From NCBI RefSeq assembly GCF_004348335.1, contig NZ_SMJW01000005.1, forward strand, positions 1 to 64,000: a stretch of 64,000 nt of DNA, given 5' to 3'. This DNA comes from Actinomadura bangladeshensis (GTDB lineage Bacteria; Actinomycetota; Actinomycetes; Streptosporangiales; Streptosporangiaceae). This document shows, one piece after another, positions 1 through 64,000 of this stretch. Each line of letters opens with the position of its first letter. Position 1 is the stretch's first letter. The translations under genes and the position numbers were made by a program. The notes below the pieces were generated by a model. That model made no database searches. It worked only from the letters and a program-made list of their open reading frames with translations, and was not told the DNA's origin.

Positions 1-2
1 GG

Positions 3-419
3 ATGGGGCTGGCGGCGCACGCGGTCGCCACCGCGATCGTCCCGGACGCCGGGCTCAAGCGGTGGGTGACCGGGGCCGCGGCGTTGACGGCGTGGGATCT
101 GTTCCTGGATCCCCAGATGCTTCGGCTGGACCTGTGGAGGTGGGCGGACGACGGCCCGTACCGCGGAGTGCCGATCAGCAATTACGCGGGCTGGCTGGTG
201 GTGTCGCTGGTGGTCATGGGGGTGATCGACGCGATCGCCGGAGGGGCGGAGGCGGCCGCGTCCGGGGGGCTCGTCGCGATCTACGGGGTGATGGCGCTGA
301 TGGAGACGCTGGCGTTCGCGGCGGTGTTCGAGCCGCCGGACCGCGGGGTGGCCCTGGCCGGCGGGGCGGCGATGGGGACGTTCGCCGTCCTGGCGTGGAG
401 GCGCCGATGGCCGAGGTGA
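3..419 (+). CDS. CruF-like carotenoid 1',2'-hydratase (DUF422), 5' end cut off
   Basis: Membrane-embedded carotenoid biosynthesis protein of the CruF/DUF422 family, which hydrates the psi-end of acyclic carotenoids. Only the C-terminal 138 residues are in the window; full-length relatives are roughly twice as long, so the true start lies upstream. The family signature is visible: AWDLFLDPQM, then WRW and PYRGVPISNYAGW, with the Asp, Trp and Asn residues of the polar membrane core. At least three hydrophobic segments follow. The stop overlaps the next gene by 13 bp, so it is the distal part of an operon with the desaturase and glycosyltransferase. A hydratase beside a CrtD-type desaturase and a glycosyltransferase points to a 1-hydroxy, glycosylated acyclic carotenoid. 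Family assignment is firm; the exact substrate is inferred. Confidence 0.85.
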   Translation: MGLAAHAVATAIVPDAGLKRWVTGAAALTAWDLFLDPQMLRLDLWRWADDGPYRGVPISNYAGWLVVSLVVMGVIDAIAGGAEAAASGGLVAIYGVMALMETLAFAAVFEPPDRGVALAGGAAMGTFAVLAWRRRWPR

Positions 420-1858
420 TCGTCGTCGGCGGCGGGGTCGGCGGGATGGTCGCCGCGCTGCTGCTGGCGCGGGGCGGCCACCGCGTCAGAGTGGACGAGC
501 GGCTGGACCGGCTCGGCGGGAAGCTCGCCGCACGCGAGCGCGACGGGTTCGCCTTCTCGCTGGGGCCGTCGCTGCTGACCCTTCCGGGCATCTTCCGGGA
601 GCTGGGCGTCCGGCGCGAGCCGCTGGAGCTGGACGAGCTGTGCCGCTACCGCTTCGCCGACGGGTCCGAGCTGCGCGCCTACCGCGATCCGGCCCGGATG
701 GCGGCGCAGGTCGAGCGGCTGGCGCCGGGGGAGGGGGAGGCGTGGCGCGCCTTCTACGGCTGGGCCGCGCGCTGCCTGGAGGCGTCCCGGCGGACGTTCT
801 TCGCGGGGCCGCTCGGCCGCCGTCCCGAGCACGCGCGGCTCGGCGACCTGTCCGCGGTCGCGCCGGGCCGGACGCTGGACGGCCTGGCCCGCCGGTTCTT
901 CCGTGACCCGCGCCTGCGCCAGTACGTCGGCCGGTACGCGACGTACGCGGGGTCGAGCCCGTACCGGGCGCCGGCCGCGCTCGGCTGCGTCCCGGCGATC
1001 GAGCACGGCGACGGGGGCTGGTACGTGCCGGGCGGGCTGTCCGTGCTCGCCGACGACCTGACCCGCCTGCTCATCGAGGCGGGCGTCGAGGTCCACACCG
1101 GCAGCGAGGTGGTGGAGGTGGTCGCCGACCGGTCGGCGGTGTCCGGTGTGATGCTGGCGTCGGGGGAGCGGGTGGACGCCGACGCGGTGGTGGTGAACGC
1201 CGACGCCGCGGCTCTGTACGGCCGGCTGCTGCCGGATCGGCGGAGGCTGCGCCGGATCGGCCGCCTGGGCCCGTCCTCGTCGGCGTTCCTGCTGCTCGCC
1301 GGCGTGGACGGGCGCACACCCGGGCTGCCGCACCATTCCGTCGTCTTCTCGGCCGACTACCGGCGGGAGTTCGGCGACATCTTCGAACGCGGCGTGCCGC
1401 CGGAGGACCCGACGGTCTACATCGGCTGCTCGGCGGTGGACGACGCGTCGCAGGCGCCGGCCGGAACGGAGAACCGGGTGCTGCTGGTGAACGTCCCGGC
1501 CGGTGACCCGGGGCGCTGGCCGATGACCCCGGACGCCTACCGCGACCTCGTCCTGGAACGGCTGGCGCGGCGCGGGCACGACCTGTCGGGAAGGCTGCGG
1601 TTCGTCGAGTCGTTCACCCCGGCCGACCTGCGCGACCGGTACGGAGCGTGGGGCGGGGCGATCTACGGGACCGCCTACCGGGGCCTGCTCGCGCCGTTCC
1701 GCAGGCCGGGCAACAGGGGGCCGCGCCGCGGGCTGTACCTGGTGGGCGGGTCGGTGCATCCGGGCGGCGGGCTGCCGCTGGTCGCGATGGGCGGCCGCAT
1801 CGTCGCCTCGCTCGTCGAGCAGGACCTTCCGGTGCGGGCGGGGGCGCAGGCGAGATGA
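407..1858 (+). CDS. Carotenoid desaturase, CrtI/CrtD family
   Basis: FAD-dependent desaturase of the phytoene desaturase superfamily, 483 residues, normal length. The N-terminal dinucleotide fold has VVGGGVGGM followed by the GGK(L) motif (RLGGKLAA). The C-terminal FAD motif is LYLVGGSVHPGGGLPLV near residues 440-458. The ATG at 407 is chosen because the FAD motif begins four residues later. This is the second member of the family in the locus: the one at 6138-7607 looks like the lycopene-forming CrtI, so this copy, sitting with a CruF hydratase, is more likely a 3,4-desaturase acting on the hydroxylated end (CrtD type). That functional split is inference from context. Its stop overlaps the next start as ATGA. 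Confidence 0.85.
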   Translation: MAEVIVVGGGVGGMVAALLLARGGHRVRVDERLDRLGGKLAARERDGFAFSLGPSLLTLPGIFRELGVRREPLELDELCRYRFADGSELRAYRDPARMAAQVERLAPGEGEAWRAFYGWAARCLEASRRTFFAGPLGRRPEHARLGDLSAVAPGRTLDGLARRFFRDPRLRQYVGRYATYAGSSPYRAPAALGCVPAIEHGDGGWYVPGGLSVLADDLTRLLIEAGVEVHTGSEVVEVVADRSAVSGVMLASGERVDADAVVVNADAAALYGRLLPDRRRLRRIGRLGPSSSAFLLLAGVDGRTPGLPHHSVVFSADYRREFGDIFERGVPPEDPTVYIGCSAVDDASQAPAGTENRVLLVNVPAGDPGRWPMTPDAYRDLVLERLARRGHDLSGRLRFVESFTPADLRDRYGAWGGAIYGTAYRGLLAPFRRPGNRGPRRGLYLVGGSVHPGGGLPLVAMGGRIVASLVEQDLPVRAGAQAR

Positions 1859-2979
1859 GAGCGCTGACCCCTCTCCAGGCGGTGGCCGCCGGGGTGGCGG
1901 CCGCCCGGCTGGCGCGCGGCCGGAGCCGTCCCGCGCCCTTCGTGCCCGGCCGCTCCGGCCCGCCGCCGCAGCGGGTCTCCGCGGTGATCCCGGCGCGGGA
2001 CGAGGAGTCGCGCATCGAGGGCTGCGTGCGCCCCTTGCTCGCGGACCCCGACGTGTCCGAGGTGGTCGTCGTGGACGACGAGTCGCGGGACGGCACCGCC
2101 CGGCTCGCGGCGCGGCTGGGCGCCAGGGTCGTCCCCGGGGCACCGCTGCCGGACGGCTGGGTCGGCAAGCAGTGGGCGCTGCACCAGGGCGTGCGCGCCG
2201 CCGCGGGGCCGATCGTGGTGCTGCTGGACGCCGACACGCGCCCCAAGCCGGGGCTGTGCGCGGAGCTCGCCGCGCTGCTCGACACGTTCGACCTGGTGTC
2301 GGCCGGGCCGCGGTTCGTCTGCGGCGGTGTGGCCGAGCAGGCGTTGCACGCCTCGTTCCTGGCCGGTCTCGTCTACCGTTTCGGTCCGATCGGCCCGGCC
2401 GCCGCGTCCCCGGGCAGGCTCCTGCTCAACGGCCAGTGCATGGCCTTCCGCAAGGACCCGATGGTGCGGGCCGGCGGGTTCGCGAGGGTCCGCGGCCACC
2501 TCACCGACGATGTCGCCCTCGGCCGGCTGCTCGCGGGGGACGGCTGGCGGATCGCCTTCCGGGACGCCGGCGCACTGCTGGACGTCGACATGCACGAGTC
2601 GGCGGCCGATGTGTGGCGCGAGTGGGGGCGGTCGATCGCGCTGCGGGACGTGACCGGGAACGCGGGGCTGGCCGCCGATCTCGCGGTCGTCTGGCTGACC
2701 TTCGCCCTGCCGATGCTGCGGCTGGCGGCGGGCCGCCCGACGCCCCTGGACCTCGGCCTGCTCGTCCAGCGGCTGCTCCTGGCAGCGGCCCTGCGCGGCA
2801 GTTACGCACGTCCGGGCATGGGCCTGGCGATCTCGCCGTTGCTCGACGTCCCGATGGCCGTGCGCCTGACGTGGTCGGTGCTGCGCCCGGCGCGCACCTG
2901 GCGGGGACGGACCTACGGCCGGACGGCGGTCAGGCGCGGCGCTCCGCCACGGCGGCCTGACCGAAGCGCAGCCCGATGA
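1855..2979 (+). CDS. Family 2 glycosyltransferase, probable carotenoid glycosyltransferase
   Basis: GT-A fold glycosyltransferase of 374 residues. The nucleotide-sugar region is visible: SAVIPARDEESRI, VVVDDESRDGT, then the DAD metal-binding triad in VVLLDADTRP. A later acidic motif, HLTDDVALG, is placed as in HpnB/CruG-like enzymes. A hydrophobic stretch near residues 275-300 suggests membrane attachment. The ATG overlaps the stop of the desaturase (ATGA), so translation is probably coupled. In cyanobacterial and actinobacterial carotenoid loci a GT2 enzyme next to CruF puts a sugar on the hydroxyl made by CruF; this role is inferred. The last 50 bp overlap tail-to-tail with the acyltransferase gene on the other strand. 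Confidence 0.8.
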   Translation: MRALTPLQAVAAGVAAARLARGRSRPAPFVPGRSGPPPQRVSAVIPARDEESRIEGCVRPLLADPDVSEVVVVDDESRDGTARLAARLGARVVPGAPLPDGWVGKQWALHQGVRAAAGPIVVLLDADTRPKPGLCAELAALLDTFDLVSAGPRFVCGGVAEQALHASFLAGLVYRFGPIGPAAASPGRLLLNGQCMAFRKDPMVRAGGFARVRGHLTDDVALGRLLAGDGWRIAFRDAGALLDVDMHESAADVWREWGRSIALRDVTGNAGLAADLAVVWLTFALPMLRLAAGRPTPLDLGLLVQRLLLAAALRGSYARPGMGLAISPLLDVPMAVRLTWSVLRPARTWRGRTYGRTAVRRGAPPRRPDRSAAR

Positions 2980-3541
2980 GGCACATCAGCGCCCCGGTCG
3001 CCGCGACGTGCTCGGCGGGCGCGAAGAGCAGTTGCAGCGCCGGCAGGGAGAAGACCGCCGCGCGCGTGCCCCGGGCGAACGAACCCGAGGCCAGGCTCAC
3101 CCCGGTCAGCAGCGCGGTGCCGAGCGCGAAGGCCGGTGGGCAGATCACCGCGAAACCCCCGGCGAACGTGAGGATCGAGCGGCCGCCGCGCCGTCCCGCG
3201 AACGCCGGCCAGGCGTGCCCGGCCATCGCGCCGCCGACCGCCGCGTACACCGGCAGGACGCTCGCGCCGGCGACCGTCCCGAGCGCGCCGGTCCGGCGGC
3301 CGCCGGCGGCCAGCCCGGCCAGGCCCGCGGCGGTCCCCTTGAGCATGTCGCCGGCGAACACCGGGAGGGCCGCCTTCCAGCCGAGCTGCTCCATCATGTT
3401 CCAGAAGCCGGGGTTGCGGTCGCCGACGTCGCGCGGGTCGAAGCCGTGGGCGCGTCCGACGAGCACCGCGACCGGCACCGAGCCGAGCAGGTAGCCGCCG
3501 ATGGCCGAGCCGAGCACGGGAGCCGCCGATACCAGGGTCAT
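2930..3541 (-). CDS. PlsY-family membrane acyltransferase, divergent
   Basis: Small multi-pass membrane protein of 203 residues, the usual PlsY length. PlsY transfers an acyl group from acyl-phosphate to glycerol-3-phosphate. The first motif is recognisable (GGYLLGSVPVAVLVGR), but the second is altered: where canonical PlsY has GSGNxGxTN, this one has GDRNPGFWN. The third, normally HxxPxxxxFxGGKxVAT, reads GHAWPAFAGRRGGRS, with the Lys replaced by Arg. The substrate pocket is therefore probably different. A PlsX homologue lies 1.3 kb away inside the same carotenoid locus. I infer that the pair acylates a carotenoid glycoside rather than making phospholipid. ATG 3541 is used; an in-frame ATG at 3559 is possible. 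Both overlap the 5' end of the divergent CrtA-like gene. Confidence 0.75.
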   Translation of the reverse strand: MTLVSAAPVLGSAIGGYLLGSVPVAVLVGRAHGFDPRDVGDRNPGFWNMMEQLGWKAALPVFAGDMLKGTAAGLAGLAAGGRRTGALGTVAGASVLPVYAAVGGAMAGHAWPAFAGRRGGRSILTFAGGFAVICPPAFALGTALLTGVSLASGSFARGTRAAVFSLPALQLLFAPAEHVAATGALMCLIGLRFGQAAVAERRA

Positions 3542-4235
3542 CGCCTCGTTCCACCTCATCAGGTACGCGGGTGTGGACGCCATGCGGCACATGGCGTTCG
3601 ACCGGCCGCTGCTGCGCCGCACCGGCGGGCTGTCGTTCTGGCGGCTGCTGGGCACGGGCCGCGGCCGGTCCATGAGCCTGGGCGCCGATCTGCGCCGCTG
3701 GGCGCTGTTCGCCGTGTGGGACGGGGAGCCCGCGCTGGAGGAGTTCCTCGCGCGCTCGCCGGTGGCCGGGCGGTGGCGCGAGGAGGCCGAAGAGGCGTGG
3801 CATGTCCGGCTCGCGCCATTGGCTTCCCGCGGCCGCTGGGGCGGGCGCGACCCGTTCGCCGCCGCCGCACCGGCAGGGAGGGCCGGCGGCGGACCGGTGG
3901 CCGTGCTGACCAGGGCGTCGATCCGTCCCAGCCGGTTGGTGGCCTTCTACCGGTCGGTGCCGGGAGTGGACCGGGAACTGCGCCGCCAGGACGGCTGCCT
4001 GGCCTCGATCGGCGCGGGGGAGTGGCCGCTGGCCCGGCAGGCGACCTTCTCGCTGTGGCGGGACGAGAGCGCGATCGCGCGGTTCGCCTACCGGGCGGAC
4101 GCGCACCGCACCGTCATCGACCGCGTGCGCGGCGAGGACTGGTACGCCGAGGAGCTGTTCGCCCGCTTCGCTCCCTTTGCGAGCCGGGGCACCTGGGACG
4201 GGCGCGACCCGCTGCAAGCCCGCGGCACTGAGTGA
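3501..4235 (+). CDS. crtA: Spheroidene monooxygenase-like protein (CrtA family)
   Basis: Protein of 244 residues related to spheroidene monooxygenase, which adds a 2-keto group to acyclic carotenoids. Features typical of the family are the N-terminal strand VIASFHLIRY, the block LSFWRLLGTGRGRSMSLGAD followed by LRRWALFAVW, and a second half repeating the pattern (AVLTRASIRPSR, QATFSLWRDE). The ATG at 3501 is chosen because the later ATG at 3582 would cut off the conserved first strand. With this start the gene overlaps the start of the divergent PlsY-like gene by about 40-60 bp, which is unusual. It ends 5 bp from the convergent plsX-like gene. A keto end group would fit a hydroxylated, glycosylated carotenoid. 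Confidence 0.75.
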   Translation: MAEPSTGAADTRVIASFHLIRYAGVDAMRHMAFDRPLLRRTGGLSFWRLLGTGRGRSMSLGADLRRWALFAVWDGEPALEEFLARSPVAGRWREEAEEAWHVRLAPLASRGRWGGRDPFAAAAPAGRAGGGPVAVLTRASIRPSRLVAFYRSVPGVDRELRRQDGCLASIGAGEWPLARQATFSLWRDESAIARFAYRADAHRTVIDRVRGEDWYAEELFARFAPFASRGTWDGRDPLQARGTE

Positions 4236-4240
4236 GCACC

Positions 4241-5230
4241 TCACGCGACCGGCCCCACAGAGGCGCGGCCGACCGCCGGCACGGGCTCGTCGTCTGCGCC
4301 CAGTTCGGACGCGACCACGCACGCGCGGGCGATGGCCGCGGATCGTGAGGAGCCGTGCCCCACGACGACCGTGCCGGTCAGCCCCAGCAGGGCGGCGCCC
4401 CCGTGCGTGTCCGCCGTGTAGAGCCGCGCGACCTCCGCCAGCCGCCCAGGCGGGGCGATGCCGGCTTCGGCGACCATGTCCAGGGTCGTCCGGACGCAGC
4501 CCTCGATGTTCTTCAGCACCACGTTGCCGGTGAAACCGTCCGTCACGACCACGTCGACCGTTCCGGCCAGCACATCGTGCCCCTCCACATTGCCGTGGAA
4601 GCGGACGGGCATCCCCGGCAGCAGGCCCGCGGCCTCGCGGACGAGCCGGTTGCCCTTCCCGGGCTCGGCGCCGATGGACAGCAGGCCCACCGACGGGTCG
4701 GCCACGCCCAGCACGGCCCGCGCGTAGGAGGCGCCCAGCAGGGCGAACTGCGCGAGCATCTCCGCGGTGGGGTCGGCGGTCCCGCCGGCGTCGACCAGCA
4801 CGGTGGAGCCGGTCAGCGTCGGCAGCGCCACCGCCAGCGCCGGGCGCAGCACGCCCTCCCGCCGCCCGAAGGCGCGGACGGCGCAGGTCACGACCGCGCC
4901 GGTGGACCCGGCCGAGACCAGCGGCGCACGCCGCCGCCGGGCGAGGGCGCACCCGACCATGAGGCTCGAGTCCCGCCGCGCTGCGGCTCCCGAGCCGCGC
5001 TCGGCCATCGGCACCACGTCGTCGGCGTGCAGGACGTCGACTTCACCGGCGCCGCCGTGCCGCCGCAGTTCCCGGCGCACGTCGTCGGCCCGTCCGACGA
5101 GCAGGACCTCGATGCCGTGGTCGCGGTGCGCCGCCAGCGCTCCCGGCACCGTCTCCGCCGGCCCGTGGTCGCCGCCCATCGCGTCCAGCACCACCGGACG
5201 CCCCGCCCCGCCCTGGGCGCGGCCGCCCAT
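4241..5230 (-). CDS. plsX: PlsX-family phosphate acyltransferase
   Basis: Soluble enzyme of 329 residues that converts acyl-ACP and phosphate to acyl-phosphate. Signatures: VVLDAMGGDHGP at the N-terminus, SAGSTGAVVTCA in the middle, then GNVEGHD and VVTDGFTGNVVLKN, and the C-terminal GGAALLGLTGTVVVGHGSS. All canonical blocks are present. The start codon shares a base with the stop of crtB (TGATG), so it is translationally coupled to carotenoid synthesis genes rather than to fabD/fabF as in housekeeping loci. The region before the first Gly-rich block is shorter in charge pattern than usual but the core is intact. Partner: the PlsY-like protein at 2930-3541. Confidence 0.88.
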   Translation of the reverse strand: MGGRAQGGAGRPVVLDAMGGDHGPAETVPGALAAHRDHGIEVLLVGRADDVRRELRRHGGAGEVDVLHADDVVPMAERGSGAAARRDSSLMVGCALARRRRAPLVSAGSTGAVVTCAVRAFGRREGVLRPALAVALPTLTGSTVLVDAGGTADPTAEMLAQFALLGASYARAVLGVADPSVGLLSIGAEPGKGNRLVREAAGLLPGMPVRFHGNVEGHDVLAGTVDVVVTDGFTGNVVLKNIEGCVRTTLDMVAEAGIAPPGRLAEVARLYTADTHGGAALLGLTGTVVVGHGSSRSAAIARACVVASELGADDEPVPAVGRASVGPVA

Positions 5231-6141
5231 CACCGCACCCCGGCGGGCCGCCGCCGTTCGGCGCGGCCGGCGGCGGAGGCGGCCAGCAGGTGCCGCGCGA
5301 AGATCGCGGCCCGGCGGTGGCGCGGCACCCGCGCCCGCGCGGTCAGCACGTCGTGGCCGGCCGCGGCGATCTCGTCCAGGATGCCGCCGTACAGTTCGTG
5401 CGCGGCCCGGATGCAGGGACGCGACGACGGGGTCAGCAGTTCCACGCCGTCGAGGGCGCGGCGGTAGTGCTCCCGGGCGCGGCCGGCCTCGAAGGCCACC
5501 AGCTCGCGCAGCGCCCGCCCGCGCCCGCCGCCGTGCAGGTCGTCCTCGGTGACCCCGAACTTGGCGAGGTCCTCCTGCGGCAGGTAGACGCGGCCCCGGG
5601 CCAGGTCCTCGGCGACGTCCCGCAGGAAGTTCGTGAGCTGGAACGCCCGTCCCAGTTCGCGTGCGGGCTCGCGGGCCCGCCGCTCGGCGCCGGGCACCGT
5701 CTCCAGGACGGGCAGCATCATCAGCCCGATCGCGGCGGCCGAGCCCTCCATGTACACGAGCAGGTCGTCGTAGGTGGCGTACCGGGTGACGGTGAGGTCG
5801 GTGCGCATGGACCGCAGGAAGGCGTCGAGGTCGCCGCGTTCGATGCCGAAGGAGCGGACGGTGTGCACGAACGCGGGCAGCACGGGGTCGTCCACCACCT
5901 CGCCCGCCAGGCCCGCGGTGAGCCGCCGGGCCGCCTCGTCGAGCGCGCCGGCCCGGTCGCCGGGGTCCGCGGCCGTTTCGCCGCACGCGTCGACGATGTC
6001 GTCCACGTGGCGGGTGAACCCGTACAGCGCGTGCACATGCCTGCGCTTCCACGCCGGCAGCAGCAGGGTGGCCAGGTAGAACGAGCGTCCGTGGCGGGCG
6101 TTGAGGCGCCGGCAGTGTTCATAGCTCGCGGTCAGCGTCAT
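5230..6141 (-). CDS. crtB: Phytoene synthase
   Basis: Head-to-head prenyl synthase of 303 residues condensing two geranylgeranyl diphosphates to phytoene. Both Asp-rich motifs are visible: HVDDIVDA (first, around residues 45-52) and LTNFLRDVAEDLARGR with DVAED (second, around 170-185). YMEGSAAAIG and RVYLPQEDL are also conserved. Start ATG 6141 overlaps the stop of crtI as ATGA and its stop touches the plsX start, so crtI-crtB-plsX form a tight operon on the minus strand. No GGPP synthase gene is in the window; the substrate must come from elsewhere. Confidence 0.95.
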   Translation of the reverse strand: MTLTASYEHCRRLNARHGRSFYLATLLLPAWKRRHVHALYGFTRHVDDIVDACGETAADPGDRAGALDEAARRLTAGLAGEVVDDPVLPAFVHTVRSFGIERGDLDAFLRSMRTDLTVTRYATYDDLLVYMEGSAAAIGLMMLPVLETVPGAERRAREPARELGRAFQLTNFLRDVAEDLARGRVYLPQEDLAKFGVTEDDLHGGGRGRALRELVAFEAGRAREHYRRALDGVELLTPSSRPCIRAAHELYGGILDEIAAAGHDVLTARARVPRHRRAAIFARHLLAASAAGRAERRRPAGVR

Positions 6142-7607
6142 CGGCGGCCTTCCAGGATGCGGGCGGCGGCGAGCCGTCCGGAGATCAGAGCCGGTGGGAC
6201 GCCCACACCGGGCGCGGTGTACATCCCCGCGAAGTGCAGGCCGGGGACGCGGCGGCTGCGGCCGGCGGGCCGGAACCAGGCCGTCTGGGCGAACCGGTGG
6301 TCCAGCGCGAACGGCGTGCCCGCCGAATGGCCCAGGCGGGCCCAGACCCGCGGATCGAAGGTCCGCCGCGGCGCCGCCGACAGGTCGCCGTACCCGAGGT
6401 CGGACAGGCGGCCGAGCAGGCGCTGCTCCAGCCGCGGCCCGAGGCGGTCCCAGTCGGCTCCGCTCACCGTGTTCGGGGCGGGTTCCAGGACGCTCAGCGT
6501 GCAGTGGCCGGGCGGCGCCGCGGTGCCGTCCCCCTCGGGGCAGGTGACCAGCAGACTCGGATCGGGCTGCGGACGTCCGGCGGCCAGGGCCGCGAAGGCG
6601 CCGGCCCACTCCCGGCCGAAGTGCAGCGTGTGGTGGGCCCGGCCGGGCGGGCGGCGGTCCGTCCCGAAGTGCATGACCAGGCAGGACGGCGAGTACCGCG
6701 GACGGCGCAGCCGCCAGTCGCCCGCCGCGCCGGGCAGCAGCCCCCGATGGGCCTCCGCGAGGTCGCAGGCGACCACGACCGCCCCGGCGGCGAGGCGCTC
6801 GCCGCCGTCCAGCCGCACCGCCGCCACCCCGCAGGAGTCCGCCTCGACCCGCTCGGCGCGCATCCCGTACCGGATCGCGGCGCCCGCCTTCTCGGCCGCG
6901 GCGGCCAGCGCCCGCGGAATCGCGTGCATACCGCCCGCCGCCGGGAAGTACACCCCGCCGACGGTGTCCATGTGCGCGACGGCCGCGTAGATCGCCAGCG
7001 CCTTGGCGGGCGGGAGCCCGACGTACAGCGCTTGGAACGTGTGCGCCCTGATGAGCCGCTCGTCGGTCAGCTGACCCGCCACGAACCGGTCCAGGCGCCG
7101 GAACCCGCCCGCCGCCGCCAGCCTGAGCAGCGCGACCGGACGGGCCATGCTCCGCAGCCGGGTCATGTCCGCGTCGATGAACGACGACCACTCAGCCTCG
7201 AACATCGCGCCGAGCCGGCGCCGGAACCGCAGGTACCGGGCCGCCTCCTCCGGCCCGCACAGGGCGCGGACGTTCTCGGCCATCCGCCGCGCGCCCGCCA
7301 CCACGTCCAGTTGCGACCCGTCGTGGAAGGACAGCCGGTAGAACGGGTCCAGGCGCCGGAGCGGCAGCAGGTCCTCCATGTCCTCGCCCGCCGCGCCGAA
7401 CGTGTCCGCCAGCACCTGCGGCATGGTCAGCACCGAAGGGCCCGTGTCGAACCGGTAGGCCCCGGCGTACGCCGACCCGCAGCAGCCGCCCGGTTCGTCA
7501 CGGGCCTCGACCACCACGACCTCGCGGCCCCCCGCCGCGAGATGGATCGCCGCCGACAGCCCGGACAGGCCCGCCCCGATCACGACGACCGGACCGCCCG
7601 CCGCCAT
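6138..7607 (-). CDS. crtI: Phytoene desaturase
   Basis: FAD-dependent desaturase, 489 residues, typical CrtI length. N-terminal Rossmann motif VVVIGAGLSGLSAAIHL with EARDEPGG, then FDTGPSVLTMP, and the C-terminal FAD motif LHFAGMYTAPGVGVPPALIS. First gene of the minus-strand operon crtI-crtB-plsX. Expected product is lycopene or a related acyclic polyene, because no lycopene cyclase gene is present in the window. The 150 bp upstream contain repeated TGCAC-bearing stretches (for example around 7629-7655 and 7720-7727) but I cannot assign a firm promoter. Confidence 0.92.
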   Translation of the reverse strand: MAAGGPVVVIGAGLSGLSAAIHLAAGGREVVVVEARDEPGGCCGSAYAGAYRFDTGPSVLTMPQVLADTFGAAGEDMEDLLPLRRLDPFYRLSFHDGSQLDVVAGARRMAENVRALCGPEEAARYLRFRRRLGAMFEAEWSSFIDADMTRLRSMARPVALLRLAAAGGFRRLDRFVAGQLTDERLIRAHTFQALYVGLPPAKALAIYAAVAHMDTVGGVYFPAAGGMHAIPRALAAAAEKAGAAIRYGMRAERVEADSCGVAAVRLDGGERLAAGAVVVACDLAEAHRGLLPGAAGDWRLRRPRYSPSCLVMHFGTDRRPPGRAHHTLHFGREWAGAFAALAAGRPQPDPSLLVTCPEGDGTAAPPGHCTLSVLEPAPNTVSGADWDRLGPRLEQRLLGRLSDLGYGDLSAAPRRTFDPRVWARLGHSAGTPFALDHRFAQTAWFRPAGRSRRVPGLHFAGMYTAPGVGVPPALISGRLAAARILEGRR

Positions 7608-7758
7608 CAGCGCCCGCCGTGCGGACCGTGCACACGATGTCGGGAGTGCACTGTTCCTCCATCATCGTCCGAAAGGTTCTGCACCGTTCTTCGGAGCCGG
7701 GCGGCCGATCGGTTGCGCGGTGCACGGAGGCGTGACCGGGCTGGAGCTTCGCCGCGGT

Positions 7759-8055
7759 TTACCGCATGGCGGCGGATTGTGACGCGGAGACCCTTTCATC
7801 CACCGAGGTCTGCCGCCCGGAAGCCTCGAGGACGGCCTGGTCTCGCGTTTCCTCCATTCGGAGGGCGATGCCCATGGCGAAGAAGGTCGGGGCCCATTCG
7901 CCGACGAAGATGCCCCACCGGTCGGCGCGCTCCAGGCCCGCGTCCTCGAGTTGCCTGGACGCCACCCAGGACGCGAACGACAGGCCGACCGAGATGATGC
8001 CCGCCGTGTACATGAAATTGGACCGGATGCCCATCTTGTGCAGTGAGTTGATCAT
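7759..8055 (-). CDS. Small two-helix membrane protein, unknown function
   Basis: Protein of 98 residues with two predicted membrane segments (around residues 14-32 and 48-64) and a polar C-terminal tail. I do not recognise a named family. A strong ribosome binding site (AGGAGGGA) sits 5-6 bp before the ATG. Upstream on the same strand is CTTGTG followed 12 bp later by GGGTAC, resembling an alternative (SigB/SigF-type) promoter, and it overlaps the repeated element described at 8100-8128. Position between crtI and the ECF sigma gene suggests the light/stress carotenoid regulon. Confidence 0.7.
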   Translation of the reverse strand: MINSLHKMGIRSNFMYTAGIISVGLSFASWVASRQLEDAGLERADRWGIFVGEWAPTFFAMGIALRMEETRDQAVLEASGRQTSVDERVSASQSAAMR

Positions 8056-8081
8056 TTCTTCCCTCCTTGGTCGGTCCGCCC

Positions 8082-8105
8082 GTACCCCCCGCTGACCTGC
8101 ACAAG
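8082..8105 (-). promoter_or_regulatory. SigB/SigF-like promoter of the small membrane protein
   Basis: Read on the minus strand: CTTGTG (8105-8100), 12 bp, GGGTAC (8087-8082), then 26 bp to the ATG. The same arrangement, CTTGTG with 13 bp and GGGTAG, precedes the SDR gene at 60937. The consensus of general-stress sigma factors in actinobacteria is GTTT, 14-16 bp, GGGTA. Assignment by pattern only. Confidence 0.4.
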
Positions 8106-8128
8106 CGCCCCCGAAGTGGATTTTGCCC
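8100..8128 (+). promoter_or_regulatory. Repeated regulatory element, copy 1
   Basis: Contains CACAAG and, 7 bp later, GAAGTGGATTTTGC (8113-8126). The second block matches GAAGCGGTTTTTGC of copy 2 (8252-8265) at 12 of 14 positions. Related copies are at 60981-61009 and 63385-63408. See the finding on this four-copy element. Confidence 0.45.
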
Positions 8129-8241
8129 GCCGTGCACGTTCCGATGACGCCGCCTCCGGCGGCCGGGGACGCGCTCGCACCGGGAGCGGGGTCGTTGGCT
8201 TTGCGCCGCCCTGTCTCGGCTTCACTCCCGCCTTAACTATG

Positions 8242-8271
8242 AACAAGTTTTGAAGCGGTTTTTGCGGGCAT
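8242..8271 (+). promoter_or_regulatory. Repeated regulatory element, copy 2, in front of the ECF sigma gene
   Basis: CAAGTTTTGAAGCGGTTT (8244-8261) is identical to 63387-63404, 55 kb away in front of the DUF523 gene. It lies 37 bp before the sigma-factor ATG; in copy 4 the distance to the first ATG is 39 bp. It can also be read as GTTT (8247-8250), 15 bp, GGGCAT (8266-8271), which fits a SigB/SigF-type promoter with one mismatch in the -10. Confidence 0.5.
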
Positions 8272-8280
8272 CCGGACCGC

Positions 8281-8781
8281 ATGACACTGGAGGAGCGGCT
8301 CGCCCAGGGCGACGAGGCGGCGCTGGGCGAGTGCTATGCCGCGCTCGGTCCTCTGGTCCGTCGCCACGCGGGCAGGCTGCTCCCCGCCCATGCCGTGGAC
8401 GACGTCGTCCAGCTGGTCTTCCTGGAGGTCTGGCGATCACGCGGGCGCTTCGACCCGGCACGCGGGCTGGAGCCGTGGGTCCTGGCCATCGCCCGGAGGC
8501 GGGCCATCGACCAGTTGCGGGCCGAGGCGCGGCACTCCCGCCGCTCGGTCCCGCTCGTCGAGGACGCCATCGGCGTGCCCGACGCCGCCTCCGCCGTGGA
8601 CGCCGCGTGCGACGTCCGTGACGCGCTCGCCGGGCTGCCGGCCCCGCAGCGGCAGGCGCTCGTGCTCGCCCACTACGGACAACTGACCCAGCGGGAGATC
8701 GCCGACCGGCTGGCCGTCCCGCTCGGCACCGTCAAGGCGCGCACCACCCGCGGGATGCGACGCCTGAGGGATCTGCTGTGA
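8281..8781 (+). CDS. ECF-family RNA polymerase sigma factor (LitS-like by context)
   Basis: Short sigma-70 family factor of 166 residues. Region 2 is at about residues 12-75 (DVVQLVFLEVWRS and the following PWVLAIARRRAIDQLR). Region 4 is at about 108-165 (LPAPQRQALVLAHYGQLTQREIADRL and GTVKARTTRGMRRLRDLL). No C-terminal extension. Lying beside crtI, it resembles the LitS/CarQ type that drives carotenogenesis under light, but this is inference. No typical Shine-Dalgarno sequence precedes the ATG. Its stop overlaps a GTG (GTGA), as expected for a coupled anti-sigma gene, yet no intact anti-sigma gene follows. Confidence 0.88.
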   Translation: MTLEERLAQGDEAALGECYAALGPLVRRHAGRLLPAHAVDDVVQLVFLEVWRSRGRFDPARGLEPWVLAIARRRAIDQLRAEARHSRRSVPLVEDAIGVPDAASAVDAACDVRDALAGLPAPQRQALVLAHYGQLTQREIADRLAVPLGTVKARTTRGMRRLRDLL

Positions 8782-8846
8782 CTCAGCCGGAGGACCCATT
8801 TACGGCCGCCGCCGGCCGTGCTCGCCGGGTCGCACCGGACGGCCGG
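8778..8846 (+). pseudogene. Possible remnant of an anti-sigma factor gene
   Basis: A GTG overlapping the sigma stop (GTGA) opens a frame beginning MTQPEDPFTAAAG, a plausible N-terminus for a small anti-sigma protein. The frame then runs antisense into the E1 gene that ends at 8847 and shows no protein-like character there. I read it as either a truncated anti-sigma gene or chance. Low confidence. Confidence 0.25.
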
Positions 8847-11177
8847 TCAGCCGTCGGCCAGGTCGAGTGCGGCGCCGAGGACGGCGTCCGCGTCGATGCG
8901 GTGGTGGCGGTACACGTCCTCGATGGATCCCGACTGGCCGAATTGGGTGACGCCCAGTGAGGTGGTCGGCACCCGGTTGATCGTTGCCAGGAAGGCCAGC
9001 GTGTGCGGATGGCCGTCCAGCACGGTGACCAGCGGGGCGGCCCGGTGGGCGGGGAAGAGGCGGTCGAGGATCCAGTTCGGCGCGTCCTCGTGGCCCTGCC
9101 GGGCGCGCACCGCGCTCATGAGCAGGCCGGGGCTGGTCACGCACACCACGTCGGCGTCGACGCCGTGGCCGGCCAGCCGGTCCGCCGCGCTCAAGGCCTC
9201 GGGCACCACCGCGCCCATCGCGGCGATGGTGACCGCGGGGGACTCGGTGCGCCTCAGGAGGTAGCCCCCCGCGACCGTGTGCGCCCGGCGCCGTTCGCGG
9301 GCGGCCGGGTCCTGCGGGACGCCGGCGAGTGACTGGTCCACCGGCCGGGTGGACAGGCGCAGGTAGGCCGAGCTGCCGTCCGGGCGCCCCAGCCGGGCCA
9401 TGGACGCCAGCAGCGTCCATTCGACGTCGATGGCGAACGCCGGCTCGTAGGAGACGCAGCCCGGCTGCTCGATGCCCAGCGAGGGGGTGGTGATCGACTG
9501 GTGCGCGCCGCCCTCGGGTGCCAGGCTCACCCCGGACGGTGTCCCGACGAGGATGGACTGGCCGCCGGCGTAGATCCCGAACGACCACGGCTCGGCCGCC
9601 CGCTGCACGAACGGGTCGTACAGCACGCCGATCGGCAGCAGCGGCTCGCCCCACCGGCTCCAGGTGGTGCCGAGCTCCCCGATCAGCCCGACCAGGTTGG
9701 TCTCGGCGATGCCCAGTTCGATGTGCTGGCCGGTGGGCCGCTCGCGCCAGTGCAGGATCGTCTCGGAGTCGTCGGCGAACCAGTTGGGGCGTTCCCGCGC
9801 CGACCAGACGCCCACCTTGTTGACCCAGCCGCCGAGGTTGGTGCTGGAGCTGACGTCCGGGCTCACCGTCACGACCCTGCGGGCGGTCTCGGGTGCCGAG
9901 CGGGTGAGGTCCATCAGCACGCGGCCCAGTGCCGCCTGGGTCGTCGCCGTTCCGGTCGGGGTGCGGCCGAAGTCGCGGGGGAGGTCGGGCGCCTTGGGCG
10001 CCCGGACGGCGGGGCGGCGCAGCCGGCGCGCGGTCTCGGCGCACAGCAGCCCCGCGGCGCTGCCCGGGTCGAACCGCGCCCAGGGGTGGGCCGGGTCGGC
10101 GCCGGTCTCGGCCGCCAGCTCCTCCATCTGGGCGGCCGTCAGCAGCGAGGAGTGGTTCTGCGGGTGGCCCTGCGTGGGCAGCCCGTACCCCTTCACGGTG
10201 TAGGCGAAGATGACCGTGGGACGGTCGTCGTCGATGGCGGAGTAGGCGCGGTCCAGGGCCGCCAGGTCGTGCCCGCCCAGGTCGGCGACGGCGGCCGCCA
10301 GGGTGGCGTCGTCCAGCGCGGTGATCAGTGAGGCGATCCGCTCGCGGCCCGGACCGGTTCCCGGCAGGCGCTCGCGCAGCTCGCCGGGCGCGCAGCGCAG
10401 CAGCCGCTGGTACTCGGGGTTGGGCATCCGGTCGATGCGCTCGCGCAGGGCGTCCCCGCCGGGCCGGGCGAACAGCTCCTCCAGCAGGTCGCCGTACTTC
10501 ACGGTCAGCACCTGCCACCCGGCGGCGGCGAACATCCCGCGCAACCGGTCGGCGGCGATGTCGGGGATCACCCGGTCCAGCGACTGGCGGTTCAGGTCGA
10601 CGATCCAGACGATCTCCCCGAGCTCGCGCACGCCGGGTTCCACGATCGCCTCCCAGACCGCGCCCTCGTCCAGCTCCGCGTCGCCCACCAGCGAGTACTG
10701 CCGGCCGGTCCCGGCGCCGCCGAACGCGTGCTCGACATAGCGGCGGGCCAGCGCGCCCCAGACCGGGGCGGTGGCGCCGATCCCGACCGATCCGGTGGAG
10801 TAGTCCACCGGATCGGGGTCCTTGGTGCGGCTCGGGTAGCTCTGCAGCCCGCCGAACGCCCGCAGCCCCGGCAGCCGGGACTCCTCCAGCTCGCCGAGCA
10901 GGTAGTTGATCGCGTGCAGCACCGGGGAGGCGTGCGGCTTCACCGACACCCGGTCCTGCGGCCCCAGGTGGCCGAACCACAGCGCGGTCATGATCGACAC
11001 GATGGACGCCGAGGAGGCCTGGTGGCCGCCGACCTTGAGACCGGACGGGTTCGGGCGCACCCGGTTGGCCTCGTGGACCATCGAGCTCGCCAGCCACAGC
11101 ACCCGGCGCTCGATCTCCCGCAGCGCGTCCCCGCCGTGCCGCCGCGCGGCCACCGGCGCGCTCGTCATCTGTTCCAT
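8847..11177 (-). CDS. 2-oxoacid dehydrogenase E1 component, homodimeric transketolase-like type
   Basis: Thiamine-diphosphate enzyme of 776 residues, related to AceE and to 2-oxobutyrate dehydrogenase E1 (MdeB type). The ThDP motif is GDAELDEGAVWEA with the trailing IVDLNRQS, around residues 190-225; the pyrimidine-binding half has QHIELGIAETN. The C-terminal transketolase domain is complete. ATG 11177 is chosen because GGAGA lies 6 bp before it. An Lrp/AsnC gene starts divergently 129 bp away, the arrangement seen for methionine/2-oxobutyrate catabolism genes, so local Lrp control is likely. No E2 or E3 gene is in the window. Substrate is not decidable from sequence alone. Confidence 0.82.
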   Translation of the reverse strand: MEQMTSAPVAARRHGGDALREIERRVLWLASSMVHEANRVRPNPSGLKVGGHQASSASIVSIMTALWFGHLGPQDRVSVKPHASPVLHAINYLLGELEESRLPGLRAFGGLQSYPSRTKDPDPVDYSTGSVGIGATAPVWGALARRYVEHAFGGAGTGRQYSLVGDAELDEGAVWEAIVEPGVRELGEIVWIVDLNRQSLDRVIPDIAADRLRGMFAAAGWQVLTVKYGDLLEELFARPGGDALRERIDRMPNPEYQRLLRCAPGELRERLPGTGPGRERIASLITALDDATLAAAVADLGGHDLAALDRAYSAIDDDRPTVIFAYTVKGYGLPTQGHPQNHSSLLTAAQMEELAAETGADPAHPWARFDPGSAAGLLCAETARRLRRPAVRAPKAPDLPRDFGRTPTGTATTQAALGRVLMDLTRSAPETARRVVTVSPDVSSSTNLGGWVNKVGVWSARERPNWFADDSETILHWRERPTGQHIELGIAETNLVGLIGELGTTWSRWGEPLLPIGVLYDPFVQRAAEPWSFGIYAGGQSILVGTPSGVSLAPEGGAHQSITTPSLGIEQPGCVSYEPAFAIDVEWTLLASMARLGRPDGSSAYLRLSTRPVDQSLAGVPQDPAARERRRAHTVAGGYLLRRTESPAVTIAAMGAVVPEALSAADRLAGHGVDADVVCVTSPGLLMSAVRARQGHEDAPNWILDRLFPAHRAAPLVTVLDGHPHTLAFLATINRVPTTSLGVTQFGQSGSIEDVYRHHRIDADAVLGAALDLADG

Positions 11178-11306
11178 CGAGGTTCTCCTGACCGTGCACA
11201 CAACTGCCAAGAGCAGAGCATGAAGGCCAGTGCCGCACAATATGCGGCAAGAATGTTGAGCAGAATGCACGCTCTCATGTGATCCCCAGCGCGGAAAGTG
11301 AGCATC

Positions 11307-11822
11307 ATGCGAAGTGACGACCGCATCGACCAGACCGACGCACGGCTGCTCACGGCCCTGAACGACACGCCGCGGGCCACCATGATCGCGCTGGCCCAGC
11401 GGACCGGGCTGTCGCGCAACACGGTCCAGGCCAGGCTCGCCCGCCTGGAGGACGGCGCGGCGCTGCGCCCGTTCGAGCACCGCATCTCCCCGGCGGCCCT
11501 CGGCTACCCGCTGACCGCGTTCATCACCGTCCAGGTCGCCCAGCGCAGACTGGACGAGGTGGCCTCCTCACTGGCCGACATCCCGGAGATCCTCCAGGTG
11601 CAGGGCGTCAGCGGCTCCACCGACCTGTTCGTCCACAGCGTCGCCGTCGACGCCGACGACCTCTACCGGATCGCCGGGGAGATCCTCGCGGTCCCGGGCG
11701 TCGAGCGCACCAACACCTCCCTGGTCATGCGCGAACTGGTGGAGTACCGCATCACCCCCCTGCTCCGCCGGGCCATGGAGGAGGCGGGCCCTGCGGGCGG
11801 CACCACGACAGAAGAGCCGTGA
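11307..11822 (+). CDS. Lrp/AsnC-family transcriptional regulator
   Basis: Protein of 171 residues with an N-terminal winged helix-turn-helix (RIDQTDARLLTALNDTP, then LAQRTGLSRNTVQARLARLE) and a C-terminal RAM effector domain (FITVQVAQRRLDEVASSL, then SGSTDLFVHSVAVDADDL). ATG 11307 has GGAAAG 9 bp upstream; a GTG at 11298 is in frame but lacks a spaced ribosome binding site. Divergent from the E1 gene, which it probably regulates in response to an amino acid or 2-oxoacid. Confidence 0.88.
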   Translation: MRSDDRIDQTDARLLTALNDTPRATMIALAQRTGLSRNTVQARLARLEDGAALRPFEHRISPAALGYPLTAFITVQVAQRRLDEVASSLADIPEILQVQGVSGSTDLFVHSVAVDADDLYRIAGEILAVPGVERTNTSLVMRELVEYRITPLLRRAMEEAGPAGGTTTEEP

Positions 11823-11929
11823 TCGTCCGGTAGCGGCTGAGCCATGATGGTTGTGAAGTGGGTCACTGCCGGTCATGGGCGGGAGCGGCGTTTCGTCTCT
11901 AGGGGGTGAGCGCTCTGTTGGGGAGCGCG

Positions 11930-12976
11930 ATGAACGGAGACGACGTGAGAATCCTCATCGCTGCGATGGGCGGACGGTCGAGTATGCGAGATGTCACGCG
12001 AATGGCGGCCTCCACCAACCGGCCGCGCACCGAGGGGACCGACCACTCGGTGGCCGCGGCGCAACTGTACGGCGAGCTGCGGCCGCGGGCCTTCGCCATC
12101 GCCTACCAGATGCTCGGCAGCGTCGGCGAGGCCGAGGACGTGGTGCAGGAGGCGTTCCTGCGGCTGCACCAGACCCGGCGGCGCGGCGAGACGATCGCCT
12201 CGCCGCGGGCCTACGTCTCCACCCTGGTGACCCGGCTGGCCATCGACCAGCTGCGCTCGGCCCGGGCACGGCGCGAGCGGTACGTCGGCGAATGGCTCCC
12301 TGAGCCACTGGCCGACGAACCCTCGCCGAGCGAGCACGCCGAGACCGCCGACACACTCTCACTGGCCGTCTTGGTGCTGCTGGAGAGTCTGTCGCCGCAG
12401 CAGCGGGCCGCGTTCCTGCTGCGCGAGGTGTTCCAGTACCCGTATCCAGAGGTGGCCGAGATCATCGACACCGATGTGGACACCACACGGCACCTGGTCG
12501 CGCGGGCCCGTAAGCACCTCCGGCAGCGCCGGCCGCGCTACCACGCCACCCGGGCGCAGCACGAGCAGCTGGCCCGGCGCTTCTTCGCCGCCGTCGAGCA
12601 CGGCGATCTGTCGACGCTCGAAGAGCTGCTGGCGCAGGACGCGGCGATGCACGGCGACGGCGGCGGCAAGGTCCCCGCGCTGGGGCGGCCGGTCAACGGA
12701 CGGGAGCGCGTGGCGCGCGTCCTGGCGGCGGCGGCGCCCATGCTGGCGCGTGCCGGTGGCGTGCGCCTCCACCTCACCAAGGTCAACGGCCAGCCGGGCG
12801 CCCTGGTGTTCGACACCCGCGGCTTGCTCGTGGGGGTGATGGCGCTGATCATCGCCGATGGCGAGGTGCAGACCGTCCACTCCATCGTCAACCCCGACAA
12901 GCTCCAGCACTTCGACCGGGTCGGCGACCTGGGCGCCCTGGTGCGCTCGGCTCGCCGATCCGGCGACGAAGGCTGA
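11930..12976 (+). CDS. ECF41-family sigma factor with C-terminal SnoaL-like domain
   Basis: Sigma factor of 348 residues. Regions 2 and 4 occupy about residues 38-200; the ECF41 linker motif WLPEPL is present. The C-terminal SnoaL/NTF2-like domain carries the family motifs DGGGK (around residue 240) and NPDKL (around 318), which act as a built-in regulator replacing an anti-sigma factor. ATG 11930 has GGGGAG 4 bp before it; a GTG at 11906 is in frame but without a spaced ribosome binding site. ECF41 genes usually sit beside the one or few genes they control, here probably the DoxX-like gene. I could not find a convincing ECF41-type promoter (TGTCACA/CGTC) with normal spacing. Confidence 0.88.
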   Translation: MNGDDVRILIAAMGGRSSMRDVTRMAASTNRPRTEGTDHSVAAAQLYGELRPRAFAIAYQMLGSVGEAEDVVQEAFLRLHQTRRRGETIASPRAYVSTLVTRLAIDQLRSARARRERYVGEWLPEPLADEPSPSEHAETADTLSLAVLVLLESLSPQQRAAFLLREVFQYPYPEVAEIIDTDVDTTRHLVARARKHLRQRRPRYHATRAQHEQLARRFFAAVEHGDLSTLEELLAQDAAMHGDGGGKVPALGRPVNGRERVARVLAAAAPMLARAGGVRLHLTKVNGQPGALVFDTRGLLVGVMALIIADGEVQTVHSIVNPDKLQHFDRVGDLGALVRSARRSGDEG

Positions 12977-13161
12977 CCTTTCGGCCGCGCCGGCGCCACC
13001 AGCCCGACCCGGCCGCAGACGCGGTGTCACCGGTGAGGCCGGACGGCCACCGCCCAGCACATCACCGATCACGCTGCCATGCCGCAGCGACCTTCCCCTC
13101 CTCTTCCGCACAAGGGCGCGTCCGGCACGTTCGCGCTCGTGATCAGCCTTGGGAGCACCTC

Positions 13162-13545
13162 GTGAACCTCGCCCTGTGGATCGGCGCCGGACTGCTGGCC
13201 GCAGTGGCCCTGGCAGGCGGCATGATCAAGACTTTCGTCCCCCGGCAGAAGCTGGCCGCGACCCCCGGCGGACAATGGACGGAGGACGTCAGCGCAGGCG
13301 CCGTCAAGATTCTCGGCGCCCTTGAAATCCTCGCCGCGGTGGGCTTGATCGTGCCCGCGGTGGCCGGCGTCGCACCGGTTCTGGTGCCGGCGACCGCCCT
13401 CTGCTGGGCTCTGCTGATGATCGGCGCGATGATCACTCACGGCCGCCGCGGCGAGTTCCGCTTCGCGGTACTGAACCTGATCTATCTCATGCTCGCGGTG
13501 TTCATCATGTGGGGCCGCTTCGGCCCGGCGGCCTTCACCGGCTGA
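13162..13545 (+). CDS. DoxX-family integral membrane protein
   Basis: Protein of 127 residues with four predicted membrane helices and the DoxX pattern (GGMIKTFVPRQKL after helix 1, GALEILAAVGLIVP in helix 2). GTG 13162 is the start because GGGAG lies 6 bp upstream and the protein begins at helix 1. It follows the ECF41 sigma gene by 185 bp and is a plausible target of it. DoxX proteins are linked to redox and thiol stress, but no activity can be read from this sequence. Confidence 0.8.
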   Translation: MNLALWIGAGLLAAVALAGGMIKTFVPRQKLAATPGGQWTEDVSAGAVKILGALEILAAVGLIVPAVAGVAPVLVPATALCWALLMIGAMITHGRRGEFRFAVLNLIYLMLAVFIMWGRFGPAAFTG

Positions 13546-13547
13546 CC

Positions 13548-13766
13548 GGCTTCAGCGTCTGGCCCGGAGCCGCCCCCGCGCTCGCGGCCGCCCGAGCCAA
13601 CGGCGTGACCCAGCCCGCCATGTCCGGCGAGGTGGCGCGTCTGGAGTAGGAACATCTCAAGCGAACCCGGGTGATCATCGAACCCGGCTCGTCCGACACC
13701 GAAGGGCCGCTGGAACCGCGCGCCGCGCGCGCCCGCCTTGGTGAGTTCCAGCCATCGCGCCTGTGA
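13548..13766 (+). pseudogene. Remnant of a LysR-type regulator, with in-frame stop
   Basis: A frame reading ...AARANGVTQPAMSGEVARLE, then a TAG at 13647-13649, then EHLKRTRVIIEPG in the same frame resembles the helix-turn-helix of LysR regulators (VTQPAxSxxIxxLE, then LF-R). The domain is degenerate and lacks both the first helix and the effector domain. It lies directly upstream of the broken monooxygenase and intradiol dioxygenase genes, where a CatR-like regulator would be expected. Recognised by eye only. Confidence 0.4.
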
Positions 13767-13825
13767 CCGGGGCACCATGGGGCCACCGGACGCGACCGCC
13801 GGATCAGGAGGCGAGGAGTTCGAGG

Positions 13826-14195
13826 ATGGCCGCACGTACGACCGCCGCGCCGAGGATCGGGATCCTGGGCGGAGGCATCGGGGGTATGGCCCGCCGCGGC
13901 CTTCCTGCGGCGCGAGGGACTCGGCGTCACCGTCTACGAGCAGGCGTCCGAGATCAGCGAGGTCGGGGCCGGCCTGGTCGTGGCTCCGAACGCGGCGCGT
14001 CAGCTGCGCAGGCTGGGAGTGCTGGACGAGTTGGACGACCCGCGCGCCCTCAAGGATTTCTGGATGCCCGAGGAGGGCATCGCCAAGGCGGTGGCCCCTG
14101 TGCGGGCCGCCGTACCCGCGAACAACCCGACGCCAGTCAACGCCGACAGCCTGACCGCGCTGCTGCGCGCGGCCCGGGAAGGAGACCTGCCATGA
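13826..14195 (+). pseudogene. Truncated, frameshifted FAD-dependent monooxygenase
   Basis: The N-terminal FAD motif of salicylate-hydroxylase-type monooxygenases is present ([11 protein letters not shown]). The frame then breaks at about 13887-13893, where an extra C in GGCCCGCC shifts it. It resumes as [19 protein letters not shown], then [19 protein letters not shown]. After about 90 residues the sequence jumps to a short unrelated-looking tail ending at 14195, whereas the family is about 380 residues long. An internal deletion is therefore likely in addition to the frameshift. The stop overlaps the next start (ATGA), preserving operon structure. Confidence 0.7.
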
Positions 14196-15156
14196 CGACC
14201 GCCGACCGTCCCGAGAGCCGTCCCGGCGCCGAGAATCCAGCGTCGGTCGAGGCCGGCGCGCACGGGCGGGCCGGCCGCGCGGCCGGTCCCGAGCAGCAGG
14301 CGGTCGAGCAGGCGCTGGTCGAGCAGGTGGTGGCGAGCTTCGACGCGTGTGAGGACCCGCGCCTGAAGGAGTTGATGGTCGCGCTGGCCACGCATGTACA
14401 CGCCTTCATCCGGGAGACCCGGCTGACCGAGGACGAGTGGGGCGCCGCGATCGAGTTCCTCACGCGAGCGGGGCAGATCACCGACGACGTCCGCCAGGAG
14501 TTCATCCTCCTCTCGGACGCACTGGGCGCGTCCATGCAGACGATCAACGTCAACAACCAGACCTACGCCGACGCCACCGAGGCGACCGTGTTCGGGCCGT
14601 TCTTCGTCGAGGACTCACCCGAGATCGAGGTCGGCGGGGACATGGCCTTCGGTGCCGGTGGAGAGCCGTGCTGGGTCGAGGGCACCGTCACCGACTCCGG
14701 CGGCGACCCGCTCGCCGGGGCCCGGATCGAGGTGTGGGAGGCCGACGAGAACGGCCGCTACGACGTGCAGTACGACCCCGGTAGGCGTGCCGCCCGGGCG
14801 CACCTGTTCAGCGAGCCCGACGGGTCCTACCGGTTCTGGGGGCTGACCCCGACGCCGTACCCGATCCCGGACGACGGCCCCGTGGGCAAGATGCTCGAAG
14901 CCGTCGGACGCTCCCCGCTGCGCGCCGCTCACCTGCACTTCATGGTCTCCCCGAGAGCGCCCGGACGCTGGTCACCCACATCTTCCCCGAGGGCGACCCG
15001 ATCGGCTGGAAGGACACCGTCTTCGGGGTCAAGCAGTCGCTCATCAAGCCGTTCGCCCAGCAGCCCGCCGGCACCCCGACCCCGGACGGGCGGCCCATCG
15101 AGGGGACGTGGAGCCGGGTCCGGTTCGACATCGTCCTCGCCCCCGCAGGCACCTGA
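14192..15156 (+). pseudogene. Intradiol ring-cleavage dioxygenase with a frameshift near its 3' end
   Basis: Related to hydroxyquinol/catechol 1,2-dioxygenases. Visible: N-terminal helical domain, [15 protein letters not shown], the Tyr ligand region [12 protein letters not shown] and the His ligand in RAAHLHFMV. At about 14950 (TCTCCCCGAG) the frame shifts. The second frame continues perfectly as [19 protein letters not shown], then [12 protein letters not shown] and so on to a TGA at 15154-15156. The second His ligand (THIF) lies after the break, so the product of the uninterrupted frame would lack an iron ligand. Either a recent inactivation or an indel error in a C run. GGAG precedes the ATG at 14192. 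Confidence 0.75.
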
Positions 15157-15383
15157 AGCCGCGCGCCTTCCGGGGCGCGGTGTTCGTGGAGGCAGCCTGG
15201 TCTCTGCCGGCACGACCGGGCGACGCGGCAGGGCGAGCGGCACTGGCCCCCCGGACAGAATGGCGCAGGCGCGCTGCGGCCCCATTTCCTCCCGCGGGCA
15301 TGACTACCGCGGTGTCCCGCGCGAGCGGGTGGAGTTGCCTGGTTCGTCTTCTTCTCCAAGCTCCGCATCGATAAGTTCTGATC

Positions 15384-16961
15384 ATGACCTGGGACGGTGA
15401 CGGGGTGCTGGCGGGCCGGTACCGCAGGCTCGGCCGGATCGGCCAGGGCGGGATGGGGTCGGTGTGGCGGGCGCATGACATCGACCTGGACCGTGCGGTC
15501 GCCGTCAAGGAGCTTCTGGTGCCCGAGCAGGTCACCGACCGGCAACGGCTGGACTGGTACGCGCGGATGGAGCGGGAGGCCCGCGCCGCCGCGCGATTGC
15601 GGCACCCCGGCATCGTCACCGTCCATGACCGGGTGACGGGCGAGGACGGCCGTCCCTGGATCGTGATGGAACTCATCGAGGGCCGGTCCCTCGGGGACGT
15701 GCTGGCCGAGCAGGGCGCGCTCCCGCCGCACCAGGTCGCGATGATCGGGCTGGCGATGCTGGACGCCTTGTCGGCCGCGCACGCCCAGGGCGTCGTCCAC
15801 CGGGACGTCAAGCCCGCCAACGTGCTGCTGGAAGGTGACCGGGTACTGCTGACCGACTTCGGCATCGCCGCGCTGGAGGGCGATGCCACCATCACCCGTT
15901 CGGGCATGGTGCTGGGGACTCCCGCCTACATGTCACCCGAGCAGGTGGAGGGCAAGCCGGTCACCCCGGCCTCGGACCTGTGGTCCCTGGCCGCCACCCT
16001 GTACGCGGCGGTCGAGGGGCGCCGCCCCTTCGAGGGCCCCGGCCACGGCGCCGTCTTCGTCGCGATCGCCACCCGGCAGCCGCCCGCCCCTCGATGCGGC
16101 GGCCCACTCGCCCAAGCACTCGACGGGCTACTGCGCAAGAATCCCGACGAACGGCTCCAGCCCGCACAGGTCCGCGACTTGCTTGATGCCGCCCTCGTCC
16201 CCACCGCCGACTCGAACCCCGGCACCGTCGTGGATCCCACCGGCGGCACCGGTGGAAGCGCGACCGACGTGGGGCCGCGCAGCCCCCGCGGGCCGCTCCG
16301 CACCGTGCTCCTCCGCGCGTCGCCCCGGGAGCGCAGCCGGCTCCTTCTCGTCAGAGCCGCCCTTGTGTGCACGGCGCTGTCCATGCTGACCTACCTGGTC
16401 GGGCCGTGGCCGGGCCCCGGTAATACGCGCACCTTGACGTTCTATTCGCCAGAGACGCTGTTGATTCTGCCGCTGCCTTGGATCGCGGCGCTCATCCTCT
16501 TGTGCGTCATGTGGTTTCGTCCCCGCCGGCCGACACTTGTCGTCGGTCTCGTTGCCGCGATCCTCAACGGCCTTCATCTGGAAGCCCTCGTCGTGTACCG
16601 CTACCAGAACAACAGGACCGCCGAGGCCATCGACCCCAACGACGTATTCGAACTCTCCTGGATCCTGGGCACGCTCGCATTGATGCTCGCATTCACCGCG
16701 ATGAACCCATCGCTCCTCGGAAAGGTGACGTCCCCGCCGGCCCGCAACGTCCTGATCATCGTGGCCGTGCTCGTCGAAGGCATGGTGGCCCTCCTCTGGC
16801 CCGGGCCCGTCTACGGACTCGCAGGATCGGGCCTGGACATCCTGAACGACTCGTTCTTGGACGACTCCCTCTTCCGCTCACTCCTGCTCCTCGGCGCCAT
16901 CTGGATCGGCGTCCAGCCGTTCCTCTGGCCGCACAGGGGCGGGCAAGCCCGGCAGCACTGA
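15384..16961 (+). CDS. Membrane Ser/Thr protein kinase
   Basis: Hanks-type kinase of 525 residues. Kinase domain at about residues 12-265: GQGGMGSV loop (20-27), Lys42 in [16 protein letters not shown] near 139, DFG near 158, and [10 protein letters not shown]. The juxtamembrane segment is Pro/Gly-rich. The C-terminal half (about 325-520) has around five hydrophobic helices and no PASTA or other recognised sensor domain. A small conserved-looking insert with charged residues lies between helices ([18 protein letters not shown]). Upstream and downstream genes are unrelated, so it appears monocistronic. Signal and targets are unknown. Confidence 0.88.
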
Positions 16962-17282
16962 CGAACCGAGCCGAACAACCGACGGGAATCGCCACCGCTG
17001 TCAAGCGGCAGAAGAGGACGCCCACACCGGTACAACGACGATCAGATCCCCGAGCCCCGGTGGTCGTGGCAATGTGTCTCTGCTGCTTCGAATAAGCCGG
17101 GTCTTGATCGATGACCTGGTTATGACGACGACGTGGCCGATCGAAAAGATGACACGCCTTCTCGTAAAGATTTGACGGTAGTGCCGACTTGATTGAGGCA
17201 ACCCGGCGCGCTGGTCGTGACCTCGTGGTCAGATGAATGTGGCAGGAGGAGATTCCTCGAACTTGCGGAGAAGGTTGGTGAC
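16962..17282. other. Intergenic region without recognisable features
   Basis: About 320 bp between the kinase and the lectin-like gene. It is noticeably less GC-rich near 17095-17200 than the coding regions. I see no convincing gene, hairpin terminator or RNA; the last 15 bp hold the ribosome binding site GGAGAAGG of the next gene. Confidence 0.4.
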
Positions 17283-18347
17283 ATGGGGCATGGGGTGATT
17301 CGCGCCGTCGCGGCGATCGGAGTGGTCGCGGTGGCGGCGGTGGCCGGACGTCCTGCGGCGGCAGAGCGGCGTCCTGAATCGGTAGCGGTCGGCGAGTCGT
17401 TCACCGCGGCCACTGCGGACGCCCGCTTCCTCGGGTACGGAGCCGCCTGCCTGACGGGTGCTCCGCGCGGTGGGAAGGTCGCGGAGGCCACGAACCATCC
17501 GCTGGGCGGTTGTCACCCGGATCCGGCCGGCCCCGTCCCGCCGGCGGGTGCGGCGCCGCACGGCTACCTCCAGCTCACCGATGCGCATGTCGAAGAGACC
17601 GGCGCCGTGCTGTTCGACTCGCCGATCCCGGTACGTGACGGTCTGGAGGTGACCTTCGAGCAGTGGCAGTACGGCAGCACTACGGGGACGCCCGCCGACG
17701 GAATCTCCTTCTTCCTCACCGACGGCGCCGCACGGCTCACCACGCCGGGTGCGTTCGGTGGAAGCCTCGGTTACGCCCAGAAACTGCCGGACGACAGCCC
17801 GGACGCCCATTTCGTTCCCGGCGTCGCCGGCGGTTACCTCGGCATCGGACTCGACGTGCTGGGCGATTACGTCGGCGACGGAGAAAAGCGCGGAAACGGC
17901 TGCCAGCGGCGTTCCCCAGCCGGGACCTCGTTTCAGCCGCCTCCTCCCGGACCCAACATCGTGACCGCCCGCGGTCCAGGGAACGGCAGCGACGGGTACT
18001 GCTTCCTCGCCGCCACGATAAGCAAGAAGCCCTCGCTCGGGCTCTGGCGGTCGACACTGCCAGGCCGACTCCACGGCAAATTGGAGACCATGCCCGCCGG
18101 CGTCACGCCGAGGCGAGCCGAAACCCTGCTTGAACCAGACAAGCGGGTCGTCCGTGTCGCGATATCGCGCGAGCCCGACCCGATAGTGACGGTCGACGTC
18201 GATTTCCAGGACGGAGACGGCTTCCGTCAGGTCCTGCGCTTCCCCGCTCCCCAGCCCGTCCCGAACACCGTGAAGTTCGGATTCGCCGCATCCACAGGCC
18301 CGCTCACCGACGTGCACCTTATCCGGCGGGTCACCGTGCGTTCCTGA
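17283..18347 (+). CDS. Secreted L-type lectin-like (concanavalin-fold) protein
   Basis: Protein of 354 residues with a signal peptide (MGHGVIRAVAAIGVVAVAAVAGRPAAA, cleavage near residue 27). The mature part follows the pattern of legume-lectin/bacterial L-type lectin domains: GYLQLTDA, then VTFEQWQYGSTTGTPADGIS with FFLTDG (the metal/ligand loop), FGGSLGYAQ and GGYLGIGLDVLGDY. Four Cys residues could form disulphides. GGAGAAGG lies 9 bp before the ATG. No sortase motif or C-terminal anchor is seen, so it is probably released. Ligand unknown. Confidence 0.8.
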   Translation: MGHGVIRAVAAIGVVAVAAVAGRPAAAERRPESVAVGESFTAATADARFLGYGAACLTGAPRGGKVAEATNHPLGGCHPDPAGPVPPAGAAPHGYLQLTDAHVEETGAVLFDSPIPVRDGLEVTFEQWQYGSTTGTPADGISFFLTDGAARLTTPGAFGGSLGYAQKLPDDSPDAHFVPGVAGGYLGIGLDVLGDYVGDGEKRGNGCQRRSPAGTSFQPPPPGPNIVTARGPGNGSDGYCFLAATISKKPSLGLWRSTLPGRLHGKLETMPAGVTPRRAETLLEPDKRVVRVAISREPDPIVTVDVDFQDGDGFRQVLRFPAPQPVPNTVKFGFAASTGPLTDVHLIRRVTVRS

Positions 18348-18470
18348 TACCTTCCGTCGTCCGGCCGGCCTGCGAACCCGCTCGCCGTCGGCGGGAGCGG
18401 CTATTGGAGTTCGCTGGTGTTTCTGAAGGATGTCTGGTTGACGGCGTCCGGCCGTGGCCGCTGACCGGGT

Positions 18471-18905
18471 TCACGCGTGGACGTGGGCGTTGTAGAGGCG
18501 CTGGAGCAGGTCGTTGAGACGGTCGCGTTCGGCGGGGGACAGGGAGCGGAGGAACTCGTCCTGGCCTTCGGCGGCGGCCTGGGCGGCGGTGTCGATGAGG
18601 CGGGTCCCGGACGGGGTGAGGGTGGCGACGCGGCGGCGCCGGTCGGTGGCGTGGGGGCGGCGTTCGGCCAGGCCCGCCGCGGTCAGTGAGTCGAGGACGG
18701 CGACGAGGTTGCGGGCGTCCATGGCGGCGAGTTCGGCGAGGCGGCGCTGGCCGAGCGGGCCCTGCTCCCTGAGCACGACCATGACCGCGTACTGGTTCTG
18801 GGTGATCCCGCGGTCGGCCAGGAAGGCCGTCCAGGAGCGGGCGGCGAGGGAGCCGAGGCGCGCCAGCAGGAAGGGGGTTCCGCGTTCGTAGGCGATACCG
18901 CTCAT
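18471..18905 (-). CDS. MarR-family transcriptional regulator
   Basis: Protein of 144 residues with a MarR winged helix (QYAVMVVLREQGPLGQRRLA, then NLVAVLDSLTAAGLAERRP, then DRRRRVATLTPSG for the wing). Divergent from the hydrolase gene, with a near-perfect palindrome in the 54-bp intergenic region. No Shine-Dalgarno sequence precedes the ATG, which suggests a leaderless mRNA. It probably represses itself and the hydrolase. Confidence 0.9.
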   Translation of the reverse strand: MSGIAYERGTPFLLARLGSLAARSWTAFLADRGITQNQYAVMVVLREQGPLGQRRLAELAAMDARNLVAVLDSLTAAGLAERRPHATDRRRRVATLTPSGTRLIDTAAQAAAEGQDEFLRSLSPAERDRLNDLLQRLYNAHVHA

Positions 18906-18922
18906 GGGCGCCAGGCTAGTAC

Positions 18923-18943
18923 ATCGACATGGTTCATGTTGAT
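18923..18943. promoter_or_regulatory. Probable MarR operator
   Basis: Palindrome ATCGACATG, GTT, CATGTTGAT: nine-base arms with one mismatch around a 3-bp centre. A second, weaker ACATG/CATG pair (about 18950-18962) overlaps the ATG of the hydrolase gene. Position between divergent marR and its neighbour is typical of an autoregulatory site. Confidence 0.65.
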
Positions 18944-18959
18944 CTGGTAGACATGTTTC

Positions 18960-19826
18960 ATGACTACTACACTCAGTCACGACCAGGTCGCCGTCGGGGA
19001 TGTCGTGCTGCACGTCGCCGAGGCGGGCGATCCGGCGGGGCGGCCCTTTCTGCTCCTGCACGGCTGGCCGGAGTCGTGGCGCACCTGGACGGGCGTCATG
19101 GGCGCCGCGCGGCAGGGGGGCCGGCTGATCGCCATCGACCTGCCCGGCATCGGCGCGTCGGCCGGGCGCGTGGCCGGGGGAGCGAAGCTGCGCATCGCGG
19201 AAGTCGTCCACGGGCTGGTCCAGAAGCTGGGGCTCGAAGACCTGACGCTCGTCGGGCACGATGCCGGCGGCATGGTGGCCTACGCCTACCTGCGGCGGTA
19301 CGGGGCCGGCCGCGTCGTCATCATGAACACCGTGATCCCGGGGGTGGCCCCGTGGTGGGACGTGGTGGGCGATCCCCGCGTCTGGCATTTCGGCCTGCAC
19401 TCCGTGGCGTCGCTTCCCGAGACCCTGGTCCGGGGGCGCCAGGCCGAGTACTTCGACTACTTCTACGACGTGCTCTCGGCGGATCCGGCGCGCATCACCG
19501 GCGGGTCCAGAGGCGCCCACGTCGCGGCCTACCGGGACGACGCCGCCTTGACCGCGGGATTCGACCTGTACCGGGGCTTCGACCAGGACGTCCGGGACAA
19601 TGCCGCATTCGCCGAAGGGCCGCCGGCGGACACTCCGCTGCTCTACCTGCGGGGAGCCCATGAGGGCGGTGACATCGCCGCCTATGAGCGGGGGCTGCGG
19701 GACGCGGGAGTCCGGAACGTGATCGCCGGGGTATTGCCGGAAGCCGGTCACTTCGCCCAAGAGGAAACTCCCGCGCAGGTGTGGCGGGCGATCCGCGATT
19801 TCAGTGCCAGAAATGCGGTGGAGTGA
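18960..19826 (+). CDS. Alpha/beta hydrolase
   Basis: Protein of 288 residues of the epoxide hydrolase/haloalkane dehalogenase-like branch. HGWPESWRTW contains the oxyanion-hole motif; the nucleophile is Asp in LVGHDAGGMVAY; the catalytic His is in PEAGHFAQEE. An Asp nucleophile favours epoxide hydrolase or dehalogenase chemistry over esterase. The ATG at 18960 has no ribosome binding site, consistent with leaderless translation. Controlled in all likelihood by the divergent MarR protein. Confidence 0.82.
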   Translation: MTTTLSHDQVAVGDVVLHVAEAGDPAGRPFLLLHGWPESWRTWTGVMGAARQGGRLIAIDLPGIGASAGRVAGGAKLRIAEVVHGLVQKLGLEDLTLVGHDAGGMVAYAYLRRYGAGRVVIMNTVIPGVAPWWDVVGDPRVWHFGLHSVASLPETLVRGRQAEYFDYFYDVLSADPARITGGSRGAHVAAYRDDAALTAGFDLYRGFDQDVRDNAAFAEGPPADTPLLYLRGAHEGGDIAAYERGLRDAGVRNVIAGVLPEAGHFAQEETPAQVWRAIRDFSARNAVE

Positions 19827-19896
19827 CAATCGGCGGCAGCATTTCGCCAGGTGGGCCCGGTCTGTCAATCGGCACTGGCGGGCTCGAACGGCACAT

Positions 19897-19923
19897 GTTA
19901 CCGTGAGGTCTCAGACTGGTAAC
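19897..19923. promoter_or_regulatory. Inverted repeat, candidate operator upstream of the response regulator
   Basis: GTTACC and GGTAAC separated by 15 bp, 124 bp before the response-regulator ATG. No T tract follows, so it is not a terminator. The binding protein is unknown. Confidence 0.35.
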
Positions 19924-20046
19924 GGGGCGAGTAACTCAAGCCGGTCGATCTTTGAATATCGCAATGCGGCGGTATGGAACGCGGGGCGGGCGCGTCCGGA
20001 CTCGAACGGCCCCCCTGACCGCGCCGATCGGAGCCTTCATGAGTGA

Positions 20047-20772
20047 ATGTCCGAGACAGCATGCCGCCCGATTCCCCGCGTGCAGCAGCCATCGTCCGAA
20101 GCGGGGGGCCGCCGGATTCCGGGGGCGGGCTTGACGCCGCGGACCGTTCTGATCGTCGACGGCCACACCCTCGTCCGGCAGGGCGTGCGGGAGATCCTCG
20201 AAGAGGACGACGGGTTAAAGGTGGTGGGCGAGGCCGGTGACGGCGAGGAGGCCGTCGCCGTGGCCGCCGACCAGCGTCCCGACGTCGTCCTCCTGGAGGT
20301 CGGCGGCCACGGCCGGGACGCCGTCACCACGGTGCGGCGCATCCGGCGGCACTCACCGGACACGAAGGTCATCATCCTCAGCATGCAGGAGGGCCCCGAG
20401 TTGCTGCGCGCGTTATTGGAGGCGGGCATCCGCGGCTACCTGCTGAAGACGGTGACGCGGCACGAGCTGGTCGCGGCGATCCAGGCGGTGCAGGACCCGG
20501 ACCGCATCGTGCTCAGCGTCTCGCGGCGCAGCCTGCCCGAGGACGACGGGGCGCAGCCCGTCCAGCTCACCGAGCGGGAGCGGCAGGTGCTGGAGCTCAC
20601 CGCGCAGGCGCTCACCAACCGGCAGATCGGGAACCGGCTCTCGCTCACCGAGGCCACGGTCAAGCGCCACCTCCGCAACATCTTCGCCAAGCTCGGCGCG
20701 GGGTCGCGGCTGGACGCGGTCAACCGCGCGGCCCTCGCCGGCCTCATCGAGCCGCCGCGGAACGCGCTGTAG
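20047..20772 (+). CDS. Atypical NarL/LuxR-type response regulator
   Basis: Protein of 241 residues: receiver domain at about 33-150 and a LuxR-type helix-turn-helix at about 175-235 (LTERERQVLELTAQALTNRQ, then TVKRHLRNIFAKLG). The receiver lacks the normal phosphorylation residues. The acceptor Asp is Glu84 (DVVLLEVGG), and the usual acidic pair VDD reads VDG. The switch Lys is kept (GYLLKTV). Such proteins usually act without phosphorylation. No histidine kinase is adjacent. It sits at the left edge of the polyketide cluster. An in-frame TTG at 20131 would start directly at the receiver; the first 28 residues look unstructured. Confidence 0.85.
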   Translation: MSETACRPIPRVQQPSSEAGGRRIPGAGLTPRTVLIVDGHTLVRQGVREILEEDDGLKVVGEAGDGEEAVAVAADQRPDVVLLEVGGHGRDAVTTVRRIRRHSPDTKVIILSMQEGPELLRALLEAGIRGYLLKTVTRHELVAAIQAVQDPDRIVLSVSRRSLPEDDGAQPVQLTERERQVLELTAQALTNRQIGNRLSLTEATVKRHLRNIFAKLGAGSRLDAVNRAALAGLIEPPRNAL

Positions 20773-20792
20773 AGGACACGGCGCGGCGCGGC

Positions 20793-20835
20793 TCTGACGG
20801 GACGCGAACCGGGCTCGACGCGGCCGCCCTACGTT
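20793..20835 (+). promoter_or_regulatory. SARP-type promoter of the flavin reductase/carboxylase operon
   Basis: Heptamers TCTGACG (20793-20799), GCGAACC (20804-20810) and TCGACGC (20815-20821) at 11-bp steps, then 8 bp, then TACGTT (20830-20835) as the -10. This is the geometry known for SARP activators (for example ActII-ORF4 and DnrI). A normal 5' leader with GGAGGG follows before the GTG at 20869. Confidence 0.6.
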
Positions 20836-20868
20836 GGCGGCGACCGTTCGCCCAGCGGAGGGACCGCC

Positions 20869-21354
20869 GTGCTTCGCCAGATCGAACCCGTGGAGGCCAG
20901 CAAGTTCCGGACGGTGATGCGCGGCTTCGCCACCGGAGTGACGGTGGCCGCCGCCGACTCGGGGGACGGACCCGCCGGGACGACGATGAACTCGTTCACG
21001 TCCGTCTCGCTGGAGCCGCCGCTCGTCCTGTTCTGCATCGGATCCGGGTCGCGGACGTGGCCGGTGGTGCGGCGGGCGGGCTGCTTCGCGGTCAGCTTCC
21101 TGTGCGCGGGCCAGGAGACCCTCGCGCACCGGTTCGCGGCGCGCGGCGTGGACCGCTTCGCCGGCCAGGAGATCGCGACCGCGGCGACGGGCGCGCCGGT
21201 GCTCGCCGACGCGGCGGGCTTCGTCGACTGCACGCTCGTGGACGCGATCGAACTCGGCGACCACCGGGTGGTCGTCGGCCTGGTCGTGGCGGCGGGCTGC
21301 CTGCGCGACGCCCGCCCGCTGGTCTTCGCCGACGGAGGTTACGGAAGTGTCTGA
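20869..21354 (+). CDS. Flavin reductase (ActVB-like)
   Basis: Protein of 161 residues of the flavin reductase-like, FMN-binding split-barrel family. Signatures: FRTVMRGFATGVTVAAA, then AGTTMNSFTSVSLEPPLVLFCI. It should supply reduced FMN to a two-component monooxygenase; the partner in this cluster is the acyl-CoA-dehydrogenase-fold protein at 40960-42102, a pairing like ActVB with ActVA-ORF5. GTG 20869 is preceded by GGAGGGA. The stop overlaps the start region of the carboxylase gene. Confidence 0.85.
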   Translation: MLRQIEPVEASKFRTVMRGFATGVTVAAADSGDGPAGTTMNSFTSVSLEPPLVLFCIGSGSRTWPVVRRAGCFAVSFLCAGQETLAHRFAARGVDRFAGQEIATAATGAPVLADAAGFVDCTLVDAIELGDHRVVVGLVVAAGCLRDARPLVFADGGYGSV

Positions 21355-22900
21355 GATGCGGGACCGCATGGCCGGCCTGGAGGCCGAGCGCCGCGCCGCC
21401 GCCGAGGTCGGCGGAGACCGGGCCCTGCGGGCGCAGAGGTCCAAGGGAAAGCTGACGGTGCGGGAACGGCTCGACCTGCTGTTCGACAAGGGCACCTTCA
21501 CCGAGATCGAGACGTTGCGGCGGCACCGGGCGCAGGGCTTCGGGATGGAGCGCAAGCGCCCGCCGACGGACGGCGTCGTGGTCGGCTGGGGCCTGGTCGG
21601 GGGCCGCCGGGTGTTCGCCTACGCGCACGACTTCCGGGTCTTCGGCGGCAGCCTCGGCGAGGCGCACGCGAGCAAGATCCACAAGATCATGGACCTGGCG
21701 GCGAAGACGGGCGCGCCGCTCGTCGGGCTGTGCGACGGGGCGGGCGCGCGCATCCAGGAGGGCGTGACCGCGCTCGCCGGGTACGGCGGCATCTTCCAGC
21801 GCAACGTCCGCAACTCCGGGGTGATCCCGCAGATCAGCGTGATGCTCGGCCCGTGCGCGGGCGGGGCGGCGTACTCGCCGTCGCTGACCGACTTCGTCTT
21901 CATGGTGCGCGGCACCGCGCAGATGTTCATCACCGGCCCGGACGTGGTCGGCGCCGTCACCGGCGAGACGATCACCCATGAGGAACTGGGCGGTGCCGAG
22001 GTGCACGCGGCCCGGACCGGCGTCGCCGAGGCGATGTACGACGGCGAGGAGGAGTGCCTCGCCGACGTCCGCTACCTGCTGTCGCTGCTGCCGTCCGACA
22101 ACACCCGGTTCGCGCCCGAGCAGCCCACGGCCGACCCGCCGGACCGCTCCTGCCCGCTGCTGCGCGACCTGGTGCCGGCCGACCCCAAGGCCGCCTACGA
22201 CGTGCGCGCCGTGATCGAGGAGATCGTGGACGACGGCGAGACGTTCGAGATCCACGAGATGTGGGGGACGACCGTGGTGTGCGCGCTCGTCCGGTTCGCG
22301 GGCCGGGTCACCGGGCTGGTGGCCAACCAGCCCGCGCAGACGGCCGGGGTCCTGGACATCACGGCCGCGGAGAAGGCTGCCCGGTTCGTCCAGTTCTGCG
22401 ACGCGTTCAACATCCCGCTCGTGACCCTCGTGGACGTGCCGGGCTTCCTGCCCGGCGTCGACCAGGAGCACGGCGGCATCATCCGGCACGGCGCCAAGCT
22501 GCTGTACGCCTACTGCGACGCGACCGTGCCGCGCGTGCAGCTCGTCCTGCGCAAGGCCTACGGCGGCGCCTACATCGTGATGGACTCGCGGTCGATCGGC
22601 GCGGACGTGTCGCTCGCCTGGCCGACCAACGAGATCGCCGTGATGGGCGCCGAGGCCGCGGTGAACGTGGTGTACCGGCGGGAGATCGCCGCCGCCGACG
22701 ACCCCGAGGCCGAGCGCCGCGCCCGCGTCGAGGACTACCGGCGCGAGCTGATGGGCCCGTTCCACGCGGCCGAGCGCGGCTTGGTGGACGAGGTGATCGA
22801 CCCCGCCGAGACCCGCGTCCGGATCATCGACGCGCTGGACATGCTGGCCGGCAAGTACGCGCCCCGGCCCGGCCGCAAGCACGGGAACCAGCCGCAGTGA
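21347..22900 (+). CDS. Acyl-CoA carboxylase carboxyltransferase (beta) subunit
   Basis: Carboxyltransferase of 517 residues (AccD/PccB type), full length. N-terminal domain: KLTVRERLDLLFDKGTF, GGSLGEAHASKI, GAGARIQEG, MLGPCAGGAAYSP. C-terminal domain: VDVPGFLPGVDQEHGGIIRHG, GGAYIVMDSRSIGAD. Carboxylates acetyl- or propionyl-CoA to malonyl- or methylmalonyl-CoA together with the biotin-carrying alpha subunit at 47579-49303 and the epsilon subunit just downstream. The residue that usually sets acetyl versus propionyl preference was not assigned. GGAGG lies 8 bp before the GTG at 21347; ATG 21356 is an alternative. Confidence 0.92.
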   Translation: MSEMRDRMAGLEAERRAAAEVGGDRALRAQRSKGKLTVRERLDLLFDKGTFTEIETLRRHRAQGFGMERKRPPTDGVVVGWGLVGGRRVFAYAHDFRVFGGSLGEAHASKIHKIMDLAAKTGAPLVGLCDGAGARIQEGVTALAGYGGIFQRNVRNSGVIPQISVMLGPCAGGAAYSPSLTDFVFMVRGTAQMFITGPDVVGAVTGETITHEELGGAEVHAARTGVAEAMYDGEEECLADVRYLLSLLPSDNTRFAPEQPTADPPDRSCPLLRDLVPADPKAAYDVRAVIEEIVDDGETFEIHEMWGTTVVCALVRFAGRVTGLVANQPAQTAGVLDITAAEKAARFVQFCDAFNIPLVTLVDVPGFLPGVDQEHGGIIRHGAKLLYAYCDATVPRVQLVLRKAYGGAYIVMDSRSIGADVSLAWPTNEIAVMGAEAAVNVVYRREIAAADDPEAERRARVEDYRRELMGPFHAAERGLVDEVIDPAETRVRIIDALDMLAGKYAPRPGRKHGNQPQ

Positions 22901-23106
22901 GCGCCGGCATCGAGATCGTGCGGGGCCGCCTGGACGAGCGGGAGCTGGCGGCGCTCGTCGCCGTGCTCCTGCACGAGGGCGGCGGCCGCGCGGCGGAGGC
23001 CGCCGCTCCGCACGGGGCGGAGCGGCGGCCCGGGCCGCGCTGGGACCCCGAGGGGCTCAGCCCGCCGCGCCCGGCGTCCGCTCCACCACGGCCGCGGACC
23101 AGGTGA
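22897..23106 (+). CDS. Acyl-CoA carboxylase epsilon subunit
   Basis: Small protein of 69 residues. The beginning IEIVRGRLDERELAALVAVL is the characteristic helix of actinobacterial AccE/PccE epsilon subunits, followed by a Pro/Arg-rich tail with a Trp (RPGPRWDPEG) as in the family. The GTG overlaps the beta-subunit stop (GTGA). The 3' end overlaps the KAS III-like gene on the other strand by 50 bp. Confidence 0.8.
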   Translation: MSAGIEIVRGRLDERELAALVAVLLHEGGGRAAEAAAPHGAERRPGPRWDPEGLSPPRPASAPPRPRTR

Positions 23107-24094
23107 AGCCCGCCCCGACCCCGGCGAGCAGGCAGCGCTCGCCGGGCGCGAGGCGGCCGGTCCCGATCAGCTCCCCGAGCCCGGCGATCTGGTCCCCGGC
23201 GCCGAGGTGGCCGATCCGGCTGCCCCAGTCCCACGTGGTCCGCGCCCGGTCGATGCCGAGCGGCTCGAAGAACTGCACGTCCATCTTCGGCAGGCCCAGG
23301 TGGGGCAGGACGAACCAGTCCACGTCCGCGCGCTCGACGCCGGCCTCCGACAGCGCGCCCTCGACGGCGCGGACCTGACCGTCCCGCAGCCGCCGCAGCA
23401 CCTCGGCGAAGCCGAGTTCGGCGACCGCCTCCTCGCGCGGCGCCTCGGCGTCGATCGGGCGCGCCGCGGCGAGCGGGGCGTCCGCGAACGGGCGCGCGCC
23501 CCGGCCGAGCTTCTCCAGGCCGGGGTCGGAGACCGAGAACGCGCTGCGCAGCCGGACGGCGTCGCCTCCACCGTCCGGAACGCCGCGCGCCAGCACCATC
23601 GCGGTGCCGCCGTCGCCGCAGATCGTGCCCGGGTCGGTGCGCCAGCGGTCGAAGCCGGGCAGCGCGAACCGGTCGCCGGTCGACACGAGCGCCTTGCTCC
23701 CCGCCGCCCGGCCCGCCAGATACGCGGCGGCCAGCTCGATCGCCGCCATGCCGCCGTTGGACTGCTGCCCCACCTCGACGGCCGGGCAGTCGTTGCCGAG
23801 CGCCTCGCGCTGGACGTAGGAGGCGGCCGCCCACAGGTCGTGCCCCTGGTAGTGGACGCTGGCGTGCAGGAGCAGCTCGACGTCGGACGGGTCCGCGCCG
23901 GCGTCCTCCACCGCCTGCCGGGCGGCGTCCGCCGCCATCTCCGGCGGGGCCTCCTCGGCGACGCACACGGCTTCGATGCCGGTGCGCCACACGTCCTTGC
24001 GGGCGCACAGGCCCTGCTTCTCCGCGTCGGCCGTCTCGATCGCTTCGGGCAGGTGACGTCCGGTCCCCGCCACGTAGATGTCGTCGTACCTCAT
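23057..24094 (-). CDS. KAS III-like acyltransferase with Ser in place of catalytic Cys (DpsC/CerJ-type)
   Basis: Thiolase-fold protein of 345 residues in the branch that includes DpsC, ChlB3 and CerJ. At the position of the catalytic Cys the sequence is GQQSNGGMAAIE, giving Ser112. The catalytic His is kept (WFVLPHLGLPKMD), and the usual Asn motif is replaced by DWGSRIGHLGAGD, as in acyl-transferring homologues. DpsC uses Ser in the same place to transfer propionate. I infer that this protein moves the acyl group made by the type I synthase to the type II ACP/ketosynthase. The promoter carries SARP heptamers and there is no Shine-Dalgarno sequence; the predicted start site is almost at the ATG. 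Confidence 0.85.
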   Translation of the reverse strand: MRYDDIYVAGTGRHLPEAIETADAEKQGLCARKDVWRTGIEAVCVAEEAPPEMAADAARQAVEDAGADPSDVELLLHASVHYQGHDLWAAASYVQREALGNDCPAVEVGQQSNGGMAAIELAAAYLAGRAAGSKALVSTGDRFALPGFDRWRTDPGTICGDGGTAMVLARGVPDGGGDAVRLRSAFSVSDPGLEKLGRGARPFADAPLAAARPIDAEAPREEAVAELGFAEVLRRLRDGQVRAVEGALSEAGVERADVDWFVLPHLGLPKMDVQFFEPLGIDRARTTWDWGSRIGHLGAGDQIAGLGELIGTGRLAPGERCLLAGVGAGFTWSAAVVERTPGAAG

Positions 24095-24100
24095 GCGGTG

Positions 24101-24143
24101 AGCGTCGCAGCCGCCCGTCAGGGAGCCGTCGAGGACGGGTCGT
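24101..24143 (-). promoter_or_regulatory. SARP-type promoter of the KAS III-like gene
   Basis: Read on the minus strand: ACGACCC (24143-24137), TCGACGG (24132-24126), CTGACGG (24121-24115), each 11 bp apart, then 8 bp, then GACGCT (24106-24101) as the -10. Only 6 bp separate the -10 from the ATG at 24094, so the mRNA should be leaderless. Confidence 0.65.
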
Positions 24144-24167
24144 CGCGCCCCCGCCGAGGCGCCGGGC

Positions 24168-24210
24168 GCGAATGACCCTAGGCCGGATCTCGACGCGGGC
24201 GGCCTAGACA
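24168..24210 (+). promoter_or_regulatory. SARP-type promoter of the AT/PKS operon
   Basis: GCGAATG (24168-24174), a poor TAGGCCG (24179-24185) and TCGACGC (24190-24196) at 11-bp steps, then 8 bp, then TAGACA (24205-24210). Six bp later is the ATG at 24217, with no Shine-Dalgarno sequence: leaderless. A CTAGGCC/GGCCTAG inverted repeat overlaps the box. Confidence 0.55.
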
Positions 24211-24216
24211 GAAGGC

Positions 24217-25154
24217 ATGACTGAGGACCACCGAGCCGGCGGGGGGCGTCCGCTGCCGATCGCGCTGCTGATCCCGGGCCAGGGAGCGCAGCGCCCGCGG
24301 ATGGCCGCGTCCCTGTACGGAACCGACGCGGGCTTCACCCGCACGATGGACGAGGCGTTCGCGCTCATGGGCCCGCGCGGCCCGCACCTGCGCGCGCAGT
24401 GGCTCGCCGAGCGGCCGTCGCCGGAGTTCGACGACGTCACGGTGGCGCAGCCGCTGCTGTACGCGGTCGGGTACGCGCTGGGGCGCGCGATGGCGGACCG
24501 CCACGGGCCGCCCGGCGCGCTGCTCGGGCACTCCGCCGGGGAGATGGTCGCCGGCGCGCTCGCCGGGGTCTTCGACTTCGCCGACGGCATGCGCCTGATG
24601 ATGGCGCGGCTGCCGGCGCTGGCCGCGACCGAGCCGGGCGGGATGCTCGCGGTGGCGGCCTCGGTCCGGGAGGTGGAGCCCCTGCTCGGCGGGGACGTGC
24701 ACCTCGCGGCCGTCAACGCGCCCCGGCAGCTGCTGCTCGCCGGGGCGGAGGAGCCGCTCGGCCGCGCCATGTCCCGGCTGAAGGCGGACGGGAGGACGGT
24801 GCGGCGCGTCCCGGCGCGGCAGGCGTTCCACAGCCCGCTCGTGGCGGCGGCGTCGGACCGGGCCGGGGACGGGTGGGCCGGCGTCGCGCTGCGGCCGCCG
24901 TCCGTCCCGCTGTACTCGGCCTACGACGCCGCCCCGCTCACCGCGGAGCGGGCGTGCGACCCGGCCTTCTGGATCGGGCAGCCCGCCCGGACCGTCCACT
25001 TCGCCCGCGCGCTGGACCGGCTCCTTGACGACGGCGACCACCTGCTGCTGGAGACCGGACCGGGGCAGAGCCTCACGATGCTCGCCCGCCGCCACCCCCG
25101 CGTCCTGGCCGGGCGCAGCCGGGTGCTCGGGACGACGGAGGAGCTGGTACCGCA

Positions 25155-25158
<4 letters not shown>
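24217..25158 (+). CDS. Stand-alone acyltransferase (malonyl transferase-like)
   Basis: Protein of 313 residues of the FabD/AT fold: LLIPGQGAQRPRMA, nucleophile Ser106 in LLGHSAGEMVAG, and AFHSPL at the position that in modular ATs indicates malonyl preference. Hedamycin-type hybrid clusters also contain a discrete AT beside a KAS III and a type I PKS. Roles to consider: loading malonyl on the type II ACP, or hydrolysing or editing wrongly primed ACPs. ATG 24217 follows a SARP-type promoter directly. The stop overlaps the PKS start (ATGA). Confidence 0.85.
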
Positions 25159-33930
<8,772 letters not shown>

Positions 33931-33938
<8 letters not shown>

Positions 33939-34710
33939 GCAGCGCGACCGGCACGCCTTCGTGAGCGGGGCGACCAGCGGCATCGGCCGCGCGGTCGCCG
34001 AGCGGCTGGCGGGGGAGGGCGCGCGGGTGTTCATCTGCGCCCGCGACGGCGAGGCCGTCGCCCGCACGATCAAGGAGCTGCGGGACGCCGGCGGCGACGT
34101 GGACGGCACCGCCTGCGACGTGCGCGACGCGGACCAGGTCCGGTCGCTGGTCGAGGAGGCCAACGCCGCCGGCCCGGTCAACGTCCTGGTCAACAACGTC
34201 GGGCGGGGCGGCGGCGGCCAGACCGCGCAGATCCCCGACGAACTGTGGGACGACGTCATCGCCACCAACCTGACCAGCGTCTTCCGTGTGACGCGCGCGT
34301 TCCTGGCGTCCGGGCTGAAGGACGCCGGGTGGGGGCGCATCATCAACATCGCGTCCACGGCGGGCAAGCAGGGCGTCGTCCTGGGCGCGCCGTACTCGGC
34401 GTCCAAGCACGGCGTCGTCGGCTTCACCAAGGCGCTCGGCCTGGAGCTGGCCAAGAGCGGCGTCACCGTGAACGCCGTCTGCCCCGGCTACGTCGAGACG
34501 CCCATGGCGCAGACCATCCGGCGCGGCTACGCCGACTACTGGGACGTCACCGAGGGCGAGGTGCTGGCCCGCTTCGAGGCCAAGATCCCGCTCGGCCGCT
34601 ACACGGCGCCCCGCGAGGTCGCCGCGATGGTCTCCTACCTGGCCGGCCCGGACACCGGGGCGGTCACCGCCCAGGCGATGAACGTGTGCGGCGGCCTGGG
34701 CAATTTCTGA
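33931..34710 (+). CDS. Type II polyketide C-9 ketoreductase (ActIII-like)
   Basis: Short-chain reductase of 259 residues matching the aromatic-polyketide KR family closely: SGATSGIGRAVAERL, NNVGRGGGGQTA, the catalytic block NIASTAGKQGVVLGAPYSAS with KHGVVGFTKALGLELA, VNAVCPGYVETPMA and the terminal AQAMNVCGGLGNF. NADPH-dependent reduction of the nascent poly-beta-ketone at C-9 fixes first-ring folding. ATG 33931 lies inside the end of the PKS gene, preceded by AAGGAGAACGACG. This enzyme ties the type I operon to the type II system. Confidence 0.93.
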
Positions 34711-34752
34711 GGACCCGCAACTTCCGAGGACCCGCGACTTCTGAGGAGTTCC
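34709..34752 (+). repeat. 17-bp tandem duplication before the aromatase gene
   Basis: Units GAGGACCCGCAACTTCC (34709-34725) and GAGGACCCGCGACTTCT (34726-34742) differ at two bases; a third partial unit GAGGAGTTCC follows. Each begins with a GAGGA that can act as a ribosome binding site; the last lies 6-7 bp before the ATG at 34754. Confidence 0.8.
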
Positions 34753-34753
34753 G

Positions 34754-35731
34754 ATGACCGTAGGAGAGGACACCGCGCCGGCGACCCGGCACACCGAGCA
34801 CGCCACCCGGATCAAGGCCCCGCCGGACGCGGTCTACCGGATCGTGGCGGACGTGACGACCTGGCCGGTGCACTTCCCGCCGACCGTGCGCGCCGTCCGG
34901 CTCTCCGGCGACGACCGCGCGGAGCGCATCCGGATCTGGGCGCTCGCCAACGGCGCGCTGCGCACCTGGGTGTCCGAGCGCGCCCTGGACCCGGGCGCGC
35001 GGACCGTCGAGTTCGCGCAGGCCGAGCCGAGCGCCCCGGTGGCCGCGATGCGCGGGACCTGGCGGATCGAGCCCGACGGGGACGGCGGCTCCCGCGTCGT
35101 CCTGGTCCACGACTACGCCGCCGTGGACGGCGACCCCGGCGCCCTCGCGCTCATCGACCGGGCCGTCGACGCCAACAGCGGCGCGGAGCTGGACGCGCTC
35201 AGGCGCGCGGCCGAGACTGCGACCGAGAGCGGGGCCGACACCGGCCTGTTCCTGGAGTTCAGCGACGGCGAGACCGTCCACGGGCCGCTGGAGGCGGCCT
35301 ACGACTTCGTCAACGAGTGCGACCGGTGGCCCGAGCGGCTCCCGCACGTGCTGCGCGTCGCCCTGACCGAGGACGAGCCCGGCCTCCAGTTCATGGAGAT
35401 GGACACGCGGTCGCCCGACGGGTCGGCGCACACCACCGCCTCCGGGCGGGTGTGCGTGCCGGGCGAGCGCATCGTCTACAAGCAGACCACCACGCCGCCC
35501 GTCATGCGGACCCACAACGGCGAGTGGCTGTTCGAGCCCGCCGGGGACGGCGCGGTCCGCGTCACGTCCCGGCACACGGTGGTCATCGACCCGGAGGCGC
35601 TGCCCGGGGCCGCCGGCGGGATGGACCTGCCGGCGGTGCGGCAGAAGATCCGCGAGACGCTCGGCGCCAACAGCAGGGCGACCCTGCGCGCGGCCAAGCG
35701 GTACGCGGAGGACGAGAGGAGCGGAAGATGA
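34754..35731 (+). CDS. Didomain polyketide aromatase/cyclase
   Basis: Protein of 325 residues with two START/Bet v1-like domains (about 12-150 and 160-315). First: HATRIKAPPDAVYRIVADVT, then WPVHFPPTVRAVRL. Second: GPLEAAYDFVNECDRWPERLPHV. The pattern is that of didomain ARO/CYCs such as ActVII and BexL, which act after C-9 reduction to close and aromatise the first ring. Located between the ketoreductase and the ACP genes; its stop overlaps the ACP start (ATGA). Confidence 0.92.
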   Translation: MTVGEDTAPATRHTEHATRIKAPPDAVYRIVADVTTWPVHFPPTVRAVRLSGDDRAERIRIWALANGALRTWVSERALDPGARTVEFAQAEPSAPVAAMRGTWRIEPDGDGGSRVVLVHDYAAVDGDPGALALIDRAVDANSGAELDALRRAAETATESGADTGLFLEFSDGETVHGPLEAAYDFVNECDRWPERLPHVLRVALTEDEPGLQFMEMDTRSPDGSAHTTASGRVCVPGERIVYKQTTTPPVMRTHNGEWLFEPAGDGAVRVTSRHTVVIDPEALPGAAGGMDLPAVRQKIRETLGANSRATLRAAKRYAEDERSGR

Positions 35732-35988
35732 GGGAACTGACACTGGACGGCCTCAAGGACGCGCTGCGCGCCGCGGCGGGTGAGGCGGAGACCCTGGAGG
35801 ACGGTTCGGCCGACCTGCTGGAGGTGCCGTTCTCCGACCTCGGCTACGACTCGCTCGCCGTCATGGAGACCACCGCGCAGGTGGAGCGCATGTTCGGCGT
35901 CGAACTGCCCGAGGAGGAGACCGCGGAACTGAAGACGCCCCGCGAATACCTGGAGTTCGTCAACGCCAGGCTCGGGCAGACCGTGTAA
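35728..35988 (+). CDS. Type II polyketide acyl carrier protein
   Basis: Carrier protein of 86 residues. Phosphopantetheine Ser42 is in DLGYDSLAVME, the usual motif of aromatic PKS ACPs. Last gene of the AT-PKS-KR-ARO-ACP operon, and separated by about 7 kb from its KS-alpha/KS-beta partners, which is unusual since the three normally lie together. A strong terminator follows. Confidence 0.95.
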   Translation: MRELTLDGLKDALRAAAGEAETLEDGSADLLEVPFSDLGYDSLAVMETTAQVERMFGVELPEEETAELKTPREYLEFVNARLGQTV

Positions 35989-36002
35989 GGACGGAAACGG
36001 CG

Positions 36003-36038
36003 AAAGAGCCGGCGGCCCATGCGGGTCGCCGGCTCTTT
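36003..36038. terminator. Bidirectional rho-independent terminator
   Basis: AAAGAGCCGGCG (36003-36014) pairs with CGCCGGCTCTTT (36027-36038): a 12-bp perfect stem around a 12-nt loop, followed by TTTTC on the plus strand. It separates the converging ACP operon and NTF2/SARP operon. Confidence 0.9.
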
Positions 36039-36099
36039 TCGGCGCGTTTTCCTGGGCGTTTTTACGGACGTTCAGGAAACGCTTGTTCGGGATGTACCG

Positions 36100-36525
36100 T
36101 CAGGACATCCCATCGACCCGGACGACCCGTTCCCGGATCAGCCAGGAATCGCCGTCCGGGACCAGCACGTCCTCGCAGGTGGTGCTGGAATGCAGTGCGG
36201 TCCCGTTCTCCTTGTCCGACTGGAGCACCAGGGCGTAGCTGATCACCCGGACGGTCCCGTCCTCGGGGACGATGCGGCTCATGCCGAGCCAGTGCCGCCG
36301 GACGATCCCCGCCTCCGCGAGCTTGTCGGCGACCGCCCGGGACGCCGACCGGATCCGGTCGCGGCCGCGGACGGGCTCGGGGTGGCCCTGGGCGTCGAAC
36401 ACGCCGTCGGAGGTGAAGGCGTCCGCCCACTCCTCGACCCTTCCGGCGTCGAGGAGCTGCATGTGCCAGGCGTAGAAGTCGTCGATGGCGGCCCGCAGCT
36501 CGGCGGGCGCGATGGTGGTCGGCAC
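36100..36525 (-). CDS. NTF2/SnoaL-like protein
   Basis: Cone-fold protein of 141 residues: IDDFYAWHMQLLDAGRVEEW then FTSDGVFDAQGHPEPVRGRD is the start of the SnoaL-like/NTF2 superfamily, and the end has the usual strands (ALHSSTTCEDVLVPDGDSWL). Homologues in aromatic polyketide clusters act as cyclases or dehydratases, or assist tailoring (ActVI-ORFA type). Reads from a GTG with GGGAAG upstream. Likely co-transcribed with the SARP gene, 31 bp away. Confidence 0.78.
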   Translation of the reverse strand: MPTTIAPAELRAAIDDFYAWHMQLLDAGRVEEWADAFTSDGVFDAQGHPEPVRGRDRIRSASRAVADKLAEAGIVRRHWLGMSRIVPEDGTVRVISYALVLQSDKENGTALHSSTTCEDVLVPDGDSWLIRERVVRVDGMS

Positions 36526-36556
36526 GGGTGCTTCCCTTCGGTGAGTCGGATTCCGG

Positions 36557-37444
36557 TCAGTGGACGGGCTGCGCGGACGGCAGCCCGGTGCGCCGCGGCG
36601 GCCGGGGCCCCGGCACGGCCCGCTTCACCGCGCCGGGCCCGGCGGGCGCGGCCGCCCTGCCCTCGGTGCAGGCCAGCGGCGTCCTCGGCTGCTCGCCCTG
36701 CAGGACGGCGGTGTGCACCTCGCTCAGCTCGGGGGACGGGCTGAGCCCGAGGTCCTCGGCCAGGATGTGCCGGGCCGCGTGGAACGCCTCCAGGGCGTCG
36801 TAGCGGCGGCCGGAGCGCGCCAGCGCGCACACCAGGAGGGTGTGGTACCACTCGTCGTACGGCTTCAGCGCGACCAGCGACCGCAGCTCGCCGATGAGCT
36901 CGCGGTGCCGGCCGAGCCGCAGGTCGGCCTCGATGCGCAGGTTCAGCGCGTGGGCGCGGTGCTCGTCCAGCGCCGCGGCGTGGCTCTCCAGCACCCGGCC
37001 CAGCTCGACGTTGGCCATCGGCGGGCCCGTCCACAGGTCGAGCGCGCGGCACAGCGGATCCACGGCGTCGGCGGCGCGGCCGTCCTGCAGCAGCGCGCGG
37101 CCCTCGGCGAGCAGCCGGTCGAACCGGCTGAGGTCGAGTTGCTCGGGCGCGACCCGCAGCAGGTAGCCGGGCGGGCGGGTGAGCAGGACGTCCTCGTCCC
37201 CCGCCGGGGCGGCGCCGGCGGTCAGCCAGCGCCGGATCTGGTACACGTACGTCTGAGCGGTGCGGGCCGCGCTGCGCGGCGGGTCGTCCCCCCACAGCTC
37301 CTCGATGATCGTGTCGAGTGGCACGACGCGACCACCGCGCACCAGCAGCAGCGCGAGCGTGTTCAGCACGCGCGGCGCGGTCGGTGCGAACGCGGATCCG
37401 CCGCCCGCGACCTCCAGCGGGCCGAGCAGCTTGAAGTGGAGCAT
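36557..37444 (-). CDS. SARP-family pathway activator
   Basis: Protein of 295 residues of the ActII-ORF4/DnrI class. N-terminal OmpR-type winged helix (LLGPLEV, PRVLNTLALLLVRGGRVVPL, then TYVYQIRRWL) and the bacterial transcriptional activation domain (LDLSRFDRLLAEGRALLQDG, then DEWYHTLLVCALARSGRRYD). Pro/Arg-rich tail of about 45 residues. It most likely binds the heptamer repeats at 20793, 24101, 24168 and 39166. Convergent to the ACP operon and divergent from the exporter gene. Confidence 0.93.
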   Translation of the reverse strand: MLHFKLLGPLEVAGGGSAFAPTAPRVLNTLALLLVRGGRVVPLDTIIEELWGDDPPRSAARTAQTYVYQIRRWLTAGAAPAGDEDVLLTRPPGYLLRVAPEQLDLSRFDRLLAEGRALLQDGRAADAVDPLCRALDLWTGPPMANVELGRVLESHAAALDEHRAHALNLRIEADLRLGRHRELIGELRSLVALKPYDEWYHTLLVCALARSGRRYDALEAFHAARHILAEDLGLSPSPELSEVHTAVLQGEQPRTPLACTEGRAAAPAGPGAVKRAVPGPRPPRRTGLPSAQPVH

Positions 37445-37707
37445 ACGAGTTTCGACCTCCGTGGATCTGGTCGTGGTCGTTCATGACATTCGCCGCTTTT
37501 AGCCGTGCAGGCGCGCTCTAAGCGCCGCATCGTCGTTCGGTGCGGCGCGGGGTCCCCGAACGTCCACCGCCGGGTGCGCCTTTCGGTCGGCGGGGGGTGT
37601 CGAAAGGAGTACTCCGCGGTCTGGGCGAACGCGTTTCCCGCGACCGCCGCCGGTTATCAAGCGCGACGTCAGAGAACCCCCTCGTCGACCGAAGAGGAGT
37701 GACCTCG
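37445..37707. other. Divergent promoter region between SARP and exporter genes
   Basis: 263 bp without a gene. A GCGACCG (37640-37646), 8 bp, TATCAA (37655-37660) arrangement resembles half of a SARP promoter, but no further heptamer in 11-bp phase is visible. GAGGAG at 37693-37698 is the ribosome binding site of the exporter gene. An AT-richer patch (CTTTTAGC) near 37495 may belong to the SARP promoter. Confidence 0.35.
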
Positions 37708-39159
<1,452 letters not shown>

Positions 39160-39165
39160 GCCCTC

Positions 39166-39208
39166 TCGACAGCATCCCGACAGGACGTCGACGGACGCGG
39201 GCGAGAGT
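39166..39208 (+). promoter_or_regulatory. SARP-type promoter of the ten-gene tailoring/minimal PKS operon
   Basis: TCGACAG (39166-39172), CCGACAG (39177-39183), TCGACGG (39188-39194): three heptamers exactly 11 bp apart, then 8 bp, then GAGAGT (39203-39208) as the -10. The ATG at 39216 is 7 bp further, without Shine-Dalgarno sequence, so the transcript should be leaderless. The clearest of the four SARP sites. Confidence 0.72.
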
Positions 39209-39215
39209 GGGCCCC

Positions 39216-39719
39216 ATGGATGCGAGCCAGCGAGCGACCCCGGTCGCGGTCCCTCCCGTCCGCAAGTCCGTCGACGTCCCCGTGCCGGTGGAGCGCGCCT
39301 TCGCGCACTTCACCGGGCGGCCGACCGAGTGGTGGCCGGAGAGCCACGCACTGGTCGCCGCCCGGGAGAGGGTGGTCTTCGAGCCGCGCGCGGGCGGCCG
39401 CTGGTACGAGCGCTCCGCCGACGGCCGCGAGCTCGACTGGGGCCGCGTGCTGGCCTGGGAGCCGCCGCACCGCCTCGTGCTGACGTGGCGCATCGACGGC
39501 GACTTCCGACCCATCGGCGACGACGAGCGGGCCAGCCGCGTCGAGGTGACCTTCACCCCGGACGGGCCCGGGTCGACCCGCGTGGAACTGGCGCATGTGG
39601 AGCTGGCGCGGCACGGCCGCGGCGCCGCGCGCGTCCGCGCGGCCATCGACGGCCCGAGCCCCGGCGACACGCTCGCCCGGTTCGCCGCCGCCCTCACCTC
39701 AGGAGGCGACCATGCCTGA
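39216..39719 (+). CDS. SRPBCC (AHSA1-like) domain protein
   Basis: Protein of 167 residues with the AHSA1/START-like fold: VRKSVDVPVPVERAFAHFTG at the start, FEPRAGGRWYERSADG, LAWEPPHRLVLTWRI, and a long C-terminal helix. The sequence does not resemble the polyketide aromatases of the cluster closely enough to call it a cyclase. First gene of the operon driven by the SARP promoter at 39166. The end overlaps the P450 start. Confidence 0.75.
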   Translation: MDASQRATPVAVPPVRKSVDVPVPVERAFAHFTGRPTEWWPESHALVAARERVVFEPRAGGRWYERSADGRELDWGRVLAWEPPHRLVLTWRIDGDFRPIGDDERASRVEVTFTPDGPGSTRVELAHVELARHGRGAARVRAAIDGPSPGDTLARFAAALTSGGDHA

Positions 39720-40938
39720 CCGCGAATGCCCCTACGAGCACGAGCAGCAGAACGAGGCGCGCGGTGCGCCCTTCCCCTGGCGCCGGCCCGGCCCGTTCGC
39801 CCCGCCCGACCGGCACGGCGAGTGCCGCGCGCGGCCCGGCCTCACCCGGGTCCCGCGCTCCGCCGGCGAACCGACCTGGGTCGTCACCCGGTACGCTGAG
39901 GTCCGGGAGGCGCTGAACGACGAACGGCTCGGCAACGACCGGGGCCACCCCGGGTTCCCCGCCCCGTTCCCGATCCCCGAGGACTTCACGCTCAACTCGT
40001 CCCTGCTCGGCATGGACCCGCCCCGGCACACCGACTACCGCAAGCGGGTCGCCAAGGACTTCACCGTCCGGCGCGTCAAGCTGCTGCGGCCCCGCGTCGA
40101 GGAGATCGTCGGCAGGCAGACCAGCGCGCTGCTGGAGGCGGGCCCGCCGGGGGACCTGCTCGCCGGCCTCGCGCTGCCGGTCACCATCTCGGTGATCATG
40201 GAGCTGCTCGGGATCCCCCCGAAGGACAAGGACTTCCTGCACGTCCGCACCCGCACCATGTTCGGCGGGACGGCCACGGCCGCCGAGCGCAAGGAGGCCG
40301 TCAACCAGCTGGACGCCTACTTCCGCGCCCTCGTCGCGGCCAAGTACGACGCGCCCGGCGACGACCTGGTCTCCAAGCTCACCGGCGCCTTCCCGCGCGA
40401 GGACGACTTCGACGAGCTGGTCCACCTGACGCGGCTGCTGTTCAACGGCGGGCACGAGAGCACCGCCAGCATGATCGCGCTCGGCACGCTGGCGCTGCTG
40501 TGCCACCCCGAGCAGCTCGACCTGCTGCGCGGCGACCCCGACCTCGCGCCGTCCGCCGTCGAGGAACTGCTGCGCTACCTCAGCGTCACCGACCTCACCA
40601 CGGCGCGCGTCGCGCGGACCGGCCTGACGATCTCCGGCACCGAGGTGCGGGAGGGCGAGGGCGTCTTCCCGCTCACCGCCGCCGCCAACCGGGACCCCGA
40701 GGCGTTCGACCGCCCCGACGAGCTCGACATCACCCGCGGGTCCCGCAAGCACCTGGCGTTCGGCCACGGCCGGCACCTCTGCCTCGGGTCCGAGCTGGCC
40801 CGGCTGGAGCTGGAGGTCGTCTTCCGCACGCTCTACCGCCGGCTGCCCGAGCTGCGGCTCGCCGTCCCGTTCGAGGAGCTGTCCTTCAAGGACGGCGGGC
40901 TGGTGTACGGCGTCGAGACGCTGCCCGTGACCTGGTGA
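39712..40938 (+). CDS. Cytochrome P450
   Basis: P450 of 408 residues. I-helix FNGGHESTASM (the usual acid-alcohol pair reads Glu-Ser), ExxR in VEELLRYL, heme-binding loop FGHGRHLCLGSELARLE with Cys357. Very probably hydroxylates or couples the aromatic polyketide. It needs ferredoxin and reductase, none of which are in the window. The ATG overlaps the preceding gene by 8 bp with AGGAGG upstream. Confidence 0.92.
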   Translation: MPDRECPYEHEQQNEARGAPFPWRRPGPFAPPDRHGECRARPGLTRVPRSAGEPTWVVTRYAEVREALNDERLGNDRGHPGFPAPFPIPEDFTLNSSLLGMDPPRHTDYRKRVAKDFTVRRVKLLRPRVEEIVGRQTSALLEAGPPGDLLAGLALPVTISVIMELLGIPPKDKDFLHVRTRTMFGGTATAAERKEAVNQLDAYFRALVAAKYDAPGDDLVSKLTGAFPREDDFDELVHLTRLLFNGGHESTASMIALGTLALLCHPEQLDLLRGDPDLAPSAVEELLRYLSVTDLTTARVARTGLTISGTEVREGEGVFPLTAAANRDPEAFDRPDELDITRGSRKHLAFGHGRHLCLGSELARLELEVVFRTLYRRLPELRLAVPFEELSFKDGGLVYGVETLPVTW

Positions 40939-40959
40939 CCCGGCTGGAGTGATGAACCC

Positions 40960-42102
40960 ATGACCATGACCACCACCGACGAGCGGACGGCCCTCGACGC
41001 CGCCGTGCGGGCCGCCGCCGAGCACGCCGGAGAAGCCGACCGCACCGGGCGGCTGGACGGCGCGGCGGTCGCCGCCGTGGCCGCGACCCCCCTGCCCCGG
41101 CACTTCACGCCCGCCCGCTGGGGCGGCGCGGAGTCCACGTTCCACGAGCTGACCGGCGCGGTCGCCCGGATCGGCGAGGCGTGCGCGTCCACCGCCTGGT
41201 GCGCCGCGATGTTCGCCTACACCGGCCGGTTCGCCGCGCATCTGCCGATCGACGGGCAGCGCGACCTGTGGGACGGCACGCCGGGCGCGCTGCTCGTCCC
41301 CGGCCTGGTGCCCGCCGGGTCCGCCGAGGAGACCGAGGGCGGTTTCCTGCTGCGCGGACGCTGGCGCTATGTCAGCGGCGTCGAGTTCGCCGACTGGGCG
41401 CTCATCGCCGGACCCGCGCCGGGCGGCATCGAGCCGCGCTTCTTCGCGGTGCCCAGCGCCGACTTCACCTTCGAGCGGACCTGGGACGCGGTCGGCATGC
41501 GCGCCACCGGCAGCCACACCCTCATCGTGGACGAGGTCTTCGTGCCCGCCCACCGGACGGTGCTGTTCAAGGAGGTGATGGGCGGCCTCAACCAGACCTC
41601 GCAGGCACCGCAGCACAACGTCCCGCTGCCCGCGGTCGGCGGCCTGACCTGCATCACCGCGCTGCTCGGCGCGGCGCGCGGCGCGCTGGCCGCCGCGACC
41701 CGCACGGCCGCCGCCAAACGCGCGGCGGCCCCGCCCGCCGCCGCGCCGCGCACCGGGGGGCCGCCGCCCGCCGGCGACGCGGCCTCGCTGGACATCGCGA
41801 CGTCCGCCGCGCGGATCGAGGCGGCCGGGCTGCTGGTCGACCGGGTCGTGTCGGCGCTGGACGCCGGCGAGGGCCGGGCCCGCGCGTTCGAGAACGCCAA
41901 CCGCGCCTCCTACGCGGCGTCCCTGCTGGTGGAGGCGGTCAACACGCTGATGAGGTCGGCGGGCACCGCCGCGCAGGACCGCGGCGACCCGCTGCAGCGC
42001 TGCTGGCGGGACGTCACCGTCGGCTGCTCGCACGCCGCGCTGCGCCCCGAACGCGCCGCGCCCGGCTTCGTCGAGGCGCTCGCCGAGCGCGTCCGGACCT
42101 GA
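40960..42102 (+). CDS. Two-component flavin-dependent monooxygenase, acyl-CoA dehydrogenase fold
   Basis: Protein of 380 residues of the HpaB/ActVA-ORF5-like group D monooxygenases. The N-terminal helical part, the strand region (RWRYVSGVEFADWALIAG, then WDAVGMRATGSHTLIVDEVFV) and the C-terminal helices with RASYAASLLVEAVN all fit. An unusually Ala/Pro-rich loop lies near residues 255-275. It uses reduced flavin from the reductase at 20869 to hydroxylate the aromatic intermediate. Separated from the P450 gene by 21 bp. Confidence 0.85.
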   Translation: MTMTTTDERTALDAAVRAAAEHAGEADRTGRLDGAAVAAVAATPLPRHFTPARWGGAESTFHELTGAVARIGEACASTAWCAAMFAYTGRFAAHLPIDGQRDLWDGTPGALLVPGLVPAGSAEETEGGFLLRGRWRYVSGVEFADWALIAGPAPGGIEPRFFAVPSADFTFERTWDAVGMRATGSHTLIVDEVFVPAHRTVLFKEVMGGLNQTSQAPQHNVPLPAVGGLTCITALLGAARGALAAATRTAAAKRAAAPPAAAPRTGGPPPAGDAASLDIATSAARIEAAGLLVDRVVSALDAGEGRARAFENANRASYAASLLVEAVNTLMRSAGTAAQDRGDPLQRCWRDVTVGCSHAALRPERAAPGFVEALAERVRT

Positions 42103-42124
42103 CGGAGCCCGAGAGGAGACGACG

Positions 42125-42976
42125 ATGGAATACGGAGTGGCACTGCCGACCATGGTCCGCGGAGTGCGCGGCCGCGACCTGCTGGAGTGGGCGCGCCGGG
42201 CCGAGGCGGCCGGGTTCGCCGACCTCGCGGTGCTCGACCGGCTGGTGTACGGCAACGACGAGCCGCTCGTCACGCTGGCCGCCGCCGCGGCCGCGACCGA
42301 GCGGATCAGGCTGACCACGGGCATCCTCATCGCCCCGTACCGGAGCAGCGCGGCGCTGGTCGCCAAGCAGGCCGCGTCCGTGCACCACCTGTCCGGCGGG
42401 CGGCTCACCCTCGGCGTCGCGGCGGGCGCCAGGCCCGACGACTACGCCGCGGCCGGCGCCGAGTTCGGCGACCGCGGCCGCCGCCTCGACGCGATGCTCG
42501 CCGAGATGCGCAAGGTCTGGGCGGGCTGCGAGATCGGGCCGGAGCCGCCCGGCGGCGATCCCGAGGTCCTCGTCGGCGGGCGGGCGCCGGCCGCGCTGCG
42601 CCGGGTCGCCGCGCACGGCGACGGGTACTTCGCCGCCGCCGGACCGCCGCACACGTTCGCCGAGCGGGCCGCCGACGTCCGCCGCCGCTGGCGCGAGTCC
42701 GGACGGCGCGGCAAGCCGCGCATGGTCGCGCAGGCGTACTACGCCCTCGGCCCGGACGCGGACGCCGCCGTCCGCGAGCACCTCGGCGACTACTACTCCT
42801 TCGCCGGGAGGCTCGCCGAGATGATGATCAAGGGAGCGCCGACCGGGCCCGCCCGGCTGCGCGACACGGCCCGCGCCTTCGCCGAGGCCGGATGCGACGA
42901 ACTGGTGCTGGTGCCCTGCGCGTCCGGGCCCGAGCAGCTGGACCTGCTGGCCGAGGCACTCGGGGAGGCCGCCTGA
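42125..42976 (+). CDS. Luciferase-like (LLM) flavin-dependent oxidoreductase
   Basis: Protein of 283 residues with the LLM (alpha/beta)8 pattern: ARRAEAAGFADLAVLDRL, TTGILIAPYRSSAALVAKQAA as in F420- or FMN-dependent members, LGVAAGARPDDYAAAGAEF, VLVGGRAPAALRRVA. It may act as a monooxygenase or F420-dependent reductase on the polyketide; the cofactor cannot be told from sequence. GAGAGGAGACGACG precedes the ATG. The stop shares a base with the KS-alpha start (TGATG). Confidence 0.82.
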   Translation: MEYGVALPTMVRGVRGRDLLEWARRAEAAGFADLAVLDRLVYGNDEPLVTLAAAAAATERIRLTTGILIAPYRSSAALVAKQAASVHHLSGGRLTLGVAAGARPDDYAAAGAEFGDRGRRLDAMLAEMRKVWAGCEIGPEPPGGDPEVLVGGRAPAALRRVAAHGDGYFAAAGPPHTFAERAADVRRRWRESGRRGKPRMVAQAYYALGPDADAAVREHLGDYYSFAGRLAEMMIKGAPTGPARLRDTARAFAEAGCDELVLVPCASGPEQLDLLAEALGEAA

Positions 42977-44259
42977 TGTCCCGACGAAGAACCGTCATCA
43001 CCGGGATCGGCGTGGTCGCCCCCGGCGGGATCGGCACCGGGCCCTTCTGGGAGCTGGTCACCTCGGGGCGGACGGCGACGCGCCGCATCACCCAGTTCGA
43101 CCCGTCCGGGCACCGCTGCCAGGTCGCCGCCGAATGCGACTTCGACCCGGCCGCCGCCGGGCTCACCCCGCGCGAGATCCGGCGCACCGACCGGTTCGTC
43201 CAGCTCGCGAAGGTGGCCGCGCGCGAGGCCGTGGACGACAGCGGCCTCACCGTCGACGACCGGCTCGCCGCGCGCACCGGCGTCGCGATGGGCAGCGCGG
43301 TCGCCGGCACCAAGAGCATGGAGGCCGAGTACGTCGTGCTCAGCGACGGCGGCGCGCACTGGAACGTCGACCCCGCCTACGTCAGCCCGCACATGTACGA
43401 CTACTTCCTGCCCAGTTCGGTGGCCGCCGAGGTCGCGCTGACCACGGGCGCGCGCGGCCCGGCCACGGTCGTCTCGACGGGCTGCACGTCCGGGATCGAC
43501 GCGGTGGCGCACGCCGCCGAGGTGATCCGGGACGGGGCCGCCGACGTCGTGGTCACCGGCGGCAGCGACGCCCCGATCTCGCCGATCACCGTCACCTGCT
43601 TCGACGTGATCAAGGCGCAGTCGGTGCACAACGACGACCCGGCCCGCGCCTGCCGCCCGTTCGACCGCACCCGCCGCGGCCTGATCCTCGGCGAGGGCTC
43701 CGCCGTGCTCGTGCTGGAGGAGTACGAGCACGCCCGGCGGCGCGGCGCGCGGATCTACACCGAGCTCGCGGGCGCCGCGTCCCGGTGCAACGCCTTCCAC
43801 ATGACCGGCCTCAAACCGGACGGCCGGGAGATGGCCGAGGCGATCACCACCGCGCTCGGTGAGGCCCGGATGGACCCGGGCGACGTGGACTACGTGAACG
43901 CGCACGGCTCGGGCACCAAGCAGAACGACCGGCACGAGACCGCCGCGTTCAAGCGCGCCCTCGGCGAGCACGCCCGCCGCGTGCCGGTCAGCGGGATCAA
44001 GGCGGCGGTCGGCCACTCGCTCGGCGCGATCGGGTCCATCGAGATCGCCGCGTGCGCGCTGGCGATGGAGCACGGCGTGGTGCCGCCCACCGCCAACCTG
44101 CGCGAGCCCGACCCCGAATGCGACCTGGACTACGTCCCGCTGGACGCGCGCGAGCACCGCGTGCGCGGGGCGCTGACGGTCGGCAGCGGGTTCGGCGGGT
44201 TCCAGAGCGCGATGGTGTTCCGCGACCCGGAGAGCGCCTCGGAAGGGAGGAGCGCATGA
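42976..44259 (+). CDS. Type II polyketide ketosynthase, KS-alpha subunit
   Basis: Ketosynthase of 427 residues. Active-site Cys170 is in VSTGCTSGIDA; the His motifs are VNAHGSGTKQNDRHE and KAAVGHSLGAIGS. Together with KS-beta and the ACP it builds the poly-beta-ketone chain from malonyl units. The pair is preceded by tailoring genes instead of being first in the operon. Chain length cannot be derived by eye. Confidence 0.96.
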   Translation: MSRRRTVITGIGVVAPGGIGTGPFWELVTSGRTATRRITQFDPSGHRCQVAAECDFDPAAAGLTPREIRRTDRFVQLAKVAAREAVDDSGLTVDDRLAARTGVAMGSAVAGTKSMEAEYVVLSDGGAHWNVDPAYVSPHMYDYFLPSSVAAEVALTTGARGPATVVSTGCTSGIDAVAHAAEVIRDGAADVVVTGGSDAPISPITVTCFDVIKAQSVHNDDPARACRPFDRTRRGLILGEGSAVLVLEEYEHARRRGARIYTELAGAASRCNAFHMTGLKPDGREMAEAITTALGEARMDPGDVDYVNAHGSGTKQNDRHETAAFKRALGEHARRVPVSGIKAAVGHSLGAIGSIEIAACALAMEHGVVPPTANLREPDPECDLDYVPLDAREHRVRGALTVGSGFGGFQSAMVFRDPESASEGRSA

Positions 44260-45467
44260 GCGGCCAGGCGGTGGTGACCGGCCTCGGCGTGACCGCGCCG
44301 AACGGGATCGGCGTCCACGAGTACTGGGACGCCGTCCGGGACGGCCGGAGCGGCCTCGGCGCGATCACCAGGTTCGACGCGTCCGGCTACCCGGTGGCCG
44401 TGGCGGGGGAGATCCCCGAGTGCCCGGCCGAGCGGGAGCTGCCGGAACGGCTCCTGCCGCAGAGCGACCGGGTGACCAGGCTGGCGCTCGTCGCCGCCGG
44501 GGAGGCGCTGCGGGACGCGGCGATCAAGCCCGGCGACGTGCCCGAGTACCAGATGGGCGTCGTCACGGCGAGCACGTCCGGCGGCCTGGAGTTCGGGCAG
44601 CGGGAGCTGCAGAAGCTGTGGGGGAGCGGCTGGCGCGACGTGAGCGCCTACATGTCGTTCGCCTGGTACTACGCGGTGCACACCGGCCAGATCTCCATCC
44701 ACAACGGCATGCGCGGGCCCGGCGGGGTGCTGGCGTCCGAGCAGTCGGGCGGGCTGGACACGCTGGCGTTCGCGCGCCGGAAGATCCGGGCCGGCACCAC
44801 CACGATGGCGGCCGGCGGCGTGGACGGCACGCTCTGCCCGTACGGGGTGGCGATCCAGACCGCCGGCGGGGAACTGAGCCCGTGCGCCGACCCCGGGACG
44901 GCCTACCTGCCGTTCGACGCCGAGGCCGGGGGCTGCGTCCCGGGCGAGGGCGGGGCCGTCCTCATCGTCGAGGACCGCGCCGGCGCCGAGGAGCGCGGCG
45001 CCCCGCAGATCTACGGCGCCGTCGCCGGGCACGGCGCCGCGTTCGACCCGGAGCCCGGCTGCGCCGACGGGCTGTACCGCGCGGCGCTGGCCGCGCTCGA
45101 CGACGCCGGGCGGCCCGCCGCCGCGGTCGACGTGGTGTTCGCCGACGCCGCGGGCCGCCGCGACCTGGACGACGCCGAGGTCGCGGCGCTGACCCGGCTG
45201 TTCGGGCCGCGCTCCGTCCCGGTCACCGCGCCCAAGTCGATGACGGGGCGGCTGCTGTCCGGCGGCGCGGCGCTGGACCTGGCGACCGCCCTGCTGGCGC
45301 TGCGCGACGGGGTGATCCCGCCGACCACCGGCACCCGTCCCGGGCGCGCCGACGACCGGATCGACCTGGTCGTGGCGGAGCCGCGCCCGGCCGGGATCGG
45401 CACCGCGCTCGTCCTGGCCCGCGGGCGCGGCGGGTTCGCGTCGGCCGCGGTGCTCACCGCGCCGTAG
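44256..45467 (+). CDS. Type II polyketide chain length factor, KS-beta subunit
   Basis: Protein of 403 residues, homologous to KS-alpha but with Gln163 in place of Cys (LASEQSGGLDT), the mark of KS-beta, and without the full set of His residues. It forms the heterodimer with KS-alpha and sets chain length and starter acceptance. The ATG overlaps the KS-alpha stop (ATGA) with GGGAGG 6 bp before. Confidence 0.95.
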   Translation: MSGQAVVTGLGVTAPNGIGVHEYWDAVRDGRSGLGAITRFDASGYPVAVAGEIPECPAERELPERLLPQSDRVTRLALVAAGEALRDAAIKPGDVPEYQMGVVTASTSGGLEFGQRELQKLWGSGWRDVSAYMSFAWYYAVHTGQISIHNGMRGPGGVLASEQSGGLDTLAFARRKIRAGTTTMAAGGVDGTLCPYGVAIQTAGGELSPCADPGTAYLPFDAEAGGCVPGEGGAVLIVEDRAGAEERGAPQIYGAVAGHGAAFDPEPGCADGLYRAALAALDDAGRPAAAVDVVFADAAGRRDLDDAEVAALTRLFGPRSVPVTAPKSMTGRLLSGGAALDLATALLALRDGVIPPTTGTRPGRADDRIDLVVAEPRPAGIGTALVLARGRGGFASAAVLTAP

Positions 45468-45483
45468 CCGCCGTCCGGGCCCG

Positions 45484-45514
45484 CCGTGCGGCCGCGCCGT
45501 GCGGCCGCGCCGTG
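45484..45514 (+). repeat. Short 13-bp tandem repeat between KS-beta and epoxide hydrolase genes
   Basis: CCGTGCGGCCGCG is present twice (45484-45496, 45497-45509) with a further partial CCGTG. It fills most of the only sizeable gap (77 bp) in the operon and is probably a replication-slippage product. Confidence 0.7.
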
Positions 45515-45544
45515 TTCAGGCCGCCGTCCGACCGAGGAGTGCGC

Positions 45545-46672
45545 ATGTCCGATATCAGGCCGTACCGGGTCGCCGTCCCCGACTCCGAGGTCGACGACCT
45601 GCGGTGCAGGCTGCGCGCCACCCGGTGGGCGCCCGACCCGCCCGGCACCGGCTGGTCGCGCGGTGTCCCCACCGCCTACCTGCGGCGCCTCGCCGGCCAC
45701 TGGGCCGACGCGTACGACTGGCGGCGCCATGAGGCGGAACTGAACGCGCACCCGCAGTTCGCCACCGAGATCGACGGGACCCGCGTGCACTTCCTGCACG
45801 TGCGCTCCGCGAACCCGGACGCCGTCCCGCTGGTGCTGCTGCACGGCTGGCCGGGGTCGGTCGCCGACTTCCACGCCCTGATCGGCGCCCTCCGGGACGA
45901 CTTCCACCTGGTGGTGCCCTCCCTGCCCGGCTTCGGCTTCTCCGGGCCGCCGCCGGAGACGGGATGGACCGACGGCCGCACCGCCCGGGCGCTGAACGTC
46001 CTGATGGACCGGCTCGGCTACGCCCGCTACGGGGTGCACGGCGGCGACGTCGGGGCCTTCGTGGCACCGCTCATGGGCCGGGACGCCACGGGCCGCGTCC
46101 TGGGCGTCCACGTCAACGCCCTGGTCACGGTGCCCGGCGGAGACGAGGACGTCGACGCGCTGGACGACGCCGACCGCGCGAGGCTCGACGCGCTGCGGCG
46201 GTGGCAGGAGAACGAGGGCGCGTACCTGCGCGTCCAGGGCACCAGCCCGCAGACGCTCGCGCACGCCCACCACGACTCGCCCGCCGGGCTGCTCGCCTGG
46301 TTCGCCGAGCGCTACCGCGACCTCACCGGGACCGCCGACCTGCCGGACGACGCCGTCGGCACGGACGCCGTCCTCACCAACGCCAGCGTCTACTGGCTCA
46401 CCGGCACGGCGGGGTCGGCGGCGCACAGCTACTACGAGCGCTTCCACGACCGGGCCGGGTGGGAGCGCGGCGGCCGCTCCCCGGTGCCCACGGCGGTGGC
46501 CGTGTTCCCCACCGACCACGCCATCCGCCCGTTCGCCGAGCGCGCGCACACGATCGTCCGGTGGACCGAGTTCGAGCGGGGCGGCCACTTCCCCGCGCTG
46601 GAGGCCCCGGACCTGCTCGCCGCCGACCTCCGCGCGTTCTTCCTCGACCAGATCCCCAGGAGACCGAGATGA
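45545..46672 (+). CDS. Epoxide hydrolase (EHN-domain type)
   Basis: Protein of 375 residues with the N-terminal EHN region (IRPYRVAVPDSEVDDLRCRL, then DYD-like WADAYDWRRHEAELN) and an alpha/beta hydrolase core: LLHGWPGSVADFH, nucleophile Asp in GVHGGDVGAFV, catalytic His in ERGGHFPALE. Homologues in angucycline and pluramycin-type clusters open epoxides or catalyse ring formation. GAGGAG precedes the ATG at 45545. The stop overlaps the next start (ATGA). Confidence 0.88.
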   Translation: MSDIRPYRVAVPDSEVDDLRCRLRATRWAPDPPGTGWSRGVPTAYLRRLAGHWADAYDWRRHEAELNAHPQFATEIDGTRVHFLHVRSANPDAVPLVLLHGWPGSVADFHALIGALRDDFHLVVPSLPGFGFSGPPPETGWTDGRTARALNVLMDRLGYARYGVHGGDVGAFVAPLMGRDATGRVLGVHVNALVTVPGGDEDVDALDDADRARLDALRRWQENEGAYLRVQGTSPQTLAHAHHDSPAGLLAWFAERYRDLTGTADLPDDAVGTDAVLTNASVYWLTGTAGSAAHSYYERFHDRAGWERGGRSPVPTAVAVFPTDHAIRPFAERAHTIVRWTEFERGGHFPALEAPDLLAADLRAFFLDQIPRRPR

Positions 46673-47565
46673 CCGAGCCGCACCTGCAACGGCTGGCCGC
46701 CGGCGTGCACGCCTACGTGCAACCGGACGGCGGATGGTGCCTGAACAACGCCGGCGTCATCGCCTCCGGCGGCACGACGATCGTGGTGGACACGGCCGCG
46801 ACCATGAAACGCGCGCTGGCCCTGCGGGACGCGGTGCGCGAGGTGGCGCCCGCGCCGCCGCGCCTCGTCGTGAACACCCACTTCCACGGCGACCACACGT
46901 TCGGCAACTGCGTCTTCACACCCGAGGCCGTCGTGGTGGCGCACGAGGGGACGCGCGCCGAGGCGATCCAGGCCGACCTGCACCTGACGGGCCTCTGGCC
47001 GGACGTCGAGTGGGGCGACCTCCGGCTGGAGCCGCCCGGCCTCACCTACGAGCGGCGGATGACGCTGCACGCCGGCGACCTGCGCGCCGAACTGTTCCGC
47101 CTCGGCCCCGCGCACACCCGCGACGACACCGTCGTGTGGCTGCCGGACCAGCGGATCCTGTTCGCCGGCGACCTCGTCATGTCGGGCGTCACCCCGTTCT
47201 GCATGATGGGCTCGGTCGAGGGCTCCCTCCGCGCGATCGGGCGGCTGCGCGAACTGGACCCGGCCGTCGTCGTCCCCGGGCACGGGCCGGTCGGCGGACC
47301 CGGGCTCCTGGACGAGGCCGAGCGCTACCTCCGCTGGGTGCGCGACGAGGCCAGGCGGGGGCTCGCCGACGGCCTGGACCCCCTGGAGATCGCGCACCGC
47401 GCCGAGCCGGACGGGCGGCTGCTCGACCCCGAACGCCTCGTCCCGAACCTGCGGCGCGCCTGCGCCGAGGAGGCCGGCGCCCCGCCCGGCGAGCGCATGG
47501 ACGTCGCCGCGATGTTCGGCGAGATGATCGACTACCACGGCGGCCCGCTGCCCTGCCGCGCCTGA
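46669..47565 (+). CDS. Metallo-beta-lactamase-fold hydrolase (ActIV-like cyclase/thioesterase candidate)
   Basis: Protein of 298 residues. Metal ligands are visible in [14 protein letters not shown] (HxHxDH), then [17 protein letters not shown] and VVPGHGPVG. ActIV of the actinorhodin pathway is a metallo-beta-lactamase-fold enzyme that closes the second ring and releases the chain; given the ActIII-, ActVII-, ActVA- and ActVB-like partners here the same role is likely. This would explain the lack of another second-ring cyclase and of a thioesterase. Coupled to the epoxide hydrolase gene by ATGA. Confidence 0.8.
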
Positions 47566-47578
47566 TCCGGAGGAGACC

Positions 47579-49303
47579 GTGCACAAGATCCTGATCGCGA
47601 ACCGGGGCGAGATCGCGGTGCGCGTCGCGCGTGCCTGCCGCGACGCCGGCCTGTCCAGCGCGGCGGTGTACGCCGACCCGGACGTGTCGGCGCCGCACGC
47701 GCGGATGGCCGACGAGGCGTACGCGCTCGGCGGCGCGACGCCGGCGGACACCTACCTGAACATCGGCAAGCTGCTCAAGGCCGCGGCGGACGCCGGCGCC
47801 GACGCGGTGCACCCCGGCTACGGGTTCCTCTCCGAGAGCGCCGAGTTCGCGCAGGCGGTGATCGACCAGGGCCTCGTGTGGATCGGTCCGCCGCCGTCCG
47901 CCATCGAGGTGCTCGGCGACAAGGTGCGGGCCCGCCGCATCGCCCGCGAGCAGGGCGCCCCGCTCGCCCCCGGCACCGCCGGGCCGGTGCCGGGCGCCGC
48001 CGAGGCCGCCGCGTTCGGACGCGAGCACGGCCTGCCCGTGGCGATCAAGGCCGCGTTCGGCGGCGGGGGCCGGGGCCTGAAGGTGGCCCGGTCGCTCGAG
48101 GAGATCCCCGCGCTGTTCGAGTCGGCCGTCCGGGAGGCCGAGGCCGCCTTCGGACGCGGCGAGTGCTTCGTCGAGCGCTACCTCGACCGCCCCCGGCACG
48201 TCGAGACGCAGTGCCTCGCCGACCGGCACGGCGACGTGGTCGTGGTGTCCACCCGCGACTGCACCCTGCAGCGCCGCCACCAGAAACTCGTCGAGGAGGC
48301 CCCCGCGCCCTTCCTCACCGAGGACCAGCGGCGGACGCTGTACGAGGCGTCGCGGAAGATCCTGCGCGCCGCCGGGTACGTCGGCGCGGGCACCTGCGAG
48401 TTCCTCCTCGCCGCGGACGGCACGGTGTCGTTCCTCGAAGTCAACACCCGGCTCCAGGTCGAACACCCGGTCACCGAGGAGGTCACCGGCATCGACCTGG
48501 TCAGGGAGATGTTCCGCATCGCCGACGGCGAGCCCCTCGGCTACGGCGACCCGGAGCCGCGCGGACACGCGATCGAGTTCCGGATCAACGCCGAGGACCC
48601 GGGCCGCGGCTTCCTCCCCTCGACCGGGACGCTCGCGACCTGGCGTCCGCCGTCCGGGCCGGGCGTCCGCCTGGACGGCGGCTATGCCGAGGGGCAGGAG
48701 GTCCCGCCGCAGTTCGACTCCATGCTCGCCAAACTCGTGGTCACCGGCGCGACCCGCGAGATCGCCCTCCAGCGGGCCCGCCGCGCCCTCGCCGAGTTCG
48801 AGGTCGCCGGCGTCGCGACCGTCCTGCCCTTCCATCGCGCGGTCGTCGAGGAAACCGCCTTCACCGCCGAGCCCTTCGACGTCCACACGGCCTGGATCGA
48901 GTCCGACCGCGCGCCCTCGATCCCGCCCCAGCCGGACGCCTCGGCCGACCCCGCCACGTCCGCCCGCAAGGCCGTCATCGCCGAGGTGGACGGCAAGCGG
49001 GTCGAGGTCGTCCTGCACACGGCCGCGGAATCCGCGGCCCCGGCACCGTCCAGGCCCAGGCCGCGCAGAGCCAGGGCCAAGGAGGAGGACGGCGACGCCC
49101 TGATCTGCCCGCTGCAATCGACCGTCGTGAAGGTCCTCGCCGAAGAGGGCGACACCGTCGAAGCCGGCGACACCATCGTCGTGGTGGAGGCGATGAAGAT
49201 GGAGCAACCCCTCACCGCCCACAAAGCGGGCACCATCTCCGCCCTCAACGCCGACCCCGGCCGTCCGGTGACCCCCGGCACCCGGATCTGCCTGATCCGC
49301 TGA
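47579..49303 (+). CDS. Acyl-CoA carboxylase alpha subunit (biotin carboxylase plus biotin carrier)
   Basis: Protein of 574 residues: biotin carboxylase domain (about 1-445; [41 protein letters not shown]) and C-terminal biotin carrier (about 500-574) with the biotinylated Lys in VEAMKMEQP. The linker is Pro/Arg-rich. Partner of the beta and epsilon subunits at 21347-23106, at the other end of the cluster; together they supply malonyl-CoA and probably methylmalonyl-CoA. GTG 47579 follows GGAGGAGACC. Last gene of the SARP-driven operon. Confidence 0.93.
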
Positions 49304-49338
49304 TCACCGACGCGCTCGGCAGCACGTCCCCCCGAACG

Positions 49339-49363
49339 TCAGGTATCAGCCGATTTGACCTGA
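49339..49363. promoter_or_regulatory. Inverted repeat upstream of the SCP2-like gene
   Basis: TCAGGT (49339-49344) and ACCTGA (49358-49363) separated by 13 bp, about 85 bp before the next ATG. There is no T tract. Candidate operator; binding protein unknown. Confidence 0.3.
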
Positions 49364-49447
49364 TGTTGGCCGTCATGGGCGATGGGTTCCCCGACGCCGG
49401 GTAGAGCGGGCGGTATCGCCGAAGCGCCCAGTGCGGGGAGGAAGATC

Positions 49448-49855
49448 ATGACTGCATCGACCGAGGCCGCGCCGGCCCGGGAATGGGCCGACGCCTTCGC
49501 GGCGGCCAGCAACGACGATCCCGAGATCCAGGCCCACGGCACGTACTTCACCTGCACTTACCTGCTGGACGCCGCCGACCGCACCTACGCGATCAAGGTG
49601 GAGTCGGGGCGGGTCACCGAGGTCACGGTGGATCCGGGCCCGCTCGACGTCCCGTACGAGTTCGCGATCCGGGCGAGCCCCGAGACGTGGCGGGGGTTCG
49701 GTGAGCCGGTACCGCCTCCGATGCACCACGGGATCTGGGCCGCCACCTTCCAGCGCGACATGCGGCTGGACGGGAACGTGCTGATCCTCATGCAGAACCT
49801 GCGCTGCATCACCCGGCAGATCGAACTGCTCCGGACCGTCGGCTCGCCCGTCTGA
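49448..49855 (+). CDS. Small SCP2/sterol-carrier-like protein, function unknown
   Basis: Protein of 135 residues. Its order of strands and helices (YLLDAADRTYAIKVESGRVT, then FAIRASPETWRGFG, then MRLDGNVLILMQNLRCITRQ) resembles SCP2-like lipid-binding domains, where a short strand-rich part ends in a conserved hydrophobic helix. I am not certain of the family. GAGGA lies 6-7 bp before the ATG at 49448. It is followed 14 bp later by an alpha/beta hydrolase, so the two form an operon. Whether they belong to the polyketide cluster is open. Confidence 0.6.
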   Translation: MTASTEAAPAREWADAFAAASNDDPEIQAHGTYFTCTYLLDAADRTYAIKVESGRVTEVTVDPGPLDVPYEFAIRASPETWRGFGEPVPPPMHHGIWAATFQRDMRLDGNVLILMQNLRCITRQIELLRTVGSPV

Positions 49856-49869
49856 AGGAGGAGACCACC

Positions 49870-50724
49870 GTGAGCGCCATATCCCCGGTCACCGGGCACT
49901 ACGTGAGCATCGAGGTCGACGGCCTGGAGTACAAGGTCTTCTACCTGGAGAACGGCACCGGGCGGCCCCTGGTCTGCCAGCACACCGCCGGATGCCACAA
50001 CCACCAGTGGCGCGGTCTGCTGGAGGACGAGGAGATCACCGCGAACTACCGGGTCATCGCCTACGACCTGCCCCGCCACGGCAAGTCCGACCCGCCCGAG
50101 AACGCCGAATGGTGGAAGGAGGAGTACAGGCTCACCGCGGACCACTTCGTCAACTTCATCGTCGCCCTGTGCGACGCCCTCGGACTCGAAGACCCGATCT
50201 TCATGGGCTCCTCGTTCGGCGGGAACGTCGCGCTGCAGCTCGCGCTGCGCCGGCCCGACCGGTTCGCGGGCGTCCTGGCGGTCGAGGGCGCCGACTACTC
50301 GCCCGGGTTCTACCTCGACTGGTGGCAGCACCCGCACGCCAACGCCGCCCAGGTCTGCGCGAGCGGCGTATGGGACCTGATGGCGCCCCAGTCGCCCGAC
50401 GCCGACCGCTGGAAGACCTGGTTCTACTACTCCCAGGGCTCCGAGGCGTTCAAGGGCGACCTGTACTTCTACTCCGTCGACCACGATCTGCGGGACCGCC
50501 TCCAGGAGATCGACGGCGACCGGTGCCCCGTCGTGATGCTCACCGGCGAGTACGACTACCTGACGACCCCGGAGGACAGCGCCCGCACCGCGAACGCGAT
50601 CCAGAACGGCACCTTCGTCAAGATGGAGAAGATCGGGCACTTCCCGATGAGCGAGAACCACTCCGCGTTCCGCGGCTACCTCATCGAAGCCCTCAAAACC
50701 CTGGAAAGAGGTAGCGCCTCATGA
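49870..50724 (+). CDS. Alpha/beta hydrolase, meta-cleavage hydrolase-like
   Basis: Protein of 284 residues with Ser nucleophile in FMGSSFGGNVALQ, acid in TGEYDYLT and His in EKIGHFPMSEN. The oxyanion region VCQHTAGCHNHQW is unusual in carrying several His and Cys residues in place of HGxG. GTG 49870 is preceded by GGAGGAGACCACC. Substrate unknown; co-transcribed with the SCP2-like gene. Confidence 0.8.
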   Translation: MSAISPVTGHYVSIEVDGLEYKVFYLENGTGRPLVCQHTAGCHNHQWRGLLEDEEITANYRVIAYDLPRHGKSDPPENAEWWKEEYRLTADHFVNFIVALCDALGLEDPIFMGSSFGGNVALQLALRRPDRFAGVLAVEGADYSPGFYLDWWQHPHANAAQVCASGVWDLMAPQSPDADRWKTWFYYSQGSEAFKGDLYFYSVDHDLRDRLQEIDGDRCPVVMLTGEYDYLTTPEDSARTANAIQNGTFVKMEKIGHFPMSENHSAFRGYLIEALKTLERGSAS

Positions 50725-52236
50725 GGCCGCTCGGGCGGCGATGGTGACCGGGAGGCCGTCGTCCCCCGGCTGCCGCGCGATCATGTCCTTGACGGCCACC
50801 GTGCCGCGTTCGAACTCTCCGGTGGCGGCGTCGACGAGCCGGTAGGCCTGGGTCCGCTTGTGAACGGGCTGGGCGTCCAGAATGATCACCCGCAACTCGC
50901 CGGGTTCGAAACGGCAGCGCTTCTGCAACGCGGCGATCAGACGTTCATCGTGCATATGTCCGTCGCCGAAGTTCCAGCCCAGGAGGACGCCTGCGACCAT
51001 TTCACCGTCCAGGACCAGGTAGTCGGTATCGTGGGCGGGCCCGCACGCCCTGGGAATGAGCGCGAAATGTGCTCGGCCGTGAGGGTGCAGCGCCCGGAAC
51101 GCATAGCCGCTGTACAGCGGTATCTCGGCCTCTGCGGCACTGCCGTAGACCTTCTCCAATTGATGGTGCGGCAGCATCGCGGCCCGCTTCGTGCCCCTGT
51201 CGAGTTTGTCCACAGCCGATTCGGTGAGGCACCACACTGACGTGTCCCAGTTTCCGGCGTAGTAGCGCATCCCCGGCAGGAACGAGATCTTCTCGGGGAA
51301 CAGATTGCCCAGCACGACGAACGTCGCGCTCACAAGCGGAACGGCCAGCACCCACGGCTGTGTCAGGTCGCCGACGCCGTAGGACGCCTTGTCGACGAAC
51401 AGGACGCCGATGTGAGGGCAGCAGGTCCCCGGGGAACGACCGGTGGAAGCGGTGCTTGAACCGGCCGAACCGCAGGACGGGGCTGTTGCTCAGCATCGCC
51501 TGGATCACGAACGGGAAATGGCCGTTGAGCTTGGAGGCGGCCGCACCCCACCAGATCACCAGCATCATCAGCTTGGCACCGACGATCGCGTCGACCCCGG
51601 AGAACAGGAAGGGCACGGCGATCGCCGCGTACACCTCCGAACGGGCGGCCAGGAACACGGTGCGGTCACGCAGCCCCAGGACTCCGAGCACGGCCAGGAC
51701 CAAGGCCGGCTTCCAGTCCGGTAGAAGGCCGTCGGCGGCGGCGTCCGACAGCAGCGCGAGCAGCAGCGCGGCCAGCAGCACCCGTACAGCAGCACGTCCA
51801 ACGGCGTGCGCGCGTCACCGCGGGTGAAAGGGACGCGGCCGGGCCAGGGAGGCAGGCGAATGGTGCCGGGCCGAAGCCAGTACAGAAACGACCCGAGCGG
51901 GGGAAGAATACGCGAATTCAACGGCCCGAACCCGCAGCCCAAGCCGAGCACCTCGAACAGCATCGACCACAACACGAGCTTCTCGAACACGACCGGCGCA
52001 GCCCACCACTGGCCGACGGAGGTGAACCCGTCGATCCCCTCGGTCGCGAGCGCGAACCCCATCGCACCCAGCACGTACAGCCCGATCTTGACCGTGTACA
52101 GGAGGTACACCACGTCGGGAGTGCCGAATCCGACCTCGCACAGGTGCCGGATCAGCGGCCGCATCCGCTCGATACGCGTACCGCCCTGCCATTCAGCACG
52201 ATCGAACTGCGGAAAGTCCGGTTGAAGAAAGCCCAT
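50719..52236 (-). pseudogene. DUF3556 membrane protein gene broken by two frameshifts
   Basis: Three consecutive frames on the minus strand join into one protein of about 505 residues matching DUF3556: MGFLQPDFPQFDRAEW at the start, VLGLGCGFGPLNSRILPPLG, WLRPGTIRLPPWPGRVPFTR, then after a break near 51785 (GGGTGCTGC) VLLAALLLALLSD, and after a second break near 51412-51416 IGVLFVDKASYG onward to the end at 50719. Several membrane helices are predicted. The first break is explained by one missing G, the second by one extra base. Either a recent pseudogene or indel errors. The 3' end abuts the convergent hydrolase gene. Confidence 0.72.
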
Positions 52237-52564
52237 GCTATCGGGCCAATGTCGGCGCACGCCGCCATTGACCACTACCTCCGTCCTGCTCGATGGACGA
52301 TCGATAGAACAACATTTACGCCGCAAGCGCCTCAATCGAACGTCCACGACACCGCGGAGCCGGGGTTCGCATGAGCCGAAAATAGACGATCAGACGGACC
52401 TGGACAAGTGTCTAGTTGAGCCCCGCGCATGTCCCATCGCGGAGGGCTGTTCTTCTGTGCGGCTTGATCCGGCCACCGGGGGTGGGGGACAGCGTGCGGT
52501 GAGCGTGGTTGTCTACGACTATCCCGGCAGTCGGGCGGGGCCGATCACAGCCTTGGGGAGTGAC

Positions 52565-53323
52565 GTGGACGCGACCGAATCCCGGATGCCGGCGACCTCG
52601 GTGGAGGTGGACGCCGTTCAGCGGACCGCCAGGATCGCGGGTGTCTGGTTCATCCTCACCTTCGTCTTCTCGATCCCGGCGGTGTTGCTGTACGACCCGG
52701 TCCTCAACGACGCGAACTACATCCTGGGAGCGGGCGCGGACGCGCAGGTCCGGGCGGGAGCCCTCCTGGAGATCCTGACCGCCGTCGCGAACATCGCCAC
52801 TGCGGTCGTGCTGTTCCCGGTCCTGAAACGGCAGAGCGAGAGCATCGCCCTCGGCTACATCGGCCTGCGGATCGTGGAATCGACCGTCATCGTGATGGGG
52901 ATCGCCAGCGTGCTCGCCGTGGTGGCGTTGCGGCAGGATGTGGCGGGCGGGGGCGGCGCGGACGCCGTGGGGATCGGCCAGTCACTGGTGGCGTTGAAGA
53001 ATCAGACGTTCCTGCTCGGTCCTGCTTTCTGCGCGGGCTTGGGCAACGGCCTGCTGCTGGGTTACCTGATGTACCGGTCGGGCCTGGTGCCGCGCCCCAT
53101 GGCCCTCATCGGCCTCGTCGGAGGTCCCATCGCATGCGCCACCGCGACCGCTGTTCTTTTCGGCGCCTATGAGCAGCAGTCCCCGGTGAATTTCCTGTTC
53201 ACGGCGCCAGAGATCGTCTGGGAAGCGTCGCTGGGCATCTGGCTCCTCATCAAGGGCTTCCGTCCCGCCGCCCTCATCACGGGAGCGGCCGGCGAGACCA
53301 CACGGACCCCGGACACGGCGTGA
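52565..53323 (+). CDS. DUF4386 membrane protein
   Basis: Protein of 252 residues with six predicted membrane helices. The DUF4386 pattern is visible: RTARIAGVWFILTFVFSIPA, LLEILTAVANIATAVVLFPVLKRQ, YIGLRIVESTVIVMG, LVPRPMALIGLVGGP. GTG 52565 lies 4-5 bp after GGGGAG; the open frame extends upstream but without protein character. Function of the family unknown. Confidence 0.8.
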   Translation: MDATESRMPATSVEVDAVQRTARIAGVWFILTFVFSIPAVLLYDPVLNDANYILGAGADAQVRAGALLEILTAVANIATAVVLFPVLKRQSESIALGYIGLRIVESTVIVMGIASVLAVVALRQDVAGGGGADAVGIGQSLVALKNQTFLLGPAFCAGLGNGLLLGYLMYRSGLVPRPMALIGLVGGPIACATATAVLFGAYEQQSPVNFLFTAPEIVWEASLGIWLLIKGFRPAALITGAAGETTRTPDTA

Positions 53324-53352
53324 CGGGCGGTCACTGTCCGCGTTGAAACCGG

Positions 53353-53445
53353 GCCTACGGGAGCTTCGACAACCACGTCCGCAACGGCCTGGAGCTGAGC
53401 GAGGCCACCGACGCGGCGCTGGACGCCCGGCTGCCGACCGCCTGA
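53353..53445 (+). other. Possible 3' remnant of an unknown gene
   Basis: A short frame reading AYGSFDNHVRNGLELSEATD and ending LDARLPTA before a TGA has protein-like composition, but no start or upstream part is visible. It may be the tail of a deleted gene. Low confidence. Confidence 0.2.
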
Positions 53446-53469
53446 TCCGCCCGGAGCGGACCGGCTCCG

Positions 53470-53940
53470 TCAGGCGTGCGTCCGGTGGGAACCGGGAGGA
53501 CGCCGGCGAACGGCCGCGTTCGCCTCGGTGATGTGCAGGCGGTTGTGCAGCCCGGCGATGTTCATGATGCGCAGCACCCGGGACTGCGGGTGGTGCAGGC
53601 GCAGCTGGCGGCCGTGGCCGGCCATGACCTGGTGCGCCCACACCAGGACGGCCAGGCCGCTGGAGTCGGCGAAGCTCAGCTCGGAGAGGTCGAGCAGCAG
53701 CCGGTGCGGGTCGTGCCGGTCGATCACCGCGCCGATGTGGCGGCGCAGGTCCTCGGAGGCGGCCACGTCGAGTTCACCGCGCAGGCGCAGCTCGGCCGTG
53801 GAGTCGTGCGGGCGGACGTCGACCGCCACCAGCAACGCGCCCCCGGCGCAGGAGACGGTGCCGGGGGCGGCCGTGGCCGATGGCGTCGGTCCGCCGGGCG
53901 GCGATGCCGAGGTGAACAAGTGATCGTTTGCCGGGGTCAC
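53470..53940 (-). CDS. STAS-domain anti-sigma factor antagonist
   Basis: Protein of 156 residues; STAS domain at about 45-145 with TAELRLRGELDVAASEDLR and the phosphorylatable Ser in ELSFADSSGLAVLVWA. The N-terminal 40 residues are disordered (Pro/Ser/Thr-rich). Such proteins release a sigma factor by binding its anti-sigma kinase, and are switched off by Ser phosphorylation. No RsbW-type kinase is in the window. Part of the signalling island. Confidence 0.88.
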   Translation of the reverse strand: MTPANDHLFTSASPPGGPTPSATAAPGTVSCAGGALLVAVDVRPHDSTAELRLRGELDVAASEDLRRHIGAVIDRHDPHRLLLDLSELSFADSSGLAVLVWAHQVMAGHGRQLRLHHPQSRVLRIMNIAGLHNRLHITEANAAVRRRPPGSHRTHA

Positions 53941-54072
53941 AGAGCCTCCAAGGGCGCGGGGATCTCCGGGACCGGGCAGGGTCAGGGGCCGGACCGAGGT
54001 GGAGCGAACATGGCGCGACCGTCCGAGCGGACGCGCCGGTGAAACAGATCGGGTCGATCGGTCGTGGTGGTG

Positions 54073-54768
54073 TTAGGTGTCACCGCCGAGGATCTCTGCT
54101 GCCAGTTCGGCGACACGGCGGCGGCTGTCGCGCGCCTGTTTGCGCAGCCGGTTGAACGCCGCCACGGCGTCCACGCCGTGGGTGGCCATGAGGTAGCCGA
54201 TGGCGCGCTCGATGACGACGCGGTAGTCGAGCGCGTACTGCAGCTGGGCGGCGGTGACGCTGTGCTCCTCGGACGACAGCGCGGCCGCCATCAGCTCACC
54301 GACGAGGCCGGCGTAGGCGCGCAGCGCCGACATGTCGGAGTCGTCCCACCCGTAGGGCTGGGACCGGTAGACGTTCAGGGTGCCGACCGGGCTGCCGCCC
54401 AGCAGGATCGGCACTCCCGCCACCGCCCGCACCCGTGCGTCCAGGACCTCCGGGAGGTGCGGCCAGCGGGCGTCCGAGCGCACGTCCTTGGTGTGAACGG
54501 GGTGGCCCAGGACGTACGTGTCGTAACACGGCCCCTCTTCGGCCTGGGCTTGGGCCTCCTCCAGGGAGCGGCCCGCCTCGTCGGAGGCCGCGATCGAGAG
54601 CAGCTGCTCCTTCTGGTCGATGAGCATAATGCCGGCCCCGTCGTAGCCGAACAGCCGGTTCACCGAGCTGACCACGTGCTGCAGGGCCCGCGCGACGTCG
54701 GTCTCGTGCGGGGTCTCGCGCAGCCGCTCAAGGCTGGCGCCCAACGCTTCGACGTCGATATGCATCAT
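54073..54768 (-). CDS. GAF-ANTAR regulator
   Basis: Protein of 231 residues: GAF domain at about 15-155 (FGYDGAGIMLIDQKEQLLSI, then AVAGVPILLGGSPVGTLNVY) and C-terminal ANTAR RNA-binding domain (about 165-225: LQYALDYRVVIERAIGYLMATHG, with AFNRLRKQARDSRRRVAELA). ANTAR proteins act as antiterminators at paired hairpins. ATG 54768 is preferred; an in-frame ATG at 54777 would place the ribosome binding site too near. Confidence 0.88.
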   Translation of the reverse strand: MMHIDVEALGASLERLRETPHETDVARALQHVVSSVNRLFGYDGAGIMLIDQKEQLLSIAASDEAGRSLEEAQAQAEEGPCYDTYVLGHPVHTKDVRSDARWPHLPEVLDARVRAVAGVPILLGGSPVGTLNVYRSQPYGWDDSDMSALRAYAGLVGELMAAALSSEEHSVTAAQLQYALDYRVVIERAIGYLMATHGVDAVAAFNRLRKQARDSRRRVAELAAEILGGDT

Positions 54769-54817
54769 GATCCACATCCTTGGACGGCGGGCCCGGGGTC
54801 ACTGGGGTACGGACGCA

Positions 54818-55408
54818 CTACGGCAGACCGTGATCGTGCGCTCGCGGGTGCGCCGCGAGCCTGACGACCAGGTCGGCGGCCGTGCCGGCCAGGTGCTCGC
54901 CGAGCGCGATCTGCTCGTCCGTCCATGTGCCGGGCGTGCGCCGGTAGAAGTCCAGCGCACCGATGACGGTGCCGTCGAGCCTGACGGGAACCGACAGCAC
55001 GGCGCGCACCGGTGCCGCCCGGCGGGCCAGCTGCGCGTATGCCGGGCCGGCCCCGTCCGCGAGATCGTTCACCGCCACGGGCTGATCGGCGGCCACGGAC
55101 TCCCGGGCGGGGCCGGCCCGTTCGAACTCCTGGGCGTATTCCAGCTCCAGTCCTTCGGCGGTGGACCCGCCTACGGCATGCAGCCCGTTCGCCTCGTTGG
55201 CCAGCATCAAGGCCGCACCGTCCGCCGCCGAGAGCGCCGCCATCGAGCGCAGCGCGCGAGACAGCTTTCCGGCGGCCGAGGCCAGCCGCCGACGTGTCTC
55301 GGTGGGGAGGTGGTCGGACGCGGGGCCGGCCGGAAGGCCCGGCACCCGGCCGTCTCCGGGCTCGCCGCCGTCAATCGCCACAATGGTCCTCTCGCAGATC
55401 CTTTGCAT
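54818..55408 (-). CDS. GAF-domain protein
   Basis: Protein of 196 residues, GAF domain at about 45-185 (ADGAALMLANEANGLHAVGG, then RAVLSVPVRLDGTVIGALDFY). The N-terminal helix resembles that of the neighbouring GAF-ANTAR protein, but no ANTAR or other output domain follows, so it must act through a partner. Between the GAF-ANTAR gene (50 bp) and a STAS gene (54 bp), same strand. Confidence 0.8.
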   Translation of the reverse strand: MQRICERTIVAIDGGEPGDGRVPGLPAGPASDHLPTETRRRLASAAGKLSRALRSMAALSAADGAALMLANEANGLHAVGGSTAEGLELEYAQEFERAGPARESVAADQPVAVNDLADGAGPAYAQLARRAAPVRAVLSVPVRLDGTVIGALDFYRRTPGTWTDEQIALGEHLAGTAADLVVRLAAHPRAHDHGLP

Positions 55409-55462
55409 CGATCCGCGGACACAGGGCGGAACCTGGTCCCACCCTACCCGGCTCCCCGCCGG

Positions 55463-55918
55463 TCAAGAGACGCGCCGGCGCGCCGTGAGGCCCGTCCCCG
55501 CGGCTCGCGGATCAGCGTGGTCGGCGGAGAGTCTCGCGAAGGCGTGCCGGAGGGTGACGCTGATCGCGATGTGCTCGTCGAGACCGGTCCGCTGCAGGAT
55601 CCGGTGGCAGAGCGGGCTCGGACGGCTGACCACCAGCCGGCGGTCGCGCGCCGTCGCGGCCTTCCAGATGCCGACCAGCGCCCCGAGTCCGGAGGAGTCG
55701 CAGAAGGTCACGTCCTGCAAATCCACGATGATGCGCCGAGAACTGCCGCAATGGGAGATCACACGGTCGCGGAACGCGTGCGCCGTCAGATGGTCGATTT
55801 CGCCGCCTACCTTGATGAGAAGGCATGAGTCGCGGTGCTCGACCTGGAGCCGAATACGGCCGTAATGGTCGTGCCACGTTTCCTCAAGAGCCGTATTTTC
55901 GTCTCGTACCACGTCCAT
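55463..55918 (-). CDS. STAS-domain anti-sigma factor antagonist
   Basis: Protein of 151 residues. STAS domain at about 25-125: CLLIKVGGEIDHLTAHAFRD, then the Ser in DVTFCDSSGLGALVGIW. First gene of the minus-strand set STAS, GAF, GAF-ANTAR, STAS. A SigB-like promoter (GATT, 15 bp, GGGTAG) is visible upstream, and GGGAGG lies 12 bp before the ATG. Confidence 0.88.
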   Translation of the reverse strand: MDVVRDENTALEETWHDHYGRIRLQVEHRDSCLLIKVGGEIDHLTAHAFRDRVISHCGSSRRIIVDLQDVTFCDSSGLGALVGIWKAATARDRRLVVSRPSPLCHRILQRTGLDEHIAISVTLRHAFARLSADHADPRAAGTGLTARRRVS

Positions 55919-55948
55919 CGCCGTTATCGACCTCCCGTTGCGTCAACG

Positions 55949-55973
55949 CTACCCGCAGACGACGCGAACAATC
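55949..55973 (-). promoter_or_regulatory. SigB/SigF-like promoter of the STAS-GAF-ANTAR gene set
   Basis: On the minus strand GATT (55973-55970), 15 bp, GGGTAG (55954-55949), 31 bp before the ATG. It fits the GTTT, 14-16 bp, GGGTA pattern with one mismatch at -35. Would make an anti-sigma antagonist part of its own sigma regulon. Confidence 0.4.
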
Positions 55974-56119
55974 ATGTGCGACGTCGGCACGCCGCTGGCC
56001 TGGCCGAACCGGTGATCGAGAGCGGTGAACCCGCGAGATCGCGGCGGGAGGGCGGGCACGCGAGCAGGACCGGATGCTTCCTTGCCTTCCGGCAAGTGTC
56101 TTTCTGTGGTTAAGGTGGG

Positions 56120-57871
56120 GTGAGAGGACTAGGTCCTCGTTTGGCGGCTTTGCTCAGGAAGGGACGTGGTCCGCCGCAGCCTCTGCCAGTGATGGAAATC
56201 ACCCAAAGTACTGATGGTCCGCAGGACGTTCTCGACCCGGCGCTGGGCCCCGCCCCCTATCCGGTGCTCGCCGTGGACGCGGCCGGATCGGTGACACGAC
56301 TCAACGGCGCGGCCCGCTCACTGCTCGGCATGATCCCCGGTGGGATGTTGCACGACCGGGCGCCGGGATGGCTGGCAGCGGCGCACCACGCGCTGGCCGC
56401 CGCTCCCGTTCCCGTCCGCGCGGAGTCCGCCCCCTCCCTGCCGGAGCCGATCGCGCAAGGCTCGATCGGCGACCGGTTCTTCGCGGCCCATGCGGTGCCC
56501 GACGGAGACCCCGCCGGGACGGTCTGGTGGCTGTTGGACGTCACCGAGAACCGGCGCCTCGAACGGGAGCTGGCCGCCGAACGCGAGCGGACGTCGTTCC
56601 TGGACGACGCGTCCAGCCAGTTGCTCGCGTCGCTGAATCTGGAACGGTGCATGGAGGTGACCGTGCGGCTGGCCGCGCGGCATCTCGCAGACGCCGCATT
56701 GGTGATCGCTCCCGGATCCGGACGGTCCCACCCCGTCTCCTACTGCGGCCCGGACGGCGAGGTGCAGCACCAGGAGCTTCTCGTGGACCCGGCGGACGTG
56801 CCGGGGCTCGCGGAGGCGATGCAGGGCTTCCCGCCGGTGCCGTCACGCTGGATCGATCCCGCCGCCGCACCCTCCTGGGTCGCCCGGGAGGACCTGGGGG
56901 AGCTCACCGCCATGGTGGTGACCGCGCTCCCCGGGCACGGCGTCCCGGCCGGGGCCCTGGTGCTGCTCCGGCGGGGCGGAGGGTGCGCGTTCTCCGATGG
57001 AGAGGAGACGGTGGCGCGCCTGTTCGCGGCGCGAGCCGGCGCGGCCATGTCGGCCGCCTGCGTGTACGCCGAGCAGGCGTCCATCACCGACACGCTCATG
57101 CGCGAGCTGCTGCCGCCGCGCACCACCCGGCTGCCCGAGGCGGAACTGGCGGCCCGATACCGGCCCTCGGGCGACGGTGAGCTGGTCGGGGGCGACTTCT
57201 ACGATCTGCATCCGGCGGCCGACGATCCCGGTGCGGCGCCGGAGTCGCTGGTGGTTCTCGGGGACGTGTGCGGCAAGGGGCTGGAGGCCGCGGTCCTCAC
57301 CGGCAAGATCCGGAACACGCTGCGCGCTCTGGTCCCGCTGGCCGGAGATCACCAGCGTGTTCTGGAACTGCTGAACGGGACGCTGCTGAACAGCGACTCC
57401 ACTCGGTTCGTCACCCTCGTACTGGCCTCGCTCCACCAGGAGGGCGGGCGCGTGCGGCTGCGGCTGACCAGCGCCGGCCATGGCGCTCCGCTGATCGTGC
57501 GCGCCGGCGGCGAGGTCGAGTCGGCCGACACGCGCGGCTCGCTGATCGGGGTGCTGGAGGAGATCACGTCCACGACCGCGACGGTGCTGCTGGAGCCGGG
57601 CGACACCTGCCTGCTGTACACCGACGGCATCACCGAGGCGGTCGGCGGCCCGCTGGGCGAGGAGATGTTCGGCGACGAGCGCCTGCGCGCCGAACTGCGA
57701 GGCTGCGGCGGAATGCCCCCGGAAGCGCTGGTCGAGCGGGTGCACATGCTCGCCGCCGAGTGGGTGGGCGCCGGCGCGCACGACGACATGGCCGTGATCG
57801 CCATCACCGCGCCGCGGCGCTACCACCTCAGCGCGGTCGGGGGCCAAGGGCCGGGAAGGTTCACCGCGTGA
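56120..57871 (+). CDS. SpoIIE/PP2C-type serine phosphatase with PAS and GAF domains
   Basis: Protein of 583 residues. PAS-like domain at about 40-150 (YPVLAVDAAGSVTRLNGAAR, WWLLDVTENRRLERELAAER), short coiled coil, GAF domain at about 160-325 and the phosphatase domain at about 345-570, with metal-binding motifs VGGDFYDLH, VLGDVCGKGLEAA and GAHDDMAVIAI. Such RsbU/RsbP-like enzymes dephosphorylate STAS antagonists to free a sigma factor. The stop overlaps the cobalamin-sensor start (GTGA). GTG 56120 is used; ATG 56192 would remove 24 residues without loss of a domain. Confidence 0.9.
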   Translation: MRGLGPRLAALLRKGRGPPQPLPVMEITQSTDGPQDVLDPALGPAPYPVLAVDAAGSVTRLNGAARSLLGMIPGGMLHDRAPGWLAAAHHALAAAPVPVRAESAPSLPEPIAQGSIGDRFFAAHAVPDGDPAGTVWWLLDVTENRRLERELAAERERTSFLDDASSQLLASLNLERCMEVTVRLAARHLADAALVIAPGSGRSHPVSYCGPDGEVQHQELLVDPADVPGLAEAMQGFPPVPSRWIDPAAAPSWVAREDLGELTAMVVTALPGHGVPAGALVLLRRGGGCAFSDGEETVARLFAARAGAAMSAACVYAEQASITDTLMRELLPPRTTRLPEAELAARYRPSGDGELVGGDFYDLHPAADDPGAAPESLVVLGDVCGKGLEAAVLTGKIRNTLRALVPLAGDHQRVLELLNGTLLNSDSTRFVTLVLASLHQEGGRVRLRLTSAGHGAPLIVRAGGEVESADTRGSLIGVLEEITSTTATVLLEPGDTCLLYTDGITEAVGGPLGEEMFGDERLRAELRGCGGMPPEALVERVHMLAAEWVGAGAHDDMAVIAITAPRRYHLSAVGGQGPGRFTA

Positions 57872-58947
57872 CCCACACGGCAGAACAGCCGCCCGCCGGG
57901 CTCGACGAGCGGACGAGGGTGCTCTGGGACGCGACCGTCGGCGGCGACGAGTACGCCGCCGCCGACGCGGCGACGGCCGCCCTGGACGAGGGAACCGACC
58001 CGGAGGCCCTGCTGCTGGACGTCATCGCGCCGCTGCAGGCCCGGGTGGGACGCGAGTGGGCGGCGAACCGGCTCACCGTCGTCCAGGAGCACACCGCCAC
58101 CGCGATCAACGAACGGGTGATCGGGACGCTGGCGCACCATCCGGCCGTCCGCGGGGCCGTGGAACGCCATCGCGCGGCACCCCGCGGACGGGTGGCGGTG
58201 GCGTGCATCGACGGCGAGTGGCACGGGCTGCCCGCCCGGATCCTCGCCGAGGTGCTGCGGCTGCGCGGCTGGCGGGTCGACTACCTCGGCGCCCAGGTGC
58301 CGACGCCGCACCTGATCTCGCACGTGCACCGCACGAACCCGGCGGTGGTGGCGCTGTCGTCCTCGATCGCCACCCGCCTCCCGGCCGCGCACGCCGCCAT
58401 CACCGCCTGCCAGGCGACCGGGACCCCGGTCATGGTCGGCGGCACCGCGTACGGGCCGGGCGGCCGGTACGCCGCTCTGCTCGGCGCGGACGCCTGGGCC
58501 CCCGACGCCCGCGCCGCCGCCGCCCGGCTGGCCGAGGGGCCGCTCCCCATGCCGCCGCCCGTCCACCAGGCCGTCGACGACCTTCCGCACCTCGCCGACC
58601 AGGAGTACGCGCACATCACGCGGACGGCGCCGGGGCTGGTGCGCCACGTGCTGGCCGGACTTCAGTCCCGCTTCCCGGCGATGGCGGACTACACCGACCG
58701 GCAGCGGCGCCACACCGCCGAGGACATCGCCCACATCGTCGACTTCCTCGGTGCCGCCCTCTACGTGGACGACCCGGAGCTGTTCACCGGCTTCACCGGC
58801 TGGCTCGCGGGCATCCTGACCGCACGGAACGTACCCGCTCACAGCCTGCTGCCCGCCCTGGACCTGCTGGCGGAGCAACTCGCCGACTATCCCCGCGCCA
58901 CGGATCTGCTGTCCCGCGCGCGGGACGCCGTAGAAGGGACCGCATGA
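57868..58947 (+). CDS. Cobalamin-binding sensor protein with CarH-like photoreceptor motif
   Basis: Protein of 359 residues. Helix bundle at about 15-90 carries Trp64, then nine residues, Glu74-His75 (W-x9-EH). The Rossmann B12 domain (about 105-235) has Glu117-Trp-His119, matching the ExH lower-ligand motif of CarH/LitR. All residues known to hold and photolyse adenosylcobalamin are thus present. There is no DNA-binding domain. The C-terminal part (about 260-355: ADYTDRQRRHTAEDIAHIVD, then FTGFTGWLAGILTARNV) is an all-helical globin/RsbR-N-like domain. Sandwiched by overlapping frames between a SpoIIE phosphatase (GTGA) and a STAS gene (ATGA). I infer light or B12 input to a partner-switching cascade. 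Confidence 0.85.
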   Translation: MTHTAEQPPAGLDERTRVLWDATVGGDEYAAADAATAALDEGTDPEALLLDVIAPLQARVGREWAANRLTVVQEHTATAINERVIGTLAHHPAVRGAVERHRAAPRGRVAVACIDGEWHGLPARILAEVLRLRGWRVDYLGAQVPTPHLISHVHRTNPAVVALSSSIATRLPAAHAAITACQATGTPVMVGGTAYGPGGRYAALLGADAWAPDARAAAARLAEGPLPMPPPVHQAVDDLPHLADQEYAHITRTAPGLVRHVLAGLQSRFPAMADYTDRQRRHTAEDIAHIVDFLGAALYVDDPELFTGFTGWLAGILTARNVPAHSLLPALDLLAEQLADYPRATDLLSRARDAVEGTA

Positions 58948-59327
58948 CGGCCTTTGTTCCCGATGTTCCGCTGCGCGTCGTCGCCACCGAGGCCGGCGCG
59001 CGGTCGCTGCGGATCGAGATTGAGGGCGTGCTGGACTTCCGCACCGCCGACACGCTGGTGACCGCCGTGTGCGCGCAGGTGGAGGCCCGGCCGGGGATCG
59101 GTGACCTGGAACTGGTCTGCACCGGGATGGGCCTGTGCGATTCGGCCGGCCTGTCCGCCCTGCTCATGATCCGGCGCCGCACGGCCGCGGCCGGTGCCCG
59201 CCTCCGCCTGACGGACCGGAGCCCGCAGCTCGATCGGCTCCTGGACCTGACGGGGACGACGCACCATCTGACCGGCGAGGCGGCGGCGGTGCGCGAAGGC
59301 CACGACCGGGAGCTTCCGCAGCAGTGA
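58944..59327 (+). CDS. STAS-domain protein
   Basis: Protein of 127 residues; a single STAS domain (RSLRIEIEGVLDFRTADTLV, then LVCTGMGLCDSAGLSALLMI with Ser in the switch position). Third gene of the phosphatase, cobalamin sensor, STAS operon, coupled by ATGA. Probable direct target of the phosphatase and output of the sensor. Confidence 0.88.
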   Translation: MTAFVPDVPLRVVATEAGARSLRIEIEGVLDFRTADTLVTAVCAQVEARPGIGDLELVCTGMGLCDSAGLSALLMIRRRTAAAGARLRLTDRSPQLDRLLDLTGTTHHLTGEAAAVREGHDRELPQQ

Positions 59328-59362
59328 CGCGGCGCGGGTGAGGCGCCGACCCGCTTGCACCG

Positions 59363-60937
59363 TCATCTCCCCGCCCGTTGCCGGATACCCGTTCCGGAGG
59401 CGGGGCGCGCGCTCGTCCGATCCGTCCGGTCGGCCCCGGCGGCGCGGGTGATGCCCCGGCACATGCCTCCGAAGACGCGGTCGTGGAAGGGCCGGAACGC
59501 CCACCAGTAGGCATGGCCGGCCAGCCCGCGCGGATGGAAGAGCGCCCGCTGCTCCAGGAGGCTGCGGCCGTCCTCCTCGCTCACCCTCAGTTCGAGCCAG
59601 GCCAGGCCGGGCAGCCGCATTTCGGCCCGCAACCGCAGCAGCCGGCCCGGTTCGATCTCCTCGACGCGCCAGAAGTCCACCGCTTCCCCGATGCGCAGCC
59701 GGCGCGGGTCCCGGCGTCCGCGCCGCAGCCCGACGCCCCCCACGAGCCGGTCGAGGATGCCGCGCGCCCGCCAGGCGATCGGGAAGGAGTACCAGCCGCG
59801 CTCCCCGCCGATCCCTTCGACGACGTCCCACAGCCGCTCGGCTGGAGCGTCCGCCCGGCACGACCGCTCGTCGGTGTAGAGACTGCCGCCGGCCCAGTCC
59901 GGGTCCGTCGGCAGCGGGTCGCTCGGGGCGCCGGGGGTGCTGGCCGACGACCAGCGCGTGGCGACCTCCGCATCGCGGACCCGGCGCAGTGCGAGCTCGA
60001 CCGAGCGGTCGAAGCCGGTCGGCCCGTCCGGCGGTGCCGGGACGTACCGGCTGATGTCGTTCTCGGTGCACACGACCTCGTTGCGCAACGACTCCACCAG
60101 CGGGCGCGCGAGGCCGCTGGGAACCGGGGTGATGGCTCCCACCCACAGGCTCGACAGGGACGGGCTCAGCAGCGGGACCGGGATGATGATGCGCCGGTTG
60201 AGCCCGGCCACGGCGGCGTACCGGCGCATCATGCCGACGTAGGTGAGCACGTCCGGCCCGCCGATGTCGAAGCCGCGGCTCACCTCGGCGGGCAGGTCCG
60301 CGGACGCCACCAGGTAGTGCAGGACGTCCCGGATCGCGATCGGCTGGATCCGCGTGCGCACCCACCGCGGCGTGACCATCACCGGGAGCCGCTCGGTGAG
60401 GTAGCGGAGCATCTCGAACGACGCCGAACCCGAGCCGATGATCACCGCGGCGCGCAGCCATACCGCCGGTACCCCGCTGTCGAGCATGATCTTGCCGACC
60501 TCGGCGCGGGACTGCAGATGCGGTGACAGCTTCTCTTCGGGGTCCATGCCGCCGAGGTAGACCAGCCGCCCCACCCCCGCGTCCCGCGCCGCATCGGCGA
60601 ACGTGCGGGCCGCGCGGCGGTCGTTCTCGGCGAAGCCGCCCGCGCCGCCGATCGCATGGATCAGGTAGTAGGCGACGTCGATGCCGTCCAGCGCGCGCCG
60701 GGTCGCCTCCGGGTCGGTGGCGTCGGCCTCCACGATCTCCACCCGTCCGGCCCAGGGATGATCGCGCAGCCGCCGCGCCGAACGGGCCATGCACCGCACC
60801 CGGTGGCCGGCGTCCAGCAGTTCGGGGACCAGCCGCCCGCCGATGTAGCCGCTGGCTCCCGTGACCAGGCACGACTTCTGGCCGTCCGCGGCCTGCGCGC
60901 GTCCCGGCACGGCCGGCGCGTCACCGCCGTTGGTCAT
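59363..60937 (-). CDS. NAD(P)-binding SDR with C-terminal DUF2867 domain
   Basis: Protein of 524 residues. N-terminal extended SDR/NmrA-like domain (SCLVTGASGYIGGRLVPELL, about 20-320) and C-terminal DUF2867, a START-like domain (about 345-500: RLWDVVEGIGGERGWYSFPI, then GLAGHAYWWAFRPFHDRVF). Such fusions are recurrent neighbours of LitR/photolyase/TspO genes in light- or singlet-oxygen-induced sets. GGGGGGA lies a few bases before the ATG, and a SigB-like promoter (CTTGTG, 13 bp, GGGTAG) lies upstream. Confidence 0.85.
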   Translation of the reverse strand: MTNGGDAPAVPGRAQAADGQKSCLVTGASGYIGGRLVPELLDAGHRVRCMARSARRLRDHPWAGRVEIVEADATDPEATRRALDGIDVAYYLIHAIGGAGGFAENDRRAARTFADAARDAGVGRLVYLGGMDPEEKLSPHLQSRAEVGKIMLDSGVPAVWLRAAVIIGSGSASFEMLRYLTERLPVMVTPRWVRTRIQPIAIRDVLHYLVASADLPAEVSRGFDIGGPDVLTYVGMMRRYAAVAGLNRRIIIPVPLLSPSLSSLWVGAITPVPSGLARPLVESLRNEVVCTENDISRYVPAPPDGPTGFDRSVELALRRVRDAEVATRWSSASTPGAPSDPLPTDPDWAGGSLYTDERSCRADAPAERLWDVVEGIGGERGWYSFPIAWRARGILDRLVGGVGLRRGRRDPRRLRIGEAVDFWRVEEIEPGRLLRLRAEMRLPGLAWLELRVSEEDGRSLLEQRALFHPRGLAGHAYWWAFRPFHDRVFGGMCRGITRAAGADRTDRTSARPASGTGIRQRAGR

Positions 60938-60961
60938 GCTCCCCCCTCGGTCGGACGCTGC

Positions 60962-61009
60962 CTACCCGGGCTCCGGCGGACACAAGCGCACGCTGACCTG
61001 GATTTTGCC
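60962..61009. promoter_or_regulatory. SigB-like promoter (minus) overlapping repeated element copy 3
   Basis: Minus strand: CTTGTG (60986-60981), 13 bp, GGGTAG (60967-60962), 24 bp before the SDR ATG. On the plus strand the same region reads CACAAG, 8 bp, GACCTGGATTTTGC (60995-61008), matching copy 1 at 8100-8128. Confidence 0.45.
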
Positions 61010-61171
61010 GTGGAGGACGACGCTCCCGCCCCCCTGGGACGGCCCGAGCCGACGGCTGCTCCGCCGGACGAGTTCTGCGATGCGCCATCAGTTGCCGAAG
61101 ACCTGGCAACCCCTCGTCCACCCGGTGCTCGGCGGGGACTGCCCGGCCGCGCGGCGGGTACCGCCAGGCGC

Positions 61172-61408
61172 ATGAACGGCAAGCGTGACGACGATCCCGG
61201 CGTCGGTGACGAGGTCACGTGGCGCAGCCACGGATCCACGGCCGAGGGACGGGTGGAGAAGAAGATCACCGATCGGCGTGCGGAGGCGGGCCGCACCGTG
61301 GCCGCCTCCCCCGAGGAGCCTCAGTACGCCGTGCGCAGCGAGAAGAGCGGGAAGAAGGCGGTGCACAAGGGCTCGGCGCTGCACAAGAAGCGGAAGGGGG
61401 CGAAATGA
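61172..61408 (+). CDS. DUF2945 (Tudor-like) small protein
   Basis: Protein of 78 residues, strongly basic. GDEVTWRSHGSTAEGRVEKK is the hallmark of DUF2945, the hypervirulence-associated Tudor-like domain, with the usual PQYAVRSEKSGKKAVHKGSA tail. Starts at ATG 61172. The stop overlaps the start of the DUF3140 gene (ATGA). Often near stress genes. Confidence 0.85.
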   Translation: MNGKRDDDPGVGDEVTWRSHGSTAEGRVEKKITDRRAEAGRTVAASPEEPQYAVRSEKSGKKAVHKGSALHKKRKGAK

Positions 61409-61736
61409 GCGCCGACGACCATGAGAGCGTGGCGGCCGATTTCGATCAAGCCGTCAACATGACCCCAAGGAGCTGGAGCGCTGGCTGGAGACCGAGGAAT
61501 CGCAGTCGGTCGGCCAGAAGGACGGCGCCCGGGAGTCGACGGGCCACGCGTCCGGCCGCAGGATCGTCGAGCTGCTGCGGGCGAAGCGGACCGACCTGTC
61601 CGACGAGGACTACGCGCACATGAACAAGGTGGTCGGTTACGTCCACCGCCACCTCGCCCAGCGCCCGTCCGGCGACGTCCAGGACAGCAAGTGGCGCCAC
61701 TCGCTGATGAACTGGGGCCACGACCCGCTCAAGTAG
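61405..61736 (+). pseudogene. DUF3140 gene with a one-base frameshift
   Basis: The frame opens with MSADDHESVAADFDQAVNMT and, after a break at about 61461-61466 (GACCCCAAGG), continues in another frame as KELERWLETEESQSVGQKDG to MNWGHDPLK. One base is missing in a C run. The reconstructed protein is about 110 residues, normal for DUF3140. Possibly a sequencing indel rather than a real lesion. Confidence 0.75.
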
Positions 61737-61758
61737 GCGCCACTGGGAGCCCGCGGCT

Positions 61759-62277
61759 TCACCGGCCGGTCCGTGCATGCGACCGGTTGCGGTAGGCGAT
61801 GTCGCCGTTCAGCGCGGTGGCGAACCCGCACCACACCGCGTACGGGACCAGTACGCGGGCCGCCGTGGTGTCGATGCGGGCGGTGCGGCGAATCAGGTCG
61901 GCATTGCTCACGTCCAGGAGGAGTGTTCCGGCCACCCCGGCCGCCGGGTTGCGCCGGCCGAAGAACATCTGGTTCCACGCGACGTTCAAGGCCATGTTCA
62001 CTCCCAGGGCGGCGGCCAGCGACCGGCGGCCGCGGCGCTCGGCGCGGAGCAGGGCGTGGCCGCTCGCCCAGGCGACCGATGCGTACAGCGGCGTCCAGAC
62101 CACTCCGAACGCCCAGGCGGGCGGTTGCCACGGCGGCTTGGCCAGCGATCGGTACCAGCCGGTGTTCGGATCGACCGCTCGCGATCCGGCGACCGCCGCG
62201 GCCGTCACGGCCGCCGTGGTCGCCGCGTACGTTCCCCATCGGGCGGCCGCTGCTCCGCGGTCCTTGACCGGCCTCAT
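61759..62277 (-). CDS. TspO/MBR-family membrane protein
   Basis: Protein of 172 residues with five helices. Signature WYRSLAKPPWQPPAWAFGVVW, then LNVAWNQMFFGRRN and AARVLVPYAVWCGFATALNG. TspO proteins bind porphyrins and related tetrapyrroles and are linked to light and oxidative stress, including carotenoid gene control in phototrophs. ATG 62277; divergent from the MerR-B12 gene with a 116-bp shared regulatory region. Confidence 0.92.
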   Translation of the reverse strand: MRPVKDRGAAAARWGTYAATTAAVTAAAVAGSRAVDPNTGWYRSLAKPPWQPPAWAFGVVWTPLYASVAWASGHALLRAERRGRRSLAAALGVNMALNVAWNQMFFGRRNPAAGVAGTLLLDVSNADLIRRTARIDTTAARVLVPYAVWCGFATALNGDIAYRNRSHARTGR

Positions 62278-62365
62278 GGCCGGGTCCCTTCCCGTTCGGG
62301 CGGCGTCCGCACATGGGAGGCGGGAAGGGCAACCGGAGCGGACGGTTCCGGCGAAGTCAGGGTGA

Positions 62366-62382
62366 GTCGTACGCTGTACGGT
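62366..62382. promoter_or_regulatory. Candidate operator/promoter between tspO and the MerR-B12 gene
   Basis: GTCGTACGCTGTACGGT holds two GTACG units 2 bp apart, the first palindromic (CGTACG). It lies in the divergent intergenic region 12 bp before the ATG at 62394 and could be the autoregulatory site. Pattern-based only. Confidence 0.3.
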
Positions 62383-62393
62383 CGAGCTCGGTG

Positions 62394-63341
62394 ATGGACG
62401 GGAGGCACGTGGGCGGGACAGCGGACCGGGAGGCCGGGCTGAGCGTGGGCGCGGTGGCGCAGCGCCTCGGCGTGGCCGCCTCCACCCTGCGCACGTGGGA
62501 CCGCAGGTACGGCATCGGCCCGACCCGCCGCAGCACGGGCGCGCACCGGCGCTACACCCTGGCCGACGTTGTGCGGCTGGAGGACATGCAGCGGCTGATC
62601 CTGGCCGGTGCCCCGCCGGGCGAGGCGGCGCGGGCCGTGCTGGACGCGCCGCCCGGTGAACCGCCGCCGCCGCGCGGGCACGGCGCGGGCGGCAACCGCG
62701 TGGCCGTCGGCGCGCCGACCCGGGGGCCGGACGGTGCCGAGGTGCGGGGCCTGGCCCGTGCGGCCATGGCCCTGGACGCCCCCGCCGTGAGCGACACCGT
62801 GCGGACGGCGCTGGCCCGGGACGGGGTGATCCGGACATGGAACGGGTTGATCGTTCCCGTCCTGGAGGGAATCGGCCGCAGGCACGCGGCCACCGGCGAC
62901 TGCGTGGACGTCGAGCACCTGCTGTCCGGCATCCTGCTCGGCCGGCTGGCCGAGGTGCCGCCGCCCGTTCGGCCCCGCAGCCCTCGTCCCGTCCTGCTGG
63001 CCTGCGCGCCGGAGGAACAGCACAGCCTGCCGGTGCACGTGCTGGCGGCCGCGCTGGCCGAAGCGGACGTCGCGACGATCTCACTGGGGGCGCGGGTCCC
63101 GGCGCCCGCCCTCGCCGCCGCCGTCCGGCGCACCGGGCCCAACGCGGTCTTCGTCTGGTCGCAGACCGCCGAGACCGGTGACCCGTCCTGGCTCGGCGCG
63201 CTCCCCGGGTCCCGGCCGCCGTACCGCCTGATCGTCGGCGGACCGGGCTGGCGACGCGACCGGCTGCCCGCCTCGGCCAAGCCGGTGTCGACGCTGGAGG
63301 AGGCCGTCACCGAGCTGGCGTCGGCCCATGAACGGTTCTGA
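62394..63341 (+). CDS. MerR-family regulator with cobalamin-binding domain (LitR/CarH type)
   Basis: Protein of 315 residues. MerR helix-turn-helix at about 15-80 (SVGAVAQRLGVAASTLRTWD, then RRYTLADVVRLEDMQRLILA), B12-type helix bundle (about 120-185) and Rossmann domain (about 195-310). The lower ligand motif is kept: Glu208-Gln-His210. In the upper motif W-x9-EH the Trp is replaced: His164, nine residues, Glu174-His175. The protein probably binds B12, but its photochemistry may differ from CarH. ATG 62394 is used; GTG 62409 with a nearby GGGAGG is the alternative. GTACG repeats upstream (62370-62380) may be its operator. Confidence 0.85.
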   Translation: MDGRHVGGTADREAGLSVGAVAQRLGVAASTLRTWDRRYGIGPTRRSTGAHRRYTLADVVRLEDMQRLILAGAPPGEAARAVLDAPPGEPPPPRGHGAGGNRVAVGAPTRGPDGAEVRGLARAAMALDAPAVSDTVRTALARDGVIRTWNGLIVPVLEGIGRRHAATGDCVDVEHLLSGILLGRLAEVPPPVRPRSPRPVLLACAPEEQHSLPVHVLAAALAEADVATISLGARVPAPALAAAVRRTGPNAVFVWSQTAETGDPSWLGALPGSRPPYRLIVGGPGWRRDRLPASAKPVSTLEEAVTELASAHERF

Positions 63342-63384
63342 TCGTCCGGGACGGTCGCCGCGGCCGCGCTCATCGGTATCTATG

Positions 63385-63408
63385 CGCAAGTTTTGAAGCG
63401 GTTTGTCC
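63385..63408 (+). promoter_or_regulatory. Repeated regulatory element, copy 4, before the DUF523 gene
   Basis: Contains the 18-mer CAAGTTTTGAAGCGGTTT (63387-63404), identical to 8244-8261 in front of the ECF sigma gene. The flanking CTATG is also shared (four bases before in both copies). A GTTT (63390-63393), 16 bp, GGGGAC reading gives a weak SigB-like promoter. Confidence 0.5.
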
Positions 63409-63425
63409 CGGGGACGGGTGTAGGC

Positions 63426-63497
63426 ATGACCCTTGGACACCACGTCGCGAGCCATCCGCCGGACGCCGCGTGCCGCCGGACGCGGGAACCGCTGTGA
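63426..63497 (+). CDS. Possible 23-codon leader peptide
   Basis: A short frame, MTLGHHVASHPPDAACRRTR followed by EPL, starts 39 bp after the shared element, exactly where the sigma-factor ATG stands relative to copy 2, and its stop overlaps the GTG of the DUF523 gene (GTGA). It could be a coupled leader or a chance frame. No strong ribosome binding site. Confidence 0.25.
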   Translation: MTLGHHVASHPPDAACRRTREPL

Positions 63498-64000
63498 CCC
63501 CGCCCATGCCGCCGCCCGGACCCGCCGCCGAGGCGGGCCACCCGCGCCCGCGGCTGGCCGTGTCCAGTTGCCTGCTGGGCGCGCCGGTCCGCTACAACGG
63601 CGGCCACAGCCGCGACCGGTTCCTGACCGGCCCCTTGTCGCACCATGTCGACTGGGTCCCCGTCTGCCCGGAGATGGAGATCGGGCTCGGCGCGCCGCGT
63701 CCCACCCTCCGCCTGCTCTCCGACGGGCATATCGTCAACAAGGACGGTTCCGCCGATCACACCAGGGCGATCACCAAGCTGGCGGACGACCGCCTCTCCG
63801 ACATCGCGGACGTCGACGGCTACGTGTTCAAGTCCCGTTCGCCCAGTTGCGGGTTGATGAACCTGCCGCGCTACGCGTCCGGCAGGCCCGGCGAGCGCAC
63901 CGACGGGCAGCCGGTGGACCGCCGCGGCCGCGGCCTGTTCTCCGACCGCGTCCTGAGCGCGCTTCCCGACCTCCCCGCCGAAGAGGACGGACGGCTCAAC
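63494..64000 (+). CDS. DUF523-domain protein, 3' end outside the window
   Basis: The first 169 residues are visible. DUF523 pattern: LAVSSCLLGAPVRYNGGHSR, VPVCPEMEIGLGAPRPTLRL, and YVFKSRSPSCGLMN with the conserved Cys residues. Relatives in light-regulated loci continue with DUF1722 (YbgA-like). GTG 63494 overlaps the stop of a short upstream frame; ATG 63506 is an alternative start. Located next to the MerR-B12 regulator. Confidence 0.85.
   Translation, partial: MTPPMPPPGPAAEAGHPRPRLAVSSCLLGAPVRYNGGHSRDRFLTGPLSHHVDWVPVCPEMEIGLGAPRPTLRLLSDGHIVNKDGSADHTRAITKLADDRLSDIADVDGYVFKSRSPSCGLMNLPRYASGRPGERTDGQPVDRRGRGLFSDRVLSALPDLPAEEDGRLN

Follow-up and report, generated by a model that had tools for sequence, protein, structure and literature searches.

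Results

Organization of the locus

The window, a stretch of 64,000 nucleotides of DNA from the soil actinobacterium Actinomadura bangladeshensis (contig NZ_SMJW01000005.1), carries on its forward strand three genes with overlapping frames, and the predicted overlaps, GTGA at 57868 and ATGA at 58944, can be read directly from the sequence. The first gene (56120..57871) encodes a predicted SpoIIE/RsbU-type PP2C serine phosphatase with PAS-/GAF-like N-terminal domains, identified using Pfam and a structural model. The second (57868..58947), assigned by phmmer, model and signature residues, encodes a putative standalone photocobilin composed of a B12-binding part (residues ~19-225) and a bilin-binding-type globin. 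This photoglobin domain (residues ~240-359; 58585..58944, forward strand) was located by alignment with the photocobilin SasPcob and by fold matches. The third gene (58944..59327) encodes a single-domain STAS protein resembling the anti-anti-sigma factor RsbV, with Ser67 in the motif DSAGL (Pfam STAS_2, 1e-11). Gene starts are the output of a simple script, and for the phosphatase close relatives favour ATG 56192 over GTG 56120.

The divergent STAS, GAF and GAF-ANTAR genes and the MerR-B12 gene of the original prediction were all found to be present by Pfam. On the reverse strand lie a STAS gene, a possible further member of the switch (55463..55918; STAS, 3.3e-22), a GAF protein gene (54818..55408; GAF_2, 6.4e-15), a GAF-ANTAR protein gene (54073..54777; ANTAR, 5.4e-18, and GAF_2, 9e-18) and a second STAS gene (53470..53940; STAS, 7.9e-18). 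A promoter scan around the operon detected no sigma-70 type site, a scan that is uninformative for actinobacterial alternative sigma factors.

The B12 protein

Residues 19-355 of the B12 protein match SasPcob, a standalone photocobilin from Saccharothrix syringae (PDB 8J2W and 8J2X; PMC10979010), with an E-value of 7e-76 in phmmer, and the predicted model superimposes on SasPcob with a Z score of 40.0 over 334 residues (rmsd 2.1). Judged by its sequence and its model, the protein is a standalone photocobilin, a member of a family described in 2024 with solved structures, and it shows the family's order of a B12-binding four-helix domain, a Rossmann domain and a globin domain. Pfam recognized two families only, B12-binding and B12-binding_2. 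These matches, together with the residues discussed below, bear out the proposal of a CarH-type B12 light-sensing domain devoid of a DNA-binding domain. The C-terminal part, expected to be all-helical, is so in the model, and the suggestion of a globin-like tail was upheld by fold comparison, which revealed a bilin-binding-type globin: over residues 240-359 the model matched smURFP, a biliverdin binder, as well as phycobilisome/allophycocyanin chains, with Z 15.8-15.5 across 118-120 residues.

W64, E74, H75, E117 and H119 stand at the positions originally given and are invariant in 80/80 relatives (best 80 of 536 loci). The light-response signature is complete (GREW, EH, GEWH and GAQVP); its pattern, GxxW, EH, GxxH, GxxxP, is the SignatureFinder criterion. 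In SasPcob the equivalents of W64, E74 and H75 line the adenosyl pocket (PMC10979010). H148, D286 and W312 align with the SasPcob biliverdin contacts H137, D270 and W296, and are likewise kept in all 80 of these best loci. Light sensing would rely on vitamin B12, with a bile pigment as a probable second chromophore.

The position of the CarH light-state His is occupied by Ala65, and by Ala in 79/80 relatives (best 80 of 536 loci). CarH reads Trp-His at this place; we take this His, directly after the conserved Trp, to be the light-state ligand His132, which fits the listed H132A entries. Because Ala65 replaces the His next to Trp, a bis-His light state of the CarH type is unlikely, and SasPcob forms none (PMC10979010).

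Bilin supply

A genome profile search found no PF01126 heme oxygenase in the genome carrying the operon, and this family is absent from 8 of the 29 photocobilin genomes of the genus, the operon's genome included. Heme oxygenase occurs in 21/29 photocobilin genomes of the genus versus 18/36 others (Fisher P 0.08), and in 25/38 photocobilin genomes of the family versus 50/112 others (P 0.04), counts made by hand from lists and compared by tests that ignore relatedness. As these associations are weak and take no account of kinship, we did not use them as evidence for bilin use. No PHY domain was found in the operon's genome, which contains two matches to DUF2470, a domain presumably linked to HugZ-type heme oxygenases.

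The upstream phosphatase

The assignment of the first gene to the SpoIIE phosphatases agrees with its Pfam match (SpoIIE, 8.6e-42). The fold comparison covered residues 329-567, the part that follows the N-terminal alpha/beta domains; here the model matched the RsbU domain of Rv1364c with a Z score of 26.9 across 220 residues. The catalytic residues D359, D382, D502, D555 and D556 are kept in 79-80 of 80 phosphatase sequences, taken from 79 of the best 80 of 536 loci. For the N-terminal part, Pfam gave a non-significant PAS_4 match (E 0.048) and no match to GAF. Ahead of the PP2C domain the model shows one alpha/beta domain at ~46-140, with a long helix behind it (142-169), and a second at ~174-290, again trailed by a long helix (293-330). 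A family profile matched DevS GAF chains (7.5e-6). We read these two modelled domains as PAS and GAF.

A motif in the GAF-like part, G[FY][PL]P[VLMI]P.RW, is present in 71 of 81 photocobilin-linked phosphatases (the window and the best 80 of 536 loci), and in none of 12 other phosphatases of the same genome or 14 others near the loci. As a docking site it was dropped, since its presence at just 4/16 distant linked loci makes it look clade-specific.

STAS protein and kinase

From its sequence, the STAS protein of the operon appears to be of the RsbV type, with a single domain and a putative phosphorylatable Ser67; among the 62 downstream STAS proteins that fall in a single sequence cluster (best 80 of 536 loci), 61 have Ser at this position of the D-S-x-G motif. 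None of the 90 PF13581 matches of the genome, the family searched for an RsbW-type kinase, lies on the operon's contig. The flanks of 30/80 loci (best 80 of 536) contain, in varied positions and strands, a gene belonging to a group of RsbW-like HATPases, one member of which was checked with Pfam; this is a raw frequency, uncorrected for background.

The original prediction spoke of stressosome-like wiring. The local STAS proteins are small and single-domain, and no RsbR-, RsbS- or RsbT-like gene is present among the annotated neighbours. We set this reading aside on the strength of those neighbours, which are single-domain STAS, GAF and GAF-ANTAR proteins, a scope that is no proof of absence; a partner switch of the RsbU/RsbV type is likelier.

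Conservation of the gene order

The phosphatase gene lies directly upstream of the photocobilin gene, on the same strand, in 80/80 loci; these are the best of 536 confirmed loci, so the sample favours close relatives. Gene-call clustering gave 79/80 on the same best loci, because in L067 the phosphatase frame overruns the photocobilin gene and was missed by the gene caller. Less biased samples were drawn from the family (38 positives) and the phylum (28 positives), both counting the window's own genome, with the tandem photocobilin copies in G139 and G065 counted once. The pair is found in 34 of the 38 family genomes, the window's included; the others are G029 and G014 (960 and 420 contigs), G032, which has a GGDEF fusion, and G142, which matches a short stretch only. 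The phosphatase adjoins the photocobilin at 11/11 loci of the same class versus 0/20 loci from other classes, so other partners exist; 6 of these 20 matched the B12 part only, and hence are not all necessarily photocobilins, and L147 has little upstream sequence. The pair spans several genera, and the flanking gene content varies widely. Carotenoid-type genes adjoin 5/80 loci (best 80 of 536).

A STAS gene, defined as a match within 600 bases 3' on the same strand, follows in 63 of the best 80 of 536 loci and is absent from 17, two of which (L047 and L076) have STAS matches elsewhere in the flank. On a quick tree of these best loci, with support below 80 for 30 of 77 inner branches, there were at least 8 switches between presence and absence of the STAS gene while the phosphatase stayed, which makes the phosphatase the likelier direct partner. 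The full trio occurs in 18/38 family genomes, and 16 of the 34 with the pair lack the STAS gene. The genome survey therefore went partly against the conserved trio proposed earlier, which we reject: the unit that is conserved consists of phosphatase and photocobilin, a near-constant pair, and the STAS gene is optional.

Discussion

The operon encodes a member of the photocobilin family with intact pockets, in a layout that is conserved. A conserved neighbourhood indicates shared function, not contact; the recurrent pairing suggests that light controls the phosphatase. We propose, with a probability of roughly 0.6, that the photocobilin, switched by light through AdoCbl and bilin, controls the upstream PP2C phosphatase, which would act through a STAS protein and an RsbW-type kinase on a sigma factor. 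The probable protein-level output and the link to a phosphatase/STAS switch were, in our judgement, rightly predicted.

In the dark, the photocobilin would bind adenosylcobalamin, and bilin if available, and dimerise. Green light, or red light via the bilin, would cleave the Co-C bond and rearrange the protein; B12 and bilin photochemistry and a dimer-to-monomer change have been described in published work on its relatives. The phosphatase encoded directly upstream would be its dedicated partner, bound at the GAF-like/helical-linker region so that its dimer state is altered, for which the action of RsbT on RsbU and of photocobilins on GGDEF enzymes would be precedents. The phosphatase would then dephosphorylate a STAS protein, the local copy where present or another encoded elsewhere, which in turn would remove the RsbW-type kinase from the sigma factor. 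We infer the contact with the phosphatase, the target STAS, the kinase, the sigma factor and the direction in which light acts; this direction is unpredictable, since SasPcob without bilin showed the opposite one, darkness activating and light inhibiting (PMC10979010). A search of the open-licence literature found no test in print of photocobilin-phosphatase wiring.

The photocobilin might instead target the STAS protein, e.g. by titrating it away or by masking its serine. The STAS gene lies directly 3' in an overlapping frame and is downstream in 63/80 loci, but its absence from 17/80 (best 80 of 536 loci in both counts) and from 16/34 phosphatase-keeping family genomes, as well as its at least 8 changes of state on the tree, make this unlikely, even though the target could be a STAS protein encoded at another site in the genome. 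We also think it rather unlikely that the protein reports mainly cobalamin (or redox/tetrapyrrole) status to the same phosphatase, with an incidental light sensitivity. Such a role would suit the unclear bilin source, PF01126 being absent from its own genome and, counting that one, from 8/29 photocobilin genomes of the genus, and the activity of the GGDEF-photocobilin fusion AbDPcob, which already differs between apo and AdoCbl forms (PMC10979010). It sits less well with the invariance of W64, E74, H75 and the three bilin contacts at 80/80 loci and with the carotenoid-type genes adjoining 5/80 (best 80 of 536). That the genes are merely co-transcribed, without any direct signal passing between the two proteins, appears very improbable: all links between them here are genomic, but order and strand are constant in 80/80 loci (best 80 of 536) and the pair recurs in 34/38 family genomes and several genera with differing flanks.

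Beyond control of this phosphatase by the photocobilin, we tentatively suggest that the standalone photocobilins of actinomycetes may be dedicated trans-acting, two-chromophore light switches of a PP2C phosphatase, acting like RsbT through its linker and dimer state, with exchangeable STAS targets, so that sensor plus phosphatase would form the conserved signalling unit. If so, the pair would correspond to the photocobilin-GGDEF fusion, divided over two genes.

The function of standalone photocobilins was called less clear in the 2024 paper (PMC10979010). What is new here is the anatomy, a near-invariant phosphatase and an optional STAS gene, and this pairing offers one directly testable partner. 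If the proposal is true, green or red light and coenzyme B12 status enter serine-phosphatase signalling in actinobacteria, among them many antibiotic producers, and a light-controlled phosphatase could find optogenetic use.

Comparison with known systems

The original prediction of a new output for the CarH class was not sustained, as the B12 protein belongs to the known photocobilin family and the 2024 paper had already put forward STAS and SpoIIE as putative partners of SasPcob (PMC10979010), so the idea of this partnership is not new. The photocobilin shares with SasPcob the domain order and fold (45-46% identity) and the B12 and bilin contact residues, and neither protein has a DNA-binding or enzyme domain. 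A difference from SasPcob is that the sequence here establishes the neighbours as an overlapping operon, of which STAS is the variable member. CarH and LitR share the W-x9-EH and E-x-H residues and the B12 fold (Z ~19-20 over ~190-200 residues), whereas the photocobilin here lacks their MerR DNA-binding domain and the His after Trp and adds a bilin-binding-type globin.

AbDPcob (PDB 8J2Y) shares the photocobilin module and is matched by the model with Z 35.4 across 324 residues, but its output enzyme is fused, while the phosphatase of the operon is encoded by a separate gene. The bilin Asp is kept in the photocobilin here but is replaced by His in AbPcob. Photocobilins control the GGDEF enzyme (diguanylate cyclase) both in cis and in trans (PMC10979010), and a shared, exchangeable coiled-coil linker control of PPM phosphatases and GGDEF enzymes was proposed in 2025 (PMC12143880). 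As in the RsbU/RsbV systems (B. subtilis RsbU and RsbP; Rv1364c), a PP2C domain stands behind putative sensor-like domains and helical linkers, alongside a small STAS protein with a D-S-x-G serine; in contrast to those systems, the contig has no PF13581 kinase match, and the proposed input is a separate photocobilin.

Identification of the B12-binding protein

The stand-alone B12-binding protein (57868-58947, +) is a standalone photocobilin, as follows from its sequence and model matches to SasPcob, its light-response signatures, its bilin contacts and its globin-like tail. Its top PDB sequence match was SasPcob, the standalone photocobilin of Saccharothrix syringae (8J2W/8J2X, E 7e-76, residues 19-355), followed by the GGDEF-photocobilin fusion AbDPcob (8J2Y, E 9e-33), with CarH chains far weaker (2e-5 to 3e-4). 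The predicted model (mean pLDDT 89.4) aligned to SasPcob with a Z score of 40.0 over 334 residues and to AbDPcob with 35.4, whereas the match to CarH was confined to the B12 part (Z about 19-20). A comparison of the C-terminal helical part with globin folds had been proposed in the original prediction; taken alone, this tail matched the biliverdin-binding smURFP and phycobilisome/allophycocyanin chains (Z 15.8-15.5, 118-120 residues). Photoglobins have been placed in one clade with bilin-binding globins and phycobiliproteins (PMC10151467, excerpt).

Residues W64, E74, H75, E117 and H119 lie where they had been predicted, and all four light-response signatures used by SignatureFinder (GxxW, EH, GxxH and GxxxP; PMC11796333, excerpt) are present. 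In a sequence alignment H148, D286 and W312 are equivalent to SasPcob H137, D270 and W296, described as biliverdin contacts (PMC10979010, excerpt), and all three are kept in 80/80 relatives, the best 80 of at least 536.

Although the bilin pocket is intact, no heme oxygenase of family PF01126 was found in the genome of the window, where DUF2470 has two matches; the assembly totals 8,695,781 bases over 609 contigs at 96.28% completeness. Counting this genome, PF01126 is absent from 8 of the 29 in the genus that carry a photocobilin, and three of the eight are recorded as single-contig assemblies (G550, G564 and G591). Either biliverdin is supplied by another enzyme or from outside, or a different bilin is used.

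Operon structure and phosphatase

As predicted, three genes with overlapping frames are present, the phosphatase (56120-57871, +), the photocobilin and the STAS gene (58944-59327, +), with GTGA and ATGA at the junctions. Pfam assigned a SpoIIE-type PP2C phosphatase, two B12-binding domains and a STAS domain. The phosphatase had been described as PAS-GAF-SpoIIE; its SpoIIE part was recovered, but neither PAS nor GAF gave a significant Pfam match in the N-terminal part. In the predicted model (mean pLDDT 84.4) this part forms two alpha/beta domains, in our reading a PAS and a GAF domain; long helices at 142-169 and at 293-330 act as connectors. A family profile matched DevS GAF chains in the PDB, and the fold comparison covered residues 329-567.

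A single terminator-like hairpin (56081-56096, +) lies immediately 5' of the phosphatase gene, with a chance expectation of 0.7 in the scanned stretch. An SDR-DUF2867 gene (Pfam; 59363-60937, -) adjoins the operon, and a similar gene group, labelled by eye, was seen near the operon in four other loci (L049, L053, L055 and L082).

Conservation of the pair and of the trio

When the GTDB genomes were scanned, at least 536 photocobilin relatives were confirmed, of which the best 80 were retained. These span, for example, Actinomadura, which holds the closest named relatives, Nonomuraea, Streptomyces, Saccharothrix, Amycolatopsis, Pseudonocardia, Kutzneria, Nocardioides and Mycobacterium. Among these best 80, the phosphatase gene is directly upstream on the same strand in all 80 loci and a STAS gene downstream in 63; a quick tree of the 80 relatives and the window protein requires at least 8 changes of STAS presence. 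Further neighbours vary widely among the 80 loci, so that the unit is found in differing contexts.

The less selected family and phylum samples agree with this pattern. A photocobilin was found in 38 of 150 family genomes (the window's own included); in these the phosphatase gene is upstream in 34/38, but a STAS gene is downstream in only 18/38. In the phylum sample 28 of 396 genomes had a match (the window's own included), and the 27 others contributed 31 loci: the phosphatase accompanies 11/11 loci of the same class and 0/20 of other classes, 6 of these 20 matching in the B12 part only. To judge from these gene neighbourhoods, the photocobilin-phosphatase pair seems confined to the class, with STAS as its variable part.

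Two family genomes carry a tandem photocobilin pair between the phosphatase and STAS genes (L132:6932-9149 and L133:6932-9149); both copies keep all checked pocket residues, so a heterodimer is possible. In another locus the photocobilin adjoining the phosphatase (L137:6998-8005, -) keeps the EH pair while the equivalents of Trp64, His119, Asp286 and Trp312 are replaced; it is perhaps a light-blind version, or else misaligned. In 16/80 loci there is a gene group whose representative is of MarR type (e.g. L081:9524-9997, +); in 10 of these it lies directly 3' of the STAS gene.

Carotenoid- and B12-related neighbours

Downstream of the operon in five Streptomyces loci (L066, L067, L083, L087 and L091) lie an O6-methylguanine DNA methyltransferase group and then a desaturase-like FAD oxidoreductase group (one member of each Pfam-checked), followed in four of the five by a lycopene cyclase group (member checked in L066); phytoene synthase was checked in L091. 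In the window, phytoene synthase- and phytoene desaturase-like frames were seen by eye in translations at about 1-8000, some 50 kb off the operon. The MerR-B12 regulator (62313-63341, +) retains EH and ExH and has His at the conserved Trp of CarH and Ala at the following His; it adjoins TspO and a 2-thiouracil desulfurase/DUF1722 gene (sites: window 61762-62232, -, and L127:495-1496).

Discussion

The original interpretation is partly supported: the sensor family is known, its link to STAS and SpoIIE had already been proposed, and the conserved unit is sensor plus phosphatase. PMC10979010 reports crystal structures and the B12 and biliverdin photochemistry of photocobilins, and also that a diguanylate cyclase is activated both in cis and in trans. 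On the basis of STRING and gene-neighbourhood analysis it further names STAS, SpoIIE and PP2C-type phosphatases as potential interaction partners of SasPcob in Saccharothrix, so that the central idea was already published as a prediction, and it calls the role of standalone photocobilins "less clear". No experimental test of this link was found in the open-licence literature searched; the sensor-phosphatase pairing makes that role directly testable.

By analogy, the pair resembles a photocobilin-GGDEF fusion split over two genes; one family genome encodes a GGDEF-photocobilin fusion (L140). It has been argued that RsbU becomes active when RsbT orders a helical linker and thereby brings about dimerisation of the phosphatase domains, and that exchangeable linker control of this kind is common to GGDEF enzymes and PPM phosphatases (PMC12143880, 2025, excerpt). 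From this likeness, this mode of control and the long helical connectors, we propose that in light the photocobilin would alter the dimer or linker state of the phosphatase. The sign of the effect is not predictable, because that of SasPcob switched between presence and absence of biliverdin (PMC10979010). Where a local STAS protein exists, it is the probable substrate; its serine is kept in 61/62 members of the downstream cluster. RsbW-like kinase genes in the examined flanks of 30/80 loci, some of which are closely related to one another, at differing positions and strands, are compatible with partner switching; none of the genome's 90 matches to the RsbW-type kinase family PF13581 is on the window's contig.

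In CarH a His follows the conserved Trp, whereas the window photocobilin has Ala65 at this position; SasPcob likewise forms no bis-His light state (PMC10979010).
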